Of a stretch of 64,000 nucleotides of DNA, positions 1-64,000 are shown piece by piece. The number at the start of each line of letters is the position of its first letter. Position 1 is the first letter of the stretch. The notes below the pieces were generated by a model. The model made no database searches and had not been told where the DNA came from. It saw nothing but the letters and a program-made list of their open reading frames with translations. This stretch comes from Tubiluchus corallicola. Taxonomy: Eukaryota > Priapulida > Priapulimorpha > Priapulimorphida > Tubiluchidae. The DNA is taken from the NCBI GenBank assembly GCA_030141605.1, contig JAQGDQ010000032.1, positions 231,501-295,500 of the forward strand. The letters run 5' to 3'. The translations under genes were made by a program, and so were the position numbers.

Positions 1-229
1 AATCATTGATCCTACCACCCGAAGTATGCTAGAAACCTGTTGCTCTAGCCGATCAGATGTGTGTTGAGATGTGTCACATTACTGCGCCTAAAGCCAATCA
101 CCAGCAACTTGGAAGTAGTGCCCATCTCCATGGTGACAGGCCAGCAGAGGCTCGTTGCTAGGTGTTACTAAGGATAGATGTTTTTAGATATGTGACATAA
201 GTTAACTAAGTTTAGCCTCAGAACTGGGG

Positions 230-501
230 TATATAAGAACCAGCATTATCAGCTGGAAAACAGTCAGTTTGTAGATTCAAGTGCTTTTGATATAGACTGC
301 ACAAGGCGCTTCTCTACCCTCTTGGACTTATTGTGGATGTTCATCAGTGTACTTTATACTCAGTATACTACACGATCACATATGCTAAACAAGACCGTGT
401 TTTATACATACTTCGTCAAGTTAAGAAGACAACCTCAAGACGCGTTCCGAGTTACGACACTTCCTTATTACTCATATTTTAGCGACATTACATAGCTTGA
501 A
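230..501 (+). promoter_or_regulatory. Candidate TATA promoter and 5' exon, or LTR-like segment
   Basis: A TATATAAG box (230-237) is followed about 30 bases later by an initiator-like TCAGTT (264-269). The sequence then runs to a strong donor, GTAAGT, at 502. The only ATG reading frame of note (338-494, about 52 codons) has no recognisable product. An AATAAA lies near 540. This could be the first non-coding exon of the plus-strand neuropeptide gene. TATA, initiator and AATAAA within about 300 bases also fit the U3-R-U5 layout of a solo LTR. The second terminus and target duplication needed to decide are not visible. Confidence 0.3.
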
Positions 502-810
502 GTAAGTTTATCACAAATTATTTAAATAAACTACACAATAAAAATATTTTTATTTTATTATTTGTTGCAAACCAAATTAGCACATATTTCACAACCGTAT
601 TAGCACACATTAGAACACAACCGTAGTGAAAAAAGAGATTTTTGGCAAATGTTATCTTAGCTTGAAGGTCCTCTAAGCTTCAGGGTCTCTAGGCTGCAAC
701 CTTACATTAGCTTGTATAAGATAATCCGTCCCTGCCTAGAGCATCAAGTCGAGTTTTGTTTTTTCTACAAGATCATTTTGCATAAAAACATACGTGTATT
801 TGCGAAAGAT

Positions 811-999
811 AGTGAAAACTTGCCTTTTTACAAAAAAAAATATATAAACAAAGCAGAATAACTTGATAGAGGTTAGTGACAACTTGCTTTTTTAGAAAAA
901 ATTGTGTAAACAAAGCAGAATAACTTGATAGAGGTTAGTGACAACTTGCCTTTTTACAAAAAATTATCTAAACAAAGCAGAATAACTTGATAGAGGTTG
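811..999. repeat. Tandem repeat, three copies of about 63 bp
   Basis: Three consecutive copies begin near 811, 875 and 937. Each contains AACTTGC, a T/A-rich run, then AACAAAGCAGAATAACTTG and GATAGAGGTT. Differences are mainly in the A-tract length and a few substitutions. Confidence 0.85.
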
Positions 1000-1889
1000 C
1001 CCATTAGCATAACCGGACTCACATTCGTGTGCTCAAAATAGTCGTTTAGTTTTCATTCGGGATGTATGCACGTTGTTAAGTGTAATTAATTTTTGGCCCA
1101 AACGTGACTGGTCCATGGTCCATAATAATTTGATTTCCAGGTGGGCAGCCTTGGCTCTTAGGTTCATGTAATGCACACGAAGAAGCTTAACGCAGGTCGT
1201 CATTTTACTCTAAAACGACCATATTCTTCATAAATCTTATGCGCTGGGAGTTTTCCACGGGATAAAAAAGAGACTATATGTCAATTATTTATTAGCTTTA
1301 TATTAATAATAATGCTCTTTCAGGGTTCATGCACTAACTCTGGGGCTTTGCTTGTGTGCATAAATCCTTTGCGTTATCCATACAGAGTTTTTCTTGGCTT
1401 CATCTGATATTATAAGTAGGTCACAAACCAGCTAGATCTTACTAATCCATTTGTCCTAATGGTTGGATGCACCGCCAATGGCATTTTGTTACAGCCATAC
1501 CGGCACGTTGCCGTTAATGCTGAGACAACAATTTGGCCAGTATCGTTAGTGAATGCGCATGCGCAAAAGGATACCACATAAAACTACACTAGCAAGACAA
1601 CAATAACAAGTTATCAGCTCTCACCACTCCTTACGTCAAACATCTGTATTTTTATGAGATGTGGCCATAAATTGTAAAGCGTAACAAAGAAGTTAATTCT
1701 CGGCTTACATATGCAAGCTAGAAATATTAGTGTAATCAAATTCCCATGGCTGTAGTGTATTTGTAGATCATACGCTAAGTACCTCTAAAAGCGTGAGAGA
1801 TGATCTAATGCATAATTTACATGCATTTTGCGGTAAATTTTTATCAAGGTTGCCTTTACGGACGTCCAGTTATGTATGATCATTGTGAG

Positions 1890-2098
<209 letters not shown>

Positions 2099-3527
2099 TC
2101 CTACTACTGCCGTTACTGTAATCACTACCACCTTCTCTGCATCTAGTAATTTTATTATTTATGACTGCTGCGACTGTTGTTCCTATCTCCTATGTACCGG
2201 TAACCAACAGTAAAACCAAAACGCCAGTGTTTATAAGGTACCAATGGTGAGAACTAGTCAACTGTAGGCCTATATGCAAGTGCAGTCAATTTGCTAATAC
2301 TATTTTTATTGATCTTGGGCACATGCACAGAGCGGAAGACGGCATAACGGTGTTTCAATGTAGCGCTAATAACCTTGATTAATTAATTCACAATCACATC
2401 TCACACCTGATCAGATTAGGTGTGATGCACAAGGTAGATCCTACAGCCATTCAAAGTCTTGGTTTACCCGGAGTAATAATGCACCTGTTTTTTTTTCGAT
2501 GAAACCGGTGATAAAATGCCAAAAAATTATTTTGTTTTGTCACGCTATGTAGTCAGTTAATTACTTCCTTTGAGCTACTTGACTGATATTGCTGGATTAC
2601 TTTTTTTGCAACGAGTTTCACGAGACAAGACCAGAACTGATGCTCTGCAACTGAAACAATTTTATGACATTCCTAAACTATGAATTCTATGAATTTCCTT
2701 GCACATCTGGTTGAGTTCCTTGACAAGAGAGACTAAAAGCAATAATGCGGCCTAATTTATAAATGTAATTGCAGGAGTTCCTAGTATAGTTGTCTCATTG
2801 TTTAAAACTGGTACTGCAAGGTTTGACCTTACCACTTGCAAAAATTATTTTACCACTGTGGTTATTTGCTTTATACCAAATGGCTTGCCGCAATTCAAAG
2901 AAATGCCTCCTCATGCAAAATGAAGGAGCCACAGTGACTGACGAAACTAGCTTAGGTCAGTATCAGTACCATTGCGACGCGGCTCGCCCAAGAGAGTTTT
3001 CTCTTCCCAAGTAAATTCGCCAAGTAACTCGCAAGTGTATTCAGACTAGATAATCTAATCCGACAGTAAGCGCGAGCTGACACTTACTCTATTTACTCTA
3101 CTTATTCTCTGTTTACTCAGAGAGTAACTCGCCGAGGTGTTCATACTAGACATGAAGTTGCACGAAATCAACTCGTAAGAACTGTCGGATAGTTCGCAAT
3201 AACTTGCTAACTGTAACTGGCAAAACAATTCACACTTGTGCGAGTTTCCTGTCAGAGAGAAAACTCACGACAGAAAACTCGCTATTCTGAACGCGTAGTT
3301 AGGATTGCGGCCCGTGTGTTCTTTATTGCACAAGAGCAAACGTCAACTATGTAGTTGCTTCTAAGATGAGATGCGATATGAGATGTCTGAACGTAACGTG
3401 CAATCGTTGCTGGAAAGTTCCTGTCACCGAGAAAAGATAATTTTCATTTAAACCACATGATAATTATTTGACGTACCTGTTCAAAAGAATGTAGTAAACT
3501 AAAACATGAACGAGTGCATAAATGAAT

Positions 3528-3722
<195 letters not shown>

Positions 3723-4050
3723 TGAGTGAGTCAATGAATGAATGATGTGAAACGACTAAATAAATAAAAAATGACAAAAATTTCAAACAAAGAAGGTGAT
3801 CATTTAAAAGTTTGACTAACAGCTTACGAGAAAAACACAACAATAAGTATTTTAGCAAGTAAATACTAGTAAATTTCGTAGCGGTCCTATTGTTATAGAG
3901 AATTCTGTAACATAAGTGCAAAAATTTAAAAATGCGATCAGTAGAAAAAAATTGATGATAGAAAATCCAATGTGCGATAAAGAAACTTATATTACACGAT
4001 GGCCCAAATACGATGCTTGAAAACCCATTTCGTTTTATTTTATTTTTCAG

Positions 4051-4086
4051 GGTCATGTGCAAGCTTTGGACAGTCTTGTCTGGGAG
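4051..4086 (+). CDS. Neuropeptide microexon (36 nt)
   Basis: The acceptor TTTTATTTTTCAG ends at 4050 and the donor GTATGT starts at 4087. In the chosen frame it holds two bases of a codon, then S-C-A-S-F-G-Q-S-C-L-G and one further base. The whole disulfide ring of the peptide is in this exon. Confidence 0.7.
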
Positions 4087-6584
4087 GTATGTATTAAAAT
4101 TTTTCAAATGTTACCCGAATTATTTTGCTAGCTGCCGAATGAACTTTTTTCAAAGTGGCAGTTAAAACTCACTATTGGTTAAACATAAATATGTATAAAA
4201 CGAAATTACATAAACCTTCTTTATTATGCTAAACCTTCTTTATTATGACTAAACTCTGTCCTCAAGCCTTTTTGCATACAGTACAATTACTCCTCAACTG
4301 ATGAGTTATGTACGTTATATCACAAAATTGGTTAAAATGATTATTTGGCGCGCACAAGGAATCAACAATAGGAAAAACAATATATATGTGTATATACTGC
4401 TTCTGTTTGTTGTCAGTTTTGTTGACGAAGTCTTCACTTTCACAGTATCAATCCGGAAAAAGATGATCTACGCGGTGACCGGTAATAAAATCGTAGGAAA
4501 AAAGTAATAGAAAAAAATCACAATTCTGGCTAGGAAAAAAGTCACAGGAAAAAAGTCTTGATTAATTTACGATGGCCGGAAAATAGTCACTATTTTGGCT
4601 AGGAGAGAAAGTCAGGTAATCAAACAAAAATATTCAAGTCAATCACAATTTACTTAAGTACCATAAACTATTAAAGTAATAAAACTGAAAATATTTTAAC
4701 TGGCAATACATACATGTACATATTGACAACATTATTTATATATATGATCGCATTACACGTATGTGAAAAAATCACGTTTTGTTCAATATCTTATGGTTAA
4801 ACTTAGGGTTAGGGTTTTTTACCTGTGACTTTTTTAAGTGTGGCTTTATTAAATGGATTCGGTGTACGCACAACTGGCGCAAATAGGCTGCGCTGACTAA
4901 TTAAATGTAATTTTGCCAGGACTTGGCGAACAATATTCTTAACTTTTCAGCCTTATAAAAATTTTAAAAGCGAACGTAAGCGGATGTCTCTGAATTCGGT
5001 TATTTCTGTTTTTTGGCTATTTGGTTATATATATATTATCTAATTGCTTTTGTAGAATGCGTATAGAGGTCCTTGGGGGTATGCAAATTCTTTTAACTAA
5101 ACATTGGAACTGTATTATTTACAAACATTTAAACCTGTTTAGTTATAGACTGTGGTTATATATGGATATATATGTATACATTATCATATTGATCTTGATT
5201 GCATTTCAGCAATTCTGTAGTTAATCGTAGCAGTGACGCATTGCACTTCACTTCTTAAAAGTCACTTTACTGCATCCAAAATGTTTATTATTAACGTTAT
5301 AAATTTATTTCGGGCGCGTAAAATTTCAGTGATCATTGAATAAATTACCTGAATTTGCATAAAAATTACAAGAAAATCTAGATGCTATTCTTATATGCCT
5401 TTTTCGTTTGTTACTTTGCCTAACTTCTTTAAAAGCTGCGAAATCAATTTTTTCTATTCAGCTACCGTAGTTATCAAATGGCCTACATTACATGATTGAT
5501 AATCAATAACGCGTTTCTGACAAAGTAAACTTGCGTGATTTTATCCAAAAACGACGATGTCTTATGCGATCGAGTAGTTCAGCTAAACAAATTTTGTCTT
5601 GCCTACTGAGCGCTAACTAATAAATTTCTCATCGCCTCATCACCGTCATTATCGTCACAGATATTTTCATTAATTAGCAAATGTTGTAGAAGTAAAAACA
5701 TGAGAAGTATGCATGGATGGGGGACTGTGCCATTGTACGGCAGCACAATGTGCAGTATGTGTGGCGATTTGTTAAAAGTAAGGCAACGCATTGTTAAGCT
5801 AAGCCAGCACGGGCAGTTCTCATATGTTCACACATTTTGGACTTTCGATCAATCGATCTATCGCACTCGTCTAACCACTACAAAATTGCGCAATCTGATC
5901 GCACATTTCGGGTGAATGTCTGCCTATTTGCGTGGTTGTATTTGTTGATTTTAATTTAACGAAAAAAATCGCTTATCCCGCGCATTTCGCAGCCATCGAC
6001 GCTTGACATATCCAATATGGTCCCGCTGCCGCATATTCTAAACCCGAATAAAAACGTTTGTAATTTGGTAAAATTCCGTGTGCTGGCTAACGCTCATTTT
6101 TAACAATTACTTCCATTTTAAATATCGCCACTGCTCGTGCTCTATTATATTTTATTGTACGTATGTTTTGTGTTTCCTTATTTCATTTGTATATATTAAT
6201 GAAAAAATCAAAATAAAGTATCCAGTCAAATCAACAACTGAATGCAATTAATTCGGTTACAATCTGGAAAGTAACCTGTGACCAACATTACACAAGGACA
6301 ACCATCAATTTCTCTTCTTTGTAGGATTCGGAAAAAGAGCCTACGATGATGTTGAGAGTTTACAACCGTATACGAACGACGAAGACGACGAGGAACTGTC
6401 GGATTATAGACGTTCTTTACAGCAAGACAGAGAGAGGCAATTTAATGAATTACTCAACAGGCTTTACCTTCAATGGAAAGGACGAAGACAGCAGGAAGAA
6501 GATAGTGAGTTGCCGTCACTTGAGTCATTACAGCGCAGACCAATCTTTATGAAGAATAGCAAAAAGAGCTTGGTGAGCTTGTAG
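4051..6584 (+). CDS. CCHamide-like amidated neuropeptide precursor, 3' part of gene (exons 4051-4086 and 6325-6584)
   Basis: Splicing these exons gives SCASFGQSCLGGFGKR, followed by an acidic and Arg-rich tail that ends at TAG 6582-6584 (97 residues visible). The two Cys would form a six-residue disulfide ring (C-ASFGQS-C). GKR is an amidation glycine plus dibasic convertase site, predicting a secreted cyclic peptide ending in Phe-amide. Spacing equals arthropod CCHamides (xC-x2-[YF]-G-x-[SV]-C-x-G-x-H-GKR), except that Phe replaces the terminal His and Gln replaces the His after Gly. CCHamides are ligands of bombesin-receptor-like GPCRs. The tail (EDDEELSDYRR, then LLNRLYLQWKGRR) contains further basic sites. 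The signal-peptide exon is missing: the microexon begins with the last two bases of a codon, so an upstream exon must end in phase 1. Another frame also stays open across the junction but yields no recognisable protein. Family assignment is inferred from motif and spacing only. Confidence 0.72.
4087..6324. other. Intron of the neuropeptide gene
   Basis: AT-rich intron containing a small fold-back repeat (4490-4850) and A/T-rich low-complexity tracts around 5020-5190. No additional coding exon was recognised. Confidence 0.6.
4490..4850. repeat. Small fold-back element with GGAAAAAAGTCAC-type arms
   Basis: AAAAAAGTCACAGG at 4535-4548 is matched by its exact reverse complement CCTGTGACTTTTTT at 4822-4835. 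The left arm also contains degenerate copies of a GGCTAGGAAAAAAGTCAC-like unit between 4490 and 4620. A TTAGGGTTAGGG stretch sits just inside the right arm (about 4803-4815). Confidence 0.5.
6325..6584 (+). CDS. Neuropeptide precursor exon with amidation/cleavage site and C-terminal propeptide
   Basis: The acceptor TTTCTCTTCTTTGTAG ends at 6324. The exon completes the Gly codon and continues FGKR-AYDD, an acidic stretch (NDEDDEE), RQFNELLNRLYLQW, KGRR, and ends KNSKKSLVSL before TAG 6582-6584. Two donor-like sites lie inside (GTGAGT near 6503, GTGAGC at 6573), so alternative 3' splicing is possible. An AATAAA at 6879-6884 could serve as the poly(A) signal. Confidence 0.7.
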
Positions 6585-6674
6585 TTTTGTAGCACTAGGA
6601 TAACATTTACGGCAAGTGAGATTGCCGTGTTTGTCGTTGTCGTTATCGTTGTCATTGGTGTCGTTATTATACAC

Positions 6675-6750
6675 TGGTATCCGAGTGGTCAAGGTGTGAA
6701 TTTAGCGACCAAAGTTAAGCAACGTCGGCCTGAAGAGCAAATGGATGCGA
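6675..6750 (+). mobile_element. Decayed SINE with tRNA A-box-like and 5S-rRNA-like promoter motifs
   Basis: TATCCGAGTGGTCAAGG (about 6678-6694) resembles a class II tRNA A box. AAAGTTAAGCAACGTCGGCC (6711-6730) with ATGGATG about 11 bases later resembles the internal promoter block of 5S rRNA (GTTAAGCAACGTCGGGCC ... TTGGATGGG). Neither RNA is complete, so this is best read as a SINE relic in the 3' flank of the neuropeptide exon. Confidence 0.4.
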
Positions 6751-6878
6751 AAATTATTTATGTGACTTTACATTGTTAATTGCGGGCAGCAGTTCTTTTT
6801 CTCCTTCTCCTGTTTCTCAAATGGCAAAGATTCCATTTGTTCAACACTTGATAGGTAAATGAAAATGTAACGATCTAA

Positions 6879-6884
6879 AATAAA
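6879..6884 (+). promoter_or_regulatory. Candidate poly(A) signal AATAAA of the neuropeptide gene
   Basis: AATAAA about 295 bases downstream of the TAG stop at 6582-6584. AATAAA is frequent in such AT-rich DNA, so the assignment is tentative. Confidence 0.35.
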
Positions 6885-8756
6885 TTTATACACTAGTAAG
6901 CGGCGATTTTGTGATCTACGAGTTTGTACTCTAATTCTTTATCACCTAAACTAGGCAACCAAAGCAAAAATGTAACCTACGACATTTTGCTTTATTTTCT
7001 ACCTACCTAGATGAACGGCCGATCAGTATGTAGTTTCATTTCAAACCTGTTTATCACCTTTTTTTGAAAGTGCTTCTTGCTAAAAGTGGCGACTTGCGAA
7101 ACAAGTTCAGATGATTCCAGCAACAACATCAATTCTAGCAGTTCCATTTTTTATAATGCAACTGCACTCGTAATTGTTTTGGTAAAAATTATAATGCGAA
7201 TAGATTTGCAAATTAAGATAGCAAATATAGTAATAAAAAATGGAAAACCAAAAACCTAAATAAAATTCAGCATTTAACCAATAACTATTTAACAGTATTA
7301 ATCTGTATTGTAGACTCATTATAGCAAAATTTTATGTAAAGTGTGTATTTCAGCGGTAAGATCTTTTGGGTAAGTTGATGTGATTGTTAAAGGAAAACAA
7401 TAGGTAATTTTATTTTACTCAATTTTGTCCACTGTCAAAAATATCCTAAGCAAAATCAGTTGTTTAAGAATAATAACATTTCTCTTGTTGGTCAAGCGTG
7501 ATGTCATCTCAAAATACTTGAGCACTTAGCTTTATGAAACATAAGCTATTTCTACGTCACGCTATTTTGTCTTTAGACTGCAAACTGCAGCCCAGTATAA
7601 CACTAATGCTTTATAACACAGTACTAATCAGATTCTCGCTGTCAACCCAAAATCACGAAATTGGTCATTTTGGCAAAATGAGCTTAAGAGATTTCAGTCA
7701 TATTGTTCAGTAGACGAATGCACTGTCAATTTTGCCCACGCTCTAACGCATAAATGAACCGTGCGAGTAGAAGATTTCCAGGTGCAAGTAATCTACTTAA
7801 ATATACAAAACTTCTTACAGATTGGACTTTTACTTAATAAGCTTTGACTTCGGGCTAAATGACTGCTGCTGTTGTACAGCTTCAGATCAACAAGTTCGGT
7901 TCGAAGTATGGACACTTAACTTGTCCTTATTTTGTAGTATATTCAAGTTAAATTTTACCCAGCTGTTCAAGCAATTTCAGAGATTTTGAACCCACCCTGC
8001 ATATACCCATAAAGCCCTAATAATTGGCGAAGCACGAGTTCACAAGTAAATCAAGTGGCACACTGGTCCGTGTGTCAGCGATTTTACGCAAATTTTGGAT
8101 GAAACTAGACGGCGAGTGTTTTCTCTCCTTTTTGAGGAACTCCATGCCGACCCTTGCTTTAGGACATGCTTCTTGTTGTGTCTCATACCTGTTGTAGAAC
8201 TTAAGAACTAATCTCGTTTAGTAATAACATAATGTTACCTCTTATCAAAAATCCTAATTGAGCAACTTGTTTCGGGCAAAACGTAGTTATAAACTGATTA
8301 AAGTTATTTTATTATTTTGTGCGGTATATTATGGATGGCGACACTAATCATACTACTTTCCCTGTTTGTTTGCCGGAGCCGCTTGCGACACATGTGATGG
8401 TGTAATTTTATGATGACGAACTATCTGATATAATTTTAGATCAACAAATTCTTCTACCTTTTGATCAAGTTTCTGTACTCTACCCTGTAAACAGACGGAC
8501 TGGTTTTTGTAACTTACACGATTACCGCATTGTCCAAAGGCAATGGAACTATTTGTTAACCCCACCCACAAAAAACAATATAGCCATGTAGGCAAGCTTT
8601 TAAACGATAGCGCATTTCCATACTCCAAGTTGGTAGTGTTTCCCATTCAAATTCAAATGAATAGTTACGATACCGTACCAACGTGTATGTTATATTATTT
8701 TAAATGACGCCATTTTTCATTCTTGCTTGGACGATTTTTATTTTGTGCTTTTTCAG

Positions 8757-8795
8757 TTGTCGGATAGGTACGCCGCTAGGAGGAAAAGACGGTAA
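8757..8795 (+). CDS. Possible alternative last exon of the neuropeptide gene
   Basis: A very strong polypyrimidine tract and acceptor (TTTTATTTTGTGCTTTTTCAG, ending 8756) precede LSDRYAARRKRR and a TAA. The phase fits the donor GTGAGC at 6573 inside the previous exon (phase 0). Joining them would replace the ending VSL with this strongly basic tail. No homology supports it; it is offered because acceptor, phase and basic composition agree. Confidence 0.25.
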   Translation: MSDRYAARRKRR

Positions 8796-10200
8796 AAAAC
8801 GAACAACAGCATACTCACAAAAACAGCTAAGTAGCTACAGTTTATCACGTGTCACTTTCATGTGACGCTGAAAAATGGATTGATCTAGTTTTACATTATT
8901 CGACAAATTTCTTCTTCATCATCGACAGAAAGTCATTTCGCTGCAGAGGCGTCGGGAGTGAATGCGAAAAAAATTCATAAATTTTTATAGAAATAACGAT
9001 GAAGCCTTTTGTTCACTAGGTCTGCTACACAAATTCAAGGCCAGGAAACTTTCCTAGACCGACCGTTTCCTACTGAAATAGGTCCGCCAATTTTGAGCAC
9101 TCAGCGCGTTGGAATAACTGTGGTTATTCACATAAGCTCGGTCGACTTATAAACAATTTGCTTTTGTCATCATTATCCATTTCATTTGAGTCAATTTGCA
9201 TAACAAGTTAATTATTAGTTGTTGTTATGAATATGCTCATCCACAACACTGCAGTTTCACGTGTATCGTCTTCTAACTAAAACCGTCAAACGAAAAAGTT
9301 GTTGAAAGTGCACAGACGCCAGTAACAGTACTACCTTACAAATCATGCAGGTTTAATTTGCCAATACAGGTTGTAAAGATATCCTTTTAAAAGTATTGTA
9401 ATGCTTTCTTTCGAAATTAATATTTTTGTTTCGATTTTTCGGCTTAATGGATAATTTGTTAGGCTTAAACTTTAGGTGCCACTACTAACTAAAAAGTACT
9501 AAGTCATATTTCACTACACGTAATAGCTTGTAACATCTATGTCTAAATGTTTCTTATGACACAATATATATAAATATATATGTATAATTCAATAATGTAT
9601 AAGCCTGAAATTGTTTGGCAGACCGATCCTACTGCTTTTTGATTTTACAATGATAATAATTTTTATTACATATTTGTCAGGAAACAGTCAAAGAATTTAA
9701 TGTCATGTTTTTGTGCCATAGAGATTCGCCATAAAACCGATATTGTTATCAAAAAGCTTTTATAATCACAGTTATTTGTAATCATAATGAATGTCATTCA
9801 GAGTATGGCTACCATCATTTTTTGGCTTGACGTAGTGACACAGTAACCACCCTCATTGCTGGCCCTTTACTAGTAGTACAGTATAAATAACTGAAGTCAT
9901 TAGTAAGTTTTCAAAATTTTTCGCAAAATAACATGTACACATCCACCCGCATCATGAGACATTTGTGTTTTCTGGCAAATTTATATAAGCTTTGAACTAG
10001 ATAATTACATATCTGTACGTTTAACTTTAAAATAGCCTAAACTTGCTGGTTTCTCCGTATTGAAGCCACGTGTGAGTCTTCAATACAAGTAGATAATTTG
10101 TTTTGTAAATCATGTAATCGTTAAAACACTATAAGGTTTTTAAAATCTTTATAACAAGAACAATATGTTTCATAAGCAACCCATTATATAATAAATTTTA

Positions 10201-10310
10201 GGAAAAATTTTATTAGAAAAATTCGACGTTTCTACTGCACACTAGCAGTCACCGCCAGGAAATTTAGTGTGCAATAGAAACACTGGATTTTTTAAAATAA
10301 AAATTTAATA
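10201..10310. repeat. Long imperfect hairpin with 20-nt loop (palindromic MITE or miRNA-like)
   Basis: The inner arms GTTTCTACTGCACACTA (10228-10244) and TAGTGTGCAATAGAAAC (10265-10281) pair over 17 positions with one mismatch. Pairing continues imperfectly outward through A/T-rich flanks for about 20 more bases. The loop is 20 nt and relatively GC-rich. Confidence 0.6.
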
Positions 10311-13202
10311 GAACTTATTATGTAGTGGTTGTTTATTAAACTTTATATGTAGCTGTTGTTCACAGTTAAAAACTTTTGCAATTATAAACTAATGTATTAG
10401 ACTTTATTTTCTAGTCATTCTCTTTAATATTTTACTGTAATTGTTAAATCATTATTATTAAATACGTCTATGCTACATATGTTCATTATTACATTACTCA
10501 TGCTTGCTTGTGAGCTGAATATGTCAATAGGCCTATTGCTGTTTTACTAAAATTTAATACTGCAGGAATACTTTTTGGCTTTTGGCAATTAAAACTTTTT
10601 ATAGTGCACTGCAACATATTCGGCAGCAATTTATCAGTATTTTGTTGGCGGAAGTTTGTTTAGCTATTGTTTTGGGTAAACGAATGCATTAAAGCAATTC
10701 TATATGTACTAAATATTTCACTTGTTTGCCTCTTGTATTCAAAATCTATATCTTTGTAGTGATTGAGAACTGGACAATATGTAGCTAAACCACGTGAAAA
10801 TCTATACTAAATCATAAATATAATTATGCAAAACGCTCTGATTAAAAAAGCTTCAATCCTTGGAATAACCTTGATGATTAATTATTATACAACATTAGGC
10901 TATTTGAAGAGCAAACAATTATACTAAGAAAAAAGCGCCATCACTTTGGAAAATTTACATGCTGTTAGTTTGTTACAGTGACTAGTAATAAAAAAGCACT
11001 TGATACACGAAATATGGTGAACTGGCTTTAATAAATGCCGCGCAGACAATTTGTCTAATGAAGACAATTTGTTATAATTGGTTTATCATTAACTCCTCTA
11101 ACAAAACAGCTGGAAACATTTCCCAGGTTACATAAGTTGTAATTTCATAAAGAGACAAACATGGTACGACGACTGAACGCTACAATTAGTTTATGAAGAT
11201 CTTTATAATCATTTTCTAATTACATTCCATATTCAGAGCTACTAGAGCCTTTTTGTCCGTTGCAGTCTTCTGACTGCTTTGCAATAATTGTTGTATTCAA
11301 CATAGTAATACAGCGGTGTGTCAGACAGCCATTACCGAAAGTCAACAAAAATTTGGCTAAAGAGAAACGGCCGTAAGTTTATGTGTGGATTTTCTCAAGT
11401 CCACATTTTTCATGTATGGGGACGAGCCTTACACAAAATAAAATAATAATATGGTTTTTATAATATAAAATCAACACTTGTTATGATTAATATGTCCAGT
11501 TTTACAAAAACGCTAGAGTTGATAAAACAAGTTTAAGCAACATCATTTTCCTCACCTTCCAAGGTTCCGTCCGTCATTGTCAGTTCATGTGTCTATCCGC
11601 CTGAAGTGAGATTTGGCTAGATTCTAGAAAGCAAGTCATGAATCAAACCAAGCGAAGTTGGTTAAAACCTGTGAAGGTATTTGCCTTAAATTCAGCTGCG
11701 ATACAAATATATACACGAATATAGAGTAAGTCTGAGTCCTATATAGTTTCAAAACGAAACATAGCTCACAGTAATACGACGCATAATATGCCTATTTTTA
11801 TTTTTGTGAAAACTATTTAAGATTAGGTTTTTCACTCGAGTCCTTCATTAGTGGTTCTTAGCATCTTCTCATAATTCGTTCTCAATGGAACACTTTGTGT
11901 GACTACAAGTAGCACGCCGGTGGAATGATTTAAGTAAAATTAAAGACTTACAAACTAGCAGGGAAGAACTACAAGAGAAAATAAATCGTACTGATGATCC
12001 TTTGATAAATGGTTTCAACTTATCTTAGGCAAAGGCCCGCGAGGTTTATAATCCGGCCTGATAAATGTACCCATTGCAGCTTTCAAAAACATATAGTTAA
12101 GTCTTATTATCTTTATGTGATAGTAGTACATCCATTTGAATGTCTATTTCGCGGGCTTTAACCCTAGGGTAGAGAAAGTCACGGTGTGCTCATTCTTAGG
12201 GAAGATATACGGGCAAAATGCAAAAGCAGCATTCGGGAATAAATTATAATTACTTGCAGCCTGTGGCTTTGTCAATAATTAATTGAAATTCACTTTACAA
12301 TGGGGTGGGTTTGAAAGACCGCAAAAATACATGGAGAAATAAACACGAGTTATTGAACGCTTTCATTAACGCAAGCAAAGCATTGATATTGATAATTTAT
12401 GCACGTGTGAAAATTAAATGACGCAAGGAAATCACACAAGACGGATCTTTGTAAACACTACTAAATCACGCTAATGCTCGTCATGCAAGCAAAGTTGCTA
12501 ACAACATTATCAACTTTGATGTTCAGTGGGACAAGAGCATTATAACAGTTAACCAAGGTTTACTGGGGAAAATAATGTCAAGAGCAAGAAGATATGAATA
12601 ACTGACATGGAGTAAAAAACTGTTAAGCAATTACCAATAAACAATGAACAATAATTTAATCTGTAAACCTGTTTCCTAAATCACAGACAACCAGGCTCTT
12701 AAATAAACGAGGTCAAAATTATAATACTGCTCGTATGAAATACAATATGCAAAATATACATATACAAAAATAACAGAATTAGGAAAAAATATATTAGGTC
12801 AAAATGCCCTAAAGTGATAGGAACAAAAGAAGCATCAAACAAGAGCATCTAAACTTTTCTGCACAAGTTTTTTGCAATTTAAAATAATTATTTAGGAATT
12901 ACTTTACAACTTTTTGTATACAAATTATTCCTAAACAAATAATATCCATGTTTCTTATTATTCCACTAGAATTATTTCAAATAAAAAATTAACATAAAGC
13001 TAACCTATCCTCCAATGTATGAAAATAATAATAACATGAACAAAATTAGTGGCGAGGGGTGCACTGTTTATAGACTTGTCTTACAGATCATAAGAATTTT
13101 GATCAATGTCAAACAGTTTTTGTAAAGTCAATAATCTGAATGTTGTTATTTGAAAAATGAATCAACTTACAAGTACTAGTAGTCACAACAAAAATAAATG
13201 CT

Positions 13203-13276
13203 GACAACATACTGTTGTATAGAATTAAAAGTATGTTGTTATTACTGCTTATAAATCTCTACAACAGTATGTTGTG
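13203..13276. repeat. Inverted repeat, perfect 15-16 bp arms
   Basis: ACAACATACTGTTGT (13204-13218) is the exact reverse complement of ACAACAGTATGTTGT (13261-13275), with about 42 bp between. The arms are themselves partly palindromic. Confidence 0.7.
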
Positions 13277-13421
13277 AGTGTTTACTTATGCCTTGGCAAT
13301 AGATTTCGCTTTCTTTCTCTGACATCTATTGCAATGAACTAAATAACAAACACCAAGCAAGGACAATTCAGATAACCATTAAGTCAACCAATGCTCAGTT
13401 TTAATGAGTTATTAAAGATCA

Positions 13422-14543
13422 CTAGTCACGAAAGAACATGTCTAGAATGTCTTTATAACGTTCCTTCGACTGGCCAGAAACTTCATGATATGTCTTACCC
13501 ACACTTTTCTTCTTTTCTTTCACATCCATTTTTCGATGCTGTTCACCATCCACCACGAAAGAAAGTTCGCCTGTAGATTCACAGCCACTTTCATTGAATA
13601 TAGCCATATTTCCTCTGTGGACTCTTGTTTTTTGATCACAGACATTTTCAACATGAGCATCACTACATAGTTCACTAATCTTCTTAATAAGTTGTTTCTC
13701 TTTTGCCAATAACTCTTTCTTAAGGGCTTGTTCCTCATCCCAAAGGTCATACAGGGTGTATCCAACACTTTTACTATCACCGCGTGCTAATGCACCTCTA
13801 GAGCGTGACAGCAGATGTTCATCTGTATTTTTGTTCTCCAAACACCGTTCTCTAAATTTGTAAAATCCAAGGTGTTCATTTTCCGTTTTCTGCATGCGAT
13901 GATTAACCATTGCTGTATTTATGATTGTTCTTGAGTCAGATTTAGGCAGGTTGGATGGTACTTTATTCCTTTGCTTCAAATGATGTTTTTCATTCATAAA
14001 ACTTTCTGCTCTGTTTAATGCCTGTTGTTCATTAATGAGTTTCATAACATCGTTCTCTTCGAACTGTGCTTCAGAATGTCGATCATCGACATTTTTACTA
14101 GACACCTTCCTGTTTAACATATTTGGTTGTCTGAGAGAGTACATTTGTTCAGGTGATTTATCAATTCTGTTTTCACTTTTTCTGAAGGAAAAATCACCAA
14201 ATTCATCACCACATTGTCGTGTAATTTCATCACTGACCTTTGAAGACTCTATGCCATATCCATTTCTATGAAAACAAGTTGACTGAAAATGCTCTGTTCC
14301 ATCCTCATTTGCCAAATGCGGGAAACTCTGACAATGGTTGATAGTGTCTTGCTGCATATTAAAGCGATCTTCACCTACAGACAATGGAGAATTGAAATAA
14401 TATTTTGCTCTATAATCATAGCACATGTCACCTACTGGTCGATCTCTCATCACATGTTTATCAGCAACCGGCAGTGGATCAAAATTACAGGTGAAATCCT
14501 GTGATAACTTTTGGGATGCTCCAGTGACGTCCGATTTGGTGCC
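13422..14543 (-). CDS. Hinderin-like gene, terminal exon
   Basis: Acceptor CTCTTTCCCATAG, then GTKSDVTGAS in phase 0 and 373 residues to TAG 13424-13422. Rich in Asn, Ser, Arg and Glu; a predicted helix (LYDLWDEEQALKKELLAKEK) lies near the end. Confidence 0.75.
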   Translation of the reverse strand, partial: GTKSDVTGASQKLSQDFTCNFDPLPVADKHVMRDRPVGDMCYDYRAKYYFNSPLSVGEDRFNMQQDTINHCQSFPHLANEDGTEHFQSTCFHRNGYGIESSKVSDEITRQCGDEFGDFSFRKSENRIDKSPEQMYSLRQPNMLNRKVSSKNVDDRHSEAQFEENDVMKLINEQQALNRAESFMNEKHHLKQRNKVPSNLPKSDSRTIINTAMVNHRMQKTENEHLGFYKFRERCLENKNTDEHLLSRSRGALARGDSKSVGYTLYDLWDEEQALKKELLAKEKQLIKKISELCSDAHVENVCDQKTRVHRGNMAIFNESGCESTGELSFVVDGEQHRKMDVKEKKKSVGKTYHEVSGQSKERYKDILDMFFRD

Positions 14544-17500
14544 CTATGGGAAAGAGTACTACCATTACAATTAATTGCCATCTAACATTCAAAATAGCCC
14601 ATTTACATTACTTTTAGATAGTCAACTACAGGTCAAATTAAAGCAGAAAACTTAATTACTTCTCATGGTGCACACCGATTGCAAAATGTTTAACTTTTTA
14701 GTCAAATGATCCGGGAAAAGTGAACATTAATGTGTTTGATTGTTATAATTATTGTCTATTTATATATATATATATATAACGCAAGTATGCACCTGATGTG
14801 AATAATAATTTGACCGTTCAGCAGGAAGAGCAGATGCAGTACGTCTCAAATCATATACAGCTCTGCCATCTTGGAATGGTTGGCCAATCTGCCCATGAAA
14901 CACTGCAGACAAACTCCGCCTTGATTCATGGCCTCCATAAGATGGATGGCGATCATTCTCCACGGCTGCAGCAAGGTCTGACTCATCCAAAGACTGATAA
15001 ATCTGAAAGTAAATTGACCTTTTGACTTACTAAGCAAAATCCAGTTAAGTTGAAAATTCTAACTGACCCTACAAAAACTAATGATCAGTAAAAAGTCTCT
15101 TTTGCTTTCATACATTCTTCTCTTTGTGTCCAATTTTTCCTTCCCCTTTCTCTCCTCATAATGCCACTTGTAGCTTTTTATCCCAGTTTGATCTTCAGGC
15201 TTTCTTTTTTTGCATCCTCTCTATTCGCACCCATGCACCTTTCTCTCCTTCGCTTTCTTTCACTCTTTCTGGTGTCTCTTTCCCTCATTTCTGGCATTTT
15301 TTTCTCACTCATTTTCCTACTTCTTTTCCTTCTTCTTTTCCAGCTTTGATACAACTGCTGATACACTGACAGTACATTATATTTTAACCATGACTATTAA
15401 CCTGATTACAGACAAAATTTCATAAAAAACATTTTAAAAACTCTTCAAACCTAACTAGTAAAAAGGAGTTAAAATAAATTACTGCCTTTTAAATGCTGAC
15501 ACATACACTACTATTGATTGAGCAGCAGCTACTTTCATAGTACTACAAAGAGCTGTCGATAACCCCAGAAAACCAAAAGTGGATTAACTACTGGCATATA
15601 TAGATTTATTACAAGGAAAATTATCAACTACAGTCAAACCTACTCTGACACTGCAAAAAAGATGGCATTACAGTGATGTACACTACTATATACATGTCTA
15701 TGTAAATACAGACATTTTGTTTTGTTAAAAATTTGGGCGTTAAGCAAGGTTGGCATTGTAAAGGGGGGCATTATACTGAGGTGTGATTGTACAACTGTTG
15801 AATAAAGGGATGGTGTATTTTACAGGCGAAAACAAATGACAGGAGTGCTTAACATCGTAGGAAAAACAATGATGATGAAAGATGGTGATACAATTTAATT
15901 CACCATGATAAAAATATTAAACATATATGTGGTGCAATTAGGGTTTTTACCGTTTTGGAGTATTTCTTTGGAACAGAACGACGGCATTTACCACCCTCTG
16001 GCTCTTCCTGCAACAAATCTGACACTCTTTCAAGTGATTTTTCTTCAACTTTTTGTGCTTTTATACCTGCAGTCACCTAGTATGTAAAACAAGCATGTAG
16101 TAAAGGTCTGGTGGCTAAAGAAAAATGCCGGTATGCTTCTGGTGTGTTAAAGTAGATGGCACTGTCTTTCAGGGTGCTTGAAGTGTCTTAATACAGATTT
16201 GTCGTATAAGTTTTTTAAAAAAATAAAGCCACCAGTGCACTTTTCTGTGTTTGAGGTACATTTTACGAGACTTTTTTAGCAAGTAAAACTGATTTCAGAC
16301 TAAAACATGCAAGTTTTTGTACATTAAAAACAATTAGTACAATCATTAGTACAATAATGTACTGAAATACAATACTGTACATATACAGAATAGGTTAATG
16401 TATCCGATCCCAGTTGACATTTATTTCTCAAGCATCTTCCGATATGCTGTCTGCTTTTGTAACACTGGATAGCATTCAGTTTAAATAATAAATGTTTGGC
16501 TGTTTTTTTTGTTCGTACTGTTGTTAACTAAAACTGCATATTGAAGTGCTTATAATTAGGCAGATGTAAAGGATATATTGTGTGTAAGCACACTGCTGAT
16601 GCAGCTATTATTTCATTAACCTTGCTGGTGTAATTTCTTTGAGCTGATCGACTCAGTTTACCATCACCAAAACGGTCCTTAATAAACTCGTCTTGCAATA
16701 ATTCAGGGGTCACATAAAGACCAACACTTTCTCCAGGCAAATTATTTGTTTGTGTATTTGCTGTTGCAGTCACCTATAAACAAATTTAATTCTTTTCAGA
16801 CAAACTTTGTAAAAAAGGACAATAAAGCAACAAACAAAAACAAGCTAAATGGAAGTTACAACAAGGATTGAACAATTTAAACATCAATATTAGTGTTTAA
16901 GCAGAAGAATATCACAATTAATTAAATGATAAATTTGCACTGCAGTTAAATTATAAGCAGTTTAATCAGAAGAATATCACTATTAATTAAATGATAAATT
17001 TGCACTGCAGTTAAATTATATTTGCCAAAATACTCTTTGGCAAATGTTTATTATGATTTTGCTGCTGTCATTCATTTCATTGCTGAATTTAGTTCATTTG
17101 AACTTTAATACACAAAACTTTATGCATCATTAGAGTAATTGTTGACAGTAAGATTTATTAAATACTCACGATTCTCTAACTGAGTTTAACTCAAATTCAA
17201 AATAGTTAAACTAGAATGACCCTCACAAATAAAATACATTGCTCACTTAACGAACTACAACTGTCAATTTTGAAAAACAACACAACCTAATGACTGATGT
17301 CACTTTTCACAGAAAAATTAGGTGCTAATCATTTTATAAATAATACACACAAAGCTGATTTTGCTCGTAAACAGCGCCAGCGGCTAATAGAACCTCACTC
17401 ACTGAATTCGTCTTATTTCAGTAATCTGCTTAAGTTTCCACACAAAAGATGTGTGGAAAATTTGATGCTAAAAACACTATAACATACGCTATTAATATAT

Positions 17501-20500
17501 AAGCTACAGACATGCATTTTGAAAGTCTTAGCCAAGATAAAGATGAAAAAAACAGTGAAGTACAGTTTGATAATTCTTTTCCTTTTTATTAACCAACAGA
17601 AATCAATCTCACATATAAAAAAATTCTCAGCGAATGTTCAGCTTGTGATTTCATTAGCAAACTTGATATCGCCGCATAACGTAACATAGTCAAAGTTGTA
17701 GTCGAGTACAAGCTACGCCTTTAGAATTATTTGTATGAATTTGTCCAGTTATTAAACACTTTGGGCTAGACTAGAACATTTTTGTGTTTTGGGGTTATAA
17801 TTCCAAATGTTTATATCAAGAACGAAATAACACAAAATCAACTAAAATAAACAGATGGGCTAGAAGGATTGGAGAGATGGAGGAAAGATTGGCAGACTCC
17901 ATTTTAGTTGTTACCCCTACTGCAGGACAACAATCCTGTTGAGTTAACTTTAGAAAATTTACGTAGAACCGTGACTTTGTACTACATCTAGCATATGCTC
18001 ATCTTCAAATCATAAAACTAACAATGCATGTCAAACAAAAATAAGTTACTCGAAGCCATAATGTATTTCATTTATGCTATATTTTAATACGAGTGACAAT
18101 CATACATTCTAAAATCATTTCAATGGGCCAGCAACAAGCATTTCAATGGGCCAGCAACAAGCAAGGTAAGTTGAATCAGTTGGAGTTAGATGGCCATGCC
18201 ATAGCAGCCACATGTATGACATCAGCTGAATTAAAAAATGCAGTTAGTTGACCAGAGTTGATCATGTGTCAACAGCACTTTAGTAATACTATAGTATAAA
18301 TACAAGTAAAAATGTTCCTAAACTAAAACTAGAAATGAAATATTTATTAAGTTGCAAAAAGATACAGATCAAGAAACAAACCTGTTTTGATGCTAAAAGA
18401 CCTGAAAATGACTTCAGTAATCCATCCTGCTGCTTGACAACTTCCTTCTGGCCTTCTTCCAGCAATCTTTGACACTCCTGATATTGTTTCTGAAGACTTG
18501 TCAAATGTCAAGGAAATATACGTACTGCTAGATATTAGCTGCTGCACATTTAAACAAAACTCTATAGTATACAAACATGAACATCCACTCAACTTGAAAG
18601 TGCACAATATTTTATTTATACCTATACGCTAAAAACGACACAATGCATATTTTACAAAATTACATGTGAAAGGTTGTTAAGAAAATAATAGCATTAACAT
18701 GCAAAAGTGAAGCATTGATTTATTTATTTATCACCTACAGTCAAAATAGAATTGAATGGAGTCTAGTTCATTATTTGTTAATTGTGAATTTCTATGTGAT
18801 ATCAGAATACAAAGATGCAGAAAACTGAAAAAATGTGTGGAGTATCCCATCATTAATTTATAAACAAATGATTTTAGAACCCTGTGGGAAATGTCTACAA
18901 GTACAAAGCAACCACAACTTAATTTAACTACACCTGAATCTACAAACACTGTCATCTGAAACGAAAAAAGTATGTGCAACAGTGTAAACTTACCGTACAA
19001 CCATATAATTTTTTTGTCTCTAAACAAAGTTTTAAATTACAGGGCCCTGCAATACTGTACAGCAACGCTGATTCTTGATTTAGAAATTAATTAGCAGGAA
19101 TGACTTCCATTCCTGTCACTGCAAATCTGTGACCTTCTCCATCCTCTTTCACTTCTGACCTTACACAATAGGTATTAGCAACTTAAGTAAATGCTGTAAT
19201 ATAGACAGCAAACTATCATAAACAAACAAATAATAATTGTCAAACCATAACAGATAACCAAAGCAATCAGTTACCATATTGGTGATTTTTAGTTTGCTTG
19301 CTTAACAACTACTAATTAAATCTAGTAATACTTTTAAGAAACAAATAGTCGACAAAGTTTTATTTCCTCAAGATAAAAGCTCTTAAAAAGCTAAATTAAA
19401 AATGACAAATTTAACGGTAAGGATATTGGCTCGCTCAGTTTTCATCTGCTCTTGTTGTTTTTCCAGTTCGGCAAAACTTTCTCGAAGTTTCTCCTTTTCC
19501 TGTTGGATGAGCAAGAAATCATCATGCTGTCTCGTATTTGCAGCTTTAAGTTTTTGTGTGAGAACATCATTGGTTTCACTTAACCTGCACATGTTCAGTA
19601 GAAAAATATCTGGTTATAGTCAAATAAACACCTTTCTGCAAAATCTACTCACAAAAACAAAAACTACCAACTTACATGTATAATTAAGCCCTTGAATATG
19701 TTTATGTCGAGTGACGGGGTAGACAATCAAACATATCATAAACTATATATGTACAGTAGTTTAGGTACAGAGGTACAACATAGAATGTATGCAATAAATG
19801 GCAGCTGGTCTATTGATTTTTATTTTGCTTAATACAATACACGTAAAAATTTCAGTACAACATTGCAGTGCAATATTAGATAATCCAGGCATTGCCATAA
19901 TCAGACTCCGAAGTGCAGCAGAAGGGTGTCATCTTTTAAACAGATTTGTAGATGCATTAGGCTACGCAGGCGATATAAGTTTGAAAAAGGCGTTAAATCT
20001 TTGTGTTGAATTTGCGAATAAGAACGACATGTTGTTTAACATATCAAAATCCAAATGTATCATGTTTAGACATTTCACTGAATGTAGATTACCTCGGATA
20101 TCAATTAACGGTGTAATTTTAAACTGGCTTAACAAAGTATCTCATTTAGGTCACCGACTTACATACAATCTGTCTCAGTCTCATGAAGTAGTAAGGTGCA
20201 TGCACGATTTCATTAAAGCTTTGAATTCATTACTGTGTTTTTTCAAATCTGTGAGTAACAAACGTGTATTGCTTGTATTGTTCAATGCTTATTGCTGTGC
20301 ATTCTATGGCAGTTCAATATTTATCTTAATTGACAGAAGTGTAAAATTGATGATTGTTGAATATCGAAGAGCACTGTGTCGTATATGCAGCATACCATAT
20401 AACTCGCATTCTACAATGACGATAAAGATTGCTGAAACTTCCTCCTTGAATGTTTAATAGCTAAGAGAACGCTTAAACTGTTGTCACGTGTAAATCGGCC

Positions 20501-21702
20501 AAGAAGTACTGTCTTAAAAACACTGTCACTTTTAAACATGAATTCTACTTGTACAACCCTAGGAGTGAATAGGATATTTATCGCACCAAACATTTCCAGT
20601 TTTAATAACACTGTTTCTAATAATCGTGATGTATTTGCTTATGAGCTGTACTGGCTTACTGAAGGCGAAAACCACCTACCTGAATTTTCGTATGAAGAAA
20701 TTCATCAGATTCTGTTTTATATTATAACTAACTAATGTAAATATTCTTGTAAATTATTACTAACAAATATTGATGAATTGCACTGTTATAATATGTAATA
20801 TGTGAGATTAAATCTTATCTATATAACTGAACTCAGACATGTGAATGCAGCCTAAGCATTTGTACAACAGATAAAATTCTTACGGTAACAAATAAGTTAC
20901 CAATATTTGGTAGTTAGTTTATCAGCTTAGGTAGCGGCTGTTTTATAAGTATGAATAAAGTAATTAAAAGATCTAAGTTTTTATTGAAAAATCCGAATAT
21001 CGAATTTGGGCATTTGGTAACTTGCATGATTATTCTAAAATCTAGGTAACTTTCTGTAAATCTACAATACTATATGTTGTAATCTCAAATGTATAAATTA
21101 ATCTTGAATCAAAACTCCATCAAATGTTATGAATTTTATTAAAATATGTGAAGCCATGTATACTTATATTATGACGGCAGTATAATTCCTTAACAAGTTT
21201 CATTTTTGTTGGAAGAAACATGAGAAATTTTAATGGTTCAGCCAAGAAACATTTTCTAGTGAAGCCTGTACATCCTAAAGAAATGTTAACCATTTGAAAA
21301 AAATCACAGGCAGTAACTAGATACATGAGATTTGGTAAATACAGTACCACTACCACCGTTAGTAATTTTAAAGTTAATAATACTGTTAATAATTACAAAG
21401 ACAGAATTTTAAAATCAACAAACCTGTATAAGCTTATGCATAAACTCTAAAGTGCGAACTTGGGTAGATGTTAAATACCTTGCAATTTCTTGTATTAATT
21501 CCGCAACTTTCTTTTTATCATCTCCACTCAGATCTTTCAAAGTAGGCTTTGATTCAGATCGGTTCTTTCGATTTGGTTTAGATCGCTGACAATTTTGAAC
21601 AGAGCCAGAAGCAGAAAAATTCTTTGGTGTGCTTGCCTTCACCTCTGAGTTGAAAGCAATTAAGTTCTCTTCAGAACCTGGAGAGTGAGACACTGATGCC
21701 AT
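13422..21702 (-). CDS. Coiled-coil protein resembling hinderin (KIAA1328), seven exons, 703 aa
   Basis: Exons in coding order: 21702-21479, 19584-19416, 18489-18382, 16773-16621, 16076-15951, 15002-14793, 14543-13422. All have AG/GT borders and matching phases; the total is 704 codons with the stop. The N-terminal part is Ser/Lys-rich. A charged helix (LKDLSGDDKKKVAELIQEIAR) leads into about 95 residues of coiled coil (LSETNDVLTQKLKAANTRQ, LRESFAELEKQQEQMKTER, KQYQECQRLLEEGQKE). The order of these segments matches my recollection of vertebrate hinderin, where a DK-R-LIKELAR block precedes a QYRECQELL block. The C-terminal half is polar, low-complexity and poorly conserved, with one late helix (DLWDEEQALKKELLAKEKQ) and ending DILDMFFRD. 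Hinderin was described as an SMC3-interacting protein; function here is unknown. A generic centrosomal coiled-coil protein is the alternative. The start ATG (21702-21700) is followed at once by a Ser-rich tail; no upstream exon was needed. Confidence 0.65.
14793..15002 (-). CDS. Hinderin-like gene, exon 6
   Basis: 70 codons, phase 0, acceptor TTACTTTCAG, donor CAG|GTGCAT. Begins IYQSLDESDLAAAVENDR and ends ERSNYYSHQ. Its 3' flank in the coding direction is a TA microsatellite (14758-14778). Confidence 0.7.
15629..15791. mobile_element. Small Tc1/mariner-type MITE remnant in a hinderin-like intron
   Basis: The left end TACAGTCAAACCTA and the inverted right end (reverse complement TACAATCACACCTC) match at 11 of 14 positions and both begin with TA. 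About 163 bp long with no coding content. The CAGTCAAACC terminus is a common form of Tc1/mariner MITEs. Confidence 0.45.
15951..16076 (-). CDS. Hinderin-like gene, exon 5
   Basis: 42 codons, phase 0, from VTAGIKAQKVEEKSLERV to KKYSKT. A second AG ten bases inside (at 16067) would shift the phase, so the upstream AG was preferred. Confidence 0.6.
16621..16773 (-). CDS. Hinderin-like gene, exon 4
   Basis: 51 codons, phase 0, acceptor TTTGTTTATAG, donor AAG|GTTAAT. Encodes a polar segment ending SRSAQRNYTSK. An internal phase-1 donor (GATG|GTAAAC) is a possible alternative. Confidence 0.6.
16902..17020. repeat. Two copies of a 54-bp sequence
   Basis: Copies at 16902-16955 and 16967-17020 differ at about one position and are separated by 11 bp. 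The unit starts CAGAAGAATATCAC and ends GCAGTTAAATTATA. Confidence 0.9.
18116..18161. repeat. Perfect 23-bp tandem duplication
   Basis: CATTTCAATGGGCCAGCAAC plus AAG occurs at 18116-18138 and again at 18139-18161 without differences, so it is recent. Confidence 0.95.
18382..18489 (-). CDS. Hinderin-like gene, exon 3 (coiled coil)
   Basis: 36 codons, phase 0 at both ends: KQYQECQRLLEEGQKEVVKQ then QDGLLKSFSGLLASKQ. The acceptor is GTCTTCAG and the donor CAG|GTTTGT. Confidence 0.75.
19416..19584 (-). CDS. Hinderin-like gene, exon 2 (coiled coil)
   Basis: Begins G|TTA AGT after the acceptor GTGCAG and ends ACC|GTTAAA in phase 0. Encodes 56 residues rich in E, K, Q and L with heptad-like spacing. 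Confidence 0.75.
19798..20735 (+). pseudogene. LINE reverse transcriptase fragment (CR1/L2-like), dead copy
   Basis: The translation holds the RT palm region: GYAGDISLKKALNLCVEFAN, then DMLFNISKSKCIMF, then HLGHRLTYNLSQSHEV and LFNAYCCAFYGSSIF. These correspond in order to the YADD, FN-SKSKC, HLGH-L and YC--LYGS blocks of non-LTR retrotransposons. YADD has become YAGD, losing one metal-binding Asp. The frame shifts near 20411-20457, after which AKRTLKLLSRVNRPRSTVLK and more C-terminal RT-like sequence continues to TAA at about 20735. The fragment is 5'-truncated and antisense to the host gene, in its first intron. Confidence 0.75.
21479..21702 (-). CDS. Hinderin-like gene, exon 1
   Basis: Starts with ATG and ends in phase 2 at GCAAG|GTATTT. 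It ends in DDKKKVAELIQEIA plus two bases of an Arg codon. A later in-frame GT (after HKLIQ) was rejected because its phase does not fit the next exon, while the chosen donor gives a continuous helix. Confidence 0.7.
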
Positions 21703-22507
21703 GTAAGGTTCCTCTATAGTTTTCCTGGTACATTGAAACTAGTGTAGTCCTCCTTGAAAGTTAAGGTAAACATCGATTTTATTTTCAGACTTCAAAGCAA
21801 AGAGTATTCATCCTACTGTCTCTGTAAAAGCCGGACTCCGAAAAAAATTAGAAAATTGCTAATTATACTCTATAATTTTGGAATTTGGGGATTTTTTTTA
21901 ATTATTTATGAAATGTTTATTAAGGCGCAATACATTTTTACTTCATGTATGTTTTTTTTTATATTTAACTCTTTTATAATGTAAACTGACTAGTCTATGG
22001 CCCTTAATGTTTACTGGCGTACAATACTAATTAGTAAATAAATCACTCTGCCTGTGATGGACTTTCGTCTCATTAGTTGCTTTGCAGAATTTGCTTAACT
22101 ATAGTTTGCTTTTTTTTATTTACTGTCACGTTTTACATAAACATAAGAAACACTAGCTCCTAAGAGCTATTAAGCCAACTCATATTACAAAACTAATCGA
22201 CTGAAATAAAATAGTGCTTAAGTGGTAAAAAGACTTTACAATTATAAATCTAAAACAAAATACTTTGGACATTAGTAAATATTAAACTAATAATTATATA
22301 AAATGCTAACTTAAACGCTAAAATTAACTGCATTTGTTTTTTTTAATCGAGTATAATTAATTGAGGTGAAATCACATTTCAAAACAGCTCATAGTTTAAA
22401 AGTACAGTGTAATAAGCATAAAACGTCAATTCGCGCGGCAAAAAGCGGCAGTACATTTACATTCTTCATATTTCCACAAGTTTATCATCTTTTCAAACAT
22501 ACTATAG

Positions 22508-22729
22508 CTAGATGCATTTCGTATATAATTTTGCAAATTGATTCCACAAAATTGCAGCAGAATATCGGAAAGAGTTTAAACCATTTAAATAGTAGATGTG
22601 ACTCGTGGTACATTTGCAATTTAATCGTAAGCCAAAGCAATGTAAAAAAATTAACTCTTTTGATTCAGGAAATATATAAGAATTCCACGGTAAGAGCGAT
22701 AGCGAAACAGTAACAAATTCCCTGTACAC
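22508..22729 (-). pseudogene. Non-LTR retrotransposon C-terminal tail
   Basis: The minus-strand translation contains YYLNGLNSFRYSAAILWNQ. This resembles the 'SFRYSAA-LWN-LP' motif after the RT domain in many animal LINEs. Only this short stretch is recognisable. Confidence 0.45.
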
Positions 22730-23727
22730 TGATTAAATACCTAAAAGTATTTACTAACTTTATTATATACTTACAAAAAAGAAGTTTGTAGGTTACTGAG
22801 GCAAAAATTACTAGTTAGTGCCTTACACACTGTGCTAGCTAAATGACTTGGTATTCAACTTGCATGTGCAAAGGAAGCAAATTTAAAACTAGCTAGTACA
22901 CCTTTTAAATGAGCATTAAGCAAAATGCTAAGTTTATGACTGTAAAATAAAGAATAATAAATAAAGAAATAAATGGATGAATTTCAGGAAGATTTTGCAA
23001 AATCTTAAGTATGGTGATGAGCAACTTACACAATTTTACCACTTGTTTCCTTTTGGTCTATTGTAATAACTTCTGTTTTTTATTTTAGCAATTAGCCAGT
23101 ATTTCATTTTGCTGTCTATATTTTGTTTAGTTTAATTTAGATTTAGATAAATTTATAAATGTTATCCTGAGGTAACATAATAAATGAATACATTATTTAT
23201 TATACCGTTATACGTTCTTTACACCATCACGTTTCGGAATTTTTAAGGTGTATTTACAACTCGAAGCTTTTGATCCCCCCTCCAGCGTCTTCTGTTCCCT
23301 CAGGTGCAAGGACAATTTAAACCCAGTTCGCCTTTGACTGTAATGGGTCTTTTACTTCAAATTTATATTATGACGTCCACAATACGTGTCAGGCTTGCTT
23401 TTCACTAAGCCAACTTAGAAAAAGTAGGTCCATTCGGTAGCCAAAACTTTTAACAACTCTCTTTACTTTATGAATCGATTTAAGCCACCATTATAGCAAA
23501 TGGTAAGTTAATCATTGTTGCTGTAATTTATAAATAGCAATGATAAACAGTAACTTCTAAAAAACATAATCAAAGTGCTCATCGAAAAACAGCGGCCATT
23601 AATGTGGTGCCACCTGTTAATAAGCATGTGAAACGAAATGAGTTCTATTTTGTCATTTGCCACGCCAAATTTTTTATTTTTTGCAGTAGAGAGTAGAGAC
23701 CTTGGTGATGGTTTCCAATATTGTTAG

Positions 23728-24168
23728 TAGGGGTGAGCATCGAACGTTCGAGTTCGAACATTCGAATCAAATTCGAACGCTCGAATTCGATTTGAACAAG
23801 TTTTTTTAGTTCGAACTCGATTCGAATTCCAAAACTATAGATTCGAATAATTCAGCACTTCAATCACACATGTTCCTGATCATTAAAACGATTGAAACAT
23901 CATGCAATTAGCATAATTTAGCTGTGATTTCTGTGCAAAACTTTAAACAAATTACTAGTCGTTTTATTGCAGAACAAAATCAAGTAATATGCATGATCTT
24001 TGTAAGACTAATTTTTACTGGCGGTTCGAAAACTTGTTCGGAAATCGTTCAATCTCAATTCGAATTCGGTTCGAATTCGAAACACTGAAGTTCGGTTCGA
24101 TTCGAATTCGAAAGTCACAAATTCGGTTCGATTCGAATTCGCTTTCTGGTAGAGAATGCTCGCCCCTA
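23728..24168. mobile_element. hAT-type MITE with 8-bp target duplication
   Basis: Terminal inverted repeats are TAGGGGTGAGCAT (23728-23740) and ATGCTCGCCCCTA (24156-24168), with one mismatch. Both sides are flanked by the identical 8-mer ATTGTTAG (23720-23727 and 24169-24176), the target-site length typical of hAT transposons. The 441-bp body has no transposase. Its subterminal regions are packed with TTCGAA/ATTCGAAT motifs in both orientations. Confidence 0.85.
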
Positions 24169-24819
24169 ATTGTTAGTACAAAAACAAAAAAGTAAAACTG
24201 TTTTGTAGTTACGATTAGACGTAATGTTATTGTTATAATTATAATTACATATCATCTACTTTAGACTTACTGGTAAACCCACATCATCACTGGTGTTTCA
24301 TATCAGTGAAAGTGATCAGACTTAAATAGTATCAAATGTGAAGCTAATCAGGCCTGATTCCTTGTCATTGCAACTTGTTTGGTTTTTAATACCCGTGTTA
24401 TCCATATTCGGCAATTTTAGCGTTTCTGAATTTCACCATGGAAAGACATACTTAGCAGATGCTACAACAGATCTTAGATAATTACTGACCGTCATGTTTT
24501 CCAACACAACAAACTATTATTTGGTGTAAATTAAAATGTAATTCATTTGCGCAGAATTGTGCCAGAAAAATTTCACTGACAGTGGAAAAGGCAGATGAGT
24601 ATAGATTACTTGTTGCGGCTAATTGCCATCACGATCTTCCAGAGGATTGGATTTCTGCATGGTGGAAATTATGTATATTTGCTATGCCATCTATCTGGAT
24701 ATGTAAGCCTACGCCATAGTAAAGATTAGTGATAAACTGATTACATCCTATGTGGGAATGACAAATGTAGACATATAATGTAAATAAAATCCATGATGGA
24801 ATATGGATTTCTCCACAGG

Positions 24820-24965
24820 AGGTGTAGTGTAAGACTAGCTAAAATTGTGTAATCAACAACGCATTTGCTTTCCGTCCGGGAGGTCGTAAGTTCGCGCCTG
24901 AGTCATACAAAAGACTTTAAAATGGTACCTGCTGTTGATCTGTCTGACGCTGGGATAAAAACTGT
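24820..24965 (+). mobile_element. Possible tRNA-derived SINE fragment
   Basis: GTCGTAAGTTCGCGCCTGAG (about 24884-24903) resembles a tRNA B box with flanks. It is followed by AAAATGGTACCTGCTG and GACGCTGGGATAAAAACT, which look like the conserved tail part of marine-invertebrate SINEs. No clear A box was identified. Confidence 0.3.
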
Positions 24966-27900
24966 GACTTTTAATAAAAATTATTGTTATCTTATTACAA
25001 TTTATTTCCCGACAGAGTAAGATAAAATGTATCCGTTTCCTACTATGAATTATTTTATTTCACGACAGAGTAAGGTTAAATGTACCTGTCTCAAGAACGA
25101 TTTTTTTCCTGATTCATTCAAAATATTCAAATAATTGCATTTTGGTCTTTAGTTTAATTATAACAACTAGAATTATGAATCGTTGAATTTAATTATAGTT
25201 TTGGACTTGTTGTAGTAATTGTTCAATTAGTTAACGGTGTGCAACAAAAAATTTCATATGTGGCTTTCCTATAAAGATGTCAGTAGGCTTACGTCTGTGC
25301 CACACTATATTATCCATTTTCTGTGGAAATGACCATATTTTCTCACATTGTACATTAATAATTAACATTTAAGACCAATCCGGTGATCCGGCATTTTCCA
25401 TAAATTTATTTGGATGGTATATTGGCGAATTCTTCATAGCCAAATATGACTCGTTGTTTTCACACCTTCACTTGCAGTTTATGGCGACTCTAGGACCTTC
25501 CTGTACTAACTTCTAATGGCCTATAAAACAGTAGACAGCCTGGTTGGTCCCAGCATAAGAGATTATTACATAATTGAGCACGTACTTTGTGTAATTTCCA
25601 CATCAACAATTATTATTTAGTACACATTTTTCTTTTATTCAGTTTATCGTAATTTTCTTTCGTACTATTTACCTTGATAATAGAGGAAGTCCATTGTACG
25701 CTACTATAATAAGTATAATAATAATAATAATAAGGCGCACTTATTTAGAATTATATTCTCCCCAGCGAAATTAGGTCAATCCGAAGTTTTGCCACCACTG
25801 GCGGTTATTTTTTGATCACAACGAAAAAATGTTAGAAAACAGGGCGAAGTTTTCGCTAGAATGGCCACGTTTGCATTATCACTTTCAGTTTCGGCTGTGC
25901 AAATAAAGAAATGAATGATGTTCGTTAAGTATGTATTGTAGAAGATACTGGGAATATTATGTCACGACTTGGCTGCTCCTAATTATTACGTTGTGCAAAA
26001 ATTACCAAGAGGGCCAGATTTGTGTTTAGTGCACGCGCCTATGTTTTTGGCCCACCGCTGAAGAAAATGATGAGTAATGTCTGTTTTTAGCCTTGAAATT
26101 TGAATGATCCCTATTTCAACACGGGCACCACAAATTCCGGAAACCATGCAATTTGAGAGAAAGTCATTTTTTACTACGCAGCTATGCTGGAATATTTTTA
26201 ATTTCAATCATGTAGAATCAAGTTTAAAAGTACATATATATATATATAAACATATATTATTATAATTATCTTATTAATTCCGGGATCTCACCCAGTTTTG
26301 ATAATTTCTGAGGTCTCGCTTAATTGTAATTTCTCTTATTCTGACCTACACAAATTACTTTATAAAGAGTTTTAATAGTAAGGTATGTTATTACTTGATG
26401 AATTTTTATGTACACATAACGTTATGTTAAGCGTAATTATAAGTAGCTTTGTGGGAAGAAACGTCACAGCACCATAGAAGCGTTATCACTGAACAAGAAC
26501 TCAGTACTGCCCGAGGCTTTCAGGCATGCACTGTAATAATACGTCTATAACGTGTAACTAGCAAACCAGTCCTGTGTTTTGTGCTTTACTTCCTGTAGTG
26601 GCTGTGACACTGTACAAGTTATTGAAGTTAATGCCTTGGTGACAGAAACGACAAATCGTTATATCTTTCAATGTACCATTTATACCGAGTAATTGTCGTC
26701 AAGACGTGACTAAGCCGTGACATGTTATGAAGATAAGCAGTTGCAAAACACCTTTTTAAATTTACCTTCGAAGATCATGGGTTGAAACTTTTTTAGCCTG
26801 CCGTGCTTAATTTTATGCAATGGATAGAAGCAAAAACACAGTAGAGGTATGAGTAATATATGTGTGTAATAATAACTGCATCCAATTATGTCTTGTATAT
26901 TTAATTCTGTATTGCAGCTTCTGCGCACTTTTTTGTAATAAAATGAAAACAGGTAATTAAGCGGTACCAGAGATTATAGTAACTTTTAACTACTATTATT
27001 ATTATTATTACTGCTGTTGTTGTTGTTATTGCCGTCGTGGTCACTGTCTTTGCTGTGTATGTTAAATGAGCATCGTATAGATTTATAAAATAGCTCCCTG
27101 TAATAGTCAGACAAAAATACTTTTTATATATAAATTAATATGGTTTGTGTAATTAAAACGTAAACGTTTAAAAGAAGTTTTGGCGTTCCCAGTTTTGTAC
27201 TGCATGATATGTACGATATATATATATATATTTATTTATTTTAAATTATGATAACTTCTCGTAATTATTTACGCAATTATATGGTATGCTGTGTTATAGT
27301 TTTTGCCAAGCATGTAAATAAGCCACCATAGGCTTGTATAATGTACGGTAAAACGGCACATTTACAAATGGTACAGACGGAAAAACAGGAAAAAACGGCA
27401 CACTTAAGAAAATGTAAGGTAGGGCTAGGGTTGCTGTTATTGGTTTGTTTATTTATTAGTTTGTTTGCCTGTAAGTTATCAGTATTAGTGTTCAATGGTT
27501 CGCACGCAAAAACTACGGAAGATATTCGTGCACATGTTGATTATAATTTAAATCCTATTTGTGTGAACAAAATATTTTGTGTTTTTCCAAGTCTATATAC
27601 ACATAATAATTAACTATAGATTTTGCTTTGTATGTTCATCTGTTCATCTTTCCTATCAAAAAGATCAGATAAACTTGTCAGGGATTGTTCAGCTTTGACG
27701 GTGGACTGAGTAAATATTAGTTTCTTATACGTGCCATTTTTACTACTTTCTATTTTGCACTTTTTTCCTGTCCAAGTTTTACCTACATTCATGATAAAAC
27801 GCAGTTTGTGCATTCAACACCAGAGCAAGCTTATCTCCAGTACAACTGTTACCATATATACCAGATACTGTTATCTTCATCAATATTGTGTTCAGTCAGT

Positions 27901-29294
27901 ATATCATCTTACCGTTGGATGCATCTGTATGTCATAAATCAAGCTTAATATTCAACATTCATTGGATAATCCAAAGATGTTTTGTTTACTTGAAATGACA
28001 ACTAGAATTTCTTGAAATTCATTCACAATTCAGTAAGCATAGGCATCACATGCTGCTTCCCACATGATACTGATGATAGTAACTAGTTGCAAAAGAAAAA
28101 AATGTTTGAAAAGATTACCACCTTTTTATAGTTTTAAATAATTAGTCACGTGCATTTTGTAATTGTGCACATTGTAAATCGAAAATTTTATTGTCGCAAA
28201 ATTTATGTTTTAGGCCATAAAATTATAAGCCACGGTTTGCTTATTCCCCGGGGTATTATTGTTTATTTGTTGGAAAAAACCTGCATTTAAAACCCTTATT
28301 TAAATTCTTATTGCATACACTGCTACGGATAAAAAGTGAAATAACCACCCTATACTTAAGTAACATTATAATAGTTAAACTTGCAATTCCATGAATAGCT
28401 GTACAACTCGTGGCAAAAATGGTTGTCCATATAGGAAGTCGTCAATGGCCTAGTAAGTGTCATTGTCACACTTACATGTTCAAAGAACCGAAAGCTGTCA
28501 AAGCCTGCTATTGGCACACCTAGTGTAGATTACCCCATCACTTCACGTCTTAATTTATGCCCTTAATTATGATATCAAGATCTTGGTCATTCATTTTCAC
28601 TTCCGTGTGTAGTATGTACGCCAATATACATTATTTTTCTCAACGAATCAGGTTTTAAGTTTTAGTGTGACAAATATGAAGATTTTATATTGACGCCAAA
28701 TTCAATACCATTAGATTTAATGTGTAAAACTATATTCAGCGAGTCGGAGAAATGTACACCTTTTCAATGGCGGTTTGTCAATATTTAAGCAGCAGTAGCT
28801 TGGAAGCGATACTTTATATACAAAATTATGAAATATCTCTCAAACTGCACCCAACAACTGAAAATAAATGAGATGGGGACCTCTCTACCCATGCTACTGT
28901 TTTTAACTGTACAAGGATTCCGAACTCTTGAATGGAAACTTATAGCTTAAAATACCTACAAAATGACTGACATAGTTCCGTTTCTATTTTTATTAATTCG
29001 CTATTCTCTGTTATTTCTGACTTTATAACTTTATCAATATAAATTTCCATATAAAATCGGATGAATCGTATGGTGCCTCACATGTCCAAAATGGTGGCCT
29101 AATGGCGGGGAAAATATGGAAAAATATACAGCCAATACAATCACCCACCCACCCTCTCTGTCACACACACACACACACATACTTCATACAAGTTCATACT
29201 TTATATATTAATGTATAAGCCACGCGGCGTATTATAATAGGATTGCACAGGCGTATAATGCCACATATTAGAAAAGTCAAGTCGATAATAAATC

Positions 29295-29312
29295 ATGAAT
29301 GTTTTAATGGGT
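29295..29312 (+). CDS. Candidate first coding exon of the sulfotransferase
   Basis: ATG AAT GTT TTA ATG GGT followed directly by a consensus GTAAGT donor, phase 0, as the next exon requires, with TAA one codon upstream of the ATG. A more CpG-rich block with another ATG (29479, MAYRSGESVQRRD) ends in the wrong phase, so this shorter exon was preferred. Confidence 0.35.
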
Positions 29313-32300
29313 GTAAGTGGAATTCATCGCTGTACCAGAACTGGAAATTTATTCGACTGTCCTTCACTTTCTACAGTTTCTCTTTTTAGGTTAGCAAATT
29401 AACTTGCCCTCTCGTGTGTTTAACGGCGCGCAAACAAACTCAATGTCGCGCTTTCAAAATGATATTGGGAAATCATAGAGGAACGCGTAGCGTTGAAAAT
29501 GGCGTATAGAAGTGGGGAATCAGTTCAGCGGAGAGATAAACTATGTAACTCAATAGGTTTTCAGCCTCATCGATCAATGTAATGAATAATGCTATTATAT
29601 TATTATAATTTTGAAAACCGTGCAACATGCAGAGCTCTGAAAGAAAAGTGGTACTTCAAATTAAACGTAAATAGGTAACTGAATAAAAACGAAAAGGCCA
29701 TCTCAAAATAATGAAATTACAAGAATACAGAAATTTTGGTGTCCCATTACTCCCTCACCAAATATGCAGTTACTACAACTTACTTTAAATTTATTTTTAT
29801 TATAAATTTGAATTTATTTGCAAATATTTATTAGCATCAAACATTTAGTAAGAACTCACAGTGTCAACCTGAAATTTATCCTGCTTACAATACAGTAGTT
29901 AAAACACACATTTGTTATGCACCCATTGGTATTGCTAAAACATGTATTTATCTTCTACAATTATGCATGTCATGGTTTCTGCTAAAAAATTTCACAGTAA
30001 ACTATGTGTAAAATGCTAATGAAAGTATAGTCCTAAGGAACATTACTATAACTGCAATGCTCCTCAGCATTGATCAGACTTCACCAACATGGCCATATAC
30101 AGTGATAGTGATAATGTCTGTTTGTTTTTGTTACATAATGACATACTGTCATAGTGAAATAGTGAAATAGGGAGCAGCAACAGTGAACGGCAACTTTAAT
30201 TATTACATAATGATTTAGAGCAAGTTCATGTGAAAATTTGCCTCGAAGTGTTTTGCTTATATATTCTATGCCTGAACAATGTGAATAACTTTGATTTACT
30301 ACTATGTAAATATTTAACAAAATTGGCAATTGTGATTACGATTTGCTGACAGATCAAACCGTAACAGATAATAATATTAATAGTAATAATTAATAGAATA
30401 ATGAGATGTCTAATTTTAATCTTTTAGGCCATTTCCAGCAGTTTCCACGCATGGAAGGATGTATCAGTGCGATTTCTTAGGAAAGTTTTTTACGCCAGAA
30501 CATTTCTATGGATTGCATTGTTGGTTACCTTCTGCACTTTATCTTATTTTCTGACAGTATCTGATAAAATCTACCCAAACAAGGCTGCGAGAAACCTCAT
30601 AGCAATAGGTAATTTCTAATATATCATAAATTTAAACAGAAGCCACATGCCATCAAAACATAAAAGACCTAAAATGTACTTATGTGGTGGGTGTGAATAT
30701 AATAAGTAAATACTCAGCTAACTCTGCTTCCCATCCCAAATAGACCAATAATATTTTTGTGTTAAACTATTAAGCCTGTGTAAACATTAGGCGAGAATGG
30801 TTGGAACTTTCAATATTTATTTCGAACGAGTTTTTTTAATTCGAATTCAATTCAAACCTAAAATTACAGGTAGGAATAATTTAACACTTCAATTATATAT
30901 GTCCTTTATAATTAAATATTTGAAACATCATGCATTTAGCACAATTTAGCTGTGATTTCTGTTCACAATTTTTAAGCTGTGCAGAACAAAGCCAAGTAAT
31001 ATTCCTGATCTTTATGAGACAACTTTTTATCAGTGATTAGAATATCTTTAAAAGTGAATTTGAATTCGAAAATGCTGAAATTTGGTTTGATTCGAGTTTG
31101 AAGATCACAAACACGATTCAATTCGATTCAAATTCATGTTTTTGTGGAGAATGCTCACCTCTAATGATCTTAATGGCAGATACTATCTTCCAAGAATATT
31201 GGAATTTGGAGAACTTTTTACGTTAAGTCGTTAACATTAAATTTTCTACATAAAAATTGTGTGGCTCTTACACGTATATGCACAACCTTCAAAAACAAAA
31301 TATGCTTAATGTAGCTACAAAATAATGGTGCAATTTTATTTTGCAGATTCAACAAATATACGTGAATCGCCTGTATCAGATGTCTCTAAATTTTCACAGC
31401 TAGAAAACGAAACGATAAATTTGAACGATGAAACATCAGAAAGGCAAAGTTTTACCAACCCAGTTATGATAAGCAATGAGGATGCAACTGTGTCACCAAA
31501 TGAACCTGACAGTGAGCCACGAATAAAACATGCAAATGAGAACAAGAATATTAAGAAAATGAAGTGGAAAACATTGCAGAAACAAGCGAATGATTTCTCT
31601 ACAGCTTTAAAGGAGATTAAAGATAGAAGAGAAGAACTTACAGATGTTGACAGAAAGTCTCAAGAAGAGCATAAGATGAGAAGCTCTTACAAAAAATTAG
31701 ACCGAACACATAATCAAAAAGTTAGACAAAGTTTACCTGTTAAGAATAATAACAATGTGCAGCGAAGCTCACAAAAAATGGAACAGGGTCCGAATTATAT
31801 GTTACCACAGGGTCCTGCTAAACGAGTGCTACAGACTTCTTATAATAATCACTACAATCCACACCAACTGATAAATACTGGAAAAGCTGCCCAAGATGAG
31901 ACTTTACCAAAATTTTCGCAGTCTGCTTATCCAAAAGTAATATATGAAGACAGCTCATCTTCTCTGGGAAAGAAAAGAGTGTATTACATCAATGCAGCAC
32001 CAGCTATAACGACAGTGCCAACGTACATAAAAATGAGGCATCCGAACTCACAAATACCTGAAGGAGAAATGACTGCTGACATTAGAAACGAGCGTAGAGA
32101 ACAAATTACACCAACTCCGAGCAGTACTTTGGCAGAGGAAGACACAACAGGCACATCTACTAGTGGGCCAAAACAGACTGTAAATATTGAAATGGAAAAT
32201 GTACATGATGAACCATCCCATGACAGCAGAAGAGATTACAGTGTGATAGATGAATACTATGTCCCAGAATTTCCCCAGTCTAATAATGTGTATCATGGAA

Positions 32301-33397
32301 ATTATGTCCAAATGTATACACAAAGAGATCACCAATACATAAATGAAGCCTATTCAAACAACAGAATGCCTAATCCATCAAGATTTGTCTCAGTACCTCA
32401 ACAAGGGCATGTGATTGCAAAACAGTCGAAAAAGAAAGTGGTGATTATTTCCACACGATACAGATCGGGTTCTACTTTCACTGGAGAAATGTTTAATCAA
32501 AATCCAAACTATTTTTTCACATTTGAGCCATTGCATTCTTTCAAAAGAAAAGTCCTAGACTTCGCATCACTAAGTGAAGTAGAAAAGGGCATCAGACGCA
32601 GAGCTCTACTGGAAAGTATTTTCCTCTGCAATCACAACAGTGACTATCGCCCAGCTCCCAACTTTTTATCAATGACAAAAGCCATATCTAAATTCACAGG
32701 CTGTCCAATACCAGAGACTCTGGGTAAAAAACTTGAACCAAAATGCTCAGCAAAAGCAAAAGCGGTCATAGCCCAACCATGGTTGGTTCCTGAGCTATGC
32801 TCAAAATATAAATACAGTGCTGTGAAAACCATAAGAGCAAACATAAGTGACTTAGTGCCACTACTGGATCACGATCAGCTGGATGTGAAAATTATACAGT
32901 TAATCAGAGACCCACGTGGCATGTTTCGCTCATGGTTCCCAAAACTGAATAACAACGATGAACAGGCATTTATGAAACTAAAACGAAATGTATCCAGCAT
33001 TTGTAATGAATTGCTGATGAACCTTTATGATGGTGAAAGGTTACGCAAATATAAACCTGATCAGTATCTGCTACTTCGGTATGAAGATTTGGCTGCTAAC
33101 CCTATTGATGTCGTGAAAGCTATGTACTCTTTTTCAGGAACTGAGTTGCATAATAATGTACTCAGATGGATTTACTTTAATACGGGGCAGTCAGAACGAG
33201 CGAATGCAGAAAAGGTGCAGAGACGTTTTGGAACATTCCGGACAGATTCCAAATCTACCGCAACGAAATGGAAAACTGCTCTGCCTTATAGTGCCATTAG
33301 AATCATTGAGGACAACTGCCGCGAGTTCATCCTAAGTGCTGGGTACAACTTATTTGACCCTTCGACTACTACTACCTCAGAGAATCTTGAGCAATAA
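29295..33397 (+). CDS. Golgi carbohydrate 6-O-sulfotransferase (CHST1/GlcNAc6ST-like), long stem
   Basis: Exons 30428-30608 and 31347-33397 join in phase 1 (743 residues). A candidate first exon at 29295-29312 (MNVLMG, donor GTAAGT, phase 0) has a stop directly upstream in frame. The membrane segment is FLWIALLVTFCTLSYFLTV in the second exon, giving type II Golgi topology. About 365 residues of polar Asn/Ser/Tyr-rich stem follow. The sulfotransferase domain starts with the 5'-phosphosulfate loop (IISTRYRSGSTFTGEMF, DNA about 32441-32491) and FEPLHSF; the 3'-phosphate motif is IQLIRDPRGMFRSW, followed by LRYEDLAANP. This order is that of the Gal/GlcNAc/GalNAc 6-O-sulfotransferases, which use PAPS to sulfate glycans in the Golgi lumen. 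Vertebrate members are about 400 residues, so the stem accounts for the extra length. The acceptor sugar cannot be told from sequence. Confidence 0.85.
30428..30608 (+). CDS. Sulfotransferase exon with the membrane anchor
   Basis: Acceptor TAATCTTTTAG, donor ATAG|GTAATT (phase 1). Encodes a basic cytosolic part (HAWKDVSVRFLRKVFYAR), the transmembrane helix and the start of the stem (SDKIYPNKAARNLIAI). No in-frame ATG is present, so an upstream exon is required. Confidence 0.8.
30788..31163. mobile_element. Older copy of the hAT-type MITE, in the sulfotransferase intron
   Basis: Colinear with 23728-24168: shared TTGAAACATCATGCA, AATTTAGCTGTGATTTCTG and CTGATCTTT blocks, TTCGAATT-rich ends, and the terminus ATGCTCACCTCTA (31151-31163). 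The left end is degraded (TAGGCGAGAAT) and no 8-bp target duplication survives. Confidence 0.8.
31347..33397 (+). CDS. Sulfotransferase main exon: stem and catalytic domain
   Basis: Acceptor ATTTTATTTTGCAG ends at 31346. The first two bases complete an Asp codon. Open for 682 residues to TAA 33395-33397. The stem includes a Lys/Gln-rich part, a Ser/Thr-rich part and a Tyr-rich acidic part (SVIDEYYVPEFPQSNNVYHG). Confidence 0.9.
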
Positions 33398-34581
33398 ATA
33401 TTACTGCTAAGCAAAGCGATGTGCTTGAAATCAGTGATGCACCATGCTACAATGGACATGCCAGTGATTTAGCTCAGTCTGTCCTATAGAAACAGTTGTT
33501 AAATAAAATTCAGAAATGCACAAAAAAGTAATTCAAATGTTTGTAAAGATAATTCTGTTTGTATAGATGACTATGCCTAGACTACTGTAAAATTAAAATG
33601 TAAATACATTCAAAACTAGTTGGCACCTTGTCATTGTTATTATGTTCTTGTTTTATTAAGATATATAGCAAAAAAATGACCGTATATTGTAATACGTCAA
33701 GCTGAAAGCCTAGCTTGAATTTAAAACATGCACAGCAAAAAAAAACAACTTATGATAGAAAAATATTAACATAGGGAGGGAGATCAATAGAAAACTGTTC
33801 TTTTCGACTTCCAGTCGTCGGTCTTGATTCTACAGTAACAAAAAAATAAGAATTATTGACTGTTATTCAGCCCAGCAGATGGCTCTGCTTACACTGTTGG
33901 CTACAGACAATAGATTTTACTGACTTTACATTTTCATAAATTACATCAACATGTATGTCTACTTTTTTAGAACAATTCTACAGTTTGCCAAACAACAGTT
34001 AACAAATGTTTCAAATAAAGCTCAATAAAAATTGAAAAATGATAAGCTCGGAACTTTGTATAAACAAGTGATCATGTTCTTAAAATGTATTACACGTGTA
34101 TAGCATTGACCAGACTGTTCATAACCTCATAATTACAAAAATAGATACCCGTTAAATAGTTTATATCTTTCAAAATAAGCTATGCAGAAATTTATCTCAC
34201 TCATACATATGTTAAACTATTATTAGCTCAAAGTTAGCCCTATAATACTTGTGAGTCCATGGCATCGAAATGTCTAAGAAAAATGTACAGTAAAAATATA
34301 ATAATAATACGATAAAATAAATGCAGAGCTTTTATAACAGCAGCATGATAAAAGTATATTAATGGTTATTTTACAATATAAAGCAGCAATATCAAATGTT
34401 GAGATAGTCCAGTTATTATGCCACAGCATTAAAAAAATAAGATAAGATTAAGTAGGATGAATGCAATCTTTAGCAAATATCACTGTAATACAAACCATAC
34501 TGCAATATAAGAAGTATTTGTAACCATAATTAATCTCAGTAGTACCCTCCACACCATATTCATCACTATTTACTGTAATGT
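33398..34581. other. Region between the convergent glycan genes
   Basis: 3' untranslated and intergenic DNA, AT-rich, with no open frame or repeat of note. Confidence 0.6.
33502..33507 (+). promoter_or_regulatory. Poly(A) signal of the sulfotransferase gene
   Basis: AATAAA 105 bases after the stop codon, the first clear signal after the short 3' untranslated region. Confidence 0.5.
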
Positions 34582-34587
34582 TTTATT
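34582..34587 (-). promoter_or_regulatory. Poly(A) signal of the glycosyltransferase gene
   Basis: TTTATT on the plus strand is AATAAA on the coding strand, about 22 bases after the stop codon. This implies a very short 3' untranslated region unless a later signal is used. Confidence 0.4.
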
Positions 34588-34608
34588 TGTGAATCCTTCT
34601 TGCATTAA

Positions 34609-35511
34609 TCACATGGAAAGTAAAGTTTGCCTCCAAAGAAGCTTAATCTCCTTGGGATGTTTTGTCAAACCAAAGAGAAAATTGGGTTTCTTTTCATATT
34701 CGATAGTTTTTTTAATATTACTAGGTTGCCATTCCAGTCCACCATCAAATTTGTTTAACAGAATACCTAAACGTTGACGAAGCACTGCAGTGATAAAAAC
34801 ATCGTCTAGCTTAAAGAAATGTTCTGACGTAGATAGTCGTACCAAATCACGGCTGACATCGCGAGATACCATGTAAGCAGCACCACTGCAAAATGGAGGA
34901 TAAGTTCCATCTCGTCGCCACTCCTCTCTTGATACATAGTACTTGCTGGTCTCGTCTCGAATAACCTCATTTTTATGGAAAATATGTCCACAACAAATGA
35001 GATGCACAGATCCTTTACTTAAACCAAATCTTTCTTCAATTTCTAATGCAAGACTGAAAATGTTAATATAAACATCATCATCGACTTTCAGCACAAAATT
35101 GGCTGATGCACAAAACTCTTCTGCCCATTTTAAGCCAAACATGTTTTTATAAGTAAGGTTTTGGTATGAATCCAGGAAATTAGCTTGAATGATGTCATTG
35201 TGCTGCTCACTCTCAGCATTGATATCTTCCTGTTCAGTTGTGTTCATCGTCTGCCCCAGGACAAAAACTACCCTGTACAACAAAGTGGATTGATACTTCT
35301 TCCAGTTACCCCATGTTTTCCGAATAACATCTCGTGATTCAGCATGATTTGCCGCAGAGGAAACAGTTATTAAGAGATCAGGATTACCCTCACACATCTT
35401 GTGAGTGTTTGTTACAATTTTGTATGATTTGAGATCCACAAGACAGGAATCCTTGCAGAATGCTAAATTCTGGGCAAACGCTGCTAACACAAGGATATTT
35501 CGAAATAGCAT
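34609..35511 (-). CDS. Beta-1,3-galactosyltransferase-family enzyme (GT31)
   Basis: 300 residues in one coding exon. GT31 motifs in order: LLITVSSAANHAESRDVIRK and TWGNW (residues 47-70, the 'R-AIR-TWG' block), YRVVFVLG (79-86), DSYQNLTYKN (114-123), the metal-binding DxD as VDDDVY (143-148), YPPFCSGAAYMVS (204-216), and LDDVF (235-239) where the family usually has EDV. Such enzymes transfer Gal or GlcNAc from UDP-sugar in beta-1,3 linkage in the Golgi; the exact donor and acceptor cannot be told. The hydrophobic N-terminus is short (LFRNILVLAAFAQNLAF) and the catalytic domain follows almost at once, so the stem is minimal. The frame stays open for eight codons upstream of the ATG to an acceptor (TTTTTCTAG at about 35536), so a further 5' exon is certain and may be coding. 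Convergent with the sulfotransferase gene. Confidence 0.85.
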   Translation of the reverse strand: MLFRNILVLAAFAQNLAFCKDSCLVDLKSYKIVTNTHKMCEGNPDLLITVSSAANHAESRDVIRKTWGNWKKYQSTLLYRVVFVLGQTMNTTEQEDINAESEQHNDIIQANFLDSYQNLTYKNMFGLKWAEEFCASANFVLKVDDDVYINIFSLALEIEERFGLSKGSVHLICCGHIFHKNEVIRDETSKYYVSREEWRRDGTYPPFCSGAAYMVSRDVSRDLVRLSTSEHFFKLDDVFITAVLRQRLGILLNKFDGGLEWQPSNIKKTIEYEKKPNFLFGLTKHPKEIKLLWRQTLLSM

Positions 35512-36839
35512 TTTGACAATTTCAACTAATGTAACCTAGAAAAAGTAAAACTTATTTTATCTCCACATTCTCTTTGAAGCTCGTGTTTTAATTAGTGGCA
35601 ATCAGTATTTAAATTTATTAGGCCTATTACTAGTATGAGCTTACATATTACAGTCTATACATAGCTATTTCAGTTGGAATCTCATCTATCCACTGACCAA
35701 TGCAAATATAATGGGCATATTCAAGCGCTCAGAGAAATGTGAATTGCTGACAACTCCTGGCTTTATTTTTCAACCAGGACTCTCAGGCTGCATTTTTATT
35801 AATCTGTTATAAATCTGCAAATGTGAGATTTACACTTTTTAAAATCGGTCATCTCCCAATTTAGCATTAAAATTTCTTAACAATGCATTCTAGTTGCAAT
35901 CAACAGAAGAAAGTAGTATAATAAAATTTAACGGATTACCCTACCTCATACTATTATCTAAAGTATATATATTTATTAGATTACAAAAACGTTATAATTG
36001 AACATCTAAACATCAAGCAAAGTTAGCCTATTTACTAGTATTTAGCTAATCCATTTCGCAGCAGTATAATCTTAGACAAAATTTTTCAAGCTAGATCATA
36101 TAGTTAAAAATAGTTATCTTTAATAATTCATTCTAATGTGTAATGCAGTAAGATATTTATTGGACGAGGTAGTAGTTTTATAAAGAACTTCAACCACTGT
36201 AAGCCCCCCTAAGCTCCACTCAAACACCTATACACTGCTCTAGCACTTTATAAATTAGTGCCACCGCTATACTATTTTGTTTTTGTTCACGGTAGTTTAA
36301 TACGGATGCATGAGATTTGGCTAACATTATGACTAAATATTTATAAATTGTATAAATTAGTTAATTTACTGCATGACTACTGGCTTCTTTAATAAAATTT
36401 TATCTAACATTTTAAAGAATATTTTTTGGTTGAGCACGATTGTTTCATTTCATTCCGTTGTTTGAAATATACATTTTTTGCTTGATTTTATGTATTCATA
36501 TGACATTACATGCTGCTCAGGAAAAAATTTAGACATGATATGAATATAATATATATACAAACTAATCTCAGAATCTTGTTTATAAACAATTGCAATTCTT
36601 CTGAAGTTCTGATACAGTAAAAAAACTACAGAAACATCTTTGAAAATATATGCATATATTTTCGTCGTTTTGGTTACCTTACGTTTACTTTACACAATTT
36701 GTCGTTATAAAACTACAAAATTATGCCTTTAACAATTTGCTTTTAACATACAACAACAGTTGAGAATAGGCGCAATCTTCGCTGCGATTAATTTACGTTT
36801 CTAAAATCTAATTCGTTTTCTGGGACAGAGACTACTGTC

Positions 36840-37150
36840 GTTTTGGCACTGCTAAAGTTAGAATCAGAAAACTAAGATGGGTAGATATTTAACGAGATTG
36901 CCAGAAACAACACCAGTAAGATTAGTATTAAATGAGGCACTGAAACCTGCTAAACGACTACCAGGCAAACCAAAAACAACTTGGATAGACACAGCAGTTG
37001 AGACCAAACTTAAAAATAGCATAACAGGAGTTGAAAATTTTAGATACAGACAGGAAACAGTGCGGTGCTCTAACAAAGGATAGAGGCTACAACAGATATT
37101 CAGAGCAACAGAAGACGAAGAAGAAGGAGCAGTAAATCTCTCAAACAGTT
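36840..37150 (+). pseudogene. LINE/retroposon C-terminal tail
   Basis: The frames around 36860-37083 give RKLRW, then after a shift RLPETTPVRLVLNEA and KRLPGKPKTTWIDTAVETKL. This resembles the 'LRW-GH--RMP---------GKR--GRPK--W' tail that follows the RT domain in many animal non-LTR elements. It is frameshifted and isolated, hence a dead fragment. Confidence 0.55.
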
Positions 37151-38398
37151 TGTACCACCACAAATTTTACCTGAAGCCTGCTCTGCGTGCGTAGATGTGC
37201 AGTCTTTTTATGGCACGAACTTGGATTGATCTTATTATTTTTACAGTGGACGCTCTGTCTGTACAAGAACCCTTGCACAGAAAAGGTGGCCCGGTTTATT
37301 TGGCCTTTTTGAACTTCCGCCTAAGCACTGATAAAGGACAATAGCATTTGGCGCCAAATCAAACTGACAATATTAGCGAAATTACGATCTGTATTCGACA
37401 ATAATCATTGATAAAAACCACAAAACATGCCAGGGATAACAATTTTCCACACTTACCAACCATTTTATCGAACTTTGCTAAAAGTGCTAACTTAGCAGTG
37501 GGTACATTTAGAGAAAATGAAAGAACATGATCACTTTTTAAACTTCATAAAGATTAATTAGCAAACAAATAATCGATCTGTAATAACCATTCAGTTTCTG
37601 TTTCTCGGGAATAAAAACGACCAAATACCAATAATCATAATTGAGTTGATACGATTGTGTTCAATAAGTGATCTATAAATTAATTAGTAAATAGTAAATA
37701 GCTTATAAAATCCCAAAAAAATTCTTTTAAAATAAATTTGGCTAAGATCATAATGATTTTGAAAGCATCTCCTTCGAAGAGTGCTCTTTTAGAATGTTCT
37801 TTTGGATAAAAAGGTTTGTCAGCACGGTTCTAAAACCAGGATGTAGCTTTGCAGACCTCGCATTTTCAAATTTCATGATTTTTTTAAACAAATCACTCAA
37901 AACGAGACAAAAGGTCACTCGAGGGTTACAATGAAAGTTGAACAAATGAACACAAGCTCAGGCAAACAAACTTCGTGTAGTATCTGCATTGCTAGTAATA
38001 GAATTACCTTTTCATGTCGTTCTTCAGTCGAGTAAGGCTAAATGTGACAAGAACATCCCTTTAAACTTCCAGTTTTTAAACTCCGGAAAGTTTTTAGTCA
38101 TGCTATGTCAGCGTTTGCTGCTCTATTTTAACAATACTGCTAGTGTTCGTAAAGTTCTCTGTCAGCAGATTTCTAGAATCGGGGCTTCCTGGTTATAATT
38201 TTCAGAAGCAATTGAAGCTTTTGCGTTTACTACTGCCAGTCACACGACACGCAGCAAAGAGTTAAGCACTTTCAAAGTTGAAAGCGGGTATAAAAACTGT
38301 AAATTTTTACGATTATGAACCAGCTAAAATCAGTGTTTCACTCTGTAGTCGTGTGAATTGATTCATATTTTAGAGACGATGAGGTAACGCGTATCACC

Positions 38399-38505
38399 TT
38401 TAAGGGAAGCCAAAATAGCCAATAATACTATTGTTAATTCTTCATATTCATCCTTAAGGGAAGCCAAACGATAGTCAATAACACTATTGTTAATTCCTCA
38501 TACTA
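38399..38505. repeat. Two diverged copies of a 50-bp block
   Basis: TTAAGGGAAGCCAAA ... CAATAA-ACTATTGTTAATTC-TCATA occurs at 38399-38449 and 38453-38505 with several differences. Confidence 0.85.
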
Positions 38506-38639
38506 AGTGGTTTTTTCATTTTTGTCTCAGATGATAATTAGTATATGTTATTAACTCGTGTTCGTTATATAGTCATTTGTTAAATTGTGTTTACTGCTCT
38601 TTATTGCTCATTGTCTTAATACTTGTTCACAATACGAAA

Positions 38640-39180
38640 AATACGTAAAGTGAAGAAACAGGAAATTGGAAGAAAAGGAAGGATGGAGAATGTGTGAGAG
38701 AGAAAAAAAGACAAGAGGTAAAGGGGAGAGAAAGAAATGAGATATGAAGGACAAGAAAAGAGAAGAGAATAGGAGAGCAGAGCAGAAGAGAGGAGAGGAG
38801 AGGAGAGGAGAGGAGAGGAGAGGAGAGGAGAGGAGAGGAGAGGAGAGGAGAGGAGAGGAGAGGAGAGGAGAAGAGAGCAGAGCAGAGCGGAGCAGAGGAA
38901 AGTAGAGAAGAAAAGAAAAGAAAAGAAAAGAAAAGAGAAAGAAAAGAGAAGAGAAGAGAAGAGAAGAGAAGAGAAGAGAAGAGAAGAAAGGGTAAGGGAG
39001 GGAAGGGAAGAGAAGAGAACAAAAGAAAAGAGAAGAGGAAAACGAGATGAGACGATGCGATACAAGCCGAGATAATGAGAGTAGATAAGAGAAGAGAAGT
39101 TCGGGAAGAAAAGAGAATCAGAAGAGAAAAAGAAGAGACAAGAAGAGAAGAGAGAGGAGAGAGAAAAGAAGAGTCGGTGC
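38640..39180. repeat. Purine-only GGAGA/GAAAA pentanucleotide tract
   Basis: About 540 bases of nearly pure purines on the plus strand. The core (about 38785-38870) is GGAGA repeats, followed by GAAAA (38908-38936) and GAGAA (38944-38985) blocks. Such polypurine DNA can form triplex structures. Leu/Ser/Phe-rich frames on the other strand are artefacts. Confidence 0.95.
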
Positions 39181-42100
39181 ACTTGAAAGGACAAATGTAC
39201 TTTATTTTTTATACATACTTTTAATATTGCGCAAAAGATGTAAGCATGAACAGCAGTTATGCAAACGAACTCTGTATATTTACTTTCTTGTTATTTTAGT
39301 TACACAGTAATAAAGAACACCTTTTCGCTGAAAGTTGTCCGATAAAAAAAGGTAAGACATAAGAGTACCTGTGAGGTATCTGTGAAATTGTAATCAAGGC
39401 TGTAATGTGACCAACGCTAGCTGAAAGTTTTCGTGGTGTGTTATTCATTGTTATTCAACGTGAAACAATTGTTTGGGGTATATTACGCGCTCGTGGTCTA
39501 TTTTAAATGCAAAACAGTTAGAGTAAAAATCATTAAATTTTGCTGAATTCTAAAAATCTGAATAATTACTTTACATTACTTAATTATCAAATCCACTAAG
39601 TTTTATCAGAATAATACAGTTCTTCGTAGGTGATGTCGTAGTCGGTGTAATGAGTTACTGTGTGTTACTCTATAACAACTTGTACTTCAAAGCAAGAATG
39701 AATTTTAAAAAAGTAAAGCGTATAAAGAGGATATATAGGCGCTGTCTTACGCGTTAATAGGTCGAATAGCAAAACAGGTTAATGCTATTTATGAAATTAG
39801 CAGACAAACACGTTGAATGTATTGACGAACCTCTCTATTTAATTGACCCGTCTTTATTGAGAGGACGTGACGAGCCTTGCTGTTACAGTGCGGCTCCGAG
39901 TCAACAAACGTGGCAAAGGAAATTTCATAAAGCTTAATCGAACTTCCATTATCCTTACGTCATTAGTTAATGGCGACACGTGCCATCGATGCGGTTAATT
40001 TATACAGCACATGCATGTGAGGACGCAATTAAATTACCATGATTGTGTCATAGCTGCGATCTTTTTATAGTTGGTAATTTAAGTGAACCTCAAGACCCCC
40101 CCCCCACGCCAGACGAAGACGGTTGTCGTTCGCTTTAATTGTGCTTTTGTGGAAGAGCTGCCTCAGCAAATACAAAAGTTTTAAAATTCAGTGCACAAAA
40201 CAGGACACTGCGACTAGGTGAAGAAGCCTAATAGCAAATTATGTGTACAGTAACTAAAACTATATAATTAAAATCTTCCGTGCAAACCTTCTTTGTGACA
40301 CATCTGTTTATTTTAGCACATTACCTGGCGGCTGGCATACCACTTACGGAAATGCTGCAAGCGGTACTGCCAGTGAAGAAAATTACAATGGACCTACTTT
40401 TCGTCAAAATCAGCTGTACTGAATGGATATAGTTAAATTCTTTTTAATAGTTTAAGGAAATAGCTGTGTGCTTAATGATCGCACTTAAGGAACACTAGAC
40501 CGGGTTAGTAGATGGAGTCTAACTATAAACTGCTTTTCACTATTTTTCTCGCTGAGTAGAAAATGCACGTAGATTCAAACATAGATAAGATACTATTGCC
40601 GATTTAGAATCGCATCTTAGGCAGTTATCCTTGATACCGACCCTACAACAAGTATCAATATAATAAGATGATCCTATTCTGAGCTGCGGTTTTATAAGGC
40701 TGACCTGCAGTTTGCTGAATTGTACAGAAAATTGCTTGTTCGTTTTATTATTCTTGTAACATGTCTTTTTTACAAAGTTGTTATTTTGTCTAAAAAGAGC
40801 ATTTGTCTAATCGTTAATAATTAATCATACCTTAGTCATTTATCAGAAGCCATAATATAGCATACCATTTGTTACCCATGCAAGATGATTAAAACGCCGC
40901 AAGCACATGTCCCACGCGGCTTCAGCTGTTTGCGTTCTGAGTGAAATGATGCGCGTATTTTATAGCCAGCAATGAGCAACAAACAAAAACGTTCAGCAAC
41001 TCGGGCATTATCAGTGAACTGTAGCTTCAAAAGCACCTACAAAATGCTAGACATACCACCCACAAGTCTGAAATTTAACAACAAAACTGTAACTTAACAG
41101 CGTTTATTCCAAGGCGTTTTGGCAGCCAAAACTATAACAGTTGTTGAATACTGTAGAAAAAAAACAATTAGATGCAGTCAAATTAACAATACGTCACCGA
41201 AAGACCTATTTTTATTTTATTGTAAATTTTTGCTTGAAAAAGTAAGTTAATTTCCATTCATGACCTCACATACCTCAGACATAACCCATACGAAGCCAGG
41301 GGGACATTTTTTTTATCATACATAGGTCTTTCACTGATACTTTCAAATTTTACTGCTTCCATGGTGTTATTTTCTTTTTGTTTTCAGATAACTGCTGTAT
41401 TTTGTGAACGCCGAAACGATTCCGAACGGAATGAAAACTATAAGATTAAAGGCAACATGTTTAGTAGAAAAGTTAGCGCATCTAACACAAATTCATAGCG
41501 AAAGATATTGGGTGAGTACAATAAATAAATAAAAATTAAAGTAACTGGTGATTTTTGCAAACAGTTTCTACGTTACGTTGTACACTACTTCGATTAGTGT
41601 TAAAACTGGCACAGCTTAACCGAAGTAAAGTATTGATCTACATCTAGTTTATAATACCTTCAACTAATTAAAGACATCATAGTTGAACATGTAACATTAT
41701 CCAAACTAACCACATTAGCTTATAAGTTAAATTACTAAAAATCAGTTAGGAAATATAACGGTTGTTAGTTTGTTTGAGTTAGATCCATTTTTTGAAGAAA
41801 GATAAGATTTGTATTTGCACAAAAATTATCTCAAAGAAACGTTAATGGTTTTTTTTCACTCTTGCTGTAACAAATGAGGTAAATATTGGGGTGGGAGAGG
41901 GCTTCCGTTCAATTTGAAAAACGTATTATTAGTTAAATAACGTGTGTTCTTGTTGTAATGTTGTTCCTGATGTTCGCGCAATGTCAGTCGAAACCGCGTT
42001 AGATCTAATTATCCTGAAGCTGAAGTAAGATCTTTTTCGCAGATTGTTATTATTGATGCTAATTAATTTTGTCAAAATGTAACAAACTTTTGATTTTTTA

Positions 42101-42857
42101 ATACATGCATTCAATTTCGACAGAACGCCAAGTGCATGCGAAATTTTAAATAAAACTGTTCATTGGGACTGAGGCAAACGATAAAAGAAACGATGAATAA
42201 AAAATATTCGGACATGTTAGTGATATGTACTGTAGAGGCAAAGAAAGAATTTCAGAGAAAATCTGACAGGTTGTGAGAATCTGGGCCGTTTACATTTTTG
42301 CACTCGAAGTTTTCAAACGTGCTTCACGTTAAGAGGACCTATAATAGCTAAGCGTTTTATATTATATGGTTCGGCAAGTAGGCGTGTGTTTATATTCAAC
42401 ATAAACCGGCTAAATATTTATTAGTATGCGCTAGAAGTTACAGATTTTTAATCGCTGCGCCGATCATGCACGCGCGCGACGAGAGTGCACTGGTTTCAGT
42501 TGCTTATTGTGAAGCACTACTGTCTAGAGTGGCAGAATGTCTGAAAATGACGCGTGACAGTAAGTGAACAGCGTTTAAAATAAGAAAGTAAAAAGGATGC
42601 GTTTATTTGTGGAAGAAGCACCGACTGTCCATCGGTGATGTTTCTTCAACGTATTGAGTTCCTGTAGCAGCAAAAAGCAGCGATAAACCACATGAGAAGC
42701 CATAGAGATAACCATGGGAAATGCGTGTTCGACGCACGGATGCACATAAATTCCACAGACAATGGAACCTTTCAGAGATTAAAGAAATAAACCGAAACAT
42801 ACACTACCGTGTTTGTGCACAAGCGTGTGATGAAGTGACGCATTATTTGAAGCTCTG

Positions 42858-43561
42858 ATGGGTTTCGGTCAAGCAGACATGTCCAAGGTCAACCGGGTTC
42901 AGGCCGGAACAGTGTTTTTCATAATTTCCCTTATTGTTATCATTGGTGTGTTAATCGGTGTATTATTTGCACGAGGCAGACGCGAGCCGTCCGAAACTAA
43001 TGGAGAAACGACAGAAGCGGACGATTTTCTTACGAATTTTACGCTCATGACGCGCATGACGCAGATACCGCCCTTACCGCAGAGTCCGTTTTCGGAACTG
43101 GTGGACGTGGTCACACCTGCCGCTGCGGCGGTAACGCGTCGTCCGACTACAGCAAAACTCAAGCCGCCAAAAAAACCGGATCTTCATTTGCCGGGAAATC
43201 TGGAACCTAGGCACTATGATATTCGAGTTCAGCCATTTTTAGAAGATGGCAATTTTACATTCCATGGTGAAGTGACCATTACCATGACCGTCTTAAACAA
43301 ATTAAGAACCATTTCTTTACATTCTTATAAATTGACATTAGTCAGTGTTAAAGTATATTTAGACGAGGGTTATAAATTGAGAGAAATTCCAGTGAGTGAC
43401 GTAACACTAGACCTAGTAAGACAGTTCGTGCTTATTCTTCTCAGCGAAGATGTTTTTCCACGAAGCAATGTTGTTTTAAGCATTACTTACAGTGGCACAC
43501 TTACAACCGACCTTAGAGGCTTTCATATTGTATCATATCGGGATCCAAGAGGAAATAATAG
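42858..43561 (+). CDS. Aminopeptidase exon 1: cytosolic tail, membrane helix, stem, start of M1 domain
   Basis: Ends AATAG|GTAACA in phase 2. Contains the anchor, a Thr/Pro linker ([20 protein letters not shown]) and the first beta-sheet of the N-terminal domain ([28 protein letters not shown]). Confidence 0.9.
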
Positions 43562-46500
43562 GTAACATTCCTATTCGACAATAGGTAATAGGTAATGTCA
43601 CAGTAACATTCGTTACTCATGCAATACGTTATTGTTGTTGCTATTAGTTCTGCAACACGACATCATCATTGTTATTGGCCGCTTTATCCCCAACATCATC
43701 GTCGGCATCGACATCATCATCATCATCGTCACTGTCGTCGTCATCGTCACCGCCACCACCATCATCATCAATATCATCATCATCACGTACAAATAGAATA
43801 GGTCTGCCTACATGCACAACTTCCTGCATTTTATTTCAAAGAACTAAAACTTGATGACAATCGCTTTGGGTACTCAAAATAGAATGTATAAGAGCGTTTA
43901 AAACCGCGTGCACACCATGTTAAGAAAACAAACGCACATCATAAGACCACGTGGTAAGACGTTGACTAATGTCTAATGTCGACGGGTCACGGCTTAATAA
44001 ATGCTAGTAGATTACTGTAGATTATAAGCCAAGTTGAGCTTTTATTGCAATTGCGTCAGAGATACGAATATTCTTAAATGTGCTCATAGCCTCATACTGG
44101 CTTAGCATGTTTAAATCTGCCAGAATAATCCAGAATTCGAGTTTATTTTCAAAATTTATGTTAAATCTCTAAAGACCTGCACAGCTAGGTTATATAATAG
44201 TGGTAAGAATCCTTGCGATTTTTTGCATTTATCTGGCGTAGTAGATTTTCTGCAAGAAGACTGGAAATGTATTTTTCATAGTATTTATATACATATAGTC
44301 TTTGTTTACTGGTCCCTTTAAAACATTGCCTACAGTTCTTAGTTTTATTACGTTGTTTTCACTTAACACGCTCAGTTTCCCCACTGCATGTATTACCAGT
44401 TCTTGTTTTGTCAGTATGTATTCCACCAGTGATCATTTCACCAGTGAAATACTTCATTATAATATTATTAGATTTATATAAAGCCTTCAGTTTGTAATTT
44501 TGTTAGTATGTCAATTGCCATAGCACGTTTTGTCAGTGCTTGTTTCCCCAGTGCAGTACTCATTGCATACCCATTCCCCAGTGCATGCTCCCCACTTTCA
44601 CCAATATTCGTTTCGCCCCTCTAAGTTGCCAGTTAGGACACGTACCGCCTTGGGCAGCTACATTGCAGACCTCTGGTGGGTCGCAAAAACGGAAGCCGTA
44701 AAAAAGGCAGAAGACCTCAGGTGGGTCGCAACAGCGAAGGCCAGAAAGCCAGCGTGCTGCATCGTGCTTCATAGCTCGTGAAATCTCTTGTAGTTACCTA
44801 AATTGATTATTGGTAGACGTCCTGATTGTCTAAAACACCAAACCAAAGTAAATCACCCAAAAAGAGAATATAACGCTTTGAAGTGATAAAAAACCGAATG
44901 TAGCTTAATGAAATCAACTTAGGAAAATCTAGAGGTCTATCGGGCTTTCGATCTGTGGGCAGACAAAGCTTAAGAGGACGAACAGCAGGCACTGGTTCAT
45001 AGAGAAATATGACCGGATTGTCTCTCAGCCTCCAAGCAATGCGGTACAGTGCGCTAGATTCATTAGAAATTCAGGACAGTTTACGTCCCTGCCTTCATTA
45101 GTAATTTCTTTACAGTAAAAGCACAGTTTGAAAGTTACGTGAACCAATCAGACGCCATTTTTCACCAAAATGAGCGCGCCCAAGCGTGAAGTCATCGCAA
45201 TTTTAAATTGAAATTATTAATTACACGAGGCGCTTATCACAATTTCAATGCTGAAACTTCCTAACATTTTTCTCAAATATTAGAATAAGCTCAACTTCCC
45301 GAGAGACTTCGCTTTTACTTTAATACGTCCGTTATAAAGCTACTAGTATTGTTGACAAATGTTTCATTGGCAAAATGATCATTAGTGAAATGCATAATTG
45401 TCGGTGAATTACGGCTGGTGAAACTGACGACTGACAAACTGTGCACTGGCGAAAACGAGGAATAGCAAAACAAAAAACTAACAAAATTAGTGCTAGCGTA
45501 TGAAAAGTTATATTATGATAGTAGTTACGTTATGCGCACTAATGAAACGTACAACTGACAAAGTTATGACTGGCCAAATGTATAGCTGGCGAAGTATACA
45601 CTTGTGAAATGTACATCTCACAAAGTTGTCATTAATAATTGATGACCTTAAAATCAAAACTACAAATAATCAATTATTAAGCTCTTCTAATCACAAACTT
45701 ACCTCAGAATAAAACTTAAAAACCGATGAACTGCTAATGTTTAATATCAGGACTGAGCAGTGAGCAAAGTTTAATAATTTGAGTTTTCAACCTTTCTTTT
45801 GTAAACAGAAAGCGAGTGACGCTTCCAAAGTTAAACATCTTTGTCATTGCAGAGTTATAGCCACATCACAATTCCAGCCAGTTGATGCTAGAAAAGCGTT
45901 TCCATGTTTTGACGAGCCAAGTTACAAAGCCACGTTTAACGTCACGTTAGTACGTCCGCCTAACATGGTCACGTTGTCCAATATGGACATCTTGAGAAAA
46001 GAACCGACGTAAGTGTTGTAGTATCTTGTCCGTTCCTTGCGAAGACTGTGTCGTCAATTAATAAAAATATTTTATTACAATAGTATGAAAAATATCTACG
46101 CTATCTAAAATAATGTACTGATAAAAAATGAATATCTACAACTTGACGCTTTTCGAACTCGCCGAAATAAACCAATCACCATTCAAATAAGAATTAAATT
46201 TACATTTTCATAAAAATAATTTACATTTCGCATAAAATAGATTAGGTAACATTCATTGGGGTTTTTTTGTTGAAATTCACTGCCTTTACAGCAGTTAAGT
46301 TAATGCTTGTTTCTAGGAATGCGTTTTATACAGACTAAACAGATAAATTTGCGAAATTTTGATTAACACATCCCAAGTAGTAGCGATCTTGAACGTTTGT
46401 AGATTTAAGACACCACAAAACTTGCCTATAACCAACAGTGGAGTCTCCATTTAGTAAAACTGTATCTTTTTCTTCTATGACGTCCTAAGATGCTATCTTT

Positions 46501-49500
46501 TTGCCTTGTGGGTTGCGAACTCTGTCATAAGATCAGTGGCAGACAGTCGATGTAAGAATGTTGATAAGATCTTTAACGTGCTTATGCACATTGATTTGTT
46601 TATTATCTTGATAAACGAAGGTAGACCTATATTTTGGCGTCCTGGTCCTTTTTATATCAAAGTTTTCACTTGAAACTAGCATATGGCGAAAGCGAACAAA
46701 ATATATTGCCTGAATACGGATCATTCAGTCTGTTAGTCTGTCAGTTAGTTAATCAGTCAAAGATTTTTCAGTTAGTCAAGTGAAGAAAATAGTAAAATAA
46801 ACAAACGAGCGAAAAACGCGCAAAAAACTGAGCAAGCTGTCAGAGCATACAGAAGAAAAAATTTGTCGTCATCTACATCTGAGTTTTTGCCAAACTGTTG
46901 TCTAAATAATTAGCTAGCTTCTCAGCATCTAAGGATCTATGTGACATTTATTTAGACGATAATTCACACCCAGTATCTCAGGTGAGGTTACTCAGATGGT
47001 AAGGCTACCTAGTGCGTAATGGTGCTTTTGCACTTGCTTCAGGTTCAGTTCCCGACTTCGTTCGCATCTTTTTCCCACTGGCCACTGCTTATCAAATTAG
47101 CAGGAAGGTTATTTGCTATCCATTATGAGACCTCAGGTTTATCAGTTGCAATCATAACAATTGATAATCTTCAGATAACATCGAAAATTTTGGAGAAAAA
47201 TTTTTTATAATCAGATTGCATAATTAAATTTGCTTTGACGCATATTACGTTGTATCAGCGAAAACTTTCGAGTACAGTACGTCCGCGTCTACAGTCTCTT
47301 CTCATGTTGTTGTTTTTGAACGAACTGACAAAAAATTGCGTAAACAACGCACCACAGAAAGTGAAAACTGGCCACCTGTTTATTATTACGTGGTTGACAG
47401 GAATGTTCAAAAAAGCTGTCAAAATTGCGCCAAACTGTTTATTTATTTTACAGCCGTAATTATCACAGTTATTATTTAAAATCGTAATTGTAGAATTTTC
47501 ATGATGGTGTTAATAGGGCATATACGCTATTATTTAAATCAATTTATTTTATCAAGTGCTAGTTGAAACTTGAAATTCAGAAAAAACAGTCCCAGTTTTT
47601 GTGAAACTAGGTAAAGCTTGTTGAAGTACACATTCAAAGGATCGATGCCTTTTTTATACAGACGCCTTGAAATAAGGCCACTGGGAACTCGAAGGTTACG
47701 ATAACCACTAATCTAGTCTTTGTTAATTAGGTGGGACGGCGCAATGGCTGACGTGTACGAAACAACGCCTCCTATGTCTACCTACTTACTTGCCTTTATC
47801 GTCTGTGATTTTCCTATGAGAAGCACCACGTCAAAGAACGGAATTGAGGTATGCGTGGCAATTTGTAAAATTTACGAAGCCATCGTAATTATTTGGCGGG
47901 CGGATCTATTACCGCAAGTACGTGATTGAGCAGGAAGCAAGCACTGCAACGGTTGCAGCATGAATAGATTCGTCCCTCACACACGCATATTTGTTGAGTT
48001 ATGATTCGTGATTTAGCTGCCGTTCCGCTGCATTTAATGCAAAAATTTTATCTGCCATATAATAATTATTGTTGAATCTATAGGGCGTATCTCCATGATG
48101 AAATTAAATTTTATGGCTGCTGCTGCCAATGATCGGGGCGTGTCCAATTTTTGCTAATATTAAATTCAGTCACTAAATCTTCATTTTGTGTGGACCAGTT
48201 AAAATAACATATATATATTACATACATATATATTACTTTAGGTTTAATGAAGTCAAAAAGTGAAACTTCCGTAATTACTCAGTCGTGTGTAATTATAAAG
48301 ATTTAGAGATAATTATTCTTCGTTGATTGGTTTATTATTAAATCTAAAATTTGCTGAAAATAACAAAGTTAAGCGGCTAAATGAAATAGAAGATGTTTAA
48401 GCAATCATATTTTATTCCGTTTCTCTTTACTTTACTTATTTTCCTTTCTTCATTCTTCTCCTCTTTTTCCGCCTTCCTCCCTTCTGATTCTACTCTTCTA
48501 CTGTTTCTTTTGCAAATTAGTACAAATATTAACATTTATTAATAAGGTAACCATATTAACTGACGTTTATGAATATTTAGATTAGGGCGATTTCAAGACC
48601 AGGGACTGCCAGACTAACAAAGTACGCCCTAAAAGCTGCCAGTCAAACAATAACATTCTTTACTGAGTTCTTTCACACGGATTTTCCACTCAAGAAGCTT
48701 GGTGAGTCTTCAAAATTTAGTAATTTTTTTAGTACATTGTATATTTCTAGTTCACGTTGACCAAAAAAGATAAAAATCGTTCTGGCTAAGTGATTGACAC
48801 GCTTATTTCTGCCGCTAAGATAAGTTATTTGCTTCAATTTAATTTGAAGGTGTTATACTTTTATCTAGAGTTTGCTTTAAATTAGCCGCTTGCCATTTGT
48901 CGTGTGCAGTTTCAAAAGTTTAGATATACGGGATTACCGTTTCCGTCAGAAAAGTGCTTTCTTGCTGTTACAGTGCAATCTGGACAGTACTATCACTTGC
49001 TGTTGGGGTGATTTTACCAGCGAAGCAAGGCAGATTTTCGTGCTTAAAAGAAGCACGTGCTAAAGTTTTAAAGGAAGCAAGGGCCAAACCTTCTGGGAAG
49101 TAAGGCTTATTTCAATGTATGGAGAAACTAAGAAAAGTGTGCTACGTGTCTCATGTAATTAGTAAAATCACTTTAAAGTCACGATCACTTCATGCTTGCG
49201 CACTCCCATTTTGAACGTCCGTTTTTCCACCAATGACGTCGTTCATCGCTTGAAGGAAAGCAGCACACTGTCAAGGTCCGTCAAAAGTATAAGTTTTTAC
49301 AAAAATTAAGTAGCTAATTTTGTAATTCTTTTGCATGACTGTTAGGTGAGCTGCAAAGGTTTGAATTAGTTTACGAAAAGTGATGATGCGCTTTCTAAAA
49401 GTCATGAAGTTCACCACGTTATAATTTTCAAGTGAATGGCGATTTTCACAGCGCCACAAGATTTCTAAACAGAGACAGTATAAATTAACTTTATGCTTTA

Positions 49501-52500
49501 TAGACAGTTTCTTTTTTTTGTAAACTTCTTAGTCATGTTTTTCTGAGTTCAGGTGATAACTGTAAAAGAAACTTAACATACAAAGTGACTTGTTTTTCAT
49601 TTAACTTTGAAAAACTCAGAGAAAAAGACAGTAAATGCAATAGATGCGGTCTGTAAATAAGCAGCAGGTCATTTTTACATTAAAACAAAAATCGAAATGC
49701 TTGGACTTGTATAGCCTAAAAAGTACTTTTTTATACCAAATGAATTTGATCCTTTTAATTACAAGCAAAAGCTAAAGGTGATCCTGGCAAACAGTAAGCT
49801 TAATTACTAAGTCACGTAACGTTAATCATTTGACATGTTCGTTTTATGCCATATAAGCTGAATGCATAGAGTTGGAAAAATAATGATAGCTGCCTTACCC
49901 AAAGCTTTTGCTTTGATTATAAATGACGCTAATTACGTGTGCGTTGCGCACACGTGTCTGTACAATGAAGCTACTAGAAAAACAGTTGCAAAGGTAAGAT
50001 ACCTAACTAAGCATGTAGTAAATAATTACCGGCCGACACAGCTTCGCATTCCAGTCGACTGGCTATGAACGTGTGGTATTGAGAGTAACGTCTGAAACAC
50101 TAAACTTAACTGGCATAACGTGTAACGTTGTTATTTTTGCACAAGTAACAATTGTACATATAAACCAATTGTAAAAGAACCAATTTTCCACAAATTATTT
50201 AAATCTGCTTCCCTAATTCCCGCGGTGTATGTAGGGCGTGTAATAATAAAAAACTCAAATTGGCAGCTTATAATAGAGCAGACAGCGGAAGTTCGCATTA
50301 AACTGCAGGCGTTAATGAGGAAATTAAGCATCTAAAATATAGAAAAGGAACAGAAAATAGCAATTTGCAGTTTTTCATTTGCTGCTTGAGGCGAAATTGT
50401 GAAATCTTAGAAGCAGAAAAATCTTCAAAACACATCGATTTTGACGCATCTTTGCTTGATCACTGTCTGACAGCCTGTTTGCAGCAAGAAAACCAACAAA
50501 TGGCAATAATATGATCAATACCGGAAGTGGAAAGCTCTCTGACTCCCGTTGTTATACTTGAGATAATGGCACACAATTTAGCATCTTCGTGATAACCATT
50601 TTATTGTAGGAGGGCAGAGTGATAACATTCCGCTACACTGCTTGATTGAAAATTGAAATCTAACATACGCCTCAGCTTCTTCCAACATTCGGGAAAATGC
50701 TGCCTTTTGTTTGGCTCATTTTAATTTCATGTAAATTTCAATAAGAAAACAATTAAGATGACGGTAACGTTGTTGCTGCCACTGATGATAACAGTGACTA
50801 TGATGACCATATTTATTATGACAGTGATAGTGATGATGATGACAACGACGACGACGACGATGATGATGATGATGATGATGATAATGATATTATTAATAGC
50901 TTTGATAGTTATTAGTTAGAAAAAGAAATGAACAAAACTATTATATTTATGAAGAAGATCGACTTATCAGCAAGTAAGCTACCAGAATCTAACATTAGAA
51001 ATATGTACTACCCAATCTACGGGACATTGCGCGAAAGCAATCTGCTTATGATGTGCGAGGTTTTTTTTAGATACATGTATTTTTATGTAGGCTGCGTAGA
51101 TAATTAATTAATATTGCTTAGTAAATTAATGTGGCTTTTTAAATTTGAAACTATTTTTTACCATTTGTATACACTCAGTAATTAAGTTTTTAACTATGCT
51201 GTGTTGTTTTAATAAATAAATGAATGAATGAATAAGCAAATAAATAAATAAACGAACAAAGGAATAAGCAAATAAATAAATAAAGTTGATGTGACAATTA
51301 TCCTAACAGTGTCTATTTTCATGGTCACAGTTTTCTGCAATTTTATGTATTGCACCTTTAACTGAATCAAAAAACGGAAAGGTGAGATGTGAAAATTTGG
51401 TTTTCTTTTATTATTCGTTTCAGATATGATAGCAATGCCGCAGTTTCTTGCAGGTGGGATGGAAAACTGGGGTTTAGCAGTTTTTCACGAATCGAAATTG
51501 TTGTGTAATGAGAGTTCATCTGACGTTTTTACACGTTACAGAGTAAGGCTAACAGTTGCCCATGAAGTAGCTCACCAGGTAAGTACAAACTGTTTCAGTG
51601 TCTACATTAGTATCTGTAACATATGAATACAGAATTTCAGGATTGCAGGTTTTCAGCAATTTTAGATGAATCGTAACCAATGTCTTCACGTTCTTCAAGT
51701 ACAGCCTACTCGGTGAAGCGATGACGCTTGTTTCAATAATTTTGCTGATGTAACAGCCTAGCTTAGCTCATTCAGGCTAGCTTAGTTGAGCATCTTCTTT
51801 GCAGTTTAGTTCTACAGTTAAACTGCGGTGAAATGACTTAAAAAACCTAAGTTAATCTGATTTTAACGGGCCTAGGCTGGTCTATGTTCGTCTCTAGAGC
51901 TTGATCAGCTAAGATGAAACGAATTTAAAAAACCTAACTGAGATGAACTTAAATTGAATTGAAATGAGAAGAGGAAAATTGAACTAAATTAATTCAAATA
52001 GAAGCATTTTGAAATGAAGAAATGAACTTAGGTGAATTAACTCGCAAAAATACAGACTTGTAATAAACTGACTTGAATTAAACTAGTGTAAGTCAAAATA
52101 ATGGGATAGCACAAATTTAACTGAACTGCACAGTGAGTTCCACTTTTCCAAAGATAGGCCAGTCTTCAAAGTTTCACAGTGTTGCTGTGTGTTTTCTGAG
52201 TAATTATATGTAAGTTTTTAAATTTTGAGGCACATGACAGTTGGTGTAAATCTGAATTTGGGGTTTTTTAAGCCTAATCATGATTTTGTGATGAGAGTTT
52301 CCATTTAGCAAACTGATGTTATTTCTATCGCATAATAATTCTAGAAACCTGTGTGGTCCGTTTCCTCAGTTGATCTAGTAACAATTGCTGCAAGCTATAT
52401 AGTTTGTTTTGTTGTGTTTTACGGAGGAAAATGTAAACGATATATCTGGAACGAAGGTTGGAATGTGACTTCAGTAGCTTCTTCTTACCGCGAAGCTGCA

Positions 52501-54685
52501 GCACTCTGGGTTAATGTTTCGTCCTTGCTTGTTGTAGTTCATGGCCCATAGCCCTGGACATCGTGCAAAATTACTGGAGGCTAAAAATTTTTTGCATATT
52601 TTGCTCTATGGCGCAGATTTATTATTTTCCTGCATTATCTGCATTGTACCGAGGCAGGCTTGGAAAATGGTTGCCCAGAAAGAGTGTAAATAACCATATT
52701 TTTTGCAAAAATGAAATGATCTTAGTTTTATAAGTTTTATAATACACCAGTCTCCAATATAATATCCAAGTCTTCATATAGCGATATGTCAATCATCCTA
52801 TGTCGCCTTCTAACTAAACTTGTCACAAGTTCGTTGTTATTAAACTTATAAGAGAGTGTAGTTTAACTTTGTTGCAAGCAGCAAAATTAGTAATTCGTGT
52901 ATTTATTAGTAAACGTATTAGCAAACTTCATTAAATATATTCTAACCAAAGCCCAGATTCGAACTCTTTGGGCTACTCGCTTGCGAAATAATTCTATAAA
53001 GCTGTCTAGATAATTTGCAGTCTCGTTCTCGTTCTTAGTTGTTCAGGTAATAAGTTTTTATACCATGACATCACAATAAAGTTGCTCCGTTTTCCAAGTT
53101 TCTACTATACGATAAAATAAATTGGCGGCTTTCCACATAGCATGTTCACGAAGAAACGGAATCATGACAATAATAAATAGCGTTTTAAATAACATGTCCA
53201 GGCAGTTGGGAAGAAAAAACTCAATAGATGGGTAACCCAATGCTTCGCATTCTGAACTAGTTTATGATATAATTACATTTGCCTCAAAATAATCCTCACA
53301 AAAACTTAATGCTTTCTATTTTTTCCTGAAGCTAAAACTAAACTCTAATCTCCATCTACGCCATCTCGCTCTTAGCCTTGAAGTGAGTTACTGGGAAGTT
53401 ACTGAACACAGAAACGATTGACGCTGTCAATGATGTTTAAATAACTGTTCTTTCTAAAAGGGTTTTTGATATCTAAAAAGAAATGTTGAACAATCATAAG
53501 TATGCTGACTAATTATATATATGTATACACTAACTCATTGTATTGTATTGTATTGTATTGTCAATTGTAATATTATTGTATTATTTATGTTCAGTTATAT
53601 GTGAGCGCATATATGTGACAATATGCGAATAAAGATAGCACATATAATAATATATAATATAATATAATATAATATAATATAATATAATATAATGTAATGT
53701 AATGTAATGTAATGTAATGTAATGTAATGTAATGTAATGCAATGCAATGCAATGCAATGCAATGCAATGCAATGCAATGCAATCCAATGCAATGCAATAC
53801 AATGCAATGCAATGCAATGCAATACAATACAATACAATACAATACAATACAATACAATACAATACAATCAATACAATACAATACAATACAATACAATACA
53901 ATACAATACAATACAATACAATACAATACAATACAATACAATACAATACAATACAATACAATACAATACAATACAATACAATACAATACAATACAATACA
54001 ATACAATACAATCAATACAATACAATACAATACAATACAATACAATACAATACAATACAATACAATACAATACAATACAATACAATACAATACAATACAA
54101 TACAATACAATACAATACAATACAATATAATATAATATATAATATACTACATATAATATATTAAGCATTTGCTGAGTAGCTGAGCTACAGAAATTGACGC
54201 GCAGTTCACATTTTTTGCTTCTAGTGGTTTGGAGATTTAGTTACTCCATCATGGTGGGATGACTTATGGTTGAACGAAGGATTTGCCTCTTATGTAGCGC
54301 AGTTGGGAGCACATGATTTTGAAGCAGTGGGAACAGTGGTAAAATGTCTATATACACATATTGTCTCAAATGGTTTTGCAAATTAATAAAGCCTCACTTT
54401 GACATAGTGAATTCTAGGTTACATTTTTAACTTTCAGGCTTAAACGCAGGTCAGAAGGCATGCGACACTAACCACGACATGTCAATTAATCAGTTAATAG
54501 AAACTGACTTGAAAGTAATCATACAACAGTGCCTATTATCTTTCATGTCACAGCCAATTAAAGAACGCGCTTTTTTAAGAATAAAGAGATACCGAAAAGT
54601 TTAAACTGATGTCTGTTTGCCATTTTGCTGCCAGCTTCTCTTTCTCCCCTCTCCCTTCCTCTGTTTCTCGCCTCACTCTCATCTT

Positions 54686-54721
<36 letters not shown>

Positions 54722-57700
54722 TCTCTCTTTCCCTCTCTATCTTCACCCCTCCCTCTCTTTCCCATGCTCTCCCTCTCTTTCTCCAATAATTAAAAATAAG
54801 TAATAAATGAATTACCAACGTCTTTTGTTTCATCTTCTAGGATGGGCTTATTGTTGCTAGAGAAATGGCACCAGCCATGGTTAGCGATTCTTTAATTTCG
54901 TCACATCCGGTCAGCGCCACAGTGCATGATCCAAAAGAAATTGGTCATATATTTGATGCCATATCATACTACAAGGTAATCATATGTTTTATTAGCTGCT
55001 GCTGATATTTGTAGTTGCTAACTAACGTTGTCATTGTCAGTGTTGTTGTTCTTGAAAATGCCGTCGTCGTCGTCATCGTCGTTGTAGTTGTTACTACTGT
55101 TGGTGCTGTTGCTGCTGAAATGCTGTATGCTGCTGTTGTGATTGATACAGATGCTGCTCTAGCTGTGTTGCTAATACTGCTAGCGGTGGTGCCATCATTA
55201 TTGTCATCGCTGCTCCTCTTGTTGCTGCTGCTGCCATTGCTTATGTGTAGTTCCTGTTGTTGTTGTTGATGATGCTGTTGCTTTTGTTGCTTTAAGAATA
55301 GTCCAGCTGATTTTGGTTTTCTATTTGAATAGAAAATTCTTTAAATATTTGGCTGTTTTAATAGATTTTAAAGCTCGCATTTCTATTTTCAGGGCGCTTC
55401 ACTAATAAGAATGATGAGAGCAATGTTGGGCGATGCTGTTTTCAGAAATGGACTTAAAGTAAGCTCACTTGGAGAACTAAAATTTTCTGCCAGTTTTTTA
55501 CCTCATTTCCATGATCCATTGATTTTTCCAGTCTTTGCCAAGTGACCAAAGTAAAGGGTGTTCAATTTGTTTTTTTGGGGGGGGGAGTTGTATGGACACA
55601 TTTGCATATATAAATTTTTCAGTTTTTGTCATTTACATATATTATAGATTAAACCATTACCAATGAATAATAGTTATTAATGTGGGATAGATAATGCCCA
55701 AATTAAATAGTATTTTTCAATAATTCTTTTCCAAAATCTTTGCTTCCCACATTATGATTCTTCTTTTTATAACATTAGTGATAGTCGATATCAACGTCTT
55801 CGCATAAAATATTGCATTAATCATTGCAGTTTGTTTCATTGTAGGGTTATGTGACCGGTTGTGTGTTTTATGCAGTATTAAAATCTTAATTTTAATTGAT
55901 TTCAGCCAACTAGTAAAAGTAGTGACTATTCTTCTAAATCCTAAGACTACTTTCGCCAAGCCATTAGCGCCTTATGGATGGTAGAATCATTTGTTAAGTA
56001 ACATATTAATGTAGTAATGGATGATGCGAATTCGGTTGGTGGGCGTGCATTGATTCAAATCTTTCCTGTTGTGTAGAACACATAGAGCGCATTAAGACAA
56101 GGAACAGTGTTCATGTAAGAACCGAGTGAGGGCGTTGGAACTGCTAGATTTATGTTAAATTCATGAAAGCACCCACAAGCAGAGTGTTCTTATAAATTTA
56201 GTATTAAGTTTGTTACCCTAGCCCTACGCTAGGCTAACTGAGATGATATCTGAGTTACGCTGTGTATGATGTAGATAACGCAGCAATATACACATTTTGT
56301 ATAGACCCATAACGCATAATTTTTGAATTTATTTCTGAGCGTATTTGGGTTTTAAGAAAACGATGTAAAAATTCAATAATTAGCTAGTTTGCAGCAACTA
56401 GAAATTTCAAGAAGAAGTTGTACTACGACAACAGATTTACTATGACTACCCCTCTTTTTTGCCTACATAGTTGTTGAATACGGAAACTAACTAACCAACT
56501 GAATATGTAATTACAGGTTAGTTATAGAGATGTGTATCTTATGTGTATGCAGTCAGCAATTTAGTTGCTTTCCTTATTAAAATATTGACTGTATCCTCGT
56601 TTACTATGCTTGCAGACGTTTCTTCAAAATCATGCATATAGCACAGCCACCACAGCAGATCTGTGGACAGCATTAGGAGCAACAGCACGCAAATATGGAG
56701 CCGACATCGACGTGAAAGACATCATGAAGAAATGGACGGACCAGATAGGTTACCCAGTCGTCACACTGTCCAGAGTACCATCTGGTGGACAAATTCATAT
56801 TAGCCAAGAGAGGTACCTGATGCTGCGGAATGCGACAATAGATCTCAACCAAAAAAAGTGAGTTAGATTGCCAATGTTCAATGTTAATGTCTCTGTAAAG
56901 GTGTTTGTGCTCTGTTGTCCACCCAACGCTATCGCGTAAACAAAAAGGTATTTTCTATGTTTAAATTCCAATCAGCCGAGCAATCAAAGTAAAAATCCGA
57001 TGTTCTTTGCAAGGTGGCAGAAGGCCTAATCACAGTGTTAGGTGGTTGAACGATTTTTAGTAATGTATAGAGTATGGTGCCTACAGTAACAGTCAAGAGC
57101 CTTGATTTGATTTGATTTGAAAAGTAACCAAACAGGTATTCTTGGAAATGTATGCAAACCATACTTCTGGACAGCAAATGCGATATGATCGGCCGCAAAG
57201 TGGTTAAAACAATCAAGATTTACATTGGTTGCGTGCCATGCGAAATTTAAAAAGAAAAATGCCATAGTTGGCTCAACCATTTGCACAAACTAGTTAACGC
57301 ACGGTGTTGCGTTATTGTTCTCATAATAACTGCAGCAAGCATGCCGAGTCGTTACTGGGTTAAGCTGATTCCCAGTGAAAATAATCGCTGGTAAATAGCG
57401 TATTTTTTTTATAGACACCGTAGCCAATCAACAACAAAAACTCTTACATTGGAGTGTACAACAATCACTCTGAAACTAATCGGCTAAACTACATTTTCTC
57501 GTTTGTCTCGTTTAGCGGAGCTACCGGTCCGTGTAAATTTTATAACCCTTGATTTATAAAATGGCTGGTGACATTTAAGGGATCACTCATAAAACTGGTG
57601 TAACATCAGAAACAAATTGGCAATGAAAATGATAAGCGATAATATAAGCAAAATTGCGTCATGTCTATGGGATTGGGTTACACAGGCAAATTCCACAAGG

Positions 57701-58227
57701 GATCCCGTTTCTGATGTTTAATTTCAAATTCATTTGCATTTGCCGTTTATGTTCTTGGCAACAACGTGAATATCAGCAACAAAATCTAGAATTATTACTG
57801 CTCAAAATCATACAGTTTACAAATTTTTTACGGAATTTTTGGTTAATGTTTAGCGACGATTGATGTTTAAATCTAATGCTAGAGCATCTCTAAACAAACT
57901 ACACAAATAACGTTTACTTTATTCAATAGCTGCCATTTGGTTTGTTTAAATTTATGTGGAATTGTTCAGTAAATTATGACTATTAACGTTTTATCACCTG
58001 TTTGAGTAAACTATGATATTGTCTTTAATTGTCTAGATTCGTGTGGAAAGTTCCGATAACAATAACAACAAAGTCAGAAAGAGACTTTGATGAACCACGG
58101 CTAATTTGGTTAACTGAGAAAGATGGTAAGCTGAATGTTAGGCTTACTTACGGCGGATAGTAATATTAGGATTTCTTTTTATTGATAATTATAGCAAGTT
58201 AGTTACAATCTTACATTTGTTTGTTTG

Positions 58228-58259
<32 letters not shown>

Positions 58260-61200
58260 TGCGTGTGTGTAGGACAACGAGAAATATGCTGCACATGTCT
58301 ATTACTCTTACAAGTGTCGAATTTTTCGTCTAAATTGGCTCCAATTTCCAAATAACCCATGTACGCAAGACTAGCTGTGTCGAAATGTTTTGCGGTGATG
58401 CGTCCAAATGTGTGAAATTTATTTTGTGTCCCTCAAACGCTTACTGGCAATGCACAAAATAGAAAATTAAATTTACTTGTCTTTACGAATATTCATGTTC
58501 ATCATTGTTCAAATTAAATCATTCTTCTAATTTCAGCTTACTTCGATACGGATTACATTAAAGATGATGACTGGATCATTGCCAACATCAAGATGAGAGC
58601 ATTTTTTCGAGTTAATTATGATCGACAAAACTGGGAGGATCTCATAAGACAGCTGTATTTCAACCACGAGGTACAATATTTATTTGCTTAAAAATCTGCT
58701 GATAAAAATTAAAGGAATATTTTCACTATAATTAATTAATGAAAAATTATTAACGATTATCACAACGATAAAATTACAGAAACGAAAAATGCGAATATCA
58801 GTGTCCTCGCAAAATATAATACATTATAGTTAACCACGCCGTGGTCATAACTGAATTAATTATGTAAATAACAAGGTGCGCACTTCTATATAGCTATTTC
58901 ATTACTTCACAATGAAAAACCATTTAATATTCTTGTTGTACATTTGACTGCTAAACGGTATTTTTAATTAAGAAAAAAGAAGCAAAAATAATTCTTGTAT
59001 AAGATCTTTTCGAGACAAATAAAGAAAATCGTTAACACATTAAATGATTCGATATCAATAAACCTGAAGAGTAATGGCTTCAGTTCAGAAACTAAGTTAC
59101 TTAGTAGGCGTAAGTCAACCTAATCCTTAGACCAAGCCATCATAAGCACTTGTTTTGAAATGGCCTCAAAGGTGTTTTATGTTTCAGCTAGTAGATGCAG
59201 TTAATAGAGGACAGCTCATTGATGACGCATTCTGGCTGGCACGTTCTGGACATGTAGAACAACCTATACCCTTCAAAATAATACGATATTTGGTAAAAGA
59301 AACCGAGTACTTGCCGTGGAAACTGGCGTTTGACAACTTTTATGAACTCTATGGTTTACTTTCTTTATCACGATCTTTCGGCAACTTTAAGGTAAGCTTA
59401 AAGCACGCCGTTAAAGGAAAGAACATCACTTCGCATGGTTTTTTACTGTTATTACTTAAACTTAGAAAAATATAACTAAGAAATTTGCAAAAAATCGTCT
59501 ATGAAGCCCAAAGGCAATTTATACTACCAATGTATAAAAGTTTTCAGGCGCAGTGGTTGCCGCCGTTCACTTAAAATTGTGATGTAACTGGTGGACTATG
59601 TGCCTATTCGTAAGCATGCGCTGCTTAAACTAATTCAAGCATGTGCAGCTTAAGTAATATTCATGCAAAAATATCACAAAATTAGTTATCTAATTTTTTG
59701 TAGTTATACTTTTAACGATAAATTTACAGCGCTGTGCTTTTCTTCAGTCGATGAACGACGTCATTGGTGGAAAAATGGGGCGTTCAAAATGGGAACGACC
59801 CAGCGTGAAATGATCGCGACTTTAAAATGATTTCACTAATTACACTAAGTGCTTATCACACTTTTATTACTAAATCTTTCTAACACTTTTCGCAAACATT
59901 GAAATATGCCTAGCTTTCCGGGACGCTTGGTCTTTCCTTGAACTCGAAAAAGTAAAGAATGCGAAAAATTAGGTTTCTGATATTCATAGTTTCCACATTA
60001 ATCTGTAAATGGTGGAAAACTACAGTATGATAAGTTAACAATGAGTAAGCAGAAGCACAAGAAAGCAGTTGTGAAAACCGAAGACTTTTTAAAGCTGTAG
60101 CCTATTTCGTGTAGGCCATCTGCACAGATTGAAAAAACTTTCACTGCAAAATAAGAAATTGAATACTTAACTAGTTGTGTTGACTGTAATTAAATAAATT
60201 AATCTATTGCTTGATTTTAAAGCTTCTTTTTATATATACTTTTCACAACTCTTTGGAATCATGATCAATTTTTTGTATGTTTATTACTTAGCTGTGGAAA
60301 CATGGTCACTTTTTGGTATGTCTAATACTTACTTATGAAAACATTATCATATCTGGTATGTTTATTATTTAGCCATTTAAGTAAGCTACCATAATTACCT
60401 AGAAAAATATTGCTACATCTTTGCCAATAATTTATTCTTCTGTTGGTGTCATGAAACATGTTTATGTACCATTCTGTTTAAAAGCAGTATGCATGATTAA
60501 ATAAACAGAATTCTATTAAATTGGTTTATGATTAAATCTGGAAATGTCTTTTTGGTTTTGCAGACTTACGTGGTAAAACTGTTATCACCTATGTATGATG
60601 AATTAGGCTGGAAGGAAGCCATCGTGGACGATGCTATGAAAATGTGAGTTGCTAGTGAAATATTTAAGAACAAATAATAGATAATAGATTTTAATGTATT
60701 GCTCTGTGCAATCCTCCAAATGCAGATGTCAGTTTGTAAACCCTTATCATCGTTCGTTTCATATTAGATCTTAACCCCATATAATTACGACGCACAAAGC
60801 AAATATTATGTAACATCAACTGAATGAGCGCCTTCTATGGGTTAGTGATGATAGTCTAAATGTGGACATTGGCTAAAATCGTCTCCCTTTTATACGCATT
60901 TTCTCAATATATATTTTTTTATGAAACAATAGGCTTCTGGAAACCCCACTGGTTTATATCTTGTTGTTACATTGTTTTTTTTGGTAAAACCAAAAGTGCA
61001 CTTTTAATTGATTGCCCATTAAAACATTTATCAGCTTCCTGATGGGTCTTCATTCTTGAATAAGCCAGTTAAAATGACTACCCTAAGCTGCAATGCCAAC
61101 TCTTATTGATTTCTGATGTCATATAGAGTCTTTCGAAAAAACTTTGATTTGACGAAAATACCAAGTTGTTCTGACCGAGCATTGAACTTTTTGATGCGCA

Positions 61201-63051
61201 AAATGATGCCCTGAACGTGCTTACAAATTGCTCATACGTTGAGGAAATCTATTCGATTTTATTACCGTCACTTCAGTTATCGTTTCAAAAATCTGAGTAC
61301 AAAATTGCGTGATTAATGGTTTTTGTATGGCACTTCTTTAGTTGAAAATGAGGAATCACTTCAAACTGTTCTATGGGATGTTCACAAAATTACAATTAAG
61401 CTGAAGTCAAAACAAAAGTCAATTAAATTTATTTTAACGTATTCAATTATCTTCAAGCATTCATTAAAATCATCAAACAACTGAAAGTATCATGGCAAAA
61501 GGGCATGCTAACGTGAATTTCTGTACACACCCACCTTCTGCTTACAGATCATTGAGGTCGATGGTGTTGAGGGCTGCATGTCAGTTTGGCCATCCACACT
61601 GTCGGCAGCATGCAATCCAACACAGGTTATGGTTGTCAAAGCATGAAACGTGAGTCTTTATTGGAATCTTTATTTCGATTATTTGTGTCATCAAACATTT
61701 AAACAAATAGAGCCTTAAGTTGGCTTGACGGTTTCTTTGGACTGGACTTGAGTGAACTTAGATGAACTGAACTGAACTAAACTGGACTGAACTGGACTAG
61801 CCTGGACTGGACTGGACTGGACTGGACTGCATTGGAAGGGAATGGACTGGGTTGAACTGATTAGAGCTGTACCTCCAGTACAATTAACTGAAGTGGATTG
61901 GATTGGCGTGCGCTAGTTTGACCAAACTAGAGTCACCTGCAATAGTCTACACTAGATTAAACAAGATTATATCAGACCGGATTAGATGTCATTCGATATA
62001 GACTCCACTTAAATGGAGTTTGAACAAATTTAGCAAATGATTAGCTTTTGCCAGCTAGCAAATTTTCAAGAACACATGCACTTCTTCGCTAATGCCAAAT
62101 GTTCATTATACTAATTTGCTAATTTGTTTACATTCGATATTATATATTTCTCAAAATTACATTTCTTTTCTCGAAAATAGTGACAAATATTGTTGTGTTT
62201 TCCTTTAATTAGAGGTAAGGGCTTCGTGTACTGCACAGCAATAGCTGAAGGGGGAGTTAGTGAGTGGGAGTCAGCATGGCAAATGTATACAGACAGCAGA
62301 AATGGCAATGAGAGACGTGAACTGCTTGAAGCTTTGGCTTGCACAGTTCAACCGTGGCTTATACAACGGTAAGCTTTAAATAATATGTTTCAAGCACCTT
62401 TTCAAGTTTCATGTGAACGAAACTAATAATAGTTGTTCGCTATCATTACTGCTGCTTCGTATATTGTTTGTAAAATTGACAATAATCAATAATGCCATTA
62501 CCTGTAAAAACTTGCATTTATAGGTATTTAAATGACACTTTGAATTCTCCGATGGTGAAACCGAGAGAAGCCGTATTTGCCATATCAGCACTTGCAAGTC
62601 AGCCAATAGGAAGGAGCTACGCGTGGGCATTTGCACGTTATCACTGGGAGGCTTTGATCGAAAAGTAGGGCTTTATTGCTCAGTCTTCGACGTCATAACT
62701 GTAAAGTTGAAGATTGTAAAATTAATTTAGACAAGCTGTAGGTTAGACAATTTAAGAAATGAAAAACTTAGTAGTAAGCTTGGCGTTTGTTATATTAAAA
62801 AATATTTGCTTGCAAAAAGTCAGAAGTACGTGTAAAATGTGTTCAGTGTAAGTGCAAAAATTGTAATTTTGTTTGAGATCATTTTTTGCCTAATTCAATG
62901 TAAGTACAAAAATTGTAATTTCGTTTGAGATCATTTTTTGTCTAATTCAAAAGGTTTAATTTGTTTCAGATTTGCAGGAAATTTTTTTCTCAAGAGGATG
63001 TTAATTTTCCAAATCACAAGATACTTATGTCAAGAAGAAGAGCTGAAAGAG
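42858..63051 (+). CDS. Membrane M1 zinc aminopeptidase (aminopeptidase N/A-like), 17 exons, 3' end outside window
   Basis: The 17 exons listed separately join with consistent phases into 933 residues. The start ATG at 42858 has an in-frame TGA eight codons upstream. A 14-residue cytosolic tail, a membrane helix ([20 protein letters not shown], about 18-37) and a Pro/Thr-rich stem precede the M1 domain (from about 110). Motifs: PCFDEP; the exopeptidase motif as GGMEN (377-381; usually GAMEN); zinc site HEVAH (413-417) with Glu436 after exactly 18 residues (HEXXH-X18-E), within [14 protein letters not shown]; catalytic Tyr499 in FDAISYYKG. The C-terminal superhelical domain begins near FRVNYD and runs to QEEELKE. 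Human family members are about 950-970 residues, so about 30-40 residues are missing to the right. M1 ectopeptidases trim N-terminal residues from extracellular peptides. All catalytic residues are present, so activity is expected; substrate preference is not predictable. Confidence 0.93.
43660..43800. repeat. CAT/CGT trinucleotide-rich tract, aminopeptidase intron 1
   Basis: Impure CAT, CGT and CAC triplets with many interruptions, just after exon 1. His/Ser/Asp-rich frames here are artefacts. Confidence 0.85.
44330..45645. mobile_element. Fold-back-like element with degenerate minisatellite arms
   Basis: The left arm (about 44330-44630) is built of loose units such as TTTTGTCAGTG, CCCCAGTGCA and TTTCACCAGTG. 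The right arm (about 45352-45645) contains their inverse: CACTGGCGAAA, ACTGACAAA, TGGTGAAAC. ACTAACAAAATTA is identical between the right arm and the reverse complement of the left arm. No transposase frame lies between them. Confidence 0.45.
45150..45330 (+). mobile_element. Dispersed repeat family, copy A
   Basis: Colinear with 59745-59945 and, reversed, with 49020-49265: CA(A)AATG-G-GCGC/CGACC, AAGCGTGAAGTCATCGC, AATTACACGAGGCGCTTATC. About 70-75% similar by eye; no coding content. Confidence 0.75.
45853..46008 (+). CDS. Aminopeptidase exon 2
   Basis: Acceptor TTTGTCATTGCAG, donor GAC|GTAAGT. Encodes [20 protein letters not shown] then DEPSYKATF, the conserved '[15 protein letters not shown]' block of M1 enzymes. 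Confidence 0.9.
46984..47060 (+). mobile_element. tRNA-derived SINE head
   Basis: GAGGTTACTCAGATGGTAAG (from 46984) is an A-box-like tRNA 5' half, and GGTTCAGTTCC (47042-47052) matches a B box, at a spacing typical of pol III promoters. The cloverleaf is not intact, so a SINE rather than a tRNA gene is more likely. Confidence 0.5.
47731..47848 (+). CDS. Aminopeptidase exon 3
   Basis: Acceptor TTTGTTAATTAG, donor GAG|GTATGC, phase 0. Contains [17 protein letters not shown], a highly conserved M1 block. Confidence 0.9.
48581..48701 (+). CDS. Aminopeptidase exon 4
   Basis: Acceptor GAATATTTAG, donor CTTG|GTGAGT (phase 1). Encodes [20 protein letters not shown] and ends FPLKKL plus one base. 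Confidence 0.9.
49020..49265 (-). mobile_element. Dispersed repeat family, copy B (inverted)
   Basis: The reverse complement reads GATGAACGACGTCATTGGTG, GAAAAACGGACGTTCAAAAT, CATGAAGTGATCG and ACTAATTACATGAGAC. This is very close to copy C at 59745-59945 but in the opposite orientation. Confidence 0.8.
50755..50895. repeat. GAT/GAC trinucleotide-rich tract
   Basis: Impure GAT, GAC and GTG triplets, with a purer GAT run at about 50857-50883, in aminopeptidase intron 4. Confidence 0.85.
51424..51578 (+). CDS. Aminopeptidase exon 5: GGMEN and HEVAH motifs
   Basis: Acceptor TTATTCGTTTCAG, donor CAG|GTAAGT. Carries [24 protein letters not shown] (usually YRE-) and TVAHEVAHQ. The zinc site is completed in the next exon. 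Confidence 0.93.
51760..52130. repeat. Decayed pentamer-like tract (TGAAC/TGAAT)
   Basis: Scattered TGAACTTA, TGAATTGAA, TGAACTAAA and similar units at irregular spacing, probably an old pentanucleotide array. Confidence 0.35.
53537..54140. repeat. Block-structured pentanucleotide array
   Basis: After a short TATTG run (53537-53562), one-base variants of the same pentamer follow in separate blocks: AATAT (about 53650-53692), AATGT (about 53693-53738), AATGC (about 53739-53820, with a few AATAC/AATCC units), then AATAC (about 53821-54125) with two AATCAATAC slips near 53868 and 54012. Repetitive coding frames on both strands are artefacts. Confidence 0.95.
54225..54338 (+). CDS. Aminopeptidase exon 6: third zinc ligand
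   Basis: Acceptor TTTTTTGCTTCTAG, donor GTG|GTAAAA. Encodes [20 protein letters not shown], which supplies the third zinc ligand Glu, and ends AVGTV. Confidence 0.93.
54640..54785. repeat. CT-rich tract
   Basis: A polypyrimidine run with a pure CT core (54687-54728), upstream of the acceptor of aminopeptidase exon 7. Confidence 0.9.
54841..54975 (+). CDS. Aminopeptidase exon 7: catalytic tyrosine
   Basis: 45 codons, phase 0. Contains [20 protein letters not shown] and AISYYK. The first Tyr of ISYYK is the transition-state-stabilising tyrosine of M1 enzymes. Confidence 0.92.
55010..55275. repeat. GTT/GCT trinucleotide-rich tract
   Basis: Impure GTT, GTC and GCT triplets in the intron after exon 7. 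The Val/Leu-rich frame across it is an artefact. Confidence 0.85.
55393..55458 (+). CDS. Aminopeptidase exon 8
   Basis: 22 codons, phase 0: [20 protein letters not shown] and LK, matching the 'KGASVIRML---LGE--FRKGL' block. Confidence 0.9.
56616..56857 (+). CDS. Aminopeptidase exon 9
   Basis: Acceptor ATGCTTGCAG, donor GTGAGT at 56858 (phase 2). Encodes the end of the catalytic domain ([31 protein letters not shown]) and the beginning of the beta-sandwich. Confidence 0.9.
58037..58125 (+). CDS. Aminopeptidase exon 10
   Basis: Acceptor TTTAATTGTCTAG, donor GATG|GTAAGC (phase 1). Encodes [20 protein letters not shown], the conserved 'W-VPIT' beta-sandwich strand. Confidence 0.88.
58208..58271. 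repeat. GT/GCGT microsatellite
   Basis: A GT run changing into GTGC units and back to GT, in the intron after exon 10. Confidence 0.95.
58537..58670 (+). CDS. Aminopeptidase exon 11
   Basis: Acceptor CTTCTAATTTCAG, donor GAG|GTACAA. Contains [18 protein letters not shown], the M1 'G-YRVNYD--NW--L--QL' block. Confidence 0.9.
59188..59391 (+). CDS. Aminopeptidase exon 12
   Basis: 68 codons, phase 0. Contains [18 protein letters not shown] and [10 protein letters not shown], matching the 'R-QLIDDAF-LAR-G' and 'E-EYLPW-AA' blocks of the superhelical domain. Confidence 0.9.
59745..59945 (+). mobile_element. Dispersed repeat family, copy C
   Basis: Begins GATGAACGACGTCATTGGTG, continues GCGTTCAAAATGGGAACGAC, CAGCGTGAAATGATCGCGAC and CTAATTACACTAAGTGCTTATC. 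Closest to inverted copy B; also matches copy A. Confidence 0.8.
60564..60643 (+). CDS. Aminopeptidase exon 13
   Basis: Acceptor TTTGGTTTTGCAG, donor AAAT|GTGAGT (phase 2). Encodes [19 protein letters not shown]. Confidence 0.88.
61548..61649 (+). CDS. Aminopeptidase exon 14
   Basis: Acceptor TCTGCTTACAG, donor GAAAC|GTGAGT (phase 2). Encodes [20 protein letters not shown], the 'R---L-WAC--G---C' block. Confidence 0.88.
61735..61990. repeat. TGGAC/TGAAC pentanucleotide array with decayed flanks
   Basis: A core of GGACT units (61801-61828), flanked by TGAAC, TAAAC and TGGAT variants that fade out on both sides. In the intron after exon 14. Confidence 0.85.
62213..62368 (+). CDS. Aminopeptidase exon 15
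   Basis: Acceptor TTTCCTTTAATTAG, donor CAACG|GTAAGC. Encodes [20 protein letters not shown] and [19 protein letters not shown], the 'VYC-AI--GG--EW-F' block. Confidence 0.9.
62524..62664 (+). CDS. Aminopeptidase exon 16
   Basis: Acceptor TTGCATTTATAG, donor GAAAA|GTAGGG. Encodes a helical pair with [20 protein letters not shown]. Confidence 0.88.
62848..62950. repeat. 52-bp tandem duplication next to exon 17
   Basis: Copies at 62848-62899 and 62900-62950, each starting GTAAGT-CAAAAATTGTAAT, with about four differences. The second copy ends about 20 bases before the acceptor of exon 17, so it supplies most of that intron's 3' end. Confidence 0.9.
62970..63051 (+). CDS. Aminopeptidase exon 17 (last one in the window)
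   Basis: Acceptor AATTTGTTTCAG, donor-like GAG|GTGATT at 63052, phase 0. Encodes [20 protein letters not shown] plus QEEELKE. Without a splice here the frame continues VIILLISVRSSS and stops about 13 codons on; family length favours another exon to the right. Confidence 0.75.
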
Positions 63052-64000
63052 GTGATTATCTTGTTGATATCTGTGAGATCATCTTCCTAGACAAATTTTG
63101 TTCGGGAAGTTAGATTCTATAAATATATTAGTTATACATGTACTACTAAGAAATAATTTTTGCGAAACTAAAATTATTGTATTTATTAGAGAAACTTGTT
63201 TACCCTGCAAGACATTCAACTGCCAGTTCTTTTTAAATGACTGGGCAAACATCTGAGAAATTTTAAATAACATGCTCATTCTTTGCTTGCACGGCCTGAA
63301 AACATGTTTTAATTACGCCAATGTATAGAAATTCAGTAAGACGTTAAAGATGAATTATTTCGACAACTTTTCTAAAAGAGTTTTGCACTGTAATCTGTAG
63401 ATCAGTTTTCACGTTAACGAGAATCATAATATCTTCTAGTGTGCGTTTTCATTTCATCTACTCTTCGAGTTGTCATTGAGGTTGCAGCGCTTGGAAGAAA
63501 ACGTGGTGTTACAACAGCTAATGTTAATACACACCTGATATTTTATTACAGAAAAAATAATGCATAATGTAATAAAAATCAACAGATAATGCATAACAAC
63601 TAACAGATAATGTAATAAACTACGCATAATTGTAAAACCCTCCAAAACACATCATGTAATACACAAAGTTTAACGAAGTTTCTCATAAGTAGTACTATAA
63701 GTTGGGAAAATAGACTCTGCTTGATATGGTATAATATTAAATAATACAGAATGATTTGGATGTGCCTCTAAGGTACAAAAACTTACTTTAAATTACTTTA
63801 CATTCTTATATTTACTGTGTTTTCGATAGCACATTGCGACATCTCACGATGTTACGCGCGAATTAATACCAATTGATAGTAGAGGAAAAACTGAGTATTA
63901 AGCAAGTTGAAAAATCAAAACACGCCCAGAATATTGCCTTTCAGTCTAGGCGTATATATATCCCAGATATTTAAAAATACTGCATGTAACGCAGTCGCTT
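63052..64000. other. Start of the next aminopeptidase intron or 3' flank; no exon recognised
   Basis: No segment here translates into the expected M1 C-terminus. Two acceptor-like sites (near 63479 and 63828) lead into short frames without family resemblance. Confidence 0.5.

Follow-up and report, generated by a model that had tools for sequence, protein, structure and literature searches.

The excitatory peptides (EPs) and CCHamides of protostomes are described in PMC6617912 as usually carrying two cysteines with an aromatic residue, and often also a His, between them and a Gly–Gly or Gly–Ala before the end, with amidation and a single copy per precursor likewise being usual. In the same account, the terminal His that gives the CCHamides their name is limited to Arthropoda and Onychophora, and species of priapulids, nematomorphs, and loriciferans are stated to have Met, Phe, or Leu at this place, the match of residue to phylum being given only in a figure; data from the priapulids Priapulus caudatus and Halicryptus spinulosus were included in that scan for EP precursors or receptors. 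In brittle stars, the CCHamide-like peptides are described as having no “penultimate histidine” (PMC5627052). Orthology between the EP/CCHamides and the bombesin-type peptides has been proposed, for which receptors are called the only true indication (PMC6617912), and the bombesin-type genes of chordates and echinoderms are described as having a phase-1 intron within the peptide as their first coding intron (PMC12002301).

Here we describe a locus in a contiguous stretch of 64,000 nucleotides from the priapulid Tubiluchus corallicola (the window), which, judged from its sequence, very probably encodes a precursor of the EP/CCHamide family with one copy of the peptide. We make this assignment because the rank of the locus in a profile scan, the identity of 5 to 7 of 13 residues with each of five published CCHamides, the position of a phase-1 intron within the peptide as in bombesin-type genes, the disulfide-type ring, the Gly–Gly, the GKR, the single copy, the phase of the splice sites, and the coding-like second exon all agree. 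Joining positions 4051 to 4086 to positions 6325 to 6584 of the plus strand across a phase-1 GT–AG intron yields SCASFGQSCLGGF-G-KR followed by an 81-residue tail. The translated join reads SCASFGQSCLGGFGKR, then these 81 further residues, and ends at a TAG stop codon at 6582 to 6584, such that the joined frame runs for 97 residues without a stop. The exon at 4051 to 4086 (GGTCATGTGCAAGCTTTGGACAGTCTTGTCTGGGAG) codes for SCASFGQSCLG and closes with the initial base of a Gly codon; its 5′ flank, TTTTTCAG, ends at 4050 and is a candidate 3′ splice site, and its 3′ flank is GTATGT, giving the donor junction GGAG/GTATGT (the slash marks the exon border). The intron (4087 to 6324, plus strand) is 2238 bases long and interrupts the peptide’s own codons, splitting that of Gly12, which precedes the terminal Phe, after its first base. 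The acceptor junction of the second exon is CTTCTTTGTAG/GA.

The first 14 bases of the second exon (6325 to 6338, plus strand) complete the Gly12 codon and, in the translated join, encode Phe13 (6327 to 6329), the amidation Gly, and the Lys–Arg cleavage site (GKR, 6330 to 6338). The propeptide tail that follows on the same strand (6339 to 6581) is Arg-rich and acidic, with 18 acidic and 13 basic residues among its 81, shows coding-like codon use, and holds four further dibasic pairs beyond the Lys–Arg after the peptide. The peptide is present once in the joined frame of this two-exon form, for which an AATAAA at 6879 to 6884 on the plus strand is a putative polyadenylation signal. A candidate splice donor, TTG/GTGAGC, is found on the same strand at 6573 to 6574, nine bases upstream of the stop codon and in phase 0 as counted by hand; if this donor is used, the C-terminus would continue in another exon. 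What the sequence shows directly is the two open exons, splice sites that agree in phase, the ring, and the signals for processing. A preliminary description of this DNA had proposed spliced exons giving a ring peptide and an acidic, Arg-rich propeptide, with which the splice signals, their matching phase, and the open frame agree.

The peptide itself has two cysteines with six residues between them, C-ASFGQS-C, as in the five arthropod CCHamides that we compared, and the aromatic residue of the ring is a Phe, with Phe-Gly preceding the second Cys. A Gly–Gly lies between the second Cys and the C-terminus (C-L-G-G-F), and the amidation Gly and the dibasic Lys–Arg directly follow Phe13. The ring, its spacing, the Gly–Gly, and the amidation and cleavage signals thus fit the CCHamide relative that the preliminary description had recognized. 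The His that is frequent between the cysteines in the family is a Gln here, which counts against membership. Identity with each of the five published arthropod CCHamides is 5 to 7 of 13 residues. These peptides (Drosophila CCHamide-1 and -2 and lobster CCHamides among them) and the one described here have in common a 13-residue core with C-x6-C, an aromatic-Gly, G-G or G-A, and an amide; the arthropod peptides, however, end in His and have a ring His, in contrast to the Phe and the Gln found here.

Rings of another size than C-x6-C led us to exclude vasopressin, CCAP (PFCNAFTGC), and elevenin. Endothelin was likewise rejected, as it has four cysteines (PMC6617912), whereas this peptide has two. 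The EP/CCHamides of priapulids, nematomorphs, and loriciferans resemble it in the two cysteines, the Gly–Gly or Gly–Ala, the amidation, the single copy, and the Met, Phe, or Leu end, a likeness drawn from PMC6617912, which gives the family traits as usual or almost general in the members it covers. The excitatory (GGNG) peptides of spiralians resemble it in the two cysteines, the Gly–Gly or Gly–Ala, the amide, and the plan of the precursor, but their terminal place is occupied by Asn in all spiralians investigated according to the same source, rather than by Phe.

A profile search for CCHamide precursors, as suggested in the preliminary description, was carried out with the first 11 columns of the five published arthropod CCHamides; the profile was built without the sequence under study and scanned over the six frames of the window. 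The locus ranks first with a score of 39.2, compared with 27.0 for the runner-up. In 300 Markov-shuffled windows, the best scores have a mean of 24.72, a standard deviation of 3.01, and a maximum of 37.40, such that none of the 300 reaches 39.2 and at least one comes near it. Using patterns defined post hoc, we find that each of the two splice halves is unique across both strands of the window, that they lie on the same strand in the same phase, and that the pair occurs in none of 60 shuffled windows; the ring pattern, also post hoc, has one match in the window versus 0.00 expected. A measure of codon use, for which three coding stretches elsewhere in the window served as training set and which was compared with 152 control open frames from which repeats and known or suspected genes were excluded, gives 0.239 bits per codon for the exon at 6325 to 6584, a value exceeded by 2 of the 152 controls. 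Since an incorrect frame of this exon scores 0.224, this test is weak at separating frames and is taken as supportive only.

Searches of databases with the 97-residue joined sequence returned no homologue in the protein collection, and no Pfam family was assigned to it or to the frame of the second exon. Five matches in the PDB have E values of 0.43 to 1.4, which is chance level, and the tRNA and Rfam searches gave nothing at this locus. With neither a homologue nor a Pfam family, the family assignment therefore rests on 13 residues and the processing signals. The missing homologue is also what one would expect of a degenerate or unexpressed copy or of a chance reading frame that is no working gene, a reading to which the lack of a clear signal-peptide exon in positions 1 to 4050 and the poor separation of the second exon’s frames by codon use also lend weight. 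It is nonetheless improbable, given two intact splice halves that agree in phase and occur nowhere else in the window, 97 joined residues free of stops, and a profile score beyond those of all 300 shuffled windows. Still less probable, in our estimation, is that the peptide belongs to another two-cysteine family with the same ring size, e.g., allatostatin C, and came to look like a CCHamide by convergence. The lobster peptides QIRYHQCYFNPISCF and SYWKQCAFNAVSCF-amide (PMC4696782) do share the C-x6-C spacing and a Phe end with the peptide described here; in these two examples, however, the terminal Phe directly adjoins the second Cys, whereas Leu-Gly-Gly-Phe follows it in the Tubiluchus peptide. 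Furthermore, the ring aromatic and the Gly–Gly fit the EP/CCHamides as described in PMC6617912, and the arthropod CCHamide profile, a CCHamide profile being the only kind used, places the locus above the best of the shuffled windows.

The 5′ end of the EP/CCHamide gene allows two models: translation begins either at the ATG at position 3999, with a leader that only weakly resembles a signal peptide, or in a further exon upstream. In the EP/CCHamide family, the peptide directly follows a signal peptide; here, it would follow this weak leader of 18 residues or the product of an upstream exon. The exon need not begin at 4051, as the preliminary description had it, since the frame of SCASF is open upstream to this ATG, with an in-frame TAA stop at 3978. 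An alternative first coding exon would accordingly span 3999 to 4086 on the plus strand and comprise the ATG, a putative 18-residue signal peptide, MAQIRCLKTHFVLFYFSG, and the stretch from SCASFGQSCLG to the split Gly codon. We give slightly less than an even chance to the reading in which translation starts at this ATG, MAQIRCLKTHFVLFYFSG is the signal peptide, and no intron border exists at 4050, a reading that is compatible with the EP/CCHamide assignment. The ATG has an A at −3 and a G at +4 in addition to the in-frame stop upstream, and the resulting precursor of 115 residues is close in length to a nemertean EP precursor of 116. On this reading, no coding intron would precede the phase-1 intron in the peptide, as in the bombesin-type genes of PMC12002301. 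We looked upstream for a signal-peptide exon ending in a phase-1 donor over positions 1 to 4050, beyond which the window does not extend. The first thresholds gave no such exon; looser ones gave seven ATG–donor combinations, all starting at either 2161 or 2499, of which a single one is in phase 1 and none is convincing, such that no good alternative exon emerged from this region.

Several features speak against a start at 3999. The hydrophobic core of the leader is short, with a best 8-residue hydropathy of 1.74, and the T-rich codons of a run resembling a splice site would appear hydrophobic regardless. With the cut placed after Gly18 of the leader, a Phe occupies position −3, which is unfavorable for signal-peptide cleavage. 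In addition, TTTTATTTTATTTTTCAG/G has the look of a very strong 3′ splice site. Of the 35 polypyrimidine–AG sites in the window, 3 have an ATG-led open frame of 14 to 30 codons in a fixed frame, and these three may include the site at 4050. Finally, the N-terminus of the Lineus longissimus EP is altered by apparent alternative splicing, and an exon border near the N-terminus of the peptide is favored for this reason.

As the peptide ends in Phe (6327 to 6329) and not in the C-terminal His-amide of the arthropod and onychophoran peptides, we do not file it as a CCHamide in the narrow sense. The preliminary description took a terminal His to be the rule for CCHamides and saw in the Phe-amide an undescribed kind of peptide. 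The former is true only of Arthropoda and Onychophora according to PMC6617912, and the latter gives way to the same source: because Met, Phe, or Leu ends have already been reported there for priapulids, nematomorphs, and loriciferans, the Phe end constitutes no undescribed kind. The “CCF-amide” is a new sequence at most and no new family. Neither the exact peptide nor the name CCFamide was found in the main texts of the literature searched. Within the EP/CCHamide family, a terminal Phe may be the sign of a scalidophoran branch with a co-evolved receptor.

By the processing that these signals predict, the precursor would enter the secretory pathway and lose its signal peptide, the two cysteines would close the ring, Lys–Arg would be cleaved, and Gly14 would be converted to the amide, leaving SCASFGQSCLGGF-NH2, for which we calculate an MH+ of 1260.514 with the ring closed. 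Neurons or endocrine cells of the gut would be expected to release the peptide, which would then act on the EP/CCHamide receptor of the species, a relative of the bombesin and endothelin receptors, and, by analogy with related peptides, may affect feeding, gut, or muscle. In Drosophila, the reported EC50 of CCHamide-2 at its receptor is 4.80 x 10^-11 M when amidated versus 1.13 x 10^-8 M without the amide, and CCHamide-1 without its amide still activates CG30106 at 1.66 x 10^-10 M; the stated conclusion of that work is that both ring and amide are required (PMC3533232). In a nemertean whose EPs have an additional C-terminal Gly, both EPs still activate the species’ own receptor (PMC6617912), with EC50 values of 59 and 78 nmol/l. 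Since nemertean EPs with a changed C-terminus activate their own receptor, co-evolution of the receptor appears as likely a consequence of the change from His to Phe as the strong effect on binding that the preliminary description expected.

Elsewhere in the window, Pfam matches are to a sulfotransferase, a galactosyltransferase, and an M1 aminopeptidase, and the identified relatives of the galactosyltransferase and sulfotransferase genes are animal proteins. The β-1,3-galactosyltransferase-like gene occupies one open frame on the minus strand (34612 to 35511), and its relatives include proteins of 89% and 51% identity; the best match of known species is a Priapulus caudatus protein with 51% over 70%, and the next is a Cordylochernes protein with 39%. 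A tree built from the window protein and 14 of its 19 matches (five were omitted) groups the window protein and the 89% relative with the Priapulus protein and one further protein, with a support of 88/87, which is below the 95/80 mark. This grouping suits the EP/CCHamide assignment, as priapulids are among the animals with reported Met, Phe, or Leu ends. The sulfotransferase (31325 to 33397, plus strand) is encoded in a single long open frame and has an extended N-terminal region; among the matches listed (120 of 145), its relatives have 91% and 89% identity and then ≈32% or less in mixed animals, and none is labeled priapulid. Taken by themselves, the two genes point with moderate confidence to a priapulid or another scalidophoran, and probably to a species other than P. 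caudatus, as neither has a nearly identical match of known species. An M1 aminopeptidase N-terminal domain (42834 to 43565) and an ERAP1-like C-terminal domain barely above the cut-off (59146 to 59475), both on the plus strand, possibly belong to one long multi-exon gene. A 373-residue open frame on the minus strand (13422 to 14543) has no Pfam match and coding-like codon use (0.163 bits per codon), and a 219-residue open frame on the plus strand (19798 to 20457), also without a Pfam match, looks by eye like a decayed reverse transcriptase. Long simple repeats at 1890 to 2090, 3541 to 3720, 38600 to 39290, and 53580 to 54240 give rise to spurious open frames; CTG/CTA and GT types were read in the sequence, and purine-rich and five-base AATAC-type repeats were deduced from translations.

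The intron of the EP/CCHamide gene lies in phase 1 inside the peptide codons (4087 to 6324), as does that of bombesin-type genes, the likeness being one of phase. Bombesin-type genes also have a phase-0 intron in the C-terminal region, for which the donor-like site at 6573, phase 0 by hand count, is a possible candidate here. The mammalian gastrin-releasing peptide gene is split about four codons from the end of the peptide and the gene described here in the codon before the last residue, so by simple counting the two positions are not identical. Furthermore, the bombesin-type peptides quoted in PMC12002301 have no cysteines, in contrast to the two found here. CCHamide genes of a beetle are drawn in a figure of PMC6585902. 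The phase-1 intron within the peptide, seen in this gene and in bombesin-type genes, is a possible new link between the EP/CCHamide and bombesin-type genes, and we tentatively raise the idea, itself rather doubtful at present, that an intron at this phase in the peptide is ancestral, held in common by descent from one original gene by the EP/CCHamide precursors of protostomes and the bombesin precursors of deuterostomes.

The locus probably adds an EP/CCHamide gene with its exon–intron structure from a poorly sampled lineage of ecdysozoans, and it is in line with the published account in which the His behind the name CCHamide is a trait of arthropods and onychophorans and no rule of the family. 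If the intron is ancestral, it would provide gene-structure evidence, independent of the receptors, for a common origin of the EP/CCHamide and bombesin precursors; its sharing by descent would thereby offer a simple gene-structure test for a homology so far said to rest on receptors.
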